A stretch of DNA of 64,000 nucleotides from Mesostigma viride (taxonomy: Eukaryota; Streptophyta; Mesostigmatophyceae; Mesostigmatales; Mesostigmataceae), in contig RPFO01000017.1 of the NCBI GenBank assembly GCA_009746045.1, positions 1,787,452 to 1,851,451 of the forward strand. The letters run 5' to 3'. This document shows, piece after piece, positions 1 through 64,000 of this stretch. Below the pieces are notes generated by a model. That model worked only from the letters and a program-made list of their open reading frames with translations, was not told where the DNA came from and did no database searches. Position 1 is the stretch's first letter, and the number at the start of each line of letters is the position of its first letter. The translations under genes and the position numbers were made by a program.

Positions 1-888
1 AACCATACTCCTTAGCAAGCGATGCGAGCATTATTGGTATGGTAAAATGCAATCTTGCCATCACACACAGAAAAAATGAACGATGTAGTTGAGATGGACT
101 GTAGGTGCGAATGATGGGCAACCTATTATTGAAACAGGCAGAAGAGCATTGCCTTCAAAAAAACAAGTGATGGTCATCTCTTACAAAGGCTGGCCAATCA
201 ACCACATGTAACATTTAGCAATGCATGTGTAAATGGCTGATGCAAAGTAAACCCAATTGCAGAAAAGGCCTACAAAGACAAGCACAGTTAACCGCCAGTA
301 AGTCACCACGATACCATCACAGCTGGCAGCTCGGTAGACGTCGCTCGGGACACCGGCGGACCACGCTCTTCCTTAACACACCAGTGCGATCCCTCAAAGG
401 CCCTTCGAATTCTCCCTGAAGTACGAATGCCACGCAAAACAATGTCGTTATGTTAGACGATGCTTTCCAAAAAATGCTACCGACATTAAGAATACAGGCG
501 CAGACTCGCACTTGCTCGATCCGCCTGAAGAGGAGGCAGGGTCCTCACAAGCCGCGGCTTGCTCGCGGGGGAAGAGCGCTGAGGCGAGAAATCCAAGCAT
601 ATCGGAGAGGCCGCCGAATTCCCCGATCCTCTTTTCTTGCTTTGTTTCTTCGGTGTGGAGGGGTCTGGCAACTCCGCCGAGGCCCTCCTCCAGCGTGTTG
701 GCGTCGACATCGTGGAGTTGAGAGGGGAATGGGAATCTGTTAGAAGACGCAGAGAGCAGCGACCAAATTAACGAAACAAGCCAGAGCACCGTTGCATTAT
801 ACGTTCCGTGAAAAATGGATGCTTATGATCGCACGGTCATGATCGCACAGCAGCTGGCGTCGCCCAACGCAGGCTATAAAACCCAACG
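1..888. other. No supported gene
   Basis: I see no convincing gene here. A GC-richer stretch at about 480-720 has overlapping open frames on both strands, but none has good splice sites or a recognisable domain. Confidence 0.4.
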
Positions 889-1094
889 CAGGCTGTTTCC
901 GGCCCCACCGTCTAGGTCATCTAGTCGCTCTACACGTAAGCCAGCCATAATTTCAATGCACAAGGCAACACATTTCCATCACCATTCATCTTCATCACCC
1001 TGAACGACTCGAACACGCGGACAAGATGACGGCAGGCTCGAGCGACCATGGTCCGGATTCTCCCGATTTCTGGCCTGCGCTGGTTGTCTCCTTG
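889..1094 (+). repeat. Dispersed repeat F, copy 1 (longest 5' part)
   Basis: About 200 bp that recur at 9602-9800 (opposite strand), 30002-30154 and about 55179-55340 (opposite strand). All copies share the end GCGCTGGTTGTCTC, while the other end varies in length, which is the pattern of 5'-truncated retroposed copies. The 30-kb copy has a target duplication. No coding capacity is visible. Confidence 0.65.
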
Positions 1095-1171
1095 ATAAAA
1101 CTCCATCGCCAAGGTGCAGGAAACTAATGTTTTTGTGCTGTAACCCTCCGCCCAGCACCACAAACTAACTT

Positions 1172-1230
1172 CTGGCGACCGCAATCCATCCTTTGGCGAC
1201 CGCAATCCATCCTTTGGCGACTCGGAAACC
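1172..1230 (+). repeat. 21-bp short tandem repeat
   Basis: The unit TTGGCGACCGCAATCCATCC is repeated about 2.5 times. It is a small local tandem array with no evident function. Confidence 0.6.
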
Positions 1231-2061
1231 AGTTCTTTGGCGAGGCCGCAACTTCACTCCTGTAGAAGTGTAGATGGCACCATGCGAAATGGGCGATTTC
1301 GGGGTACGTACGCGAGCGTATACCCAAAGTCCACCCAAACGGCAAACGTACATACCATCTCTGCCCAATTTGCGGCGTGGCCAGGAACAACCCGGACCAT
1401 TCCCACGTGCATGAGCGCTTTCAATGATGTAATGAAACGCTCAACGGCCCCCATGCCCCATGGATCTGGATCTGTTGTTGTTGTACTGGGGTTGTACAGG
1501 GGTTGTACAACAGCCTGACATCATGTACTGCCGTAGTTTAGTCAGTGCTCAGAAGTCATGACGGCCCCTCCCGAGCATGCAAAACAAAAGTGTCCGGCCG
1601 AGAATGTTCATTTCGCCAAGACCACTGAGCCCGCATCGCGCGCTTCTGGGATTGGGGCAGGCCACGCGAAGCATGAGTCCGGCGTCCGCCCGCACGAAAC
1701 GGGTGTGTCCTTGCGTCATGCTCGGTCCTAACATGCGCTGAAGTAAGATACTGCATTTACCACACCGTGCAGGCCTTAAAAATCTTCAATAATTGGCAAG
1801 TACAGAACTTCCCATCGCACGCCTTGGAGGAAGGCCAAGGAATCTGGATGATTTGGAGCGACGTTGGTCAAAACGACTTTTGCTGTCAGTCCGCCAGCTC
1901 CTGTCCCGTCCTAAGAAAATTTCGTGCATCAAAGATAGGATGCGGGGCCAACGCTCTTCCAACGCGTCCGCGCGTCATGATGAAAAGGGCGGCCCCGGTC
2001 CTTGCCGCACGCGCGTAGTTGCCCATTGCGCTGATAGAACCTGCTATCCCGTGCGCCAGCT
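1231..2061 (+). other. Upstream region of three-exon gene copy 1
   Basis: No gene is seen. From about 1640 onward the sequence resembles the regions upstream of the two other copies (about 14510-14968 on plus, and 13540-13890 read on minus). The duplicated unit therefore carries its 5' flank and probably its promoter. Confidence 0.5.
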
Positions 2062-3109
2062 ATGTCGGCCCTGGAGCTTGAGAAGCTTACTATGGTGAGC
2101 ACCTGCACGAAGCTGGCCGGATATTCCATCGCGGCTGTCTGTTTGTCGCGCATAGCCGTATTTGACGATCGTGAGGTGCCTTTCCTCCAGTTCCCTGACA
2201 TATTTTGTTCCCGTGCGCAATTTTTCTCTGCGGGTTGTCTGTTGGACAGCTCCGAGACGAGTCGCTGTCGAGGTTGCGTCAAGCGGACGAGGCCCTCTGC
2301 AGACTACGAGGCGAGGTGTCTTTCCTGGAAGCGAAAGTGCTGTCTTTTGAATCCGCAGCTGCGCGGGCAGCCGTAGAGCAAAGGAGCGCGGCGACAACTC
2401 CTCGCCGCGACGTAAGATCCGTCGAGCCGAGTTATCCCGTTCGCCGCGGCCCAGTCAAAAGGGCTTCCTCCGCCATCGCCCCATGCTCCCCGGAGCAACC
2501 CAGGAAGCGCCGCTCCACTAAAGGAGCTTGCGCGCCCTCCTTGAGGATCCCAGCATGTCTGGTTACAACCTACCTTCAGGATGACGAGGTGCGGCTTTGT
2601 TAAATTGGTCTATGGGTTTCTACCATTCTTTAAATCTATTTACTGCACGTATGTCGAAGGGAGATATACTTTTTCATGGCTGTTGTGTCCATCCTCATGT
2701 GTTCTAGACTGGCATTTAGCTGGTATTGACCTGTGCTTCTGGCTTTCATGTGTTATCTTCTGCAATTTCCTGCCCTGCCATGCTCCAGACTACACGGAAG
2801 AAAACGTCGAGAGGTTACCGCTCGCTGTGGGAGGACCCCAGCATTCTGATGCCTCCGCCCCCTCCCGTCTATCGGGGCTCTGTGTCCAGCAAGCGGCTGG
2901 GTGTGCCAGTGTCACAAGGTGTCACGTTTGGAGGCCAGCCAATCAACGGTACTGCGCGGTCAACCCAGGAGGACGCATGGGGCACGCAGAAACCTCGCTC
3001 TCGCATCTCCTTTTCCTTTGGGGGAGCGCTGGGCGATGAAACGGTGCGCATGGCCATGCCCCAGATGCAGCTGATGGTCGGGGGTCGCCCTCTCCTGGCT
3101 GTCTCATGA
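2062..3109 (+). CDS. Three-exon coiled-coil protein family, copy 1
   Basis: Exons are 2062-2094, 2250-2588 and 2789-3109, joined by GT-AG introns of 155 and 200 bp, all in phase 0. Together they encode 230 residues. Exon 1 gives an 11-residue start (MSALELEKLTM). Exon 2 opens with a heptad-like charged segment, about residues 12-55 (LRDESLSRLRQADEAL), predicted coiled coil. It then becomes basic (PRKRRSTKG), a possible nuclear signal. Exon 3 holds a proline patch (MPPPPPVYRG) and a Gly/Ser-rich tail ending in GGRPLLAVS. I do not recognise the family. Conservation of frame, splice sites and stop across three copies in this window argues for a real gene. It differs from the other copies mainly in exon 1 and intron 1. 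Nothing in the sequence shows its cellular role. Confidence 0.75.
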
Positions 3110-3604
3110 CCATGTCATCTTGAGGGCTTATTTATGGAGAGATGATATCCCCTCCTGACACCGAGAGAGCAGTGGCGGATTTATTTGCGTACAACTGCCC
3201 TTGCTAATTTTTTTTCTGCAGCTTGCCGAAAACTGCAGGGCATGTCGTGTATTTTAGTTGTTCACCGTGTGGTATATAGCATGTGGTCAGCGTTCCCTTT
3301 TTGTCATGGTATGCTGCGGAAGGGTATCACCATAGGGGTCACAGGATATTATCTGTTTGGTGATGGCTCCGAAGCCATCCGTGTGCGGCATTTCACGGAC
3401 CTCGCCAGTTTTTGGTATCAAAATTGAGCTCGGATGAACGCGGGCAGCCACACGGTGCCTAAAAGCTAGTTTCATAGTTTCATATCAGGCCCTATCATGC
3501 GTGTGTACATACAATACTATTTATTAATAAAGTAAGGCAATCAACACCAGACCATTTGCCTGCCAGTGCATTTGCACGGCTGAATACATAATTAATTAAT
3601 TAAT
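3110..3604. other. 3' flank of copy 1 and non-coding sequence
   Basis: The first 80 bp resemble the 3' flanks of the other two copies, including a TTTATTTA-like AT-rich stretch and GGCAGTGGCGG-like motifs. Beyond that I see no gene. A short TTAA-type tail begins near 3590. Confidence 0.45.
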
Positions 3605-3880
3605 CAGACTCGTGCTCCCGTTGGGGAGTCACGGAGCATTAACCCCGATGGATGGGTGCAAACAGTCCTACCGGTCTAATCTATCTACATTAGCTACCTA
3701 CAACATCTATCTAAAAAACATCACTTACTACAACATCTATCTAAACAACATCGATCACGCAACCCTAGGGGAGCTGTCTGGCGTGCCTCCGGCCCGCGGG
3801 TTTGCACACGCGGGCACTTGCCCACAGGGGGGGGGTCGTTGTCCTCTATGACCTGGGCCCACTTGGCCTTGTCCATCATC
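3605..3880 (-). mobile_element. LINE-A 3' end fragment
   Basis: On minus this reads the end of a LINE ORF2 (motif KMMDKAKWAQVIEDN then PPPVGK), a 3'UTR with ACCGGTAGGACTG, and the terminal motif GGGGTTAATGCTCCGTGACT. A TTAA-type tail follows at about 3590-3605. It is 5'-truncated and cannot encode an enzyme. Confidence 0.8.
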
Positions 3881-3972
3881 TTCAAAGAACAGCTAGTAGA
3901 GGACATGGGGGGCCGTGACTCCGGCCCAACGGGAGCACGAGTCTAATTAATTAATTAATTAATTAATTAATG
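3881..3972 (+). mobile_element. LINE-A internally deleted 3' end
   Basis: A short piece of ORF2 (FKEQLVEDMGG) runs directly into the terminal motif (CCGTGACTCCGGCCCAACGG) and a TTAA-type tail. It abuts the minus-strand fragment on its left, so the two lie back to back. Confidence 0.65.
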
Positions 3973-4685
3973 GGGGGCCTCCATTTTCAGAGTAGGATAT
4001 GCTGCTCATGTCCGCAATGAGGACCTGTACCAGGGCATGCCATATTCTGATCAGGCACTCCGCAAAGGTGAAAACCTTTGCGTTCAGTGCCGGGCCGCGG
4101 AAAACGCGGAAAACGCGATCTGCAAATGAATCCGACCGGAATCGAACTGGGGACCTCTCGCCATATGTATATCACCAGCAGCGACGCCTGCAGCTAGTAG
4201 GGCACCTAGCTCGCACCAACCAGGTAGACACCTCACGTGGCCCCCCCGCAGGACTGCGACCAGCCCAGCCTGGCCGGCACCTCCTGACGTGGGCTGGGCC
4301 CAGTGATGTCAGACGCCGCAAGGCCCGCACCTTCAAAGAACAGCTAGTAGAGGACATGGGGGGCCTAGGCCTTTCCGTGATTTGGAAGAAGATGATGGAC
4401 AAGGCCAAGTGGGCCCAGGTCATAGAGGACAACGAGCCCCCCCCTGTGGGGAAGCGCCCGCGTGTGCAATCCCGTGGGAGGCACGCCAGACAGCTCCCCT
4501 AGGGCAGCGGCTGTCTAGATAGATGTTGTAGTTAGAATGATGTTAGCTAGATGTAGTATGTAGCTGATGTAGATAGATTAGACCGGTAGGACTGTTTGCA
4601 CCCATCCATCCATCGGGGTTAATGCTCCGTGACTCCCCAACGGGACCACGAGTCTAATTAATTAATTAATTAATTAATGGGGGGC
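3973..4685 (+). mobile_element. LINE-A 5'-truncated copy, interrupted by SINE-like element E
   Basis: It encodes the C-terminal tail of a LINE ORF2 (RRLQLVGHLARTNQVDT through WAQVIEDNEPPPVGKRP), with stop at 4500-4502. A 3'UTR, the terminal motif and a TTAA tail follow at 4605-4680. The ORF is split at 4046-4159 by a 114-bp insertion. The uninterrupted sequence is available in the inverted copy at 4835-5580. Confidence 0.8.
4046..4159 (-). mobile_element. SINE-like element E, 114-bp truncated copy with target duplication
   Basis: The insertion is flanked by a 7-bp duplication (GCCATAT at 4039-4045 and 4160-4166), and the empty site survives in the inverted LINE copy near 5350. Read on minus it contains AGTTCGATTCC, close to an RNA polymerase III B box. 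It ends with a hairpin (CGCAAAGGT/ACCTTTGCG with a 4-nt loop) and the fixed terminus CTGATCAGA. Other copies lie at 10383-10451 and 40787-41119. Confidence 0.75.
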
Positions 4686-4800
4686 CTAGGCCTCTCGATC
4701 ACGCGGCTTCCTCCACCCCATCCATCACGGAATATGTGCTACATGACCTCCCCACGGCGGCATGTTATAATTTAATTTAATTTAATTTAATTTAGGCCTC
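4686..4800 (+). mobile_element. LINE-B 3' terminus
   Basis: The terminal motif TGTGCTACATGACCTCCC, then CGGCGGCATGTTATAA, is followed by a TTTAA-type pentamer tail. It is the same end as the LINE-B copies at 16.8-17.8 kb. Confidence 0.7.
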
Positions 4801-4834
4801 TCCGTGATTTGGAAGAAGATGATTAATTAACTAA

Positions 4835-5580
4835 TTAATTAATTAGACTCGTGCTCCCGTTGGGGAGTCACGGAGCATTAACCCCGATGGATGGATGGGT
4901 GCAAACAGTCCTACCGGTCTAATCTATCTACATTGGCTACATACTACATCTATCTAACAGCATTCTAACTACTGCAACATCTATCTAGGCAGCCGCATGC
5001 TGCCCTAGGGGAGCTATCTGGCGTGCCTCCCACGGGATTGCACACGCGGGCGCTTCCCCACTGGGGGGGGCTCGTTGTCCTCTATGACCTGGGCCCACTT
5101 GGCCTTGTCCATCATCTTCTTCCAAATCACGGAGAGGCCTAGGCCCCCCATGTCCTCTACGAGCTGTTCTTTGAAGGTGCGGGCCTTGCGGCGTCTAACA
5201 TCACTGGGCCCAGCCCACGTCAGGAGGTGCCGGCCAGGCTGGGCTGGTCGCAGTCCTGCGGGGGGGCCACGTGAGGTGTCTACCTGGTTGGTGCGAGCTA
5301 GGTGCCCTACTAGCTGCAGGCGTCGTTGCTTAATGGTGCTGGTGATATACATATGGCATGCCCTGGTACAGGTCCTCATTGCGGACATGAGCAGCATATC
5401 CTGCTAGAGCTGGAAATGGAACGCAGCACTGATGCTGGTGACCGCGCCGTCCAGCTTGCGGGCCAGGTCGGCGGTGAGGGTCCACGTCTCGGCTCCATAC
5501 GTGAGAACAGGAAGGACGAGGACCTTAAACAGGTCCTGTTTCTCGATCTTGCCCAGGGGCTTGCGCCAAAGAAGATGGCG
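4835..5580 (-). mobile_element. LINE-A 5'-truncated copy, inverted
   Basis: On minus it runs from a degenerate ORF2 segment (about 5580-5400, including VLTYGAETW-like sequence) through RRLQLVGHLARTNQVDT to PPPVGKRPRVQSRG. The 3'UTR, the terminal motif at about 4845-4890 and a TTAA tail follow. It is a near mirror image of 4170-4680. It lacks element E and so preserves that insertion's empty target. Confidence 0.8.
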
Positions 5581-5581
5581 T

Positions 5582-5733
5582 AAAGAAGATGATGGACAAG
5601 GCCAAGTGGGCCCAGGTCATAGAGGACAAGGAGCCCCCCGCTGTGGGGAAGCGCCCGCGTGTGCAAAACCACGGGAGGCACGCCAGACAGCTCCCCTAGG
5701 GCCACGTGATGTTGTACATATAGATAGATTGGC
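5582..5733 (+). mobile_element. LINE-A 3' ORF fragment
   Basis: It repeats KMMDKAKWAQVIEDKEPP and the following lines of the LINE-A ORF2 end, then breaks into the next element near 5730. It is a relic only. Confidence 0.65.
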
Positions 5734-7684
5734 GTGCCGCCCCCGCGCACGGCCCGGCTGTCGGGGGAGGTCAACTTCGAGCGGGTGGCCGCCGACGTCA
5801 TCCGCCTCGTCCGCGAGGGGCAGCTCAGCCGGGCCATGACCCGCTTGGAAATGGCCAAGCTGGCCCCCGCCAATGCGGCTACCCTGGCGGCCTTGGAGGC
5901 TCTTCACCCTGCGGAGCCCGGATTCCAGCTGCCCGTGCCGGACCCCCTGCCGGCCCCCCTCCGGCTGGACCGCGACTGCTTCCTGGAGGTGATGCGTGCG
6001 GTCCCGCGGGCTTCCTCTACCGGGCCGTCGAGCTGGCGCTACGAGCACTTGGAGGTCCTGGTGGGGCATGGGGGCGAGGACCTTCTCTTTGACACCGAGG
6101 GGCCCTCATTGACCTGGCGGCTGGTCGCGTTCCTCCCGCTGCGCGCGAGTGGTTAGCGGGCGCTCGCCTCCTCGCTCTGCTCAAGGGTGTCTTGCCCCCC
6201 CCCGAGGGCAAGGTGCGCCCGATCGCCTGCGGTGAGGTGCTCCGCAAGCTCGTGGGCAAAGTGATCTGCCGCCAAAAGGCGCGCCCGAGCTCCGTGCCTT
6301 TTTCTGCCCGCCCCTCGCAGCGGGTGAGACCTCGGTGGCGGCCCAGCTAAGGGTGACGACTCCAGGCGGGGCGGATATCCTCATCCATTCGGTGCAGGCC
6401 TACCTCGAGGCCCACCCCACCCACGCGCTGTCGTCAAGGTCGACTGCCACAACGCGTTCAACAGTCTGTCCCGCGCCAGCATGTTTGCAGCCGTCATGGA
6501 GTCCTTCGAGGACTTGTACGCTTGGACAGCCGTGCGCTACGGCCAGCCCGGCCAACTGGTTCACATCATGGAGGACGGCACTCGCGGCGGCCTGCTGTCG
6601 CGGTCGGGCACCCAGCAAGGGGACCCCCTGGGACCCCTGTACTTTGCCGCCCCCCTCCAGGGTTGCCTCCAAGCGGTCCATGCTGCCCACCCGGCGGTCG
6701 CTATTCAGGCCTACTTGGATGATATCTACCTTCTGGGCCCTGTGCCGGACACCACCGCGGCTCTGCTGGCACTGCAGACCGCGGTGGCCGAAATCAACCT
6801 CCAGTTGACCCTGGCCAAGTGCGCGGTGTACTCGCCCCAAGGTGATTGCTCCGGCTTTCCGCCCCAGCTCTTGGGCCGGGACGTGCGCCTCCATGGGTTG
6901 GATGTCCTCGGCGTTCCGGTTGGCGACCCCGCGTTTGTCATCGATGCTCTGCGGGCCGCCCTCGAGGCACGCACTGAGGTACTGCCCTTGATTGCGCGCC
7001 TTCATGATTCGCAGACCAAGGGTCTGCTTCTGTGGTTTTGCGCTCACCCTCGCGTCGTTCACTGGCTCCGGGGCGCTCTTCCGGCTCAGGTCCGGCTGGC
7101 CGCCGAGGGCCACGACGAACGCATCCAGTCGGCCTTGGCGCAGCTGGTCCCGGGCCCCGACGGCCTCCCGCCACATGCTATTCGCATTGCCTCCCTGCCT
7201 GCACGGATGGGTGGCTGTGGTCTGACTCGTGCCGCCCGGCTGGCCGGCCAGCAGCATTTTTGGGCTCCGTCGCTCAGTCGTGGGCGGAAAGCTGCCGGCT
7301 CCTGCCCCTTTTGGCAACGGCAGCGCCTGACCTCCTGGACCCCAGCTGCCAGCCCTTTGCCCTTCGTCACCGCCATCCAGGAGGCCTATGCTGAGATCCA
7401 GCAGGCCTGTTCTCCCGTCCGTGCCGCTCAGGCGGTACAGCGCCACCTCCCTCGCGGCACTCCCTCGGTCGCCTCCGTTCAATCTCCCGCCGCATTCCCT
7501 GCTCGCGTCATCGATAAACACCAGAAAACCTACGCGGGTATTCTGCACACGGCTGATTGGATTGCTCTTTTCGCGGACCTCAACGCCCAGGGACGTGCGT
7601 GGCTGTTCTCGCTTTCCTTGCGGAGTGATATGAGCCATCCGCACGCTGTTCGAGGGGTCGACCACTTCGGTGCGCACTCAACAC
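5734..7684 (+). pseudogene. RT-D reverse transcriptase relic
   Basis: A decayed reverse transcriptase of a lineage distinct from LINE-A. The N-terminal part (about 5734-6156) carries PRASSTGPSSWRYEHL. At least two frame changes lie between about 6150 and 6430. From about 6428 one frame runs on with VKVDCHNAFNSL (motif A), QQGDPLGPLYFA (motif B), AYLDDIYLLG (catalytic motif C, YLDD) and NLQLTLAKCAVYSP (motif D). After the RT comes KTYAGILHTADWIALFADL, which matches the minus-strand relic at 36.4-36.9 kb. The usual 3' endonuclease is missing, because the copy stops at a junction with LINE-A near 7680. A 425-residue frame on the other strand is its shadow. Known RT architecture identifies the class; the exact clade is not resolved. 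Confidence 0.75.
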
Positions 7685-8640
7685 GGCTTTACCCCGCCAT
7701 GCCCACTGCAGACCGGCGTCTGGCAGGGTTGCGTCCTGTCGCCGTACCTGTTTATTATTGTAGTGGATTATGTTATGCGCCAGGCACGTGCTCGCTTTGC
7801 TAGCATCAATTGCAGGCCGTGCCCCTGGCCTAGCGATCACGAACGAGCTTGGAGAAGGGGGGCCGACTAACAAGCAGAATTTACTAGCTGACCTCATTTA
7901 TGCCGACGACATCACGCTCATTGAGAAGCCGGAGTCTGCCCAACTTTGGCTAGACTGCCTGGCGCTCGAAGCTTGGGCGGTTGGTCTAGAAATCAGCCCC
8001 AAAACGGAGGCCCTGGCCCTCGGCATGGCAGGGCCCCCACCCACACTCCGCCTCCTTGACGACACCGAGGTCAACTACCCTACTTCAGGCCGCTTCAAGC
8101 TGCTCGGCAGTTGGCTTCCCGACTGCGAGGACGACATGACCACACGGATCGGCATGGCGTGGGCGCAACTCCATGACCACCGCTGCTGGTGGAGCAACCC
8201 CGCCCTACCCCGGATCGTCAAGCGTGACCTCTTCAAGGTCGTCATTCTGACGATCCTGACCTACGGCGCCGAGACCTGGGCACTGACGCAGGAGCTGGAG
8301 CAACGACTCGACGGCAACGTCACCAAGATGCTGCGCAAGGCCCTTAACATCCCCTTTGGTTTGCACATTAGTGATGAGGATTTGTACGCTGATTTGCCCT
8401 ATGTTTCCCTCACTATTAGGCACAGGCGCCTGGGCCTAGCTAGCCGGGCACCTGGCCTGCACAGATCAGGTAGACACATCAGATAGACTAGCTGGCACCA
8501 AGCCCGCCCAGCCTGGGCGATATGTCCTCACCTGGCGTGCCCCAGGCCGCGCGCGGCAGGGCGGCCACCCGTGGACTTTTCGTGATAGACTCGGCATGGA
8601 CATGTGCTACACTAGACGTGACGGGCTCACACCCGGGCAG
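7685..8640 (+). pseudogene. LINE-A ORF2 fragment (RT and C-terminal region)
   Basis: It starts inside the RT with TGVWQGCVLSPYLF, changes frame near 7800, and continues with LIYADDITLIEKPESAQ (YADD catalytic box), VVILTILTYGAETWALTQEL and RHRRLGLASRAPGL. After about 8490 the reading degenerates and passes into an ACACATGC microsatellite. It is the longest LINE-A coding stretch in the window and links the many 3' ends elsewhere to one LINE family. Confidence 0.75.
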
Positions 8641-8880
8641 CCTGTCGCACGCACACATGCACACATGCACACATGCACGCATGCATGCACGCATGCACAC
8701 ATGCACACATACACACATGCACACTGTGACATACACATGTATGCACACAATATCACACACATGCACACACCCACGTGCGCACGTACATGCACGCTAACAC
8801 ATGCGCACACACTAACACACACATGCACACAAATGTGCACACACCCACGAGCTCGCACACGTGCACATGCATACAAACTG
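8640..8880 (+). repeat. Complex ACACATGC microsatellite
   Basis: Repeats of ACACATGC and variants. The non-repetitive interruptions from about 8720 to 8880 (such as TGTGACATACACATGTATGC) recur in the same order at about 58776-58935. Confidence 0.8.
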
Positions 8881-8894
8881 TTTAGGGTTTAGGG
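8881..8894 (+). repeat. Two telomere-type TTTAGGG units
   Basis: Exactly two copies of the plant and algal telomere unit TTTAGGG. This is too short to be a telomere. Confidence 0.35.
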
Positions 8895-8933
8895 CAACTC
8901 AAACCCTCCCAGCTAAGCCACGCGCTTTATTTA

Positions 8934-9284
8934 ATCATGTACATGTGTGCCTATGATGAGCCACACTCCAGATGATGCCTAGCTTTATTTAGTTATGCTG
9001 TGCCCATGCAGGGAGTAGCTCTCTGCTGAGACGCCATGCCCTAGCTTCTTTGTATAGCTATGCTGATCTTCCCCCCCATGACAGGCTCCCCCTTCGCTGG
9101 GCATAGCTTGAAGATCATGGGGATGCACGTGCCCTGGTGCACCTAGAGCAAGGGTCCTTTACATCCCCACCCTTGCAGGAAGTAGCTTAGGATGTATGAT
9201 AGGCCATATGCCCCCTCTCAAGGGCTATGTGCTACATATACTCCCAACGGAGTTATGTTACAATTCAATTCAATTCAATTCAAA
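8934..9284 (+). mobile_element. LINE-B-like 3' UTR and terminus with AATTC tail
   Basis: About 310 bp that recur at 40471-40786. It ends in the LINE-B terminal motif (GTGCTACATATACTCCCAAC, then GGAGTTATGTTAC) and a short AATTC pentamer tail at 9262-9282. No coding sequence remains. Confidence 0.65.
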
Positions 9285-9446
9285 CCCTCCCTCCCTCCCT
9301 CCCTCCCTCCCTCCCTCCCTCCCTCCCTCCCTCCCTCCCTCCCTCCCTCCCTCCCTCCCTCCCTCCCTCCCTCCCTCCCTCCCTCGGGGTTAATGCTCCG
9401 TGACTCGGCCCAGCGGGAGCACAAGTTTATCTATTAATTAATTAAG
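9285..9446 (+). repeat. (CCCT)25 array joined to a LINE-A terminus
   Basis: Twenty-five pure CCCT units (9285-9384) run straight into CGGGGTTAATGCTCCGTGAC, the LINE-A terminal motif, then a short TTAA-type tail. The array occupies the position where other LINE-A copies have a short CATC repeat. Confidence 0.8.
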
Positions 9447-9601
9447 GGGAGGTGGCACCCCAAAAACCTTAAAACTTGACCCATGCTAATATCACTTGAA
9501 TTTCAGTTGCACCATGCTAAATTATGATTGGGGGCACTAAATAACATCTCTAGTGAGTTGTCCATGCACTTGTTGGGGGTACTATCCCCACATATACCAA
9601 A
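9447..9601. other. Short non-coding spacer
   Basis: AT-rich spacer; nothing recognised. Confidence 0.4.
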
Positions 9602-9800
9602 GAGACAACCAGCGCAGGCCAGAAATCGGGAGAATCCGGACCATGGTAGCTCGAGCCTGCCGTTATCTTTTCCGCGTTTTCGAGTCGTTCAGGATGATGA
9701 AGATGAATGGTGATGGAAATGTGTATCCTTGTGCATTGAAATTATGGCTGGGTTACGTGTGGAGCGACTAGATGACCTAGACGGTGGGGCCGGAAACAGC
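9602..9800 (-). repeat. Dispersed repeat F, copy 2
   Basis: Same sequence as 889-1094 on the opposite strand, about as long, reaching the segment GGTGGGGCCGGAAACAGC. No clear target duplication is seen. Confidence 0.6.
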
Positions 9801-10372
9801 ATGCTTGATCAGGGCGTGTGTTTCGAGCCTAGCTGGCCGGGAGTGTCTAGTGGTGAGCACCATTATAGCGCTATAAATAGAAAAAGACGCTAATTAGGGC
9901 TATGTATGCCCCAGCCCATGCACTCATTTGTTGGCCAAAAAAAATGTAGCGTCTATAGTTCCCTGAGTTTGTAGCTTGCTGAGCTATTTACATCATGAAA
10001 ATGACAAAACCTTGAACAGTTATTAATTTCCCCGCAAAAGTACCCTTTTTTTACCGGACATTGGGAATAAACATGTCATAAACACTTCAGATTAGGCAAC
10101 AAAATGTAGCGAAAATCCGGCTAACAGGGGGACAGCAGTGGTCCAAGTCCCAGGTCATTCCGACAAGTCTAGCTCAAGTTATTGCGTTTGGCGTGCTAAA
10201 ACCTGAACATACGCTAAATGAGGTTTTTCTGTGTATAAGGCCACCTAGGCATCATGTTTTCCATCCAAGAAGCCAAAAAACATGCCCAACTCGATCACAC
10301 AACATAAGAAAAGGCTAGGCACCTCATCTGCCCTCCCCTGCCCTCAGCATGGCCAGCCTTGCCAGCGTGCGC
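9801..10372. other. No supported gene
   Basis: AT-rich sequence with no credible coding region or repeat recognised. Confidence 0.4.
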
Positions 10373-10382
10373 ATAGCAACAC

Positions 10383-10451
10383 GTTTTCCGCGTTTTCCGC
10401 GGCCTGGCACTGAACGCAAAGGTTTTCACCTTTGCGGAGTGTCTGATCAGA
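10383..10451 (+). mobile_element. SINE-like element E, 69-bp truncated copy with target duplication
   Basis: Only the 3' third of element E, from GTTTTCCGCG through the conserved hairpin to CTGATCAGA. It is flanked by the 10-bp duplication ATAGCAACAC (10373-10382 and 10452-10461). Confidence 0.75.
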
Positions 10452-10461
10452 ATAGCAACAC

Positions 10462-12379
10462 CATCACTAGGCATACACGCACCAAGAGAGCATACACTAA
10501 GCTCAGCCCAAGGTTACCATGTAAATTTATGCCAAGAACTCAGCAAGTATACGTGTAAAAACCTTAGAAAGACTGCCCAAGCAATAGAGGCAACTGCAGC
10601 CTGCAAACTTGGCAGCAAATCATACATGTTGTATGCCAAGCATTCACATCCTATCCAGCTTGCCTTGCTGCACACATAGCAGGGAAGTCTTAATGGTGAT
10701 AGCTCAAGGAAAGCAATGGAAACACCTATCTAATGCAATGCCACTCATGCAGTATGGCCAGCAAAAGAACCACTCTCACCTTCCTTTCCAATAGGGCAAT
10801 TTGCTAAGAAGCTGATGCCAGCTTGTTAGCCTCTAGGCACATGCCGGATGTCGTTCTAAAACAGGCGTGTCAGATCCGGCACATAACAAAGCGTCTGAGC
10901 AAGGTCACGTCCAAAGGATTATGGAAAACAAATGTCAACACATTACCAACAACTTGACCTCGGCGCATTTAGCATGCCAGCCACAAACTACACGAAATTG
11001 TACGAAATAGCTAGGAATCTGACGATGCAACCGAAAGAAATGGAGCGCTTCCTGCAGGGAAACTGCCCGAAAAAAAGGCGAAAGGCCGACGTTAATGCAC
11101 CTGCCTGCGTGGAAATGTTTCATGCATAAACTGGCACGCAAGCTCGAACAATAAAAGACATCATCCATCGATCAGGCGAACAAGGAAGGTGCGCCTTCCG
11201 TGAATACGTCGAAGGCGACAGGCGCAGGCCTGCGTAGGTTCTTACCTTGAATGCCGGAAATGTAAAAGAAACCGGGAAGCTTCGGCACAAACTCGACAAC
11301 ACCATTAAGTTAGCTTCATAATCGCTCTTTAGAGCCTACGTTGCCTCACAATAGCTGCCGTAAACCTGCATTAAATTTCATGATCCGCAAGAGAAATTAT
11401 ATCCTGGACCCCCGCGCCCGTAGCCGTTCGAGAAATTAGCGATATTGCAAACCGTAAACTTTCCGCCACGCAATGAGGTAATCAACTAATCTTCTGCGAA
11501 ATTCAAGCATTTTTTCTAGCTGTTTACGTGCCATATCGATTAATATTGCATAAAGGCATGCCGCCATGGCCACTTCCGCGAGGGTTGAGCGGTCCGGGCA
11601 CACATTATACACCGTACGGACGGTACCGCGAATTTTTTGGCGCGGAAAATATTCGGCGCGCCACGTCCCCTTAATTGATGGCGATCCAACGCCATGGAAT
11701 GACTAGGGTAGTTGTCTGAGAGGAAAGACGCGAAGGCCACGTGGCTATCTATAGCAAGACCTGCATGGAGGGAGACAGAGGGCAACAAGAAAGGTTGATA
11801 GGGAAAACACACACACACACACACACACACCACCACCACCAACAACAACACAAACAAAAACAACCAAAACTAAGAAGGAAAAGAGGGAACACACATACAC
11901 GAAGGGGCTAAAAGAAAAAGTAAGGAGGTTGCTTGTGTGTTGAATGTTCAGGAAGTGTCTCACACAACATCAAACTTTGGCAATCTTATATTTACAAATT
12001 ATGATTCCACATGGACACATGTTGTTGCTGCCTGTGTAACACAAATACTCCTGGACGCATGCCTGCCCAACGTCCTTCAAAGACTAGAGCAGTTGTCTGA
12101 GACAAAACCTGTGCGGATGTCTGCTAGGGTAATACACCAAAATCTGGCAGCGTTCATGCCATTCACACACAAAGGGACTCCGTGGCTTTGGAACACAATA
12201 ATGTTTAGTACACGGCGCCATAATCAACCGAATGGCAGCCAACCCAAGCGTAGCACGGTGACAGAAAACGCTAGTCTGTAGCCGTACTACCCACAATTTA
12301 AACCCAGAGAACCAATAGTCAAGGTGGTCAGAACCTAATATACTCATGGTGCCCGGGAGTTCTAGGCACACGGCGAACA
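10462..12379. other. Largely non-coding; one small ORF and a CA repeat
   Basis: A 65-residue ORF at 10932-11129 (start MSTHYQQLDLG) ends in a basic PKKRRK stretch. I see no splice context for it and consider it unproven. A (AC)12 microsatellite lies at 11807-11830, followed by CAC- and CAA-rich sequence. An open frame at about 11943-12281 lacks a good start. No other genes are seen. Confidence 0.35.
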
Positions 12380-12474
12380 ATGCAAAGGCAGCGGCAGGCA
12401 ATGCCCGCCACTGCCCTTGTGCAGTGTCAGGTAGAGATAATCATCTCTCAATAAATAGGCTTGAAATTTAACGG

Positions 12475-13539
12475 TCACGAGACAGCCAGGAGAGGGCGGC
12501 CCCCGACCATCAGCTGCATCTGGGGCATGGCCATGCGCACCGTTTCATCACCCAGTGCTCCCCCAAGGGAAAAGGAGATGTGAGAGCGAGGTTTCTGCGT
12601 GCCCCATGCGTCCTCCTGGGTTGACCGCGCAGTACCGTTGATTGGCTGCCCTCCAAACGTGACACCTTGTGACACTGGTACACCCAGCCGCTTGCTGGAC
12701 ACAGAGCCCCGATAGACGGGAGGGGGCGGAGGCATCAAAATGCTGGGGTCCTCCCACAGCGAGCGGTAACCTCTCGACGTTTTCTTCCGTGTAGTCTGGA
12801 GCATGGCAGGGCAGGAAATTGCAGAAGATAACACATGAAAGCCAGAAGCACAGGTCAATACCAGCTAAATGCCAGTCTAGAACACATGAGGATGGACACA
12901 ACAGCCATGAAAAAGTATATCTCCCTTTGACATACGTGCAGTAAATAGATTTAAAGAATGGTAGAAACCCATGGACCAATTTAACAAAGCCGCACCTCGT
13001 CATCCTGAAGGTAGGTTGTAACCAGGCATGCTGGGATCCTCGAAGAGAGTGCGCTAGCGCCTTTACTGGAACGGCGCTTCCTGGGTTGCTCCGGGGAGCA
13101 TGGGGCGATGGCGGAGGAAGCCCTTTTCGCAAAGCCGCGGCGAACGGGATAGCTCGGCTCGACGGATCTTACATCGCGGCGACGGGTTGTCGCCGCGCTC
13201 GTTTGCTCTACGGCTACCCGCGCAGCTGCGGATTCAAATGACAGCACTTTCGCTTCCAGGAAAGACACCTCGCCTCGTAGTCTGCAGAGGGCCTCGTCCG
13301 CTTGACGCAACCTCGATACCGACTCGTCTCGGAGCTGTCCAACAGGCAACAAGCAAAGCACGGGAAAGGAACAAGCACAATTAGGCACGGGAACGAAAGC
13401 AGTCAGGGACGTGCAGGCACGGCAACTCGCGAACATCAAACAAGGCTGTGCACCACAAACAGTCGGCCGCGCTCGAATGAGAGCCCGGAATGATGCAGGT
13501 ACTCACCCTAGTAAGCCTCTCAATCTCAATGGCCGACAT
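12475..13539 (-). CDS. Three-exon coiled-coil protein family, copy 2
   Basis: Read on minus, the exons are 13507-13539, 12996-13334 and 12475-12795, with introns of 172 and 200 bp in phase 0, encoding 230 residues. The start is MSAIEIERLTR. Exon 2 gives LRDESVSRLRQADEAL and a basic segment PRKRRSSKG; exon 3 gives MPPPPPVYRG and ends GGRPLLAVS. It lies head to head with copy 3 (starts 1430 bp apart). The inverted homology reaches beyond both stop codons, to about 12380 and 16135. Small changes from copies 1 and 3 (for example SFSLGG in place of SFSFGG) leave the frame open, so I take it as intact. Family and function are not recognised. Confidence 0.75.
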
Positions 13540-14968
13540 AGCTGGCGCAGGGGATAGCAAACTCTGTATGCGGAGGGGAACACTCTAGTACGGGACGCCT
13601 TGCTGAAGCGGCCTTTTTCATCGTGACGCAAGGACGCGTTGTCTTGGCGTTGGGCCGGCATCCTTTTTTAATGCGATAATTTATTGAAAAGGACAGGACA
13701 CGGGGACAGGAGACTATCTCTTTGAGGAGAGAGGGCGGACTGACACCAAAGACGTTTTCAACGATGTTGCCAGAATGTTGCTCCGAAATTCGTCCAGATT
13801 CCTTGGGATGGGAAGTTCGGTACTTCGGAATTTTCGAAGATTTTGAAGGCCTGCACGGCGTGGTAAATGCAGTATCTTACTTCAGCAATCAGCGCATGTG
13901 GTGCCCGAGCATTACGTAGGATGCACCAGGGATGCACCCGTTTGTGGGTGGGCGGTCTCATCTGATGCCCAACCCAGAAGCTCGCTTCAGTCTCGAGCAG
14001 GTGCCAGACTGCCAGGTAGGTGGGCGACCACTGACCAGACTCTTTTCCGTGCAACAGTACTGTAGATGTACCTTTAATGCAACTGTACCTATTCGTGGCA
14101 TCGAACTGACTCGGGATACGATACGACAAAATGTTGAGTTGAGCCTTGAGTTGAGTTGAGTTTATTCCCACGCCGGTGGTCCGACAGGGTTATTAATAGT
14201 GGATCCAACGGCTGGTCCTGCCTTATGGGGGTGGCAAACACATACATGCGAGAAATGGACTTGACCCATGTGCGGCGTGGGTAACGTAACATCAACGACA
14301 TCAACCACAACTCCACAAGCCAAACGACAACAACCAGAAGCCATAGCAGTGACAGCTGACAGATTTGAGAGCTTGAGGCATACATTCTGGTCAGATTTGA
14401 GGGCTTGAGGCATTCATTCTGGCTGACGCAGTTACACATAGGGTGACCCTACGGCCACAAGGCATCCTGTCGCATCGTCAGTCGTCCAGCGCTGCCAAAA
14501 GCCCGTCGCCCGAAGCGCGCTTCTGGGATAGTTGGATTCGCACGCCCGACCATAACGGGTGCGTCTTGCAGCATCCTGCGTAGTGCGTACACCAGTCAGT
14601 CCCACGACTGACTGCGAACACCGTCATGCTCGATCATCACATTCGCTGAAGTAAGAGATCCTGCATTTACCACCCCGTGCAGGCCTACAAAATTGGCAAG
14701 TACAGAACCTCCCATCGCACGCCTTGAAGGAAGCCCAAGGAATCTGGACGATTTGGAGCGACGTTGGTCAAAACCACCACTTTGCTGTCAATCCGCCAAC
14801 TCCCGTCCCGATCCTCATTTTTTGTATTGTTGCATCAAAAGATAGTATGCCGGCCCAACGCCGAGCCAACGCGTCCTTGCGTCACGATGAAAAAGGCGCC
14901 CTCAGCAAGGCGTCTCGCTCTAGAGCGTTCCCTTCCGCACATAGAGTTTGCTATCACCTGCGTCAGCT
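13540..14968. promoter_or_regulatory. Head-to-head intergenic region between copies 2 and 3
   Basis: The outer parts (13540-13890 and 14645-14968) are inverted versions of one another and of the region upstream of copy 1, so they probably include the two promoters. Inside lies unrelated sequence with GAGTT repeats near 14145-14162. A segment near 14185-14215 (GTGGATCCAACGGCTGGTCC) resembles 53640-53685. No gene is seen in the middle. Confidence 0.45.
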
Positions 14969-16033
14969 ATGTCGGCCATTGAGATTGAGAGGCTTACTAA
15001 GGTGAGTACCTGCATAATTCTGGGTTGTCATTCGAGCCCGACCGTCTGTTTGTGGTGCACAGCCTTGTTTGATGTTCGTGAGTTGCCGTGCCTGCACGTC
15101 CCTGACTGCTTTCGTTCCCGTGCCTAATTGTGCTTGTTCCTTTCCCGTGCTTTGCGTGTTGCCTGTCGGTCAGCTCCGAGACGAGTCGGTATCGAGGTTG
15201 CGTCAAGCGGACGAGGCCCTCTGCAGACTACGAGGCGAGGTGTCTTTCCTGGAAGCGAAAGTGCTGTCATTTGAATCCGCAGCTGCGCGGGCAGCCGTAG
15301 AGCAAACGAGCGCGGCGAACACTCGTCGCCGTGATGTAAGATCCGTCGAGCCGAGCTATCCCGTTCGCCGCGGCCCTGTGAAAAGGGCTTCCTCCGCCAT
15401 CGCCCCATGCTCCCCGGAGCAACCCAGGAAGCGCCGTTCCAGTAAAGGCGCTAGCGCACTCTCTTCGAGGATCCCAGCATGCCTGGTTACAACCTACCTT
15501 CAGGATGACGAGGTGCGGCTTTGTTAAATTGGTCTATGGGTTTCTACCATTCTTTAAATCTATTTACTGCACGTATGTCGAAGGGAGATATACTTTTTCA
15601 TGGCTGTTGTGTCCATCCTCATGTGTTCTAGACTGGCATTTAGCTGGTATTGACCTGTGCTTCTGGCTTTCATGTGTTATCTTCTGCAATTTCCTGCCCT
15701 GCCATGCTCCAGACTACACGGAAGAAAACGTCGAGAGGTTACCGCTCGCTGTGGGAGGACCCCAGCATTTTGATGCCTCCGCCCCCTCCCGTCTATCGGG
15801 GCTCTGTGTCCAGCAAGCGGCTGGGTGTACCAGTGTCACAAGGTGTCACGTTTGGAGGGCAGCCAATCAACGGTACTGCGCGGTCAACCCAGGAGGGCGC
15901 ATGGGGCACGCAGAAACCTCGCTCTCACATCTCCTTTTCCTTTGGGGGAGCGCTGGGCGATGAAACGGTGCGCATGGCCATGCCCCAGATGCAGCTGATG
16001 GTCGGGGGCCGCCCTCTCCTGGCTGTCTCGTGA
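14969..16033 (+). CDS. Three-exon coiled-coil protein family, copy 3
   Basis: Exons are 14969-15001, 15174-15512 and 15713-16033, with introns of 172 and 200 bp in phase 0, encoding 230 residues. The donor after exon 1 is a textbook GTGAGT, and the acceptors are GGTCAG and CTCCAG. The protein starts MSAIEIERLTK, then has the charged heptad-like segment of about residues 12-55, a basic stretch, a proline patch at about residues 146-150 and a Gly/Ser-rich C terminus. Intron 2 appears identical to that of copy 1 over 200 bp, while intron 1 matches copy 2 and not copy 1. A proline-rich, DNA- or cytoskeleton-associated role is possible but has no support beyond composition. Confidence 0.78.
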
Positions 16034-16135
16034 CCGTTAAATTTCAAGGGCCTATTTATTGAGAGATGATTATCTCTACCTGACTCTGCAAGGGCAGTGG
16101 CGGACACTGCCCGCCGCTGCCTTGCTGCTGTCATG

Positions 16136-16557
16136 CCCTGCCTGCTTAGCACAGGGAAGGCATCATGTGTATACTAGTTGCTTAGTTTGTAATATCTTAG
16201 TGGCGGGAGTGTGGCCGGAGTGCCCTGTAGGATTTGCTGTCGCCATTATATGACGGGTAAATGAGTGTTCTGTGCTGCATTTGAAGGCTAGTCTTGTTGC
16301 AGCATACATTCGATAGGTCGCCGTGCGTCCAGGCATAGTTGTCTCACTTGACATTACTATTTGCCTCACTTGACATAGACACAGCGTGCCTTGGCATCAT
16401 CGTTAGCAAGTGTATATCACTCGTGCTCATCCAGATCAAGCCCCCAAGAGACCTTGTATTTAACCGCAAGGTTCAAATGCTTGCGCGCAAGCTTATTTCT
16501 TCATGCAATTTATGCAATCACCTAACCAATCCGCTTTATTGCACGAGTATTTATTGC
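16136..16557. other. No supported gene
   Basis: Non-coding sequence between the gene pair and the LINE cluster. Nothing recognised. Confidence 0.4.
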
Positions 16558-16825
16558 ACGGTCATAGAGGACAACAATCGAATGATCAGAATAGAGGACA
16601 ACAAACCCCCTCCCGTTGGGAAGCGCGTTTGCAAACACGCGCGAAGCACGCCAGACAGGTCCCCTAGGGTAGAGAGCTTAGTCTAGAGTTGGCTTGATGT
16701 TGTAGATAGACTAGACCGGTAGGATTGTGTGTGTCCCCATCCATCTGGACATCCATCGATCGGGGTTAATGCTCCGTGACTCCCCAACGGGGGCACGAGC
16801 CTAATTGATTAATTATTTATTAAAA
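16558..16825 (+). mobile_element. LINE-A 3' end fragment
   Basis: End of ORF2 (GTCATAGAGGACAAC, then CCCGTTGGGAAGCG), 3'UTR with ACCGGTAGGATTG, a short interrupted CATC slot (CATCCATCTGGACATCC), the terminal motif and a TTAA-like tail. It lies tail to tail with the LINE-B fragment to its right. Confidence 0.75.
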
Positions 16826-17100
16826 TTAATTTAAATTATAACATGCCTCCGTTGGGAGATCATGTAGCACATATTCCTTGATGGATGGGTGGAGTGCGCG
16901 AGGAAGCCGCGTAATCGAACTAACCTAACTCTAAGCTATCTAGTCTAGAAATTAAATCTTAACGACACTACTCATCAAAACGCCGCCTCCTCTTGGGAGG
17001 AGGTGGCTTGCCCACAGGGGCTGGCATGTGAGCCTTGACAATCTTCTGCCACCGCGTCTTGTTCTGCATGGCAGTCCAAAGAAGGGAGAGAGAGTGGATT
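16826..17100 (-). mobile_element. LINE-B 3' end, truncated copy
   Basis: On minus it has only the last codons of ORF2 (PAPVGKPPPPKRRRRFDE), a 3'UTR, the terminus TGTGCTACATGATCTCCC and an AT-rich tail. It joins the next LINE-B copy through that copy's own pentamer tail at about 17098-17120. Confidence 0.75.
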
Positions 17101-17790
17101 AAATTAAATTAAATTAAATTATAACATGACTCCGTTGGGACATCATGTAGCACATATTCCCATGGATGGATGGAGGGGGGGGCAAAGCCGCGAAACCGAA
17201 CTAATCTAACTCTAATCTAATCTAATCTAGAAAACCCTACTTATTCTACTCAGCAAAGCGCCCCTTCCGCTTGGGGGGAGGGGGATTGCCCACAGGGGCG
17301 GGCGTATGAGCCTGGACAATGGTTTTCCACCTCCTCTTGTCCTGCATAGCAGTCCAAGCAAGAGAGAGGGAGTGAATGCGATTTTCAAACTGCGCTGGGA
17401 CCACTAGGTCAGCCATCAACTGCTGTGGGTAGGTCATGACATGTTTGCCTACCTTCTTAGGAATGTCCTTAGGGCCAGGCCAGGTCAGGATATGCCGTCC
17501 TAGCTGGCCAAGCCGCTGTGGGCCGGCCAGACCGAGGGCGATGTCTACCTGGCTGGTGCGAGCAAGATGTCCTACGAATGCTATCCTACGGTGTCTAATC
17601 TCGTCCGAAATGCGAGGCATGCCCTGGTACAAAGATTCTAAAGACCTATGCGTGTCAAACCCTACATTCAGGGCCTGACGGAGCATCCTGGTTACCGTGC
17701 CGTTTAGCTTGGTCGCCAGCGTGTCCGTGAGCGTCCATGCCTCGGCGCCATACGTGAGCACCGTGAGGACCAGGACCTTGAGGAGCATGC
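17101..17790 (-). mobile_element. LINE-B 5'-truncated copy
   Basis: On minus: [39 protein letters not shown] and a C-terminal stretch ending [12 protein letters not shown], with stop at 17246-17248. The 3'UTR, the LINE-B terminus and a TTTAA tail follow. The RT catalytic region is absent. It is fused in frame to a second LINE-B fragment upstream on the same strand. Confidence 0.8.
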
Positions 17791-18255
17791 ATGCGCTTGC
17801 GGTGCTCGAGAGAGAGTGGATGCGGTGTTCAAACTGGGCTGGGACCACTAGGTCGTCCAGCAACTGAACATCTGGATGTAGTTCGTGGCATGTTTCCCTA
17901 CCCTTTCTGGAATGTTCTTGGGGCCAGGCCAGGATCGTACCGTTGTGATCAAAATTTGCCGCCAGGCTGGCTGGCTGGCCAAGCCGCTGGGGGCTGGCCA
18001 GACCAAGGGCTGTGTCGACCTGGCTGGTGCGAGCAAGGTGTCCTACAAATGCTATCCTACGCTGCCTAATCTCGTCCGAAATACGAGTCATACCCTGATA
18101 CAAAGACTCCAGTGACCTACGCTTGGAAAACCCTACGTTCAGGACCTGTCGGAGCATCCTGTAAACCGTGCCGTCTAGCTTAGCTGCAAATGTTGGCGTG
18201 AGTGTCCACGCCTCGGCGCCATACGTGAGCACCGTGAGGACGACAAAGGACCAAC
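17791..18255 (-). mobile_element. Second LINE-B fragment, tandem with the first
   Basis: It repeats [18 protein letters not shown] and [19 protein letters not shown], then degenerates before the start of the next copy. It is truncated at its 5' side exactly where the ATCC tract begins. Confidence 0.75.
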
Positions 18256-20839
18256 GATCCATCCATCCATCCATCCATCCATCCATCCATCCATCCATCC
18301 ATCCATCCATCCATCCATCCATCCATCCATCCATCCATCCATCCATCCATCCATCCATCCATCCATCCATCCATCCATCCATCCATCCATCCATCCATCC
18401 ATCCATCCATCCATCCATCCATCCATCCATCCATCCATCCATCCATCCATCCATCCATCCATCCATCCATCCATCCATCCATCCATCCATCCATCCATCC
18501 ATCCATCCATCCATCCATCCATCCATCCATCCATCCATCCATCCATCCATCCATCCATCCATCCATCCATCCATCCATCCATCCATCCATCCATCCATCC
18601 ATCCATCCATCCATCCATCCATCCATCCATCCATCCATCCATCCATCCATCCATCCATCCATCCATCCATCCATCCATCCATCCATCCATCCATCCATCC
18701 ATCCATCCATCCATCCATCCATCCATCCATCCATCCATCCATCCATCCATCCATCCATCCATCCATCCATCCATCCATCCATCCATCCATCCATCCATCC
18801 ATCCATCCATCCATCCATCCATCCATCCATCCATCCATCCATCCATCCATCCATCCATCCATCCATCCATCCATCCATCCATCCATCCATCCATCCATCC
18901 ATCCATCCATCCATCCATCCATCCATCCATCCATCCATCCATCCATCCATCCATCCATCCATCCATCCATCCATCCATCCATCCATCCATCCATCCATCC
19001 ATCCATCCATCCATCCATCCATCCATCCATCCATCCATCCATCCATCCATCCATCCATCCATCCATCCATCCATCCATCCATCCATCCATCCATCCATCC
19101 ATCCATCCATCCATCCATCCATCCATCCATCCATCCATCCATCCATCCATCCATCCATCCATCCATCCATCCATCCATCCATCCATCCATCCATCCATCC
19201 ATCCATCCATCCATCCATCCATCCATCCATCCATCCATCCATCCATCCATCCATCCATCCATCCATCCATCCATCCATCCATCCATCCATCCATCCATCC
19301 ATCCATCCATCCATCCATCCATCCATCCATCCATCCATCCATCCATCCATCCATCCATCCATCCATCCATCCATCCATCCATCCATCCATCCATCCATCC
19401 ATCCATCCATCCATCCATCCATCCATCCATCCATCCATCCATCCATCCATCCATCCATCCATCCATCCATCCATCCATCCATCCATCCATCCATCCATCC
19501 ATCCATCCATCCATCCATCCATCCATCCATCCATCCATCCATCCATCCATCCATCCATCCATCCATCCATCCATCCATCCATCCATCCATCCATCCATCC
19601 ATCCATCCATCCATCCATCCATCCATCCATCCATCCATCCATCCATCCATCCATCCATCCATCCATCCATCCATCCATCCATCCATCCATCCATCCATCC
19701 ATCCATCCATCCATCCATCCATCCATCCATCCATCCATCCATCCATCCATCCATCCATCCATCCATCCATCCATCCATCCATCCATCCATCCATCCATCC
19801 ATCCATCCATCCATCCATCCATCCATCCATCCATCCATCCATCCATCCATCCATCCATCCATCCATCCATCCATCCATCCATCCATCCATCCATCCATCC
19901 ATCCATCCATCCATCCATCCATCCATCCATCCATCCATCCATCCATCCATCCATCCATCCATCCATCCATCCATCCATCCATCCATCCATCCATCCATCC
20001 ATCCATCCATCCATCCATCCATCCATCCATCCATCCATCCATCCATCCATCCATCCATCCATCCATCCATCCATCCATCCATCCATCCATCCATCCATCC
20101 ATCCATCCATCCATCCATCCATCCATCCATCCATCCATCCATCCATCCATCCATCCATCCATCCATCCATCCATCCATCCATCCATCCATCCATCCATCC
20201 ATCCATCCATCCATCCATCCATCCATCCATCCATCCATCCATCCATCCATCCATCCATCCATCCATCCATCCATCCATCCATCCATCCATCCATCCATCC
20301 ATCCATCCATCCATCCATCCATCCATCCATCCATCCATCCATCCATCCATCCATCCATCCATCCATCCATCCATCCATCCATCCATCCATCCATCCATCC
20401 ATCCATCCATCCATCCATCCATCCATCCATCCATCCATCCATCCATCCATCCATCCATCCATCCATCCATCCATCCATCCATCCATCCATCCATCCATCC
20501 ATCCATCCATCCATCCATCCATCCATCCATCCATCCATCCATCCATCCATCCATCCATCCATCCATCCATCCATCCATCCATCCATCCATCCATCCATCC
20601 ATCCATCCATCCATCCATCCATCCATCCATCCATCCATCCATCCATCCATCCATCCATCCATCCATCCATCCATCCATCCATCCATCCATCCATCCATCC
20701 ATCCATCCATCCATCCATCCATCCATCCATCCATCCATCCATCCATCCATCCATCCATCCATCCATCCATCCATCCATCCATCCATCCATCCATCCATCC
20801 ATCCATCCATCCATCCATCCATCCACCCATCCATCCATC
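18256..20839 (+). repeat. 2.57-kb pure (ATCC)n array
   Basis: From 18256 to 20824 I see no interruption, giving about 642 units. A single variant unit (ACCC) and a few final units follow. Because 4-bp units keep a 12-bp coding period and contain no stop, long frames encoding HPSI or GWMD repeats run through it on both strands. They are artefacts. It is bounded by LINE-B on the left and a LINE-A terminus on the right. Confidence 0.95.
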
Positions 20840-20885
20840 GGGGTTACTACTCCGTGACTCCCCAACGGGAGCATATGCTGCATGG
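20825..20885 (+). mobile_element. LINE-A terminus following the ATCC array
   Basis: CATCGGGGTTACTACTCCGT and the following CCCCAACGGGAGCA are a slightly changed LINE-A terminal motif. It shows that the array sits in the LINE-A 3'UTR repeat slot. Confidence 0.75.
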
Positions 20886-21050
20886 GTATAGTAAATTAAT
20901 TATAAATTTAATTTAATTCATTAATACACAGGCATTGTCGCCTTGATACACAGGCAACCAAAAAAAAAAAAAAAAGAAAAATTAAACAGAAAAGACATTT
21001 TTCATAACATGCCTCCGTTGGGAGATCATGTAGCACATATTCCTTGACGG
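20886..21050 (-). mobile_element. LINE-B terminus with AT/A-rich tail
   Basis: On minus it reads TATGTGCTACATGATCTCCC, then AACGGAGGCATGTTATG, followed by an A/T-rich stretch with a 16-base A run. Its unique side is cut by the 8.9-kb transposon inserted at 21058. Confidence 0.6.
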
Positions 21051-21057
21051 CAGCCTT

Positions 21058-21089
21058 CCCTACCAGCCATTTAGAATGTACTCCAGCAC
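21058..21089 (+). repeat. Left terminal inverted repeat of the 8.9-kb transposon
   Basis: 32 bp starting CCCTACCAGCCATTTAGA and ending CTCCAGCAC, identical to the reverse complement of 29932-29963. The sequence just inside (AAGTACATTTTG) is the inverted form of the one just inside the right end (CAAAATGTACTT). Confidence 0.85.
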
Positions 21090-21223
21090 AAGTACATTTT
21101 GAGTTTTTCCAAGTTTCCTCTTTTTTGCTTGTTTCAAGTTCAGTTCTGCAAAAAAAGTGTCCCCATGGCCCCTGGATCTCATCTGGAGGTAGTTGAACTA
21201 GTATATGCTACAAAATACTACAT

Positions 21224-21271
21224 TGTACTAGTTTGTACTACTTTGTACTACATTTTTACTATAATGTACTA
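21224..21271 (+). promoter_or_regulatory. TGTACTA heptamer cluster in the left subterminal region
   Basis: TGTACTA occurs at 21224, 21234, 21244 and 21265, the first three exactly 10 bp apart. The same heptamer occurs three times in each arm of the central palindrome. A transposase-binding role is inferred. Confidence 0.5.
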
Positions 21272-21299
21272 CATTGAACTACATTTGAACAAATTTTAA

Positions 21300-22019
21300 G
21301 GCTGCTATGCAGTTGTCTAGTGTTCCAGACCCTTGAAAAACAGGTTTTGCCGCCTCTTTCGGCTCCCCGACCCTGCTCGCGCCCAGATTCGCTACACGAA
21401 AACTGTCGCAGCCACCGGACTAATGAGGCAATCCTGCCCCCCATTGCGCCTTGCGATCACATGTAATCAAGCAAGCATGTCATGCATACTGGTGTTGTCA
21501 TAATTCATCTTGTAGCGATAAGCAAGTATTAAGTGAGACAGCTATATAATCAGGGACCATAGAAAGCGCCTCACAATCATGACACATGCACATGGCAAAA
21601 TAGCAACTTCATTGTGGCAAAACTCTTGAAACTCACCAAACATCACCAACCACAAATTATATTGTTGCCTTTTATTAAGAGAGTTTTGAACAAGGCAAGT
21701 TGCAACACCCGGTTTCCAACCATGATGGACTGTGGGCACACATATTCCATGCATGGCTATCTTGATGAAAGAGCCCGTGAGCTTTACTCTTAGTTTGCAC
21801 ATGCATAGTCCTAGTTGTCATGCCATTCTTGATGCATGATACATGTATAATCAATGCCTGCGCGAAAACATGAGCCACAAAACATATGGTGTAAGACAAT
21901 GTACAGCATCCTGCAAACATATCGCTCACCTGTGCTCCTTAATGAGCAGCACTTAACAAGACATCCCACCATGCCTCATAGACCTTGATAAGCATGGCAT
22001 CGATAGCCAAGCTACTAAT
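21300..22019. other. Left internal non-coding part of the transposon
   Basis: AT-rich sequence between the subterminal motifs and the stop codon of the minus-strand gene. No ORF is credible. It probably contains the 3'UTR of that gene. Confidence 0.45.
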
Positions 22020-24358
22020 CTAGCGCCGTTGCTTCTTCATGGAATACTCCACTGCTGGATAAGCGGGCTGCAAGTGCACCACGTTCTGCGCGAGAGATGT
22101 GACAGGCACCATCGTGATTGATTCAGAGTCGAAGTACTGCTGGTGACCTGCCGGTGGGGTTAGCACGAAAGCAGTGCCCTGCCCACTGTTACTGTATGTC
22201 GAGCGGCTTGTCACTGGAGGTGCATGCCGGTGGTATTCAACCTCAGGGTCCAATGCCGTGCGAAGTGTCACGGGAGCTGCCTGCCTGTGGTATCCGCCTC
22301 CTGCAGCAGTGTACACCACCCGCTGATCGTCCACATATGTCACAGCCCTGGGCTGAGCCATGGCTGCATCATAGTGCAGCACCCTCTGGGGACTCGACCG
22401 TGTTGAATAATGATGCCCTTGCTGCTCCAGCCCGTGACTGGAGTCACTGGCTGGAGTACCAGGGACCACCAACGGAGTACGGTACTCGCGCTCCAGTCGC
22501 TCCACCCGCTCCCGCAGCTCCTTGACCTCCTTTCGCATGTCAGGGGTAGCGGGCGCCTCAACTTTTGGTGGTGACTGCTGCGCAGCAACAACCTCCTGCC
22601 CCTTTTTCTTCCTGCTCCCCACCGTTGCTGGTGCTGCAGCTGTGCCTTGAAGTGTGGCCAGCTTTGCATTTATAGCTGCGTGCTCCTGCTCCACCCTGGC
22701 CAGCCTCCCCTCAGCTAAGCCAAGCTTCTTGGCCAGAGCGGGCAGCGACTCGACAGCCTGGCTCCCCCGCTTTGGCTTGGTGCGACCGCCCCCGAGGATG
22801 CTTTTGATATCGGTTTGAGCCTCGGCCATTGCCTCCCTCAAGCCATCATACTCCTTCTTGACCTCATCCAGAGACGAGCGCAAGTCGGATAAGTCGGCAT
22901 CACCAGCAGTCACCATGGGAATGGCAGCATCAGCAACCACAGGTGGAATGGCATGCTTAGATGCATTGGTGCAAGTGCGAACATGCTTCTCGCGCTTCAC
23001 TGGTGCATGCTCCTGCTTGACCCTCCCCTTCTTCTCGGGTGGCGAGCCGTAAGACTTGTCTGACCTGTTGTCACCGCCATCCCCGCTGCTGTTGTGCGGT
23101 GTCATGTCGTCGTCCTGAGTCCCTTCAGCTGCCCTTGAAGATACGGCAGGGGGTGCACATAGCAGGGGCACCGAGGGGAGTGAGGCAGGAAGTGGTGTGC
23201 TTGGCGGCGGCGCTGGGAGTGTGGCAGGGGGTGTAGACGCTGGCACCTTGTAGCCGACAGCCTGGATGTTGGGCAAGGAGGTGCATACAGGACAAAACAA
23301 CCCAAGGACATTTTACCATGTGTTTATTTATTTATTATAAAAAGAGCCCAATCTATCCACGGAAAAGGCACTTATATCAAAGAGGAAAGCATTCGTGCAA
23401 GACTTACACTCCAGCCTTTCTCTTGCGTGCAGGTAGTTTTTAATGCATTGATGGCAGAGTTTGGGTCATAGAATATTCCCGCGGCGGCTTCCACAGCTTG
23501 GGCCACCAGAGAAGTTTCTCGAATTGCCCCATGGGCGCCCAGATCCACTGCCAGCAACCGCGGCTTACACCACATTGCCGGAAACTGCTTCCCCGGTGAT
23601 GTGGACGGCAGCGAGTAAAACCCCTGCGAATCGCTCAAAAGGGGCATTACCAGGCAGAACCACTGCTCCTCTCTATCATTCTTACCCCCCGTACGGACCA
23701 GGCCAGCGATTAGGGCCGAGGAGAATGTCGCCACGTCAAGCTCCATTGCAGAAGCCATGTCAGCGACAGCTGCCTGGCCATCAAACGTGACCAAGTCTCC
23801 GATTGCGAATGTGTCGTTCCCAGTTTCGCAGGCGACGAAGATGTCGGGATATCCCGGCTTTCCGGTTACCTGCCCCTTGCGCACGTCGAGATGAATCGCC
23901 TCGGAGAAGCTGGTATACTCTGTCAGCATAGTGGCATCCAGCAAGTACAGCTGATTCTCACCATTCTGTCGCCTCACGCCTGCAGGCGTCCCCCCACCGA
24001 CGTCAATGACGTTGATGACGGCACCTTTGTTTGCCGTCATCTTCGATGCCACCGCATTCATAGCCATTCTACGCACCCCTAAGTGGCCACCATACTTTAC
24101 TAGGCATTTGCTGAACACGGGGGCCGAGCTAATAAGGCCACTCCCCGAGGCTGACCTAGCATCCTGCGCCATGCGCTCCAACCCAGCGACAGCCCCCCGG
24201 CACGGAACAAAACTCTTTCGAAGTCTGGAGTTGTCGCCCAACACCCCCCCTTCCACAGCGCTAGTTTCCTTAGCTTTTTCTTCGATCTTTACTTCCTCCA
24301 GGTTCTCTACCGCGGCAGGGCAGCCATTACCGACTTCCTCCGCCATGGCAGACGACAT
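22020..24358 (-). CDS. Transposon accessory protein (730 aa)
   Basis: Exon 1 is 24358-23408 and exon 2 is 23261-22020, joined by a 146-bp intron (donor AGT|GTAAGT, acceptor CATCCAG) in phase 0. The ATG at 24358 is chosen because the longer frame runs into the palindrome. The N-terminal half contains a glycine-rich VINVIDVGGGTPAGVRR segment, LLDATMLTEY, and YPDIFVACETGNDTF. It has the look of a folded Rossmann-like domain, but I cannot name the family. Exon 2 begins proline-rich and has a basic, acidic-flanked linker. A predicted coiled coil follows (about residues 460-600, including VKELRERVERLEREYR), then a Tyr/His-rich C terminus ending KKQRR. It diverges from the transposase across the palindrome and lies inside the same TIRs. 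It is therefore likely the second protein of the element, in the way that CACTA, Harbinger and Mutator elements encode a helper. No function is proven. Confidence 0.7.
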
Positions 24359-24434
24359 CGCCGTGATTGCTAACCCCGACTCACGATGAACAGGAACTTT
24401 CCCTCTGCCTCCAGGCTGTCTTCTGCGCAGCTTC

Positions 24435-24761
24435 CATGAAATGTACTTCGTGAAATGCATTTCGTGAAATGTACTAAGGAACGTGATTGGCCGGCGTTCG
24501 CTCGCCAAATCTCGCAAAATGTACTAAGGCACGTGATTGGTCCCGCAAAATGTACTAAGGAACGTGATTGGCCGGCGAAGATTCTGTAGGGAATTTTAAT
24601 TGTTGCAAACAGAATCTTCGCCGGCCAATCACGTTCCTTAGTACATTTTGCGGGACCAATCACGTGCCTTAGTACATTTTGCGAGATTTGGCGAGCGAAC
24701 GCCGGCCAATCACGTTCCTTAGTACATTTCACGAAATGCATTTCACGAAGTACATTTCATG
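24435..24761. promoter_or_regulatory. Perfect palindrome with 152-bp arms between divergent genes
   Basis: Arms 24435-24586 and 24610-24761 are perfect reverse complements around a 23-bp loop. Each arm has three direct repeats built on ATGTACTAAGGAACGTGATTGG. The whole palindrome thus offers six CCAAT boxes (as ATTGG), six ACGT cores, one per arm in full CACGTG form, and six TGTACTA heptamers. It lies 76 bp from one start codon and 103 bp from the other. A shared bidirectional promoter and/or transposase-binding site is the natural reading. As RNA or single-stranded DNA it would form one long hairpin. Confidence 0.85.
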
Positions 24762-24864
24762 AAATGCCGAGGTAGCCATGTCTTCTTGCTTGCAAAATTG
24801 TGGCTGTTTGTGCGATTAGTGTCAAGGTCAGGTGTACGTTGAGCTATCCGGACTAGTGGCCGAC

Positions 24865-27800
24865 ATGGCGGTCGAAACGGAAGGTGTGCTATGGCTTTGC
24901 TGGGACATAATCGTGGCTCTCTGCTTCCTGGCTTTCGCTATCATGCTGATGGGACACCATGGGAAGCGCAAGTCCGCAGCTGAAATGCTAAGCGGCAGCA
25001 CCCATGCCGGCAGCCTAGTGACCGACGAGACGGTCGACTGTAAGTGCGGCCACGAGTGCATGAAGCCCATTAAAACATCACATCTCCAGGCATTGCGGAG
25101 CGCCTGGTTTGCGCCCGGGCGGAAGCAAGAGGACAGGAAGGCGGCGATAAAGCAGCAGCTGCACCAGGGGGGGTACGACGCCATAACGACCATGTCGTCA
25201 TCTACTCGTCACAAGTTCGTTCATGACGCTGGTTTCCGGTTCGTTCTCGACGGGGGAGTCAAGGATAAGAACACAGGGTCTGTGACCCCTTTTCACTTTC
25301 AGGTTTGCGAGGCGGCATTCAGGCACTGCCTGAAAATTAGCAACCACGTTTGGCACTCGTCGGTCCACGAGGTGGCTGATGAGCGCCAAGCGCGAGCCGA
25401 GGGACAGCACGTCATAGATGTAAGCGGCCACCATGGCAAGAAGCAGTCTCGCGGGGGCTGCAAGGAGAGGGGGCTGGAAGCACGGGCGCTTGCGGAGGAG
25501 TGGATTCGGCGGTGGTTGGAGCCCGCGGTGCAGAATGACCCGACAAACGGAACTACGTTCATTGAGGAGCCATGCAAGCAGACTCTTTTCGCCACTTATG
25601 TGAAGGAGAACGAGAAGGAAGCCAACTTTCCCTTCGTGTCTCTCACTCTGTTCCGGATCATCTTTGAGGAGGTTGTTGCAACCAGTTATGTCCGCGTGGA
25701 GAAGTTTCGCACGAAGATCATGGGCGTGTGCAACATTTGCAGCAACATCAACAACAACATCAATGCTGCCCGTCACACTGACACTAAACGATGGGAGTAT
25801 TGGAAGGAGGAACTCGCCAACCACGAAGAGCTTTTTCATGTAGAGAGGAAGGGGTTTCTTGTCAGGCGCTTTAATGGTAAGAACGGTCACTATCATTCCA
25901 TGTCCATGGACGCTATCGCTCACATGAGGACTCACATTCCTGCGGCGGCTGAGGCGCCTAAGGACTTTCTTTCCAAGCGAGACCTGACCGTACCTTACAC
26001 CCTGATTTGTACGATTGCACACGGGTTGAGGACTTTTTTCTGGGTGGTCGCACCATGGGTGATCAACAAGGCTGTGGCTGGTAATTCGGGCAGGATAACT
26101 GTCACCATCCTTGTTCGTCACATCATTGAAATCTGCGAGCAACAGTCGTGGAACAGTGCCACGGACCCTGAGATAAGGGCTTACGGGCTGCCCAGAATTT
26201 TGGTCATGCAGGTGGACGGTGGCGGCGACAACATGAACCGCGAGGTTCTGGGGTTCGCCGCCGTCCTCATCATGAGAGGACTGTTTGACCGTGTCCGCTT
26301 CTGCAGGCTACCCGTTGGTCACACTCATATTGATTGTGATCAACGGTTCGGTTGGTTCGTCAGGTGGATGAATGGCTTAAAGAACAAGGTGACGGACAGG
26401 CCACCTGTGAAACTAATCACATTTGATGATGTGCTGGCGGGCCTTGGCATCGCATTTGAGCATTACTACGAGCAGGGCCCGACAAACTCGATGCGCCAAC
26501 TCAACCCGAAGAAGCCCCAAGCTGCGGTAAGACTTATATTAGTGTGGATGGCTCTTGATATCATGCTGGATTTCTAGTCTTCTCTATGTGCACACTTCAT
26601 GTGCAGCCATATAGGTCATCCATGTGTGTTTTAACCATGTTGCATGTGCTACAGATATTATGAGCAGTATTTACTAAGTGTGCTGGAGTCGTTGTTGCAT
26701 GCTTGTTGTTTTTCACATGTTCACGTCTGCATGAACGCATCGTTGATACTAATGATTATTCATATTGCATTATTCCTATTGCATGACTGTTCTATTGCTT
26801 GCAGATTGTGGACGCCGCACTGGATGTCACAACGTGGCTGAATGGGTGCATCCACCGCGACTTTGGCCGGTGGGTGAAATCGATGGACGCATTTCCGAAG
26901 AAGCCAGCCGCGGGCGACACCCATGGCGCGGGCGCAGGTGCAGGCGGGGGCGGGGGCGGGGGAGAAGGCGCGGGTGCGGGCGCGGGCGCCACCCAAGGCG
27001 CGGGCGTAGGCGCGGGCGCGGGCGCCACCGCCAACTTGGATGATGAGCCAGCAACCGAAGCCGAGAGGGAGAGGCACCGCTCTTCGAAGGTGTTCGATCT
27101 CGAAGTGTTTCTAGGGCCGGATATGAACGTGTATGTCCGCTGGCGCCTAGCCGCATCAGAAACGTTGGTAAATGCACCGGTGAACAAGTGGCAGCCCACA
27201 GGGCCTAACGGCGAGGCTTGTGACGGGGTCACGCCCATTGGGTACACCCCGCAGGGAGATCCTGTCTATGGGTGCCTCCTCATGGAGCGTGGCAAGGCCC
27301 CCAAGGGAAGTCCCGGTCTAGCACCGCTTTTTGAATGGGACGAGGGCGGTGCCAGGAGACGTACCTGCGCTAGCCTTCACGGCCTCTTTCCCGACATCGT
27401 CTCCGCTGAGAAGCAGCAGTTGCTGGACAGATGGTTTGAGCAGGTGCCAAAGTCCGTGGAGGATGTGCGTGCCAACAACGAGAATCTGTTCGACATCATG
27501 GAGCAAAAGCTCAAAGAGCAGCGTGAACTGCAAGCGAACAAGGCGGTACCCTTGCCGCTGCGATCTGCAGGCGACCAGTCGGTTGCGCGGGCAACACGGG
27601 CACTGAGGCTGCCCGTAAACCAAGTCATCTCGCACGTCGCTTGCCCTGCCCGCGAGATTCAAGCGCAGATCAACCGCGCATGTGCGCCCGCTGCGCGAGG
27701 GAGCACATCAACGGCAACGCCCGCTTTGCGCACACTGATTTCTGGCAGGCACACCTTCAAGGTGAATGGAAGCCTCATACGACGCGGCGACCTACTCGTT

Positions 27801-28688
27801 GTTAAGCGGCCAGCCGTCACCTGCGGGCAGGGAATGCCGTGGGCACCACACATGCTGGTGAAGGTCCTTGATCTGGAAGGCGATCGCACGGAGCGTGACA
27901 GCATTGTCGCCTCTCCTTACTACGCACCGACGTGGACGGGCCAGTTTTCTAGAGTGACATTAGGTGGCGGCAGCGCAGGGATGACGGTCCCCATTTCTGA
28001 TGTACACCTGCAGCACTGGACAGTGGGCGGTACGGCAGAGGTGCACCAGCCTGAGCTGATCAGTACCGGCAAACTGTCAGCTGCCACGGTGGCGGCGTTG
28101 AAAGAGCACCCGCAGATTGACTTTGAGCATTACAAGACTGCCACCGCCGCCAGGGCAGCAGCAAAGGATGACTGCAATGCCTACTTTGCCGAGCATGGAG
28201 CACGTGCGCTTATCGGGATGCGCCTGTGTGCCCTGTTTCCGGGGACAGCGAGGAAGAGGGAGCGCTTCCATGGCTGGGTCACTAAGGTTCAGGAAAGGGG
28301 AGGTCACCTGCTCATCAAGGCGATGTGGGCTGATGGGCAGTATGAGGACTATCATGCCCTGGAGGAGGTGACTCAGTTTGTGTGCGGCTGCCCACACCCA
28401 GTCGAGGCATTTGGCCGCGCTCGCTTCTTTCCACAGGAGGGTGGCACCGTGAATGCAGGTGATGGCACCCACATGGACGATGCCGTCCCTGCTGTGCACA
28501 GTGACAGTGAAGGCGGGGAGGAGGAGGAAGAGGGAGAGGAAGAGGGGGAGGAAGAGGGGGAGGAGGAGGGGGAGGAGGAGGGAGAGGGGGAGGGAGAGGG
28601 GGAGGGAGAATGGGAGGGGAGGGGGAGGAGGAGGAGGAAGAGGGAGAGGGAGAGGGAGAGGAGGATGCGGAATGGGAGCCGGGGATGA
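24865..28688 (+). CDS. DUF7869-like transposase (1181 aa)
   Basis: Exon 1 is 24865-26526 and exon 2 is 26805-28688, with a 278-bp GTAAGA...TTGCAG intron in phase 0. The N terminus has an unexpected hydrophobic stretch (about residues 11-31, IIVALCFLAFAIML). Next come Cys/His residues C59, C61, H63 and C65 (CKCGHEC) and C289/C292. The core (about residues 440-500) carries QVDGGGDNMNREVLGF (D451, D455, N456) and GHTHIDCDQRFGWF (H486, H488, D490, D492). This matches the signature I know from the transposon-associated DUF7869 family, an RNase-H-like domain. Exon 2 adds a Gly/Ala linker, two SH3/Tudor-like stretches (RRGDLLVVKRP...; FHGWVTKVQERGGHLLIKAM) and a Glu-rich tail. It shares the palindrome with the minus-strand gene. 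The catalytic role is inferred. Confidence 0.75.
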
Positions 28689-29099
28689 CTGGTAGATGAG
28701 ACGGTGCCATCTACCGGCGCATGGAATGAAGTGGTACACAAGTTTACTCATGGTTATCGGCAAGTAGAGCATGCACGCCTGGCCTAGTTGCATTTAAATC
28801 AATGAGTTGAGTTTGGAGAGGCTGCAGTTTGCTTGGATGAAGAATGTGTTAGCATGGCCAAACTTTTATGGCTTGTAGCCAAATCCTCTTGGGGTATGCA
28901 GTGTACTAGCGGTGTGCAATTGCGAGGATTCCTGTCTTGTAGCGATGTGGCCTCTCACCCTGCAGCCTGGTAGATGTGTTGGCATGCAGCCACCCATCAT
29001 TGGTCATCCGATCTGGTGTGATTTGCATTTGCACACCTTGTATTAAGGCCATGATTTAATATTGTCTTGTTATTTTTTATGTGTATATGCGAAAAGAGG
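28689..29099. other. 3' flank of the transposase gene
   Basis: Non-coding; probably 3'UTR and internal transposon sequence. Nothing else is seen. Confidence 0.4.
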
Positions 29100-29880
29100 C
29101 ATAATATGCTCATATATAGTGCTAGCAAGTGTCACTACCTTTACCTATGCCTGACCTTACAAGTTGAGGATGGTCTAATGTAGTGGCAAACAGGTTATTT
29201 ACAACAATTCACAGTTTTCTGACTTAGTTTGAGGCAACTATACTTACCAAAATGCTTGAAAAAGGCAAAAATTGCACCATTTATGCTAGCGAACGTCACT
29301 ATTTTGAGATCAAACGGGGCCCAAACTTGGCCCATGGTCTAATCTAGTGGTGTTTAGGTTGCTTCCAACATTTCATAGCTTTCTGACATAGTTTGATATT
29401 GTTTAGTAGCTTACACTGAGCAAAATGCTTGAAAATGGCAAAAAATGCACCATTTATGCTAGCAAACGTCACTATTTTGACATCAAACAGAGCCCAAACT
29501 TGGCCCATGGTCTAATCTAGTGGTGTTTAGGTTGCTTTCAACATTTCATAGCTTTATGACGTAGTTTGATTTTGTTTAGTAGCTTACACTGAGCAAAATG
29601 CTTGAAAATGGCAAAAAATGCAGTATTTATGCTAGCAAACGTCACTATTTTGAGTTCAGATTGACCCCAAACTTTGTGCATGGTCTATTCTAGTGGTAAT
29701 TAGGTTGCTTGCAAATATCCATGATGGTTTGACGTGATTTAGTACTGTTTCCTATTTATTACTATTTAATTTAATTTAAAATGACAAAAATGTACCTTTA
29801 TTGCTAGCAAATGTCACCAAGATGACGTCCGATCGATACCAAACTTTGTACGAGGTCTATTTTGGTTGCAAACATCATGC
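29100..29880 (+). repeat. 173-bp subterminal tandem array
   Basis: Three well-conserved units start at 29248, 29421 and 29594 (each CAAAATGCTTGAAAA...), giving an exact 173-bp period. More divergent units flank them on both sides (about 29120 and 29770). Each unit has the core CTAGCAAACGTCACTATTTT and CATGGTCTAATCTAGTGG. It lies just inside the right TIR. Confidence 0.8.
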
Positions 29881-29931
29881 ATGACAATTTTCAGCATAAA
29901 AAGACAAACTTCGGTACGAAGTACATTTTGC

Positions 29932-29963
29932 GTGCTGGAGTACATTCTAAATGGCTGGTAGGG
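29932..29963 (-). repeat. Right terminal inverted repeat of the 8.9-kb transposon
   Basis: Reverse complement of 21058-21089 with no mismatch over 32 bp; it ends ATGGCTGGTAGGG followed by CTT. Confidence 0.85.
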
Positions 29964-30001
29964 CTTGGCGGGATAATAAATTGGATATAAATCAGAAGAA
30001 G

Positions 30002-30154
30002 CCATAATCTCAATGAAAAAGGCTACGCATTCCATCTCACTTCATATTCATCATCCTGAACCACTCGAAAATGCGGAAAAGATCACGGCGGGATCGAGCT
30101 ACCATGGTCTGGATTCTCCTGATGTCTGGCCTGCGCTGGTTGTCTCCTTCATGA
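30002..30154 (+). mobile_element. Dispersed repeat F, copy 3, with 11-bp target duplication
   Basis: A 153-bp 5'-truncated copy flanked by ATCAGAAGAAG at 29991-30001 and 30155-30165. This shows that repeat F is mobile. The constant end is TTGTCTCC plus a few bases. Confidence 0.75.
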
Positions 30155-30165
30155 ATCAGAAGAAG

Positions 30166-31617
30166 TTAAAACCACCGGCTTCCCACCCTGAATTTTGACA
30201 AAGCCTGTAAAATAAGCCATTGCTCAAGATGACCACTGCAGACATCGTGGATACAATCTAGCTTCACTTCCCTCACACAAACGGGTCTGTCTGTCACTGT
30301 GCGTGTGTCTGTGTGTGTGCTGACTGTGTGCTACGATGAGTCCACCCTCAGTTAGCGAGTACCGCCGTGTTTCTGCTGCATGTGGGAAGCTAGGTCGGAC
30401 AGACAGCAGTTGAGCCCCCCCTTGACTAACTGCACCGAGTTGGTATGGCATCTTAAACATCTTACCCACACTGGCCGATAAATCAAATGCAAGTGTGCAG
30501 TAAGCTGCAACTGATCAGTTACGCCTTATGCAATGCAGATATCGTGCTACCTGGGCCGGCAGTGTACCAAGAAGGCTGTCAATCATCAGCGTACGTTCGT
30601 GTGCAGCCAATCTCGCTTTTGTGCAGCTGCTTCGCTAAACGGGCATGAGGATACAATCACCTTACTGAATGCACCTTACGTTCACATCTCTCTAGTAGAA
30701 TTCAATAATGGTTTCCAATTTACCCACTTCCGCGTCGGACACTGATGCACTATGGAGAACTTGCGCTGAACCCGACACTCCCAACGGATCGTTCGCCTGC
30801 CGACAGCCAAGACCTCGCATGACTGGTAGAGGGAATTAGATGTGCAAAATTTACCTTACACCGACGCACAATCATGCGCTCCTGCTGAACAGCTGAGAAG
30901 CCGGATTACTGAGGTACGACGACCTTGCAAAAAAATCAGTGGGTTTTAGGGTACAGGTTTCTAGCTGCGCGCATGCCTCAAAGAGCGCGTAATAAATGTC
31001 GTGTGAATCCGGGGATACCGTTGTAAGAAAAAAGGTACAAAGGCTTCCGACGAACAGCAAACGCACCACGCGCTTACGCCGTGTGCCGTGGGTGTCCCGC
31101 GAGTGCCGGCCGGTCATGATGCCATGAATTGAATTGAACTTGTTAAACATCCTGATTCGACTAATTGAATTTGTTAAACATCCGTGGACCATCCCAATTA
31201 AAATAACACCTCGTGCAAGGAACATAAACGCCAACGCGGGCGTTACCTGCGGTGTGCAGCCACACCTGCCGGCTGGCCGTCCCACGCCTGCGGTTCTGAC
31301 ATGTGGGAAAAAATCAAATAATTAAATCCTGGGGCTAATGAAAGGCTGGGAGGAACACGTTGAATACGCACGCCGGTGCCGCCTGTAAGACTTACCGACT
31401 CAGGAAGTAAGTCACTGTCACATCTCGCCAGCAAGGCGACGAGTTACGGCCAGCAGGGCAGGTGGTCCCGTTACAAATCCGCCAGCGTGCATGCCCGGTT
31501 GCGGAGCTTGCGCCTCGGCTTGCCCTCAATTCGTGAGGACTCGTCCACATTTCTTTTGCGGGAATGTGATCAGGATTGTTGGGGGCCGTACTGCTTTCCT
31601 TGTTTCTTGCAAGGAGT
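30166..31617. other. No supported gene
   Basis: Mixed sequence with short open frames only. Nothing has good splice sites or a recognisable domain. Confidence 0.4.
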
Positions 31618-31630
31618 ACGCAGCCTCTTG

Positions 31631-31659
31631 TGTGCGGCGTGGGAATCAACAACAACATT

Positions 31660-31750
<91 letters not shown>
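31631..31750 (+). mobile_element. Short retroposed insert with (AAC)n tail and 13-bp target duplication
   Basis: Direct repeats ACGCAGCCTCTTG at 31618-31630 and 31751-31763 bracket 120 bp made of about 15 unique bases (TGTGCGGCGTGGGAA) and a roughly 100-bp AAC array. This is the expected product of an extremely truncated retrotransposition event with a trinucleotide tail. Poly-Asn, poly-Thr and poly-Leu frames through it are artefacts. Confidence 0.7.
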
Positions 31751-31751
<1 letters not shown>

Positions 31752-31763
31752 CGCAGCCTCTTG

Positions 31764-32331
31764 CGAAGGTTGATGCCAGATCTCGCTGTTCAGCATCGGC
31801 GCAAAGTTGGAATCTAATATCTGTCGAGCTCTGGCATTGGTGACCAATCGAGACCTCGAAAAAGATCGCGTTCCGTCGAATGCAGAAGGATTCTGGCCTG
31901 ATGTTTAATACCTGCCAAAAAGACGAGCTTTTGACCGAGCTGGCACAGTTGGCAATATTATTTAATTGCCAGCGCCGGCATAGTGCACGACGTGACACAG
32001 ACTTGACACCGGAAAAGCCGGATTGGTACGTGACACGCATGCCTTGCACACCGTCCATACATTGGACCTCACGCGTGCCAGGTAGCAGCGCAGGAAATAT
32101 TACCGCCGTGTAGATAAATATCGCGGGATCGCATTCCGACTTCAGCGGTATTAGCATGAGCACGTCTCACGCTACGTAAGTGGTTCCGGCGGCATTAAAT
32201 GCTTTTGTTGCCTTCTTGGGAGGGGGGGGAGGGAGGGGGGGGGGGGAATCAGAGGTTGTTTGCTGACGCCGTCCACTTGCCGGGTTCCGTTTTACAATTG
32301 CTTCTCTTTCCTCGTTTGCAGTAACTCTACG
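31764..32331. other. Upstream region of the TPR gene
   Basis: No independent gene. A G-rich run lies near 32221-32247. A good acceptor (CTCGTTTGCAG) at about 32311-32321 just before the start codon suggests an untranslated first exon further left. Confidence 0.4.
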
Positions 32332-34776
32332 ATGCTCGCAAGGAGCTCTTCGTTTCCTCGTCTTCTAGCTGCTGCTGAGACAGACACCCGTGCCAGTCCC
32401 CGCTGTAAATATGCTCTCTCCCAATTGCAAGCTGGACATCGGAAAGGTGTCACAAAATCCATGAGGAAAAGCCTCCGCCACAGCTTTTCAGAACCAGACC
32501 TGTGCAGGCTAGACAGTGTGCCCTGTGCAGAACCTATCCGCGCTGGTCTAGGCTTTGAGCATATCACCGACAATGGCGATTCGAGGCTACATAACATGGT
32601 GACCAGGACCGGCCAGGTCGTGGTATGCGGTGCACGGGGTTGCAGACCTGTACTTACATCCAACCTGCAAGACGAGGACGAGCGGGGAACCCATGACAGT
32701 GATGAGTACTTCCGCGAGGCCTTAATCAAGAATCCAAATTGCGCCTCCCTTCTCAAGGAATACGCCCGCTATCTTGTCGAGGTGAGCCCGCTCGCGTGCT
32801 GTGGCAGTAGAGCTCGAAATGCGTAGATCTGACTGCACTGACAGCACAGCATGCGGGCCTTGTGCATGGCGCCCACTGACGGGCCATCAGTGTCCCAGCT
32901 CAGTTTTTACCAACGCGCCCATACTTGCACTCCATCATTACATCCAATCAAGGTAGTTTATCACTACCATTACAAGCCATCAAGGCACTTTATCGTGACC
33001 CTCCACTTAGGCACTTCAGCATGGCTTTCCACCACGTCACTGATCGCTGCCAACTGCCCACTCTTGTGTGCGGCCTGCCCGCACTCGCGCGCAACTTCCT
33101 CTTCAGGTCAAGAAGGACATCCCTGGCTCGGAACGCATCTACAACCGTGCGCTTGCGCTGTCCCCCCACGACGCGGACATGCTCACCCAGTACGCGCACC
33201 TGCTGTGGGAGAAGAAGGGCGAGTGGCGCGGGGCCACCGTTCTGTTTGAGCGCGCAGTCAAAGCGGCGCCTAACGACTGGTGCGTGTGAGCCTTGCGTAT
33301 GGGCACTTGTTGCCGGTAGTTACCGGTGCGCGTGGGGTTCTTGTGGATGGGTGCTTCTTTCCCGTGTTGACTGGTTCGTGTGGGCCTGGTGACTGGCGTG
33401 TATGGGTCTTAATCACTTGAGTGTGTGGCCCTGAATGACTGGCATGTGTTGCCCATATTTGACTGGTATGTGTTGGCTCTTGTGGTTGGTATGAAGGGCC
33501 CCCAACGACTGGTAACTAAAGCAATGTTCAGGCCTTTGCTTCCTGATCACGCCCAGACAGTGCAATTTTTTAACTAAAAATGTCAGGGCTCCTCTGTGCC
33601 TTGGTTGGTGGCTTCCCTCATTGGTTGTTGGCCCACGGCCTGGTATGCCCCCCCTGGGTGGTAGGAAGCAAAGCACTGTTTCAAGACCCAGGTCCAATCC
33701 ACCATTATCTGTCCCTTGAAGCTTTGCTACCTTGCTATGTGGCAATTATGCTTGGTGTCCCATGGGCATGACTTGCAGCCCTTCGTGCTCCTAGCCATGC
33801 TTGCCACACCCACACTGCGAAGGCTTTTGCTTCATTTTGTGCGGGTTGTCTCATGGTCATTCGGCCTGCCATGCAAAGCCCGTAGGGGGCGTGCCCGGCT
33901 TCCCTACTGTCATTCATAGCATGGGAAGGGTGAGGTGGGCAGGAAAGGAACGGGGGAGGTGTCGCAGGCAAGAAAGGGCCCTGAAACGGGACAAAAGGTG
34001 TGCGTGGAAGGGGGGCGAGCGAAAGGTAAAAAAGGTTCGATACCTGTATGCATGGGTACGGAAAGGGCTTTGAGGGAATGAGACGTGTAGGTAGAGGGCT
34101 GGGTTAGAAATGAGACCGCAGTTTCACAGGTGGGCTGTGTGGCACTGGATGTAAATGCCTGGTTGCATAGGACGTAAATGCCTCGACGTGAGGCTATACT
34201 CCGCCACCCACCCACGTCCTGTGGTTCCCACCACCACCCATCTTTTCTATTTCTGGGGCCTCTCTTCGCACTCAACCCTAGTGCTGCTTGCCCATCGGCC
34301 CAACTGCCTGCTACAATCTGCCCACCTTATAGCATGTCTTTCTTTCCTTGGCGTGCCGGCCAGCTGCCCCTCACTGGAGCTGTGTTGCTCCTTCCGCTGG
34401 CTCTCCCTCTGGTGCACCACTGAGCTCTCCGGCTTCCCTCACGCCCACCACATCCACTGGCCTCGTGGATGTGGTGAGTAGCACAGGGCTCTGCTGTGCC
34501 CCCCACTTCATCCCCTCGTCTTCTCGCCTTGTCATCTGCGCCTCGGCGTGCTCCTCCCGCCTCGCTGCCCCGCAGCTACGTGCACGCTGAACTCACAGGC
34601 CTCTGCGATGCGCCTTTCCCCTCCCCCTGCTGCCCCGCAGCTACGTGCACGCGGCATACGCATCATTCCTCTTCTGCAAGTCGGCCGTGCTGCACGACGC
34701 GGGGTGCGGCGCCTCGCCAGATACCCCCGACGACCGCATGGGACCCTACCCATACTACACGACGGTCGCTGCATAA
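32332..34776 (+). CDS. TPR-repeat protein (252 aa)
   Basis: Exons are 32332-32781, 33107-33279 and 34641-34776, with GTGAGC...TTCAG and GTGCGT...CGCAG introns of 325 and 1361 bp. Phases agree (0, then 2). Residues 1-115 are basic and Ser-rich, with RHSFSEPDL and a Cys-rich VVCGARGC. From about residue 122 three TPR units follow: YFREALIKNPNCASLLKEY, IYNRALALSPHDADMLTQYA and LFERAVKAAPND-CYVHAAYA, the last crossing intron 2. TPRs are protein-interaction scaffolds, and similar small TPR proteins with an Ala/Tyr-rich third repeat are widespread in plants and algae; the partner is unknown. The short C terminus ends GPYPYYTTVAA. The intron 2 boundary is the least certain, because a near-duplicate acceptor lies about 70 bp upstream of the chosen one. 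Confidence 0.75.
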
Positions 34777-35989
34777 GCCTGCTTGGGCCTTCAGCTTGGG
34801 GCAATAGGCATGGAGCTTGCAGCATGGGGCCTATAGCATAGGGAGTAAGGCATGGGGCTTATGGTGAGGCTTGGGCTAAGGCATGGCATGCGCGGTGGCA
34901 TGTGCTCCGGCACAACCGAAATGAACCCAGTTGTTGCTTTTGACTTGAAAGTAACAACCAAGGTTGTACATTCGCGCAGCCAATGCTGGGGGCACTTGGC
35001 AGTGGGGCTGAGCAGTCGGGCCAATTTTCCATGACTGGGCTCACTTGCGACCTCGAGCTGATGCTGGGCACACGCATGATGTTGCAGACAGTGCAGCACA
35101 TTTGGCTGTACCGCTGCGGGTAGGTCGAACAGGGAGCAGGCCAACCTGGAAACTGCTGGCGCACCACCTGTTTACAGAAGTTCAGGGCGGAATACATGGA
35201 CATGGGCATGAGGCTGGGATGCTGGGGAACGTCTCCAGGGTAGTGTGTGGGTTAGCTGGCGCCAGTAGTATGAGCAATATACAGATATCTTACAATATAC
35301 AGATACAGATGTATATCTTTGCTGACTGGGCTGTTGCCATGTGGACCCAGTCATGTCATTCACATTCACACCAGTCTACGTGGACAGGAGTTTCTTCACT
35401 TGTTGGGGCAGCGGACATCTATGCAATTAGGAATATCTGGTTGTCTCACTGATACCCCGTGCAAGGGGATGGTTGTAAGCTGTGGCGTTATTTCATGTAC
35501 ATGTGCATTTTAAATGTTGCAGTGGGTCGAGGCTGTCAGGGGATGTGGGTAACTGTAGTTGTGTAGATCAGCATAAAGTTCTTGTCAAGGAGACAACCTG
35601 ATACGAAGAGATTCAGACACCTCTGTATGTGCGCATGCATCCAGGAATAGTTGTCTCACTTAATATCCAGACAAGTTTGTAACCTTGTAGACAGGCAAAT
35701 GAACAACACTGGACTGGTGATCATGGGGTAGTGTGTTTTTGCAAAGCGGAAGTGTACAGCGTAAATATATTCATTGAGAATGATAAATTACGGAGGTGAG
35801 ATTGGCATGCAACGTAAGGAAAATCCCGAAAAGAAGAAGAACCCTGAAGAAATTAATTGTAATCTGACACGGACATCCAAGGATAACGCCATGCTGCACA
35901 AGGTACAACTAACTTCATCACAAAACTACGACACGCAGCAACATCGCTGCCGGCCCACCATGCAGGCCTGGGAGGGATCTAGACCGCAT
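34777..35989. other. 3' flank and intergenic region
   Basis: Local GGGGC(T/A)-type repeats follow the TPR stop codon (34790-34900). Short coding-like pieces near 35040-35220 have plausible splice signals but inconsistent phases, so I do not call a gene. Confidence 0.35.
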
Positions 35990-37055
35990 GGGTCGCAGCA
36001 AAGTCGGTTTGGGTGCGGCAGAATAACACATCAGCCACGGTGCGAGTGAAGGCGAGTGACGTGGCGCTGCCGCCAATACGAGGACCACACGTGCGGGCAG
36101 ACCACGGGGCCCGGTCTGACCCTCAAGGTCCAGGCGGTCTTCACGGCGCTGGCAGCACTCGTGGAAAAACTCCGCCGTCTCATGGGGCCCATGGCCCCGA
36201 ACTCGTCAAGGACAAAGGGGATGACCCGGTGGGGCCCCACATTGCCGTAGGAGGCAAACTTGTCGCGCTCAGCCACAGCGGCTGCAGCGCCGGCATCCAC
36301 AGCCGCCCGGAGGATGTGGCGACCGGAGAGCGGCCGAGCCACGGAGACATCCATGCAAGCAGGGTTGGCACCTGCTCATCGTAGTCAAGCACGGTAATGT
36401 CGGGGCGGTGTTTAGGTGCTCAAGTAGAGGGCGGCCCCATCCGCGTCCTCGCACTTGATGGTGGAGTGCATGGGAAAGACCGACCGAACCATGGCACACA
36501 CCACCCGGAGGAGAGCGGTATGGAGATAGAGGAACCAGTTCTGGTTCTGGTGGGGCCCCACCCATGCACGCGATGTAGTGTGTCCCAGTAGTATATCGAG
36601 AGCAAGCCCACAGCTGCCGCAGGACGCACCCGCCGTGAGGAGAGGTTGCGGGGCAAACAGCTGGTGGCGGAGGGCGATGGCATAATAAAGGGCCGGAACC
36701 AGCGTGAACAATGGGCTCATGGGGAGGGCGCGCAGGATTGCCACCCCCACGCTCCCCTCAAGGGAAACTGAGTGAAGCCAAGCCTTCCCCTGATCGTTCA
36801 AGCTCGCATGCAGACCCATCCAGTCGATCAGCACAGTGTAGTATACCCGCGTAGGCCTTTTGTTGTTTTTCATGAACGCAGGCAGGGAAGACATGCACTA
36901 GGACTGACGACAGTGGACACGCCGGGCGTGCCCCGGGGCAGGCGATGCATGGTGGACGGCCTGGGCGGGGTGGACGAGGTCGCAGGCCTGCTGGATCCCG
37001 AGCCGTCCAGGTCACGTGCTCCTCCAGCACTGCGCGAAGGTCATCCTGGATGGAT
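35990..37055 (-). pseudogene. RT-D 3' relic with restriction-like endonuclease region
   Basis: On minus it begins near 37050 (VLEEHVTWT), then KQQKAYAGILHCADRLD and LNDQGKAWLHSVSL, matching the end of the RT-D relic at 7.5 kb. A Cys-rich piece follows (CGSCGLALDILLGH), then PDITVLDYDEQ and, in another frame, VIPFVLDEFGAMGP. In related retroelements this order is a zinc knuckle followed by a PD-(D/E)XK-type endonuclease. Several frame changes make it non-functional. It supplies the 3' half missing from the 5.7-7.7 kb copy. Confidence 0.55.
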
Positions 37056-37065
37056 GGACGGGTCC

Positions 37066-37130
37066 ACGGACGGACGGACGGACGGACGGACGGACGGACG
37101 GACGGACGGACGGACGGACGGACGGACGGA
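37066..37130 (+). repeat. (CGGA)16 array in a LINE-A 3'UTR slot
   Basis: A pure tetranucleotide array, flanked on the right by TTGATGGG, then CACGCAATCCTACCGGTCTA, which is the LINE-A 3'UTR in inverted orientation. It sits where other copies carry CATC. Confidence 0.8.
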
Positions 37131-37189
37131 TTGATGGGAACACGCAATCCTACCGGTCTACTAAGCTATCTCAAAAAAAAGGCGTCCAC

Positions 37190-37479
37190 ATACTGTGGTT
37201 GATCATCAGGTCCCCTTGCGGCCTTGCCCACGCTCCTTGTTATGATATGCTCACATGGGTCTTATTGCACCCACAGATTGCCGGATCGTTAGCGTGTCCG
37301 TTTAGCTAGCGCGCCCGAGTGCAGCTGTGGCATAGCTTAGGCTGATGAAGGAGACTGGGGGTCTCTGCCCTTTCTCCTGTTGTGCACACACAGGGATTAA
37401 AAGCACTTCGGTGCTCCGTGACTCCCCAACGGGAGCACGTGTTTAATTAGTTAATTAATTAATTAGGTCCCCGCCCCTC
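37190..37479 (+). mobile_element. LINE-A terminus on unrelated sequence
   Basis: Only the last part (about 37395-37466; GTGCTCCGTGACTCCCCAAC, then GGGAGCAC) and a TTAA tail are recognisable. The preceding 200 bp are not identified. Confidence 0.55.
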
Positions 37480-38670
37480 CAGTACACCTTGGGCTCAAGT
37501 ACACCTGGGGGTCCTGCTTGTGGCGGAGGTATTCCGGCCACAGGTCGCGTCGCTGCTGCTGCGCTGATCAAGCGGGGCCGGGTCAGGTCGTCGCCCAGCG
37601 TCCAGGTGAGGTTGTGCAACCTCTAGCTTGCGACGAGAAAGGGACCGCTGTGCACATGCTTGTCCTCGGGGGAGGGGAAGGTGAGCAGGACTGGTGGGGG
37701 AGCCGCCTTGTCTCGTGAGTGGGGAACGCCCGGCGGTGGCACCCATGCACGCAGTTCTACCTCACCTACCAGGCCCATGAGGGTAAGGAGCTGTTCCTTG
37801 AGCTCGCCGGCAAGCTGGGTGGTTGACGTCTCACCAGGGGCTTCTGGGGGAAGCGACGCAGCACCACCCGGCAGTTGCGGAGAGCGCGGTTGGTGGCCTC
37901 CCGTTGTTGTGCCTGGCGAAGGTCTTCAAGCTCCTGGAGTTTCGAAGGCGATGGCGTCAGTGGTTGAGGCAGTCGCTGTCCGCAGCAGGTCCGCATAGGA
38001 TCGAGAGCTCGGCCGGGCCGGGAAATTACTCGCCAGCATCCTGCTGGGGAGGCTGGGATGCGATGGTGGCCGTCTGCTCCGCTATCTTGGGGACCTGTGT
38101 GGCCAGGGCCTCGGTGTGGGCGGTGATGGCTTCAAGCTTCTTCATGAGCACGCCGCACTTGCCCTCCACCTGGTTGAGGCGAGAGACAAGTGCAGAGTAC
38201 GTGTCGGATGCCTGCGCCGCGCCGGCCGGTAGTGCAGCGCCGTGAACTGTCAGGTTGGAGCTTGTGGACGACCTTGCATGGTTTCCACATTGGAGACCCG
38301 GACCTCCACCGTGTTGAGCGTCGTGTTTAGCGAGGTCAGCTTCTCGGCCAACGGCCAGGTCACGTGCTCCTCCAGCACTGCTCGGCCAGATGTCATCCTT
38401 GCAGATGGTCAGGGAGCCGATGAGGCTGCCGGGCGCCGGCTGCGCAGCCCGGCCGGCTGGGGTGCGGAGCTGAGCGATGAAGGCGTCTTCAGTGAGCTGG
38501 AAGTGGCTAGCTGCACAGGATGGCGAGGCGGTGGTTGTTCCCTGCGCATGGCCGGGCGAGGAGCCTCTCCAGGTTCTCGTTGAGGATGGGCCCACCTGGC
38601 CCGAGGAGCTTGCATTCAGTTCTTGTGCTAATAAATGCACTACTATGTCGGCGCATTCTTCCTTCGTCAA
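37480..38670 (-). pseudogene. Probable retrotransposon ORF1-like coiled-coil relic
   Basis: On minus a frame from 38670 to 38026 has a predicted coiled coil near its end (LVSRLNQVEGKCGVLMKKLE). An alternative frame contains VLEEHVTWPLAEKLTSLNTT, matching the start of the RT-D relic at about 37030. It may be the gag-like ORF1 of RT-D, decayed by frameshifts. No zinc knuckle is clearly visible. Confidence 0.35.
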
Positions 38671-38689
38671 TGGTCATGGCCAGATGGAT

Positions 38690-40155
38690 CATGGATGGAT
38701 GGATGGATCCATGATGGGTACACACAATCAGGACTACCGGTCTAAAATATTTTGGTACAAAATCAATCCTACTCTACATTAGATAGTGTGCCCTAGACCC
38801 TAGGGGTCTTGCCTAGCATGCTTCCCATGTTTGAAAACACGCAGCTTCCCTACTGGACCGGGGGTTCGTTGTCCTCTATAAGTTGAGCCCATGCGATAAG
38901 CACCTCCCCGAGGGGTATGCTCCTGTTTTCTCTCCACGGGCCCCGCGGCCCGTTGCTAGCCAGGGTAGAAGTCCGCAGGTGGAGGTTATTGGTCCTGAGG
39001 ATAGCCGCTACACTACCGCCTCGTCTGCCATTACAGTAGAGGACAGCTCGGATGAGGATTACATCCCCATCTAGTGCTTAACGGTTGGGGGATGATGCAG
39101 ACGATAAATTTGTTTAAACGTTTGTTTAATTATTTTTCTAATGAGAGTAGCATGGTACTCCGTGGCATGCCTTTGCGCATGACACGCAAGTACGTACTTA
39201 CTTACTTACTTACTTGAGCCCATGCACTTGGCCTTGTCCATGATTCATCTTTTTCCAAATCACGGCGAGGCCTAGCCATGGATGTGTGGGCCTAGGCCCC
39301 CCATGTCCTCTTCTAGCTGCTCTTTGAAAGTGCGGGCCTTGCGGCCGCGGCGTCTAGCATTGTTGGGCCCGTCCCACGTGATCGAGGAGGTGCCTGCCAG
39401 GCTGAGCTGGTCCCAGCGCCCTGCGGAGGGGGGCCGCCACGTGATTGATGTGCATGTCTACCTGGTTGCGTGGTGCGAGCTAAGTGCCCTACAAGCTGCA
39501 GTCGCCGCTGCTCGATGGTGCTGGTGATACTCGTGGTTACAAGTCTCCTTGATACTTGTGGCATGCCTAGGTACAAGTCCTCCTTGCCGGCGGATCGACG
39601 TGAGCAGCGTAGCGGTCCACACGGAAAATTGACCGCAGCATGTTGGTGACCGCGCCGTCCAGCTTGTTGGCAAGGTACATGGGTTGTGAGGGTCCACGTC
39701 GAGATCGGCCCCATACGTAAGAACAGGAAGGACCAGGACCTTAAACAGGTCGATCATGTTTCTCTAGCTGGCCCAAGGGCTTGCGCCACAGGGCCCTGTA
39801 TTGGCGTAAAGCGTGCCAGGCGAGGGAGATACGGTGGTCCACGTGGCGGCCTCACAGCTGGGGAGTAAGCTACCCGGCCAGCAACTTGATCGACGTGGTC
39901 CCGATACTGGACGCGAGAGCCATCAAGGAGAAAGAGGTCAGGCGGTGGCTGAGTGAGCCCAACCGCCATGGCCTCTGTACGTCTTCTTGCTGACCTTTCA
40001 AGAGCCCCACCACTCGGGCCTCGATCCACTGCGAGGCAGTCAAGCCACGTCTGCATGTGCTCAGTGTCCTCGAAGAGGGTGGTGTCGTCTGCATATAGAC
40101 GAATTCCGCCAGCCGAATCTCCGTGTCTGCGCCCCGGCCGCCATGCAGAGTGATC
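38690..40155 (-). mobile_element. Degraded LINE-A copy interrupted by LINE-C
   Basis: Outside the 38895-39213 insert, minus reads a decayed RT piece (FVYMQTTPP-like, with MQTWLDCLAVDRG at about 40050), LFKVLVLPVLTYGA (about 39745), RRLQLVGHLARTT and an ORF2 end. The 3'UTR ends near 38690 in a short GGAT repeat. Many small deletions are present. The extreme 3' terminal motif is lost. Confidence 0.7.
38895..39213 (+). mobile_element. LINE-C 3' end nested in LINE-A, 12-bp target duplication
   Basis: The 319-bp insert is bracketed by TTGAGCCCATGC (38883-38894 and 39214-39225). It encodes the end of an ORF (VEVIGPEDSRYTTASSAI, then VEDSSDEDYIPI, stop at 39072-39074), a 3'UTR with ACTCCGTGGCATGCCTTTGC, and an (ACTT)n tail. 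A second copy with the same ORF end lies at 56757-57150. Confidence 0.8.
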
Positions 40156-40470
40156 GAGTGCTTAAATAGATTATCCAGTCGTGGCTCGTTCATTTCACAG
40201 AGCTTCAGAATTAATATAGATTTTGGCCTAAAGCATACAGCGTGATAGGGCCACATAGATATAATGGATATTAATCGCATTATAAATTAACAGCATAAGT
40301 GCATAACTTATAAGGGCGAGACCGAATGGGCGAGCTAATTAAGAACTTTACTATTGTAGATCCTCACATGTACATGTTTGTGGCCTTGTGATTGATAAGT
40401 TTGAAGACATGCATCACATCAGCACAGTCACGTGTCTATTAATTAATTAAGCACGTCATCCTAGAGCACG
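40156..40470. other. No supported gene
   Basis: AT-rich sequence, with a TTAA run at about 40440. Nothing else is recognised. Confidence 0.4.
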
Positions 40471-41385
40471 ATCATGTACATGTGTGCCTATTATGATGAG
40501 CCACACTCCAGCTAGATGATGCCTAGCTTTGTTTAGTTATGTTGTGCCCATGCAGGGAGTAGCTCTCTGCTGAGACGCCATGCCCTAGCTTCTTTGTATA
40601 GCTATGCTGATCTTCCCCCCCATGACAGGCTCCCCCTTCGCTGGGCATAGCTTGAAGATCATGGGGATGCAAGTGCCCTGGTGTGCACACCTAGAGCAAG
40701 GGTCCTTTACATCCCCACCCTTGCAGGAAGTAGCTTAGGATGTATGATAGGCCATATCCCCCTCTCAAGGGCTATGTGCTACATATTCTGATCAGACACT
40801 CCGCAAAGGTGAAAACCTTTGCGTTCAGTGCCAGGCCGCGGAAAACGCGGAAAACGCGATCTGCAAATGAATCCGACCGGAATCGAACTGGGGACCTCTC
40901 GCACCAATTTTGCTGACTATAGGACGGACGTCTCCGGTTACCATGGCATCGCCAACTTACACCTACAGTCATCCGCAAAAGTTCTCCTGTCCGGGGAGTG
41001 ATGCAAGCCTTTCGGATTTGGTACTAGATAAATCACTCGAGATCTGTGTGTAGGAGTACTACACACGTGTCTGCACGCGAGACTTGTTCAGTCTCGCACC
41101 GTGAGACGGGCTGAACACGGCTACATATACTCCCAACGGAGTTATGTTACAATTCAATTCAATTCAATTCAATTCAATTCAATTCAATTCAATTCAATTC
41201 AATTCAATTCAATTCAATTCAATTCAATTCAATTCAATTCAATTCAATTCAATTCAATTCAATTCAATTCAATTCAATTCAATTCAATTCAATTCAATTC
41301 AATTCAATTCAATTCAATTCAATTCAATTCAATTCAATTCAATTCAATTCAATTCAATTCAATTCAATTCAATTCAATTCAATTC
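40471..41385 (+). mobile_element. LINE-B-like 3' end with (AATTC)47 tail, interrupted by element E
   Basis: 40471-40786 is the second copy of 8934-9250. It resumes at 41120 (ACATATACTCCCAACGGAG) and ends in an AATTC pentamer array at 41151-41385, against about four units in the 9.2-kb copy. The gap is element E. Confidence 0.75.
40787..41119 (-). mobile_element. SINE-like element E, longest copy (333 bp) with target duplication
   Basis: Flanked by the 9-bp duplication GCTACATAT (40778-40786 and 41120-41128); the unoccupied site exists at about 9230. Read on minus, the 5' part has a hairpin (stem GCGAGACT/AGTCTCGC), the middle has the B-box-like AGTTCGATTCC, and the end carries the CGCAAAGGT/ACCTTTGCG hairpin and CTGATCAGA. 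No A box is obvious, so polymerase III transcription is inferred, not shown. Confidence 0.75.
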
Positions 41386-41888
41386 AATCCTAGAGGAAAC
41401 CGTTTCTTCTATGTTAGGCTGCAGTACAGCGTTTGACGTTTCGCTGGTCAACATGTTGAGTTGGCATGCTCCAGGGCTTGGCTTGATAACAAAATTGCCT
41501 ATGTGGTTGGTTGTGTGTACGTTCCAGTTCCTGCCTACCATCACACATATTTCCTATCGGTGTGTGCTCCGAGAGAACAAAAAGGTCAAGCATGCGCAGC
41601 ATCGCTTGTTTCCACTGCAGCAACAAACACATCAGTATCGATGTGCAGCAAGAACGTCATAAATAATGGCCACAAGTAGTGGCGTGCAGAGAGAAAGAAA
41701 AATTCCCAGGCCAGAATTGATGGCCTTGGGCGGCACAGCAAGCGGTGCATATAGTAGTAAGCTATACATAATGTGAATGGTCGAGAGACCACTGGTTATT
41801 GTACGCAGCATGCTGCGATTTGTTGTTTAGAGGGCGCGCAACTAGTAAACAAGACCCTTCTCCCAGCCTTGGCGGCCATGATCGCCTG
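41386..41888. other. Spacer downstream of the MBL-GAF gene
   Basis: No gene seen; presumably includes the 3'UTR of the minus-strand gene that ends at 41889. Confidence 0.4.
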
Positions 41889-44800
41889 CTAGTTGGACGC
41901 TGCTTGGGCAAAAAGCACATTAGGCGACAAATCCAGCCTGTGCGTTCGCGCCCCATTACGCCCGCAAGCCTGGGATTTCGCATTCGCCTTGGCGCGGTCC
42001 ACCCGGATCATCTCGGTAACAAGCAGCGCCATCTGCTTCAACAAGTCCAGCTCATCATCGGTCAGCTTCTTGGGCCGGTCGTCCAGGATGCAGAGCGTGC
42101 CCACCTTGTAGCCCTCACGCGCCACCAGCGGCACGCCAGCATAAAAACGCAGACGAAGGGACCCCGTCACCAGCGGGTTGGCGGAAAAGCGTGGGTCAGC
42201 CGTGGTGTCAGGAATCTGGGGTGGGGGTGGTGAGGGGGTGGTGAGGAGGGAAGGTAACACGCAGAAATGGTGGGCAGATTGCCGACTTCAGGAATGGTTG
42301 CGCACCCAATTAAACACATGCAAGTTCTCTTGGTCTATAAACATAAAAAAGGTTTCAGGTTTCAGGCTTTACTTTATGTAAGGTGTAGAAACCACTCAAA
42401 TAGTGTGATTTGAAGACCACCACATAGAAAAAGATTGTTGCAGGTTTGAGACGTTAATTTCAGTATGGCAGGACTGCATTCAGGCATTGCTACTCTGTTG
42501 CGTGGCTTCACCTCGAACACTTGGTCCTGAAAAATGGCGTCTGCACAGAAGGACTCGTCCCATGAGGTGTGCCAGCGCCCAACGTTGCCCGCGACAGACT
42601 TGAACCACTGCCGGTCGGCCTCCACCAGTGACACGAGGGCGAAAGAGACCTTGAAGGTGTTCATGCACATGGACGTGATGTTGTCGTACCTGGACGCACA
42701 CGTCATCAAGCAAAATACATGCACATCCACGTTCAACACATGCGAAACCATGCACAACCACGCACTTCCGCATGCGCAGCCACCACGTGTGGCAGCTTGA
42801 CCTTGTACATGAGTTCACACCCCAGTGCGCGAATTTGCTTCTCTTACCCTATCTCTTCCCCCTTCCGTCGCGCCACACTCCAGTGCCTTATTCCAGACCC
42901 GGTCACTGTGAATTCATCAATACTAGTATAAAAGCGCATGCCCACACTCCTCCTGCGGGCTGGGCCCATGCATCGGAGCAACACTCCAAGCACTCCCCGC
43001 AGGTCCTGCAATACACCGTCAACAATATACCGTGCGCAGCAACACCACCGCACACGCACCGCGAATGTGGCCAAGTTGCATGGGAGCCCATCATCCGCCA
43101 GCCTACTCACCGCGGGTCCCGGCCCGTGTCGAGGATGCGCAGGTCACGAAGCGCCGCCAGCCGCCGCTCCTCGATGCTAGTCTTGTCCGCCGCCATCCAC
43201 TTGCTCTCGTGCCTCAACAGCATGGCGCTGATGCGGGTGCGAGCATACGCCGGCGAGAATGGCCACTGCAACCAGTCGGCCACCTCGGGGTGCTCCCGCC
43301 CCTTGAACCCATCCTCGCACACGATCATGCACACCATGCCCGGGTACTCGCCCCGCAGGCTGTCAAACAGCTCGACCCCGCCACAGGGGCAGCCAGCCCC
43401 CTCCAGAGTCTTCCCCAGCAACAGCAGGGGCGGGCGCTTCTTGGCGAGAAGCTGGGAGGGGGCAGTGATGGAAGCACGGATCGCAATGGTGCAGCGAGAT
43501 GGGTGAGGGCCTGCGATATCTATGCGTTAGCCTGGCACGGTCGTTGGGGCCAATGGTGGCGGTATCCGTGTTGTTATGTACGCCGTACGGTTCGAATAAA
43601 ATACTTCTGTACGCGTACTTTACGCCGCGGATAACATACGAGTATTATATGAAAAATACGCGACTTGGACTTAGAATTTTTTGGGGTACCAGGCTACCAG
43701 CGGGCAGCGCGGCGCCTAGGTTCTTTGGCGCAGCATTAACTTCCCGGTCCGCGGGAAAAATGTTTGCTTTGGGCCTAGGGGCTAGGAATAAAAGTTGGGT
43801 GCAAGGTGCGCGGGCCACTGTACTTAAGAGAGTGGCCATAGCGAAATTAGCAACATAGGGCGACAGAAATGCAAACCAAATGCTCGAATGTTGACGACGA
43901 TGAGTTCATGATATTGAATTGTGGCGGAGAGTAGCTGGTTCATGATATCTCTGCTTTCTTTTTATGCCATCGACATGGGGGATACTATGCATTGTTTGGT
44001 CACGCGGAATCAAATAGAGTTCATGATAGCAGCAGTAAATGCGTGATTCTGGGGGGGGGTTCTGACCGTGAAGGAGGCATTAGTATTGATAGCATCGGAT
44101 TCTAAACAGAACGGGTGCTTTGTTCCAAATTTCCGGCCTCTTTCGGTAAGTAATTATTGAGGCGTGCACAGTTTGTGCCTGCCATTTTCATCGTAGAAGA
44201 ACGGCCGTTGTTGCTCGCCTGGGCGAGGGATTTACGATGTCAAGGTATAGATTTGTGGTGAACGTGATCTGCTTTCAGTGCTTTCCTCTACGAGCTTGTC
44301 GTTCGAAGTCTTTTGCGCTCTTTTGGGGTGTTCTTGTCGTGTGAGAGTGCCGCACCCTTTCTTCGCGGCGGCATCACAGCGCTCAGAAGCGGAGTGGCCG
44401 CCAATGGTTTCTTTGCATTCCTATCGTGCAGGGAAAGAAGTGTTTTGCTGATGATCATATTGGAGATATTGCATGCATGTGACTGCATCTAGACAGTGAG
44501 CTGCCACCATTAGTTTATTTGAGCGTGCCCTTGTTATGATTATGTAACAACACTGAAATGTGCTTAGCCAACCATGGTTGACATGGTTGACTGCATGCAA
44601 GCCTTGTATACCATGAAACTACTTACTAATTACTATCAATGCAAGTATTTTCCACGTGGATGCGTGCCCTATAAACCCCTTCAGTTAAAAACGCGGTCGC
44701 GTATTTTAAGCCCACGTATTTTCAACCCCCCACGTATATACTCGTATTTAAAACCCCGTTTTAAAATAACCGTACCCGTACATAACAACACGGGGCAGTA

Positions 44801-47800
44801 TCGGATCGTCATTACAGCGGATGCTGGGGGTGGCAGAAAACAGCGGTGGCGGATGGTGGCGAGTGAGGGGGGAGGGCCATGATTGCTATTTGGTATCCAG
44901 AATGAGTACATGATCTACTTGTCTCGCTACATAGCGCGCTGAGGAGAAGCACTCTCCACAAACATCATGGTGCCATCTAGGCAGGCCACCGCCCACTGAT
45001 CGAAATTTCGACCAGCCCACCCTCTGCGTCCGCCCCTCCACTCCCCCCTCTAGCCACAACCCTGCTGCCTCAACCTCAATGCCAGCCCATACGAATAGGG
45101 CCTATATCATTTGATACCCGCCATACGCTCAAGAGTGCTTCACGAGATAAAGTGATCACCTCCCCATGGAGGCTGCCATGGCTGCAATGCGCTCGCAGGA
45201 AGCCCATACCTGTCGCAGGTCGGCCCCTGACTCGGCGAAATACGGCCGGATCCGGGGATCTGCCTGTGCGCCCTCTCGCACGCACGCGCGCACAGCCGGG
45301 TCCGTGACAAACGCCACCAGAAGGAGAGAAGCATCGCCCTCGTAAGAGAGCCGCAGGGTGCGATCCACCGTCGACCGCTGCACTGCGCTTGAAGCCCTGC
45401 TCGACCCCTCCTTCCGAACCATCCCCTCCACCTCCGCCTCTGACAGCCAGGTGCCTCTGGGCACATGCCCCGGGACACCATCGTCCTCCCCTAGCCAGCA
45501 GCTGTACTGCTCCCTGGCAGCTGTCACCCGCAACGGGGGGGGTGCCCCCGCCCCTGGCATCCGCCACCGGGGGGTCCTCTTGTTCGCTGCCCGCTGGTTG
45601 CCCGCCTCCACCATGGCGTCCACCTCATCATCGGAGCACATCGGGTCGTGGTGGAAGAGCGCCACCTGTCGCACCTGCGGGGTTGCCACCGTAGAGGATT
45701 GTTAAGGGGTGGAGGTGGACGGGTACATCGACGATCAAATGGGCAAAATGTTAAACGATGCTTAAAAATTAATTGAGATTAAATGAATTGAACGATTTCC
45801 TACCGTGGATCCACGGTCAAGTGCGTTACTATGCGGTTAAGCTAGCAATAGACGCTAGTTGCCGTGCAGCTGACACACAACAGGCGTGCCGAGGAAGGGG
45901 GCCATCTGAATGCACACAAAAATATATCCGTGTAATGTGTATAAGGAGTCGGCATCATTTGGTATACCAAGCCACCAACCCACATGCCACCAACCCACAT
46001 GCCACCAACCCACATGCCACCAACCCACATGCCACCAACCCACATGCCACCAACCCACATGCCACCAGCCCACATGCCACCAACCCACATGCCACCAACC
46101 CACATGCCACCAGCCCACATGCCACCAACCCACACGCCACCAACCCACATGCCACCAGCCCACACGCCACCAACCCACATGCCACCAACCCACATGCCAC
46201 CAGCCCACATGCCACCAGCCCACATGCCACCAGCCCACATGCCACCAACCCACATGCCACCGACCCACATGCCACCAACCCACATGCCACCAACCCACAT
46301 GCCACCAGCCCACATGCCACCAGCCCACATGCCACCAACCCACATGCCACCAACCCACATGCCACCAGCCCACATGCCACCAGCCCACATGCCACCAGCC
46401 CACATGCCACCAACCCACATGCCACCAACCCACATGCCACCAGCCCACATGCCACCAGCCCACATGCCACCAACCCACATGCCACCAACCCACATGCCAC
46501 CAGCCCACATGCCACCAGCCCACATGCCACCAGCCCACATGCCACCAACCCACATGCCACCAGCCCACATGCCACCAACCCACATGCCACCAACCCACAT
46601 GCCACCAACCCACATGCCACCAGCCCACATGCCACCAGCCCACATGCCACCAACCCACATGCCACCAGCCCACATGCCACCAGCCCACATGCCACCAACC
46701 CACATGCCACCAACCCACATGCCACCAACCCACATGCCACCAACCCACATGCCACCAACCCACATGCCACCAGCCCACATGCCACCAGCCCACATGCCAC
46801 CAACCCACATGCCACCAACCCACATGCCACCAGCCCACATGCCACCAGCCCACATGCCACCAGCCCACATGCCACCAACCCACATGCCACCGACCCACAT
46901 GCCACCAACCCACATGCCACCAGCCCACATGCCACCAACCCACATGCCACCAACCCACATGCCACCAGCCCACATGCCACCAACCCACATGCCACCAACC
47001 CACATGCCACCAGCCCACATGCCACCAGCCCACATGCCACCAGCCCACATGCCACCAACCCACATGCCACCGACCCACATGCCACCAACCCACATGCCAC
47101 CAGCCCACATGCCACCAACCCACATGCCACCAACCCACATGCCACCAGCCCACATGCCACCAACCCACATGCCACCAGCCCACATGCCACCAACCCACAT
47201 GCCACCAACCCACATGCCACCAGCCCACATGCCACCAGCCCACATGCCACCAACCCACATGCCACCAACCCACATGCCACCAACCCACATGCCACCAACC
47301 CACATGCCACCAGCCCACATGCCACCAGCCCACATGCCACCAGCCCACATGCCACCAACCCACATGCCACCAACCCACATGCCACCAACCCACATGCCAC
47401 CAGCCCACATGCCACCAACCCACATGCCACCAACCCACATGCCACCAGCCCACATGCCACCAACCCACATGCCACCAGCCCACATGCCACCAACCCACAT
47501 GCCACCAACCCACACGCCACCAACCCACACGCCACCAACCCACACGCCACCAACCCACATGCCACCAGCCCACATGCCACCAGCCCACATGCCACCAGCC
47601 CACATGCCACCAACCCACATGCCACCAACCCACATGCCACCAACCCACATGCCACCAGCCCACATGCCACCAACCCACATGCCACCAACCCACATGCCAC
47701 CAACCCACATGCCACCAGCCCACATGCCACCAACCCACACGCCACCAACCCACACGCCACCAACCCACATGCCACCAGCCCACATGCCACCAGCCCACAT

Positions 47801-50800
47801 GCCACCAACCCACATGCCACCAACCCACATGCCACCAACCCACACGCCACCAGCCCACATGCCACCAACCCACATGCCACCAACCCACATGCCACCAACC
47901 CACATGCCACCAGCCCACATGCCACCAACCCACATGCCACCAACCCACATGCCACCAACCCACATGCCACCAACCCACATGCCACCAACCCACATGCCAC
48001 CAACCCACATGCCACCAGCCCACATGCCACCAACCCACATGCCACCAGCCCACATGCCACCAACCCACATGCCACCAACCCACACGCCACCAACCCACAC
48101 GCCACCAACCCACACGCCACCAACCCACATGCCACCGACCCACATGCCACCAACCCACATGCCACCAGCCCACATGCCACCAACCCACATGCCACCAACC
48201 CACATGCCACCAGCCCACATGCCACCAACCCACATGCCACCAACCCACATGCCACCAACCCACATGCCACCAACCCACATGCCACCAGCCCACATGCCAC
48301 CAGCCCACATGCCACCAGCCCACATGCCACCAGCCCACATGCCACCAACCCACATGCCACCAACCCACATGCCACCAACCCACATGCCACCAACCCACAT
48401 GCCACCAACCCACATGCCACCAACCCACATGCCACCAACCCACATGCCACCAACCCACATGCCACCAACCCACACGCCACCAACCCACATGCCACCAACC
48501 CACACGCCACCAGCCCACATGCCACCAACCCACATGCCACCAACCCACATGCCACCAACCCACACGCCACCAGCCCACATGCCACCAACCCACATGCCAC
48601 CAACCCACATGCCACCAACCCACATGCGACCGACCCACATGCCACCAACCCACATGCCACCGACCCACATGCCACCAACCCACATGCCACCAACCCACAT
48701 GCCACCGACCCACATGCCACCGACCCACATGCCACCAACCCACATGCCACCAACCCACATGCCACCAGCCCACACGCCACCAACCCACATGCCACCAACC
48801 CACATGCCACCAACCCACATGCCACCAACCCACATGCGACCGACCCACATGCCACCGACCCACATGCCACCAACCCACATGCCACCAACCCACATGCCAC
48901 CAACCCACATGCCACCAACCCACATGCCACCAACCCACACGCCACCAGCCCACATGCCACCAACCCACATGCCACCAACCCACATGCCACCAGCCCACAT
49001 GCCACCAACCCACATGCCACCAACCCACATGCCACCAACCCACATGCCACCAGCCCACATGCCACCAACCCACATGCCACCAACCCACATGCCACCAACC
49101 CACATGCCACCAGCCCACATGCCACCAGCCCACATGCCACCAACCCACATGCCACCAACCCACACGCCACCAACCCACATGCCACCAACCCACATGCGAC
49201 CGACCCACATGCCACCCACCCACATGCGACCGACCCACATGCCACCAGCCCACATGCCACCAGCCCACATGCCACCAACCCACATGCCACCAACCCACAT
49301 GCCACCAACCCACATGCCACCAACCCACATGCCACCAACCCACATGCCACCAGCCCACATGCCACCAACCCACATGCCACCAACCCACATGCCACCAACC
49401 CACATGCCACCAACCCACATGCCACCAACCCACATGCCACCAACCCACATGCCACCAACCCACATGCCACCAGCCCACATGCCACCAACCCACATGCCAC
49501 CAACCCACATGCCACCAGCCCACATGCCACCAACCCACATGCCACCAACCCACATGCCACCAACCCACATGCCACCAGCCCACATGCCACCAACCCACAT
49601 GCCACCCACCCACATGCCACCGACCCACATGCCACCAACCCACACGCCACCAACCCACATGCCACCAACCCACGTGCTCTGCCGCATGGTGTCCACATGC
49701 CGCAGGTGCCTAGTCCACCCTGAGTATCACCCTTAGTATCCTACTAGAGCTGACAAAGATGAATCGACCTCCACGTCCCTAGTCTCTATCACCTGACATC
49801 TCCCTACCAGCAAATAGTCTCCACCTCTCCACCTCTCGCTCTCAATTCCTGCATACCATGGCTGAGCGCTGAGGGGCGCTGAGTCACCGCGCTCACCTGC
49901 GCGTGCGCCGCCATGTCGACCACGTACTCTAGTGTAGAGTGACCCCACCCGACCTTCTGGGGGTACTCGCACGCTGTGTACTGGCAGTCGTGGATGAGCA
50001 GGTCCGCGCCGCGCATAAACGCGCAGTGACGGTCGTCAGCACTTGATGGTGCTGCACACATGCACACACACGCAATCGCATGGGATGCACCAGCCAGTTA
50101 CTGCTTATTTTGTGGCCCTATATAACTAAAGCGTGGCATGCTCAAGCACAATATTCCCATGAAATTGAGCAGACTTGTGTGGGTGCTCCTTAAGGGATGA
50201 CAGGCATGCCACTTTGCAGGTAGCGTGCCATGTCATGGGGTGCTCTTGCATGGCTAACTAACCACAATGCAAGCCGGGATGGAAATACCAAATTACTCAT
50301 GAGCTGCACGCCACCGGCCACACTATTATTAAATTGCAAACCTCAAGGTTTGCCATTAGACAGTGCAGCGTAAGGAGAGGCCGGTATGCTGCAGGCATTC
50401 GTCCTAGGCTCACCAGGGGTGCCGCCATCTGCCAGGGTGCGACAGTGAGGCTCGTGGTCCGTGCAGTAGAGGACGGTGGCGCCATCGGCGACGATCCGAT
50501 ACCCCAGGGTGATCGCAGGGTGGTTCATGTACAGGGTCGTGATGGTGATGTCGCCGATGCTGAACGTCTCCTCGGACAGGTCGTGGAACTGCATGCGGAA
50601 TGCAGGCATTACAGTGGCAGCAGCGCCGTACGCACGTATATGTACGAATATGATCAGTACTGCATGTATTATACAGAGAGAAAATTAAAAAGCTGGAGGG
50701 AGAGAAGAGGTAGTCCAGGAAGAGCAGTATATCCGTCGTATTCCTGCGGGTACTGCGGCTAAGCCACCTGCAGCCTTAAAATAGGGTATGGTGCAGCGTT

Positions 50801-51339
50801 ACTTAGTAGAGCCGGCGCGAGTGTGGCCTGTAAGTAGGCCTGCCATACTATTAATAGTACTAGTCGAGTACAGTGCACGTGGCCGACGACTACTAAAATA
50901 GGCCGACGATTAATAACGACTTCTAAAATAGCAACAAGTTAAAAAAGTTATATACCTCGACAACCGAAGCGAACGCCTCCATCGTGATTGGAAAATAAGT
51001 GTATTGCATCTGGCCGCAGAGTGCGTCCCGCAAGCCTGCCGAAAGTCCGCGGGGACCGTAAATCTGGACGTTGTTTCCCGGAATGAACAATGGCGTGAAG
51101 AAAGGAAGCCCTTGAATGTGGTCCCAATGCGTGTGGGTAATAAGAATGTGTGCGTTAACTGGCTTTCCCTCACATGCCAACTGCATTCCCAGTCCGTGGG
51201 CACCCGTGCCACAGTCGAGGATGAGCTGCGTGCCGTCATTTGTCGTTATCTGAACGCAACTGGTGTGTCCGCCGCACTTGACCGTCTCTCTCCCCGGTTT
51301 AGAAATGGAGCCGCGGGTGCCCCAGAATTTGACCTTCAT
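41889..51339 (-). CDS. MBL-fold hydrolase / pseudo-receiver / GAF protein (674 aa, 7 exons)
   Basis: Exons on minus are 51339-50956, 50588-50414, 50051-49897, 45674-45210, 43451-43111, 42689-42512 and 42215-41889. All introns are GT-AG and phases agree throughout. Residues 1-258 form a metallo-beta-lactamase fold: FWGTRGSISKPG, D42, metal-binding HTHWDH at 69-74, NHPAITLGYRI, YCTDHEPH, HDCQYT, GWGHST and FHHDP. About 353-472 is a receiver-like domain split across intron 4 (LLLVAFVTDPAVRA; WPFSPAYARTRISAML). The phosphoacceptor Asp position is Gly406 and the usual Lys of KPFS is Trp456, hence a pseudo-receiver. About 486-640 is a GAF domain (ALVSLVEADRQWFKSVAG, RFYAGVPL, GTLCILDD). The parts are bacterial-type signalling modules. 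No output kinase or cyclase follows, so the MBL domain may be the output, possibly a phosphodiesterase-type hydrolase. Substrate unknown. Confidence 0.82.
43452..45209 (-). other. Intron 4 of the MBL-GAF gene
   Basis: A 1758-bp intron that splits the receiver-like domain. I see no separate gene or known repeat in it. Confidence 0.55.
45675..49896 (-). other. Intron 3 of the MBL-GAF gene, filled by a minisatellite
   Basis: The 4222-bp intron has donor CAG|GTGAGC at 49897/49896 and acceptor CCCGCAG next to 45674. The flanking exons join as ...MAAHAQ + VRQVALFHHDP, which restores the conserved C-terminal end of the MBL domain. About 88% of the intron is minisatellite. Confidence 0.75.
45971..49673 (+). 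repeat. 15-bp minisatellite, about 247 units
   Basis: The unit is CAACCCACATGCCAC, with few variants: CAG or CGA for CAA, CACGCC for CATGCC, and rare CATGCGAC. The unit length is a multiple of three and has no stop in any frame, so long frames exist on both strands; none is a gene. Local higher-order copies occur: 46861-46980 equals 47041-47160, 180 bp apart. Confidence 0.95.
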
Positions 51340-51914
51340 AGATGGCGCTGCATTCAGTAAACAGCAGCAAGCTGCATGCGATTTTCTTGCAACACTTGCT
51401 GCACAACGGAAATTGCACTAGCAGCCATGCTAGTTCTCTTCGCGTGTGAGGGGCGAATTTTGCGCAAGGCATGCCACTGTTATAGTCCGCGGTGGTGGCA
51501 CTCGCGCTGCGAAAATCCGGTCGTCAATCAGACCATATCAAATACCAAGCAGATTCCCGAATCCTAACGACACCGAGCTTCTCTTCTTCGAAGTGCCCAA
51601 GCTACACTCGTATTGATAATTTGATATGATATCGTAACATATGAAAGATTATATATCTAAACATATGAAAGACCAATTTGATAAATTCTGGGAGCTGACA
51701 CCTCGATCCTCAGAAAGGCCGTTTCTATGTGGAGAGATATGCTTGGGCCTGCAACTTGCAAGGGACCTGAACAAAACTTGGCTTGATTTTAGCTTTGATG
51801 TCAGCTTCTTATTCAGCTCGGCTCGCAATGAATTGCCTTCCCTCTCACTGGTTGCCTCGCCTCGACAGGTTCCGCTGACACGTGACCACCGCGATTTGCT
51901 GAAGACCCTGGCTA
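51340..51914. other. Upstream region of the MBL-GAF gene
   Basis: Contains the presumed promoter of the minus-strand gene, with no clear TATA box. The segment at about 51850-51912 is repeated at about 52945-53006 and partly at 53310-53360. Confidence 0.45.
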
Positions 51915-52046
51915 CCGTAGTGGCTCTTATATCAGTACGCCTAATTATGTACGAATCGACCCCGTACAGGACCGGTGACATGCCCAGCCAAAATTTCACG
52001 GGTACTAGGGTCTGGCCCCAAGGCTGCCGGTGGCTGCATTGGTCTG

Positions 52047-52068
52047 GCCCCTATATAAATATAGGGGC
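52047..52068. promoter_or_regulatory. TATA-containing perfect palindrome
   Basis: GCCCCTATAT and ATATAGGGGC are exact reverse complements around AA, centring a TATAAATA box. It lies about 200 bp upstream of the HIRAN ORF and inside the TA element. Confidence 0.5.
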
Positions 52069-52263
52069 TGCGGCTGAAATAGCCTGCCGGCGGGTGGTCA
52101 TGGCCCCCATATGGCGAGCCTACTGCCAAAGGGGATTTGCCACGTGGCAAGTGCTCGTCTGCAGTGTTTGGACTTCGGCGGGTGTTTCCAGCTGCACTAG
52201 GAATAAGCGGCGTTTAGGGGGCATAGGAATACGTGCACACATTTTGTTCCGGATTATTCCAGC

Positions 52264-52623
52264 ATGGTTGAGTGCCAAGCGGACGTCACCCTCAAAGGGT
52301 TACATTATTACGACAATAAGTGCGTCCCAAACGAGGAGATTGCCGTTTGGGCCCGGGAGCCTGACAACAAATATGATCGCAATGCTATCAACGTTTTCTC
52401 GCCTCCCGGGATCCAAGTAGGCCTCATATCGGCCGGGGAGGCCTCCGTTTTGGGGGGGGGCATATGGGGGCCGGCTGTCGGCGCACCGGTGGCGGCGCCC
52501 CAGGGGGGCGCTAGCATACTGGGGGCCAGCAAGTTTCATTCCGGCGGTTGGCATTGGACCCTGAGTTCAATATGGGGGCCGGACATTTCGACCTGGCGGT
52601 GGCGGTATTGGGCCCCCAAATAG
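52264..52623 (+). CDS. HIRAN-domain ORF (119 aa) within the TA element
   Basis: Starts MVECQADVTLKGLHYYDN and continues EEIAVWAREPDNKYDRNAIN, then VGLISAGEASVL. It matches the HIRAN pattern (G-x-x-Y-Y near the start, L/V-x-REP-x-N-x-YD-x-NAI in the middle, VG-x-I afterward). HIRAN domains bind DNA ends and stalled forks, as in HLTF and Rad5 (established knowledge). Only about the first 60 residues fit; the rest is Gly- and Trp-rich and includes GGGG runs from local repeats of ATGGGGGCCGG. It could be a captured gene fragment. Expression is plausible given the upstream TATA palindrome but unproven. Confidence 0.55.
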   Translation: MVECQADVTLKGLHYYDNKCVPNEEIAVWAREPDNKYDRNAINVFSPPGIQVGLISAGEASVLGGGIWGPAVGAPVAAPQGGASILGASKFHSGGWHWTLSSIWGPDISTWRWRYWAPK

Positions 52624-52902
52624 CATGGCTGTATGTCACCGGTCCTCCCCGTACAGGCCGAAAAAAAACGTCCTTCCGGCCTCGTACATCCCAAGATATC
52701 ACCCTCAGATTCTACGATATACTTATGAGGGGCATCCATATGTTTTCCCTAGGGTACTGCCTCCCAAATATACCTACGATGTACCCTTACGATATACCTA
52801 CGTACACTAAGAAAAAATCCCCAAAACCCCGTACGCGTAACAAAAATCGCTAAAAGCCCTCGTACGATAATTAAGCGTACACATATAAGAGCCACTACGG
52901 TA

Positions 52903-55178
52903 TCCAGTCTTCAGGCTGCATTTTAGACGTTTCGATGTCATGTGGTTGCCTCGCCTCGACAGGTTCCGCTGACACGTGACCACCGCGATTTGCTGAAGAC
53001 CCTGGCTATCCAGTCTTCAGGCTGCATTTTAGACGTTTTCGGGGAAATGGGTATATTTTTATTAGCCAATTATGGACCAAAAAGGTGAGAGGGGAAATGA
53101 GTATCAGCGAATCCTAATTAAAGGTGGGCACACACACGCATTTTAGACGTTTCGATGTCATGTTGTTGACTTGTTGTTGTTGTGTCCCGCGCCAACAACA
53201 CATTGTGAGAGATATGCTTGGACCTTCAAGGGACCTGAACAAAACTTAGCTTGATTCTAGCTTGGATGTCAGCTTCTTATGTCAGCTCGGCTCGCCATGA
53301 ATGGGTTGCCTCCCATCGACAGGTCTGCTGACACGTGACCACCACGATTTGCTGAATAGAGAGAACCTTCTCTCTGCTGTATTTAGCCGTTTCTATAGAA
53401 GGATCCACCTGGCCAAATTCAGCAGAGAAGTTCCAATTTCCAAAATTCCAATTTCCAAAACCTCACGTTGTGCATATGTCAGACCGTTTGCTGACATTGC
53501 AAAATCACGTGACGGCGGAAGTGTGTGCAGCTTGCCGGCCGCACCGCACGTCCGCACCGCAGCGGATACCCGGAATAGCCCGGAATTCCGCGACGATTTT
53601 TTGTTTCGATGTCAGTCGACGCCGGTTATCCGACAGAGCAGACAGAGTTATATTTAGTGGAGCCAAGGGCTGGTCCGGCTTAACATAAGTTCTTGCATAG
53701 TAGAACGTAGGTTACTTGGCCTCTACTTCATATAATCATGAATATGGCATCCGACTCTTGTTTCCGTCATCGACTATGATGTGCGAGATCTGAGCCGATC
53801 TGTTGCCAAAGTCGGAAATGCACCGCCAGGCGATGATCATCTCACTATATCTAGTCAGCACTGCAAACGCTACTAGCAGTCAAAGGCAGACATCAGATCA
53901 GCTTCTTATACTTTATATCTGGGTCGTCGTATTAGTACGTATGTTGTCTCTTCAGTTCGTTTCCTGACGGTTCAGTCGCGCGCCCGCCTCCGTCAGTCCG
54001 TCATTGCCGGCTATCATATATTGCTATCATATACATCAGCCGGCGGTATGCATGCGCATGGAAGCTTGAAAGCAAGCTAAGGCTGGCCTTCGATGTCTTA
54101 CTCTTGGTTTCTATATTATCAGCACTGAAGGGAGGCAGCTTCGGAAGGGGTTTTCTTTTCAGGTGAACCACCCCATGCTTCCAGTGCACAGACTTCAAAG
54201 GTAAATAGCACACGGACAACTGAGTCCGCGTAGCAGTTACTTAAGCTGCCAACATAGTGTGCCGACTAGAAGGCACCGTTGTTCACGCTCATGCATTCCT
54301 CCGGCGCGCCACGGCGACCCTGTTCAAGGCGCTCTGGACCCTGCAACAAGTTTAAACTGAATCCTAGCTTTGAAAGGCTACTAAGGCCGTGGATGACGTC
54401 CGGAAACCGCTGACCAGCGCAAACTTACATGAGGCGCATTGGCACTAGCACGCACATAATGGGACTTCGAGCCAATCCGTCAAGGCCTTCAGTTCACTAG
54501 CCTGAGGCTGGCCTCGTCAGTTTCTCCATCATTGACCTAGTTCCAGTCGACGTGAGATTGGGAATACTACGTGGTGGATTGACTATGAAGTACTGATGGC
54601 AGCACCGCCGACTCACCGTTCTCTATGCATGGCTAGAACTTCAAACTCATCATCTCACACATATATACCGGCAATATCGCGATTCATTATCCTTCAGTTG
54701 CTAGGCTCGACAATTTGGCGTAGTGATTCCTCAAAAGCATTATTACATCAGCACCGACAATCGAGCGCTCTCAGAGGTGTGAGTGCATGCGTTGATGGTC
54801 AAACTTGTATGGTTGGTGGTCATAAAGTTCAGTCGATAGACAACTTTGGCTCTCAAGGCTACTACCTGCCGTGAGCTCCGGCTTTAGTTTTCTTCTCCTG
54901 CCAGCTGAACTGTGGGAAAGGCCCTCATTTACGTTTGACAGGCCTATGCCGTCACACCAACCGGTCTCGGTCTAGTGATGGCTAATTGATAGTAGCATTG
55001 TTGAATTAACTAGTACATAGTGAGTTGTCATATATATACGATGTCGGCATATTGTCAATATACGATGCCGGCTGCCGGCATCGTTGACGTAGCTTTGTGG
55101 TGTGCCTATACAGCCCATACTGGGTTTAATTAAAAGGGGCAAATGTTTACGAGTCACTGGTATGATAGATCAAGGATC
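52903..55178. other. Non-coding region with local duplications
   Basis: 52905-53060 repeats pieces of the flanks of the TA element (TCTTCAGGCTGCATTTTAGA occurs twice). 53200-53360 is a diverged copy of about 51700-51900. A segment at 53630-53690 resembles 14180-14220. From 53700 to 55178 no gene or repeat is recognised. Confidence 0.45.
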
Positions 55179-55340
55179 GAGACAACGGCCAGCGCAGGCC
55201 ATAAATTGGGAGAATCCGGACCATGGTAGCTGGAGCCTGCCGTTATTATCTTGTCCGCGTTTTCGAGTCGTCCAGGATGATGAATATGAATGGAGATGGA
55301 AATGTGTATAGCCTTGTGCATTGAAAATCTATGGCTGGCA
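55179..55340 (-). repeat. Dispersed repeat F, copy 4
   Basis: Same sequence as copies 1-3 with about 10% visible changes; shorter than copies 1 and 2. No target duplication identified. Confidence 0.6.
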
Positions 55341-56214
55341 TATTGAAATTTTACATGCCCATATTGATGGACATCTTACAGGATCGGTACAAACTACGAA
55401 GCCTCCCCAACATTCACATGCAGTATACCATCCGTCGACCTCTGCCCCATCATGCATGCTGACCCAATACAACAATCGATCCATGGCGCGCAAAAACAAA
55501 AACCCTGCATAGATCTAGCCATTGCCACGATATCAAGGAGACAACTACTAGCCATTGCCATGATATAGTAGCTTCAGGGGGGGTGTAGGAAACCTCAATC
55601 AGGACAGCACGCTGATGATCATGGGGCATCATTAATACTGACAGGCGTACGAGATAGGGGAGCAAGATTTAGTAGCGAATTTCTTTGTGACAATGCCTTA
55701 ATTAGCGCCAAGGCCCGACTGAAGCTGGGCATGCAGCTGATTCGCATGCATGCATCTGATCGATTCGCAAAGAGCGGCGGTAGCAGCTAGGATATATGCA
55801 AACCTTGACTGAATAACTTACTTATATGCAACCCGTGATCTGTTGTGGGGGCACTGCGTTTGCTACGCATTATCATCACCATATACAGCTGGCCACTAGT
55901 GGCCAGGGCGTAGCGGCTCCCAAGATTTGCACATCTCGGCATTCATTAGATTTCGGTATATACATTCAATTGATCCAATCCGGCCATTGGGGCCATGGAA
56001 CATCATGGGGCATGTGCATGCAGGCATGAGCCGGTGGCTGGTGTGCACATGGTTCAAGCTTGCACACCTCAGAAGAAGCTGCATGACACTCACAATTCAA
56101 ATCTAGCTAGCTATGATTATCTTAGACCACTGCATATTGTGGTGCCCAGCTACACAGGTTCTTTTGACCGCAACGAATGGCGGCTGCTGCTCGGTCCAGG
56201 AGCCACTTGAGTAC
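55341..56214. other. No supported gene
   Basis: AT-rich, with a short local duplication near 55510-55565 (TAGCCATTGCCA occurs twice). Nothing coding is recognised. Confidence 0.4.
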
Positions 56215-56600
56215 CCTAAGTAAGTGAGTAAGTGAGTGCGTTCACGAACACATGCACTGAAGGCATGCCACGGAGTACCCGATGAGGTACTTTTCTACGC
56301 GGATACTTCACCCGCATAGGCAAGTGGCGCGACTCACTCGCCCACTGGGTCTTGAGTCACAGATAGCAACTTCGCGTCATCCGGAATATCCAAGACGACT
56401 GTACGCTCCCGGCCATTATGACGGGTGTGGGGGTTAGGTTGCATGCTAGCTCAACCAGTGACTTCAATAGACATGTGACTGCGTCACGTACGCACGTGAG
56501 CATAAGTCCTCAGTGGGAGGGAAACCCCTGATAGCCTCGGAGAATATAAAGGCTTCTCCCGGAGCCTGTGCATGGGTTTTTAGGGGCATACCCAGGGTTG
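56215..56600 (-). mobile_element. LINE-C-like 3' end fragment
   Basis: On minus the end carries GTACTCCGTGGCATGCCTTC and an (ACTT/ACTC)n tail at about 56217-56240. The upstream part differs from the other LINE-C copies and has no clear ORF. Confidence 0.5.
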
Positions 56601-56756
56601 AGTACCATGGCGCCTAGTCATTTTATGCAGCTACACCTTCAACTGAACAACCTCGAACAGCTGCCTTTGCCAGCACGAAAAAGCCACTCCCCATTTCCCA
56701 GCAACTTCAGCACCTGCGGCCCCAGCTGCTCCCCCGCTCAGCAAGGATGACAGACA

Positions 56757-57150
56757 TAATAAGTAAGTGAGTAAGTACTTGCGTGTCATGCGCAAAGGCA
56801 TGCCACGGAGTAGTGCTAATCGCATTAGAAAAAATAATTACACAAAAGTTTAAACAAATATCGTCTGCATCATCCCCCAACCGTTAAGCACTAGATGGGG
56901 ATGTAATCCTCATCCGAGCTGTCCTCTACCATGTAATTGCAGACGAGGCGGTAGTGTAGCGGCTATCCTCAGGACCAATAACCTCCGATGGCAGACATAC
57001 GAGAAGTTCTGGAAGAGCTAGCATGCACGTGACCTGGGTGCTGGCGGACAAGCTCGCCACACAGCGGATGCGCTCGCAAAAACGCTCGATCAACGATCGA
57101 TTGGGTGGAGGCCGACATATGTCAGATATCTCGAATGCTGAGAACAACTG
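56757..57150 (-). mobile_element. LINE-C 3' end, second copy
   Basis: On minus it encodes IRCVASLSASTQVTCMLALP and EVIGPEDSRYTTASSAIT, then a small insertion breaks the frame before the acidic tail seen at 39 kb. The 3'UTR and the CCGTGGCATGCC terminus precede an (ACTT)n tail at about 56757-56780. It abuts the left end of the 3.3-kb TIR element. Confidence 0.65.
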
Positions 57151-57202
57151 GTTGCTTGCGGAGAGTACTGACGGTTATTGAAGCCACACAATTAAAAAAA
57201 GA

Positions 57203-57328
57203 GCTTCTTACAGATCTGTAAAGTTAGGGCCCGAAAAATACAGATGGCTAGGCGAATAACATACAGATCTGTTTTTTAATTACAGATCTGTTGTGCGTAA
57301 ACTCCGACGTAATGTCTTTACGTCTTCG
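57203..57328 (+). repeat. Left long TIR of the 3.3-kb element
   Basis: 126 bp with three ACAGATCTGT palindromes and, at its inner end, a stretch with ACTCCGACGTAATG. Inverted counterpart at 60385-60504. Confidence 0.75.
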
Positions 57329-58400
57329 CCGGGGGGTCTAGGTGCAGGCCGTGTTCAGTACCTGGAAGCAAAATTCAGCCATGGCTACGAATGCTAGAGG
57401 AATCAGTGTCAGCCGTATGACCTGCAGACGAGGGTAATTAAGAAATCATGCAAGCCGAAGTTAATCCTGCATCTGAGCGAGCAGAATAACTGCAAACACA
57501 ACAGCAATTGTGCGACAGACCAAACAATTAATATATTGCCGCCTGCACTAGGCTCTGTATTCTGGTCATGTCACCCACGTGCGCATTGGCTGCATTGCAT
57601 TAGGCGCCTTAACGAACTGTCAAGTCGACGGGGAAAACGCGATCGAGGAGCGCCATCTAATAAGCAGTTGCTTGTCAATATGTCTTCACGCCCGGGCATC
57701 TTATGATCTGTCTACCATGCATGCATTTTCCTTGGATTAATCAAACAGCTTTTGACATTTGAATGGCGACATTGAAGTCCGGCCACGACAATATAGCGCT
57801 GCTCTGAGCTTCGTTGCCGAGAAAGGTTTAAGAGGTGCTTTGTCCGGGCAGATTATGTAACTCTGCCTAGACCCCAGTAGTTTTCAGCACGCGCATACAT
57901 GTATATTGCTTGAGGTAAGCGAGCCACGACGCAGGCCTGCAGGTGCTCCTGCCGAGGTGGAGACCTGCGAGAGTGCTCACGTGGATTAGGCTCATGCGTC
58001 AAAGCCGGCAGCATCGACCTTCATTCTCCTCCTGGTGTACGTGGAAGGTCACTAATTTTCAGGATTGAACATATCTGAATGTTGATGGCCTGTGCATTTT
58101 CTGTCAATGGAGCAGTGATTGAAACCATGAGCCATGCACGTGTAAGGTGCAGAATTCAGTTGATGAACCCAAGCCGGTAATGTGCAGAATTGATGTTCAA
58201 ACCCAAGTAATATGTGCAGATGTTTCGTCCCACTGGCTATGTGCTATAGCTAGTGCATGAACCGTGTAGTAGGCCCTTGGCGTGTACCCACTTGCTGCAA
58301 CCGTGCCCACAGCTGCTTGTCAATACACGCGGCAGGCACAATGACTTTTGCCGTGAGGTGAAACACGTTACATGTTTCACTCTTTCTTTTCCCTATCCAT
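57329..58400. other. Internal region of the 3.3-kb element, left half
   Basis: No ORF with recognisable domains. Non-coding as far as I can tell. Confidence 0.4.
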
Positions 58401-58412
58401 CCTACCCCCCAG

Positions 58413-58990
58413 CACACACAGATGCACACACGTACACACACGCCCACATACATACACATGCACACAAATGTTCACACACACATGCACACACGCACACACA
58501 CATACACACACGCATGCACATGCACACGCCACACATGCACACATGCACACATGCACACATGCACACATGCACACATGCACACATGCACACATGCACACAT
58601 GCACACGTACATGCACACATGCACACATGCACACATGCACACATGCACACATGCACACATGCACACATGCACACATGCACACATGCACACATGCACACAT
58701 GCACACATGCACACATGCGTGCACACATGCACACATGCACACATGCACACATGCACACATGCGTGCACACATGTATGCACACTGTGACATACACATGTAT
58801 GCACACAATATCACACGCATGCACACACCCACGAGCGCACATGCACGCTAACACATGCACCACACACACTAACACACACATGCACACAAATGTGCACACA
58901 CCCACAAGCACACGTGCACATATGCATACAAACGCACACAAACACAGGCAGACTTGCACACATGCGCCATGTGCACACATTAATCCATCA
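58413..58990 (+). repeat. Complex ACACATGC microsatellite inside the 3.3-kb element
   Basis: Long runs of ACACATGC (about 58530-58770). A patterned segment follows at about 58776-58935 that is collinear with 8725-8877. His/Thr-rich frames through it are artefacts. Confidence 0.8.
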
Positions 58991-60384
58991 CTGGTCAATA
59001 AACTGGTTGCTTGGACCCAACGACCTTTTTACTCGCCTGTCCACCCAACGTTCTGCCCATCCTCCCGCCTGCCCGCCTGCATGTCTGCCATCCGCCCATC
59101 TGCCCACCCATCTGTCAACCTGCCTGCCTGCCTGCTTGTGTGCATGCCTGCGGGCCTGCATGTGCCACCTGCGCCCTTGCACCTATTATGCCCCCATGGC
59201 ACGTATATGCAGCCTAGCTAGTTGGAGTGTCTCTTTGCACGCTGGGGCGCACATGGGTGGCTACATGGGCATTTGCCTGTGTCTTGGGCTGGGGGGTTGG
59301 GCTGATTAGTTCAAGAGTGGGCGGGAAGACGGTGGTCTAATTGGGTGGGTAGGGACGGAGTGGATGGATGATTCAGGGGGGGCTGGATGCGGGTGGGACT
59401 CAAGTTAGTGTAAAGTCCACTGTTGCCTATAGCATCAGCAAAAATAAGCGAGAAAGAAGCCTAAATTCAAGGAGCCTAGGTACTTCTTACATAACATGTG
59501 CCAAACTGCAATGAGTGGTTGCAGGCTCACAAGCTGCCAGCTTCGCAAAATAGCATGAATTTCATGGTTACAGGACAAGCGTGTGGTTGGAATTCTTTAC
59601 AATGCCTGGCAACGTCTCTTTCATGTGCACCCACTGAGAACCGCTGTTCTTTGACACAAGAAGGCTTTGACAAGCAACGAGCTTCGGCCAGGGCCTTCAT
59701 TGCAAGGAACCGTGTGCGAAGCAAGAGCGTCAGGATTTACAAACAGAAGCTATACCTAACTTTGCGACCTTCATGCAGTATGTCATGTGCATGGCTATGT
59801 AGTATGTGCCAACAATCACAACGAAAAAGTGCGAATTTGCAAACATTGCCATCATTGGAAGGGCAGGAGCCACGCACACAGCAAATTAAAACGGTTTGTG
59901 AACCAGTCTGTCGGGCATAAAGGCAGCAAAGTCTGGCCAGCCATAATGCAGTGCGATGCGAGACAAACTCGGTAAATATGGGCAGGCAGGCGCAGCTCGT
60001 CCTCAGCAGTGCTATCTAACGTGGTACGGCGCCTTATTTCCGCGTGCACGGTGCCGAACATGGCACTGGCCTGATTCCAGTTGCAGCAACGCCAGATGCC
60101 TTCCCGTACATACCATAGAGCAGAGGCTTCATGTACGTCGACATCGTTGCCTACCCGAATCGTTATGCTTCCCGCGATAATGCACTACGCGTAGACCTGA
60201 ACAAAATGTCGAGAAAGCACACAATCTACACGCGAGAGAGCTGGGCTGATAGCTTTTCAGGACTGGTTTTACCGTGCCTTAAAATTCCATTAGCTTACTT
60301 AGCCATGGCTGGCTAATTTTAGCTAATTTTCATGTATCTTTACCACTAGCCGCACCGCCCGCATGCATGGCCCGGGACGAGTCT
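58991..60384. other. Internal region of the 3.3-kb element, right half
   Basis: Begins with a degenerate CCTG-rich stretch (59040-59165). An open frame at about 59530-59920 has no clear start or domain and may be a decayed coding remnant. Nothing else is recognised. Confidence 0.4.
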
Positions 60385-60504
60385 CGAAGACGTAAGGGCA
60401 TTACGTCGGAGTTTACGTACAGATCTGTAATTAAAAAACAGATCTGTATATACGCCTAGCCATCTGTATTTTTCAGGCCCTAAATTTACAGATCTGTAAG
60501 AAGC
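60385..60504 (-). repeat. Right long TIR of the 3.3-kb element
   Basis: 120 bp, the inverted counterpart of 57203-57328, with the same three ACAGATCTGT palindromes. Confidence 0.75.
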
Positions 60505-60538
60505 TTAAAAAAAAAAAGACCGATCGGTCTGGACAGCG

Positions 60539-62421
60539 CTAGTCTGCCACATTTACCAACTCCAAGCAGGTGCCAACAAGCTGATCCAACAGCTGGGTTG
60601 CCAGCACATCATCTGCATGATGCCACTCACACAGAACATGCCCGATCTGGCTCTTGTGTGCCACCTCAAGGGGGCTAAAGCTCAGTGTCCTGATGCGTAG
60701 CAAAATTCCACCCTGCTCCACGCTAATGGGATGTGCTTGGGGAAAAGCAGCCAACACATTTCTAATCAGCGTCATCGTTGCTAGAGGTGAGGCCCATGTA
60801 CGTGCTTGTTCGGCATTCCTCACTTCCGAGGCTTCCTCGCCTTCAAATAGATCTCGTGGCGCACTTGAATGCCCAGTCGCCCCAGGGGTGCCATGTGGCA
60901 GTCGTCCATGGGCCGTGGCACACATACCCACGCCAGCCCCCACAGTAGGGCACGCATCTACGCCAGTCGGTTGATGGACACCCAGATACGTGTAGAACTC
61001 CTCTCGCACCCGCAAGACGCAACTCAGGGCCATCTGCTGGGTTGTCATGCCCAGCTCAGCAGCCACCTGGCGCAACGCCACCAACAGAAAGAGAGGCACA
61101 TGAACCAATACAGCATGAATATATGCTATAGAGAATTGTTACAATCATTATCTCGGAAAATAATATGCATCAAGGGTTTTTGGGAAACCACAGAATTCCG
61201 CAGTATTTCCCCTTGCAGAATACTTCCTTTAGGCTACACGCAGGTGGCCCACTGCTATTCCTAGACCGCTACATCCCAACATGAAACTATCCCATGCAGC
61301 AGAGTGGGAGGCCAAACCAGCGTCCGCAGGGGTGACCCTGTGGGCTCAGCATTCCTGTGGCGTAGGATGCATCCTTAACCTGGGAGGGATGCAAACTCAT
61401 TTTATGAACAAAAACAACAGAGAGCTACCTTGATGAGCCTGGATGAGGGCTTTGCCAGCTCACACCAAGGCAAACTACTTTATATGGTGACGCTCCAGTG
61501 CCTAGTTTGAAACAGACAACCACAAAACCTTGAACGGGGGTACAAGGCTGTCTATGCCTGCCATTCGGTTCACATGGCAACCTCACAAATCGAGATGCAT
61601 GTGCCCAAGAGGCAAGGCTATATTAATATGGAATGCAGATGGAATAATATCGCCCACATGAAGCCAAGCAAAACGACAGCTCCCACAAAGTACCAGCCGA
61701 TCTGTAGGCTGCCTCAAGGGCCTGACAGTGTGAAACGGTGAACATGCTCCACAGCGTCTGCAACCAGTGCACAGCATGCCTACAGGCCTGCCTGCCTGCC
61801 TGCCTGCCTGCCCGCCTGCCTGCCCGCCCGCCTGCCTGCCTGCCTGCCTGCAGGCAGACAAAACAAGGCAGTTGCCGCAAATTGAGACGACCGTTGCTGG
61901 CCATGTGCATACCCCCCCTTACACGGCTGGCCATGTGCAGTACGGACCACGGCAGGGGGATATAGTCAACAGGGGGCATATAGGAACATGAGAACCAAGA
62001 ACACAACTGGAAACTCTCATGTGAGCCTGTGCCCTCCTCTTCCCCTCGATCAAGCCTGCGCTCTCCCTTTTCCTCCCTCTTCCCCAATCACGGCTCTACC
62101 TCCTCGGTCTACGGCCTAGTGACCTGTGCCACCAGTGTGACAGAGCCAGGGTTGCTTCATTGAAAAGCCGCTCAACAATTAATTCTGCCTCAACAAACTG
62201 ATTCCATGTACGGCCATGGCGCATCACGTAGCACTTACTGACAATTACATGGCCTGGAAGAAGGTAGCTGGAAGAAAATGGCTAGGTTGCTGGCGCCCCA
62301 TGTTGGCCCCGGTACAGCCCTTTGTTCCTAATCCATGTCCGCCCAACTGGAGGCTCCCTCCCAGCCCGACCCCTTCCCCATCGTTGGGCGCCCTACCTCC
62401 CCAATGCAACCGCTCCACTTC

Positions 62422-62470
<49 letters not shown>

Positions 62471-63710
62471 GTTATTATTATTATTATTATTAGCCCCTTT
62501 ACATCCGCATAAGTACAACCCATGGCAAACATTTGACAAACATCTACCCCTTTACCTCCGCATACGCTCCCCCCCTGCATTGGTGTGTTACCTCTTGTGC
62601 ATGCAGCAGGCGCGGCCCTGCGCTGCCATGCCATCCGTCGAGCAGCAGCACGCCATCTGTAACCAACTCCACCACCGGCCTGGGGGAGATGTTGGCCACG
62701 GACGCCAGCAGTCATGTGCCACAGATCCAGCAGTGTGTGTGTGTGTGTGTGTGTGTGTGATTTGTCCCGATTCCACAGTGTGTGTGTGTGGGGGGGGGGG
62801 TGCGCGTGGGGGTTGGGGGGTGCGACGCGGGTGCCAGCATCCGCTGATCGAATTGCGGAGTGGAGCATGTGCTTCACCTGGCAGGGCATGGGGCACTAAC
62901 ATGGAAATAAAATTCACTATGGGTGCCAGCCGAGGCATGAGGATGATCTAGAGGCCGGGCACATGGTGGCATGTGGATGTCAAGTCGTTTAACTTAGTCA
63001 TTAGTACCACAGGTGCCAGCATCACGCTTGGTCGTCCTCCAAAAGGACATAACATAGTGTCGCGCCTAACTTCAATTTCAGATGACGACTTAGCGCCAGC
63101 GGTCCTTTCTGCCCTTTCTCATGCTGACACGGCGGAAAGGAGAGGACACATCACAAACGGGTAGGAGCCCCCACCCGCCGCAATCCAACGTCACAGTCAA
63201 AATAAAGAAAATTAAGGAAGGAAACAAAACACATGACCCATGCCAACCGTTGGGCCATAGGTCGATGACTGCTCAGATATGATACATAAACACTGCGAGC
63301 ATGGACCCGAGCATCAGGCAGCTGCAAGGTTCTGCCATGGTGTAGTGGGGTGTGCTACCTCGGCGTGATGCTGCCATGATTTCCTGCCTAAGCCGGTATC
63401 AGTGAATACTGAGAGATTGTTCCTCGCATAAGCACCGCCTCACGCACGTGGCTCGCGAGATGGCGGCCTCCACGGTGTGCCACGTGGGTGAGGTGCTGCT
63501 GCCGTCGCGCCCCTCGTCGCTGACTTCAGCGTGGCAAGCGCGGTCCCAGGCATCCCTCACGACGCGCGCCGAAACGGCAAGCGGGGCCAGGCCGCGGGTC
63601 TGCGAGGGTGGCCAGGGGGGATGCGTCGCCAGGTCCCAAAGGGACAGACATCGAGGACTTTATTAAGCTGTTTGACAATGTGATTGCAAATCTGGTCACG
63701 TCTGCACATT
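60539..63710 (-). CDS. Probable multi-exon gene of unknown function (partial)
   Basis: The best exon is the last, 61066-60539, after acceptor GCGCCAG. It gives VAAELGMTTQQMALSCVLRV, REEFYTYLGVHQPTGVD and a C terminus VGTCLELVNVAD. Other likely exons on minus have clean acceptors and protein-like composition: about 63599-63440 (LAPLAVSARVVRDAWDRACH, then WHTVEAAISRATC), about 62680-62595 (PVVELVTDGVLLLDGWH, donor CAAGAG|GTAAC) and about 61760-61650 (LWSMFTVSHCQALEAAYRS). A further one near 63700 gives DQICNHIVKQLNKVLDVCPF. I could not fix all donors or phases, so the order and completeness are uncertain. No domain is recognised. Its introns contain ATT, GT and CCTG simple repeats. The gene may extend beyond the right edge of my certainty. 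Confidence 0.4.
61785..61850 (+). repeat. CCTG-type microsatellite
   Basis: CCTG and CCCG units, about 66 bp, next to a candidate exon of the minus-strand gene. Confidence 0.75.
62423..62491 (+). repeat. (ATT)n microsatellite
   Basis: About 23 units with one GTT interruption. Similar 20-bp sequences (CCCCTTTACATCCGCATAAG and CCCCTTTACCTCCGCATACG) follow at 62495 and 62549. Confidence 0.8.
62733..62800 (+). repeat. (GT)n and G-run microsatellite
   Basis: Two GT arrays (about 62733-62758 and 62778-62790) and a G10 run, probably intronic to the minus-strand gene. Confidence 0.7.
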
Positions 63711-64000
63711 CCCCCCCCCCCCCTCCCCGCCCCGGGAGTCTCCTGGGAGACTCGTGCGTGGCCAACAGAGAAAACTCTCAAGCATCCGTGCTCAGTGGGT
63801 CAAGACAAGCTAGGGACTACTGCACACACCAACAATGAGGCATACACCCCATACCCATACCATGGAACCGCACTCGTGCCCATCAGCAGTTGCCCAGACG
63901 TTCTTGGCCTATTCTCACGTGGGCTTTCTCCCCGTTTCCCTCCTCTCGGTCATGCGTGACTCTGACGTTGGAACCGAAGGAGGGAGACCGGAGACTCCGG
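63711..64000. other. Right edge, no supported gene
   Basis: A C-run at about 63710-63722 and sequence without recognisable coding capacity. Confidence 0.4.

Follow-up and report, generated by a model that had tools for sequence, protein, structure and literature searches.

The element that we find in the window, a stretch of 64,000 nucleotides of Mesostigma viride DNA analysed as a whole, is supported as a complete, multicopy and very recently mobile two-gene TIR transposon, which carries a DUF7869 protein together with a conserved partner. Very probably, it is an autonomous class II cut-and-paste element of a DUF7869 lineage, in which the plus-strand protein would be the transposase and the minus-strand protein a helper. 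The view of this DNA as a complete two-gene transposon, initially put forward by a sequence-only reading, is borne out by its copy number, by the 3-bp duplications around all 11 full copies, by empty sites and by the openness of both genes.

Ends, copies and related families

With both target duplications the element occupies positions 21055..29966, and without them it measures 8,906 bp (21058..29963). Inverted-repeat and copy comparisons place its 32-bp TIRs at 21058..21089 (plus strand) and 29932..29963 (minus strand). The earlier proposal is correct to the base: these repeats are perfect and begin with CCCTACC rather than CACTA; the left one includes GAATGTACTCC, and CTT flanks both on the outside (21055..21057 and 29964..29966).

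The TIRs and duplications are far beyond chance, because a genome search for the TIR returns 476 matches with at most three mismatches, against none genome-wide for the same pattern read backwards under the same tolerance, and because all 11 full-length copies are flanked by 3-bp duplications. The triplets vary from copy to copy (CTT, CAG, CAC, CAA, GGA, CGA, GCA, AGG, TAT, TGA and ACT). The 440-Mb assembly holds these 11 copies and three incomplete ones; every full copy has the 32-bp TIR, with a single mismatch in one of them, and only 21 of 8,913 alignment columns are variable, 19 in one microsatellite and two outside it. Single-copy TIRs or a lack of empty sites would have refuted the sequence-only reading, and neither applies: the TIRs are multicopy, and empty sites exist as paralogous target repeats. 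Uninterrupted targets were found for three of four joined sites and for one further site, and the two that were read base by base contain the triplet once. For the window copy, no empty site was found within the 64-kb window. As in class II TIR transposons, the multicopy element is bounded exactly by inverted repeats, and its target duplication has a fixed length and a matching empty site.

The same layout (TIRs, mostly 3-bp duplications, helper, and palindrome with the same CCAAT decamer) is repeated in a second family, C, whose exon 1 is 45% identical to that of the window element. The family C element is 8,558 bp long, with a 25-bp TIR, CCCCATG termini and a TCC duplication. Seven of nine further end pairs also have 3-bp duplications, which makes 8/10 in all; the other two are C53, with CCA/CAC (CAC if the left TIR is taken one C shorter), and C1629, with a 5-bp CTCAG repeat. 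Family D is represented by a frame of 397 aa, with 53% identity across residues 199-533. It was rejected as a complete element: at the right end, a TIR-like sequence reads CCCTARCC inwards, but no left end was found. The core is under purifying selection between families C and D (dN 0.077, dS 0.641). Relatives outside the Mesostigma genome were found neither in protein databases nor in phage, viral and prokaryote contig collections, an absence that means little because these collections hold few eukaryotes.

The two genes and the palindrome between them

Inside the TIRs lie two divergent genes, each open, as the sequence-only reading had it, across one GT-AG intron with splice sites predicted from the sequence. 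In the plus-strand gene, exon 1 (24865..26526, residues 1-554, delimited by reading frame, Pfam and related copies) and exon 2 with its stop (26805..28688, by reading frame) are separated by the predicted intron (26527..26804) and would together encode 1,181 aa. The open frame and the motifs of this earlier translation, QVDGGGDN and GHTHIDCDQRFG, stand, and the likeness to DUF7869 that they had suggested is confirmed by a Pfam match (PF25273; E=7.7e-13, 48.9 bits vs a cut-off of 26). Its far C-terminus fares less well: in the window copy, the repetitive acidic segment at about 28520-28670 is probably frameshifted. A base at about 28615 is missing in the window copy, L009 and L014 and present in 8/11 copies, and the tail of L010, the only other copy translated there, is acidic (...EEDAEWEPGMTGR) where that of the window copy is Arg-rich.

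The DUF7869 match (residues 440-503, 26182..26373, plus strand) aligns no more than 64 of the protein's 1,181 residues to 65 of the 192 positions in the model. All three related proteins score above the gathering cut-off (43.3 and 45.6 bits for families C and D), and the genome contains at least 150 matches over it. Within the match, D451, D490 and D492 are, like D349 (25909..25911), the candidate first catalytic acid, invariant in the three aligned sequences, among many other invariant residues. The choice of a catalytic triad is a guess, since many other acids are invariant in these sequences and E536 is common to families A and C. A PDB profile search gave no usable relative for the transposase, its single match lying at E=0.27. 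Single-sequence structure models have a mean pLDDT of 36.2 for exon 1 alone (554 aa; the N-terminal helix reaches about 70 in one ten-residue block only) and of 35.7 for residues 340-554, too low for either model to be used.

The N-terminus is hydrophobic in all four sequences read (A, C, L057 and L058; best 19-residue hydropathy 2.5-3.1), and in each of them a Met closes the hydrophobic segment and precedes a basic stretch and an SAA motif. In the alignment, the conserved segment of the window protein covers approximately residues 9-29 (24889..24951, plus strand) and ends at Met29. For an enzyme that works in the nucleus, an N-terminus of membrane type is unusual; literature searches found neither membrane-bound transposases nor a paper naming DUF7869.

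The minus-strand gene (24358-23408 joined to 23261-22020) would encode 730 aa (726 if translation starts at the following ATG). Its exon 1 (23408..24358), supported by reading frame and related copies, encodes a conserved N-terminal domain, which retains 27% identity in family C. Beyond a predicted GT-AG intron (23262..23407), the frame of exon 2 (22020..23261) contains a Pro/Ala-rich linker, a coiled-coil-like segment, a basic C-terminus (KKQRR) and the stop. Searches with the helper gave only weak SMC-type matches, far below the cut-off, in NCBIfam and no match among PDB profiles. Its genomic neighbourhood supports the helper as a conserved partner of the DUF7869 protein: relatives down to 27% identity are found, in divergent orientation and 738-1,379 bp upstream, next to all 42 full transposase exon-1 matches listed. 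This linkage holds in one direction only: of 98 helper matches, 43 (12 of them at least 600 bp long) are more than 6 kb away from any listed transposase match, on a transposase match list that is a lower bound; some of the transposase-linked helper matches are short or stop-containing.

Repeat analysis retrieves the shared palindrome inside the TIRs that had been described before (24432..24764), a candidate bidirectional promoter between the divergent genes. Its arms (24432-24587 and 24609-24764) are 156 nt each, with 155/156 positions paired around a 21-nt centre. It holds eight AATGTACT motifs and four GGCCAATCAC (CCAAT) decamers; the former occurs 13 times in the element and nowhere in the rest of the window, and the latter is confined in the window to the palindrome, as are the two copies each of L027 and L028 to theirs. 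A literature search for palindromic divergent promoters in transposons returned only work unrelated by title. Near the ends, and all on the plus strand, a motif search finds AGTACATTTTGAG (21091..21103), one mismatch away from AGTACATTTTGCG, which is present exactly at 29920..29932, and repeat analysis finds an array of about 10-bp, TTGTACTACA-like repeats (21193..21294), candidate protein-binding sites spaced by about one helical turn, as well as three 173-bp subterminal tandem repeats (29239..29757) with a fourth, partial copy to 29866.

Relation to described superfamilies and other readings

The element fits no transposon family checked by Pfam models, terminal features and descriptions. 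Its combination of features is consistent with being undescribed, as the sequence-only reading suggested, when set against Pfam, NCBIfam and literature searches. Three labels were tried and rejected: PIF/Harbinger, Zator and, as set out further below, CACTA. PIF/Harbinger (PHIS) elements are similar in having two genes and, in canonical members, a 3-bp target duplication (PMC12730594), but their target triplets are TNA or ANT according to PMC12477816, whereas those of the present element are varied (CTT, CAG, CAC, GGA, CGA and others); no Pfam match to a Harbinger transposase or a Myb/SANT (Myb-like) partner was found. Zator / ISAzo13 elements share the 3-bp target duplication (PMC10045372), but Pfam gives no match to an ISAzo13-type transposase.

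It is possible, although we rather doubt it, that DUF7869 is Pfam's name for the transposase of a described superfamily such as the Sola group (Sola1-3, compared by description only), in which case the element would represent a new family within it. Sola transposases are DDD enzymes, which the possible DDD triad of the plus-strand protein would fit, but Sola target duplications are 4 bp long, vs 3 bp in 11/11 copies here. Sola1 and Sola2 are present in a brown alga, in which one Sola1 family has an opposite-strand accessory gene, as reported in PMC12477816, and this arrangement also speaks for the Sola reading.

A place for the element within the EnSpm/CACTA (CMC) superfamily, as a strongly diverged member, seems unlikely to us. 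The two are alike in their repeated subterminal motifs and in the pairing of a transposase with an ORF2/TnpA-type helper, but CMC transposases have a C(2)C/H(4)H motif between the second D and the last E, which was not seen between D451 and D492 of the plus-strand protein. The two ORFs, TIRs and 3-bp TSD described for CACTA in PMC4158355 are also found here. The termini, however, are CCCTA or CCCCA (CCCTACC in the window element, CCCCATG in family C) instead of CACTA...TAGTG, and no CACTA transposase is recognised by Pfam at E up to 10; apart from DUF7869, that search, in which the HMMER filters discard most hits with E higher than about 0.1, returned a single chance match at 0.34. The divergence of the genes on a palindrome and the hydrophobic transposase N-terminus differ as well. 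Our best reading is that the DUF7869 lineage works like CACTA/Spm, but departs from it in termini and transposase domain.

It is highly improbable that the two encoded proteins are cargo and that a transposase encoded elsewhere moves the element in trans. The fold and activity that we infer for the DUF7869 protein leave room for such a reading, as do the B-type elements, which have lost the core but keep the ends of the window element, with 3-bp duplications in the two copies (of five fetched) that have both ends readable. Against it, the pair stays together at all 42 listed matches despite the divergence of the helpers, the key acids are invariant, the core is selectively constrained, and the only other ORF of at least 300 aa in the element (25198-26142, antisense) has no Pfam match. 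Finally, a recent segmental duplication, to which the near-identity of the copies would point, is refuted by the 3-bp duplications of every full copy within different flanks and by the exact empty sites, and its probability is practically nil.

Proposed mechanism and significance

Under autonomous transposition, the reading that we favour, the 1,181-aa protein would recognise the terminal repeats and GTACT-type subterminal motifs. Within an RNase-H-like core, three acidic residues (most likely D349 and D451 together with D490 or D492) would cut the ends, which would then be joined to target DNA at a stagger of 3 bp, without an evident preference for particular sequences. The element would also need the 730-aa protein as a helper, probably a DNA-binding or architectural coiled-coil protein whose role at these ends would resemble that of ORF2/TnpA in CACTA/Spm. 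A single bidirectional promoter, the palindrome, may drive both genes; it contains CCAAT boxes and the AATGTACT motif common to the termini, and by binding to this motif the proteins of the element could regulate their own production. Since the core-less B-type derivatives share the ends of the window element, movement in trans probably occurs in the family.

A bolder and doubtful proposal is that the lineage forms a separate eukaryotic DNA transposon superfamily, whose transposase is made in membrane-anchored form. A soluble enzyme would be set free if translation began at the Met or if the protein were cleaved, so that mobility might be gated by exit from the membrane, together with a helper transcribed from the same palindromic promoter.

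An ordinary CACTA or Harbinger element would not be expected to show a transposase with a hydrophobic N-terminus, a conserved helper of this kind or a palindrome as shared promoter. If our reading is true, DUF7869, a domain of unknown function, would gain a job as a transposase, in near-identical copies with defined ends and target duplications.

The element and its copies

Exactly where the sequence-only reading placed them, the 8,906-bp element (21058-29963) has its two 32-bp inverted repeats, a CTT on either side and a central palindrome; it is a TIR transposon. After splicing at predicted GT-AG sites, its plus gene encodes a protein of 1,181 aa and its divergent minus gene a protein of 730 aa.

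In the 440-Mb assembly searched, where the window corresponds to C1546:1787452-1851451, we found 11 full-length copies of this element (family A) at ~100% identity, and three further, incomplete copies, one of which reaches an assembly gap. Each of the 11 full copies is flanked by a 3-bp duplication, and all the triplets are different (CTT, CAG, CAC, CAA, GGA, CGA, GCA, AGG, TAT, TGA and ACT). Among these copies, 21 of 8,913 alignment columns are variable, 19 of them in a microsatellite (28568-28638) and two elsewhere (21061 and 29906). This purine-rich microsatellite lies in the part that codes for the transposase. Its length differs among otherwise near-identical copies and shifts the C-terminal frame, which is acidic in one of them (L010) and Arg-rich in the window copy.

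When the flanks of four A sites were joined, uninterrupted matches at 98-99% were found for three. For the fourth, L015, none of the 40 candidates scored is uninterrupted. A fifth site, that of copy L013, gave 40 matches, each of 216 bp versus 220 bp for the query. The two uninterrupted target copies that were read, which are paralogous repeat copies and not alleles, contain the triplet once (CAG for L009, CAA for L011), exactly at the duplication point of the element. As judged from these sequences, the element would be mobile now, or have been so until very recently.

A short way to the left of the element is a 2.6-kb (ATCC)n array (18257-20839; 646 copies at 99%) that gives long spurious ORFs in several frames. 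The window also contains a 3.7-kb tandem array (45971-49677) of a 15-bp unit (GCCACCAACCCACAT; 247 copies), with several frames open on both strands, and an ORF (6481-7803) that matches reverse transcriptase (RVT_1, E=2.6e-7) and is perhaps a retrotransposon fragment. A 1.2-kb inverted repeat pair (12460-16048), 96% complementary with 1.2 kb between its arms and with a third, inverted copy at 2226-3111, is possibly a foldback element.

Derivatives and related families

The 32-bp end, searched with W and R allowed and at most three mismatches, gave 233 and 243 matches in the genome, and the same pattern read backwards as a control gave none. Among the 42 listed matches with letters, 34 have TTAAG, seven TTTAG, as in the window, and one TTAAA. 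TTAAG is the form of most of the ends read in family B, whose members share the ends of A. Transposase residues ~169-512 are missing from all five B elements fetched, whose readable parts also gave no helper match; in L024, L025 and L026 that half contains N runs, in which a helper could lie. The palindrome spans ~615 bp in L023, L024 and L025 versus 333 bp in the window, and no second palindrome arm was seen in L022 and L026. Both B copies with readable ends on either side are flanked by 3-bp duplications (ACT, CAT). Family B probably consists of non-autonomous derivatives that are mobilised in trans.

A genome search with exon 1 of the plus protein gave at least 78 places, those listed comprising, besides the 14 A copies (100%), 28 full-length matches at 43-46% identity and 36 partial matches. 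A second TIR family, C (L027 and L028), has an exon 1 45% identical to that of A, a related second exon, a divergent minus gene (26% identity, E=1.5e-15) and a central palindrome of its own. L028 is complete (8,558 bp), with a perfect 25-bp TIR beginning with CCCCATGCACACC and a TCC duplication; L027 matches it only to ~8327 and may have its right end at a greater distance, past another insertion. At least 40 left and at least 40 right C ends are present in the genome. A 3-bp duplication was found in seven of nine additional end pairs; the pair on C53 has CCA/CAC instead of a plain duplication, and the copy at G000:C1629:62341-70954 is flanked by a 5-bp CTCAG repeat, not 3 bp.

A related group, D, has near-identical copies at L029 and L030 and ~25 similar places, all with the transposase core only (a 397-398-aa frame). 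Its right end is TIR-like; its left end was not found, nor was any helper match nearby.

The two proteins and the palindrome between their genes

Residues 440-503 of the plus protein match Pfam DUF7869 (48.9 bits, cut-off 26) over 65 of 192 model positions. D349 (S...D..A.M.T..P), D451 (QVDGGGDN), and D490 and D492 (GHTHxDxDQRFG) are among the acids that A, C and D have without change, many other residues being invariant too; E536 is common to A and C. D349 and D451 are 102 residues apart and D451 and D490 39 residues apart, distances that a DDD transposase could have. Two structure models, each from a single sequence, were unusable. As dN is 0.077 versus a dS of 0.641 over 348 codons between C and D, the core is under purifying selection. 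Furthermore, the four N-termini read (A, C and the additional sequences L057 and L058) are all hydrophobic over one segment, where the best 19-residue means are 2.54, 3.05, 2.61 and 2.85; no 19-residue window exceeds 1.6 in the rest of the A protein, and the helper has no such hydrophobic window. Since in all four a Met closes the segment, with basic residues and SAA after it, we propose that an alternative start at this Met could yield a soluble protein.

Pfam gave nothing above cut-off for the minus protein. An antisense ORF inside the element (25198-26142) has no Pfam match either. Exon 2 of the helper has weak SMC-type matches in NCBIfam, far under cut-off; such matches are frequent for coiled coils. 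The strongest evidence on its role is linkage: an opposite-strand helper match, in some cases short or with stops, lies 738-1,379 bp upstream of all 42 exon-1 matches that are full (those running from residue 15 or earlier to residue 507 or later of the query), which argues that the minus gene belongs to the machinery and is no passenger. An upstream, opposite-strand helper match also accompanies five of the 36 partial matches, which are from family D and fragments. Linkage in the other direction is weaker. A genome search with the C helper domain gave 98 places; all 14 A copies are among them (27%), as are intermediate families (~38-64%). With family D left out, 55 have a listed transposase match no more than 6 kb away, and the other 43 do not. 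We tentatively read these 43 as loss or missed matches, because the transposase list is a lower bound and old copies decay. They may also be helpers standing alone, deletion derivatives or cases in which the transposase is unlisted; twelve of them are at least 600 bp long.

The element carries the motif AATGTACT 13 times, in both TIRs, just inside them, in the left array and in the palindrome; the motif is absent from the remaining 55 kb of the window. Likewise, all eight window occurrences of AGTACATTTTGCG (at most two mismatches; 1.2 expected) are inside the element. The CCAAT-box decamer GGCCAATCAC is found in palindromes only, four times in the window and twice each in L027 and L028, where base composition predicts ~0.18 per 64 kb. 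At E 1e-5, blastn gave no similarity between the A element and the palindrome of L028. The decamer, together with the motif distribution, points to the palindrome being a two-way promoter. Autoregulation through the terminal motif is possible.

Classification

Comparisons with known systems draw on excerpts of PMC4158355, PMC12730594, PMC10045372, PMC3706591, PMC4455052 and PMC12477816. The element resembles CACTA/Spm in its 3-bp duplication and in having a transposase and a helper, but its termini and transposase family are not those of CACTA. By target and proteins it is not a Harbinger element, and by its protein not a Zator. Our literature search found no paper naming DUF7869. At least 150 DUF7869 matches over cut-off are present in the assembly, in several amplified groups with open frames of ~750, 1,212-1,219 and 1,729 aa; many of the matches are in open frames of 1,200-1,700 aa. 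None is present in the 14 control genomes. The other amplified groups may be further transposon families. The element could represent a new transposon superfamily. The distant second family, C, shows which parts of the element are essential.
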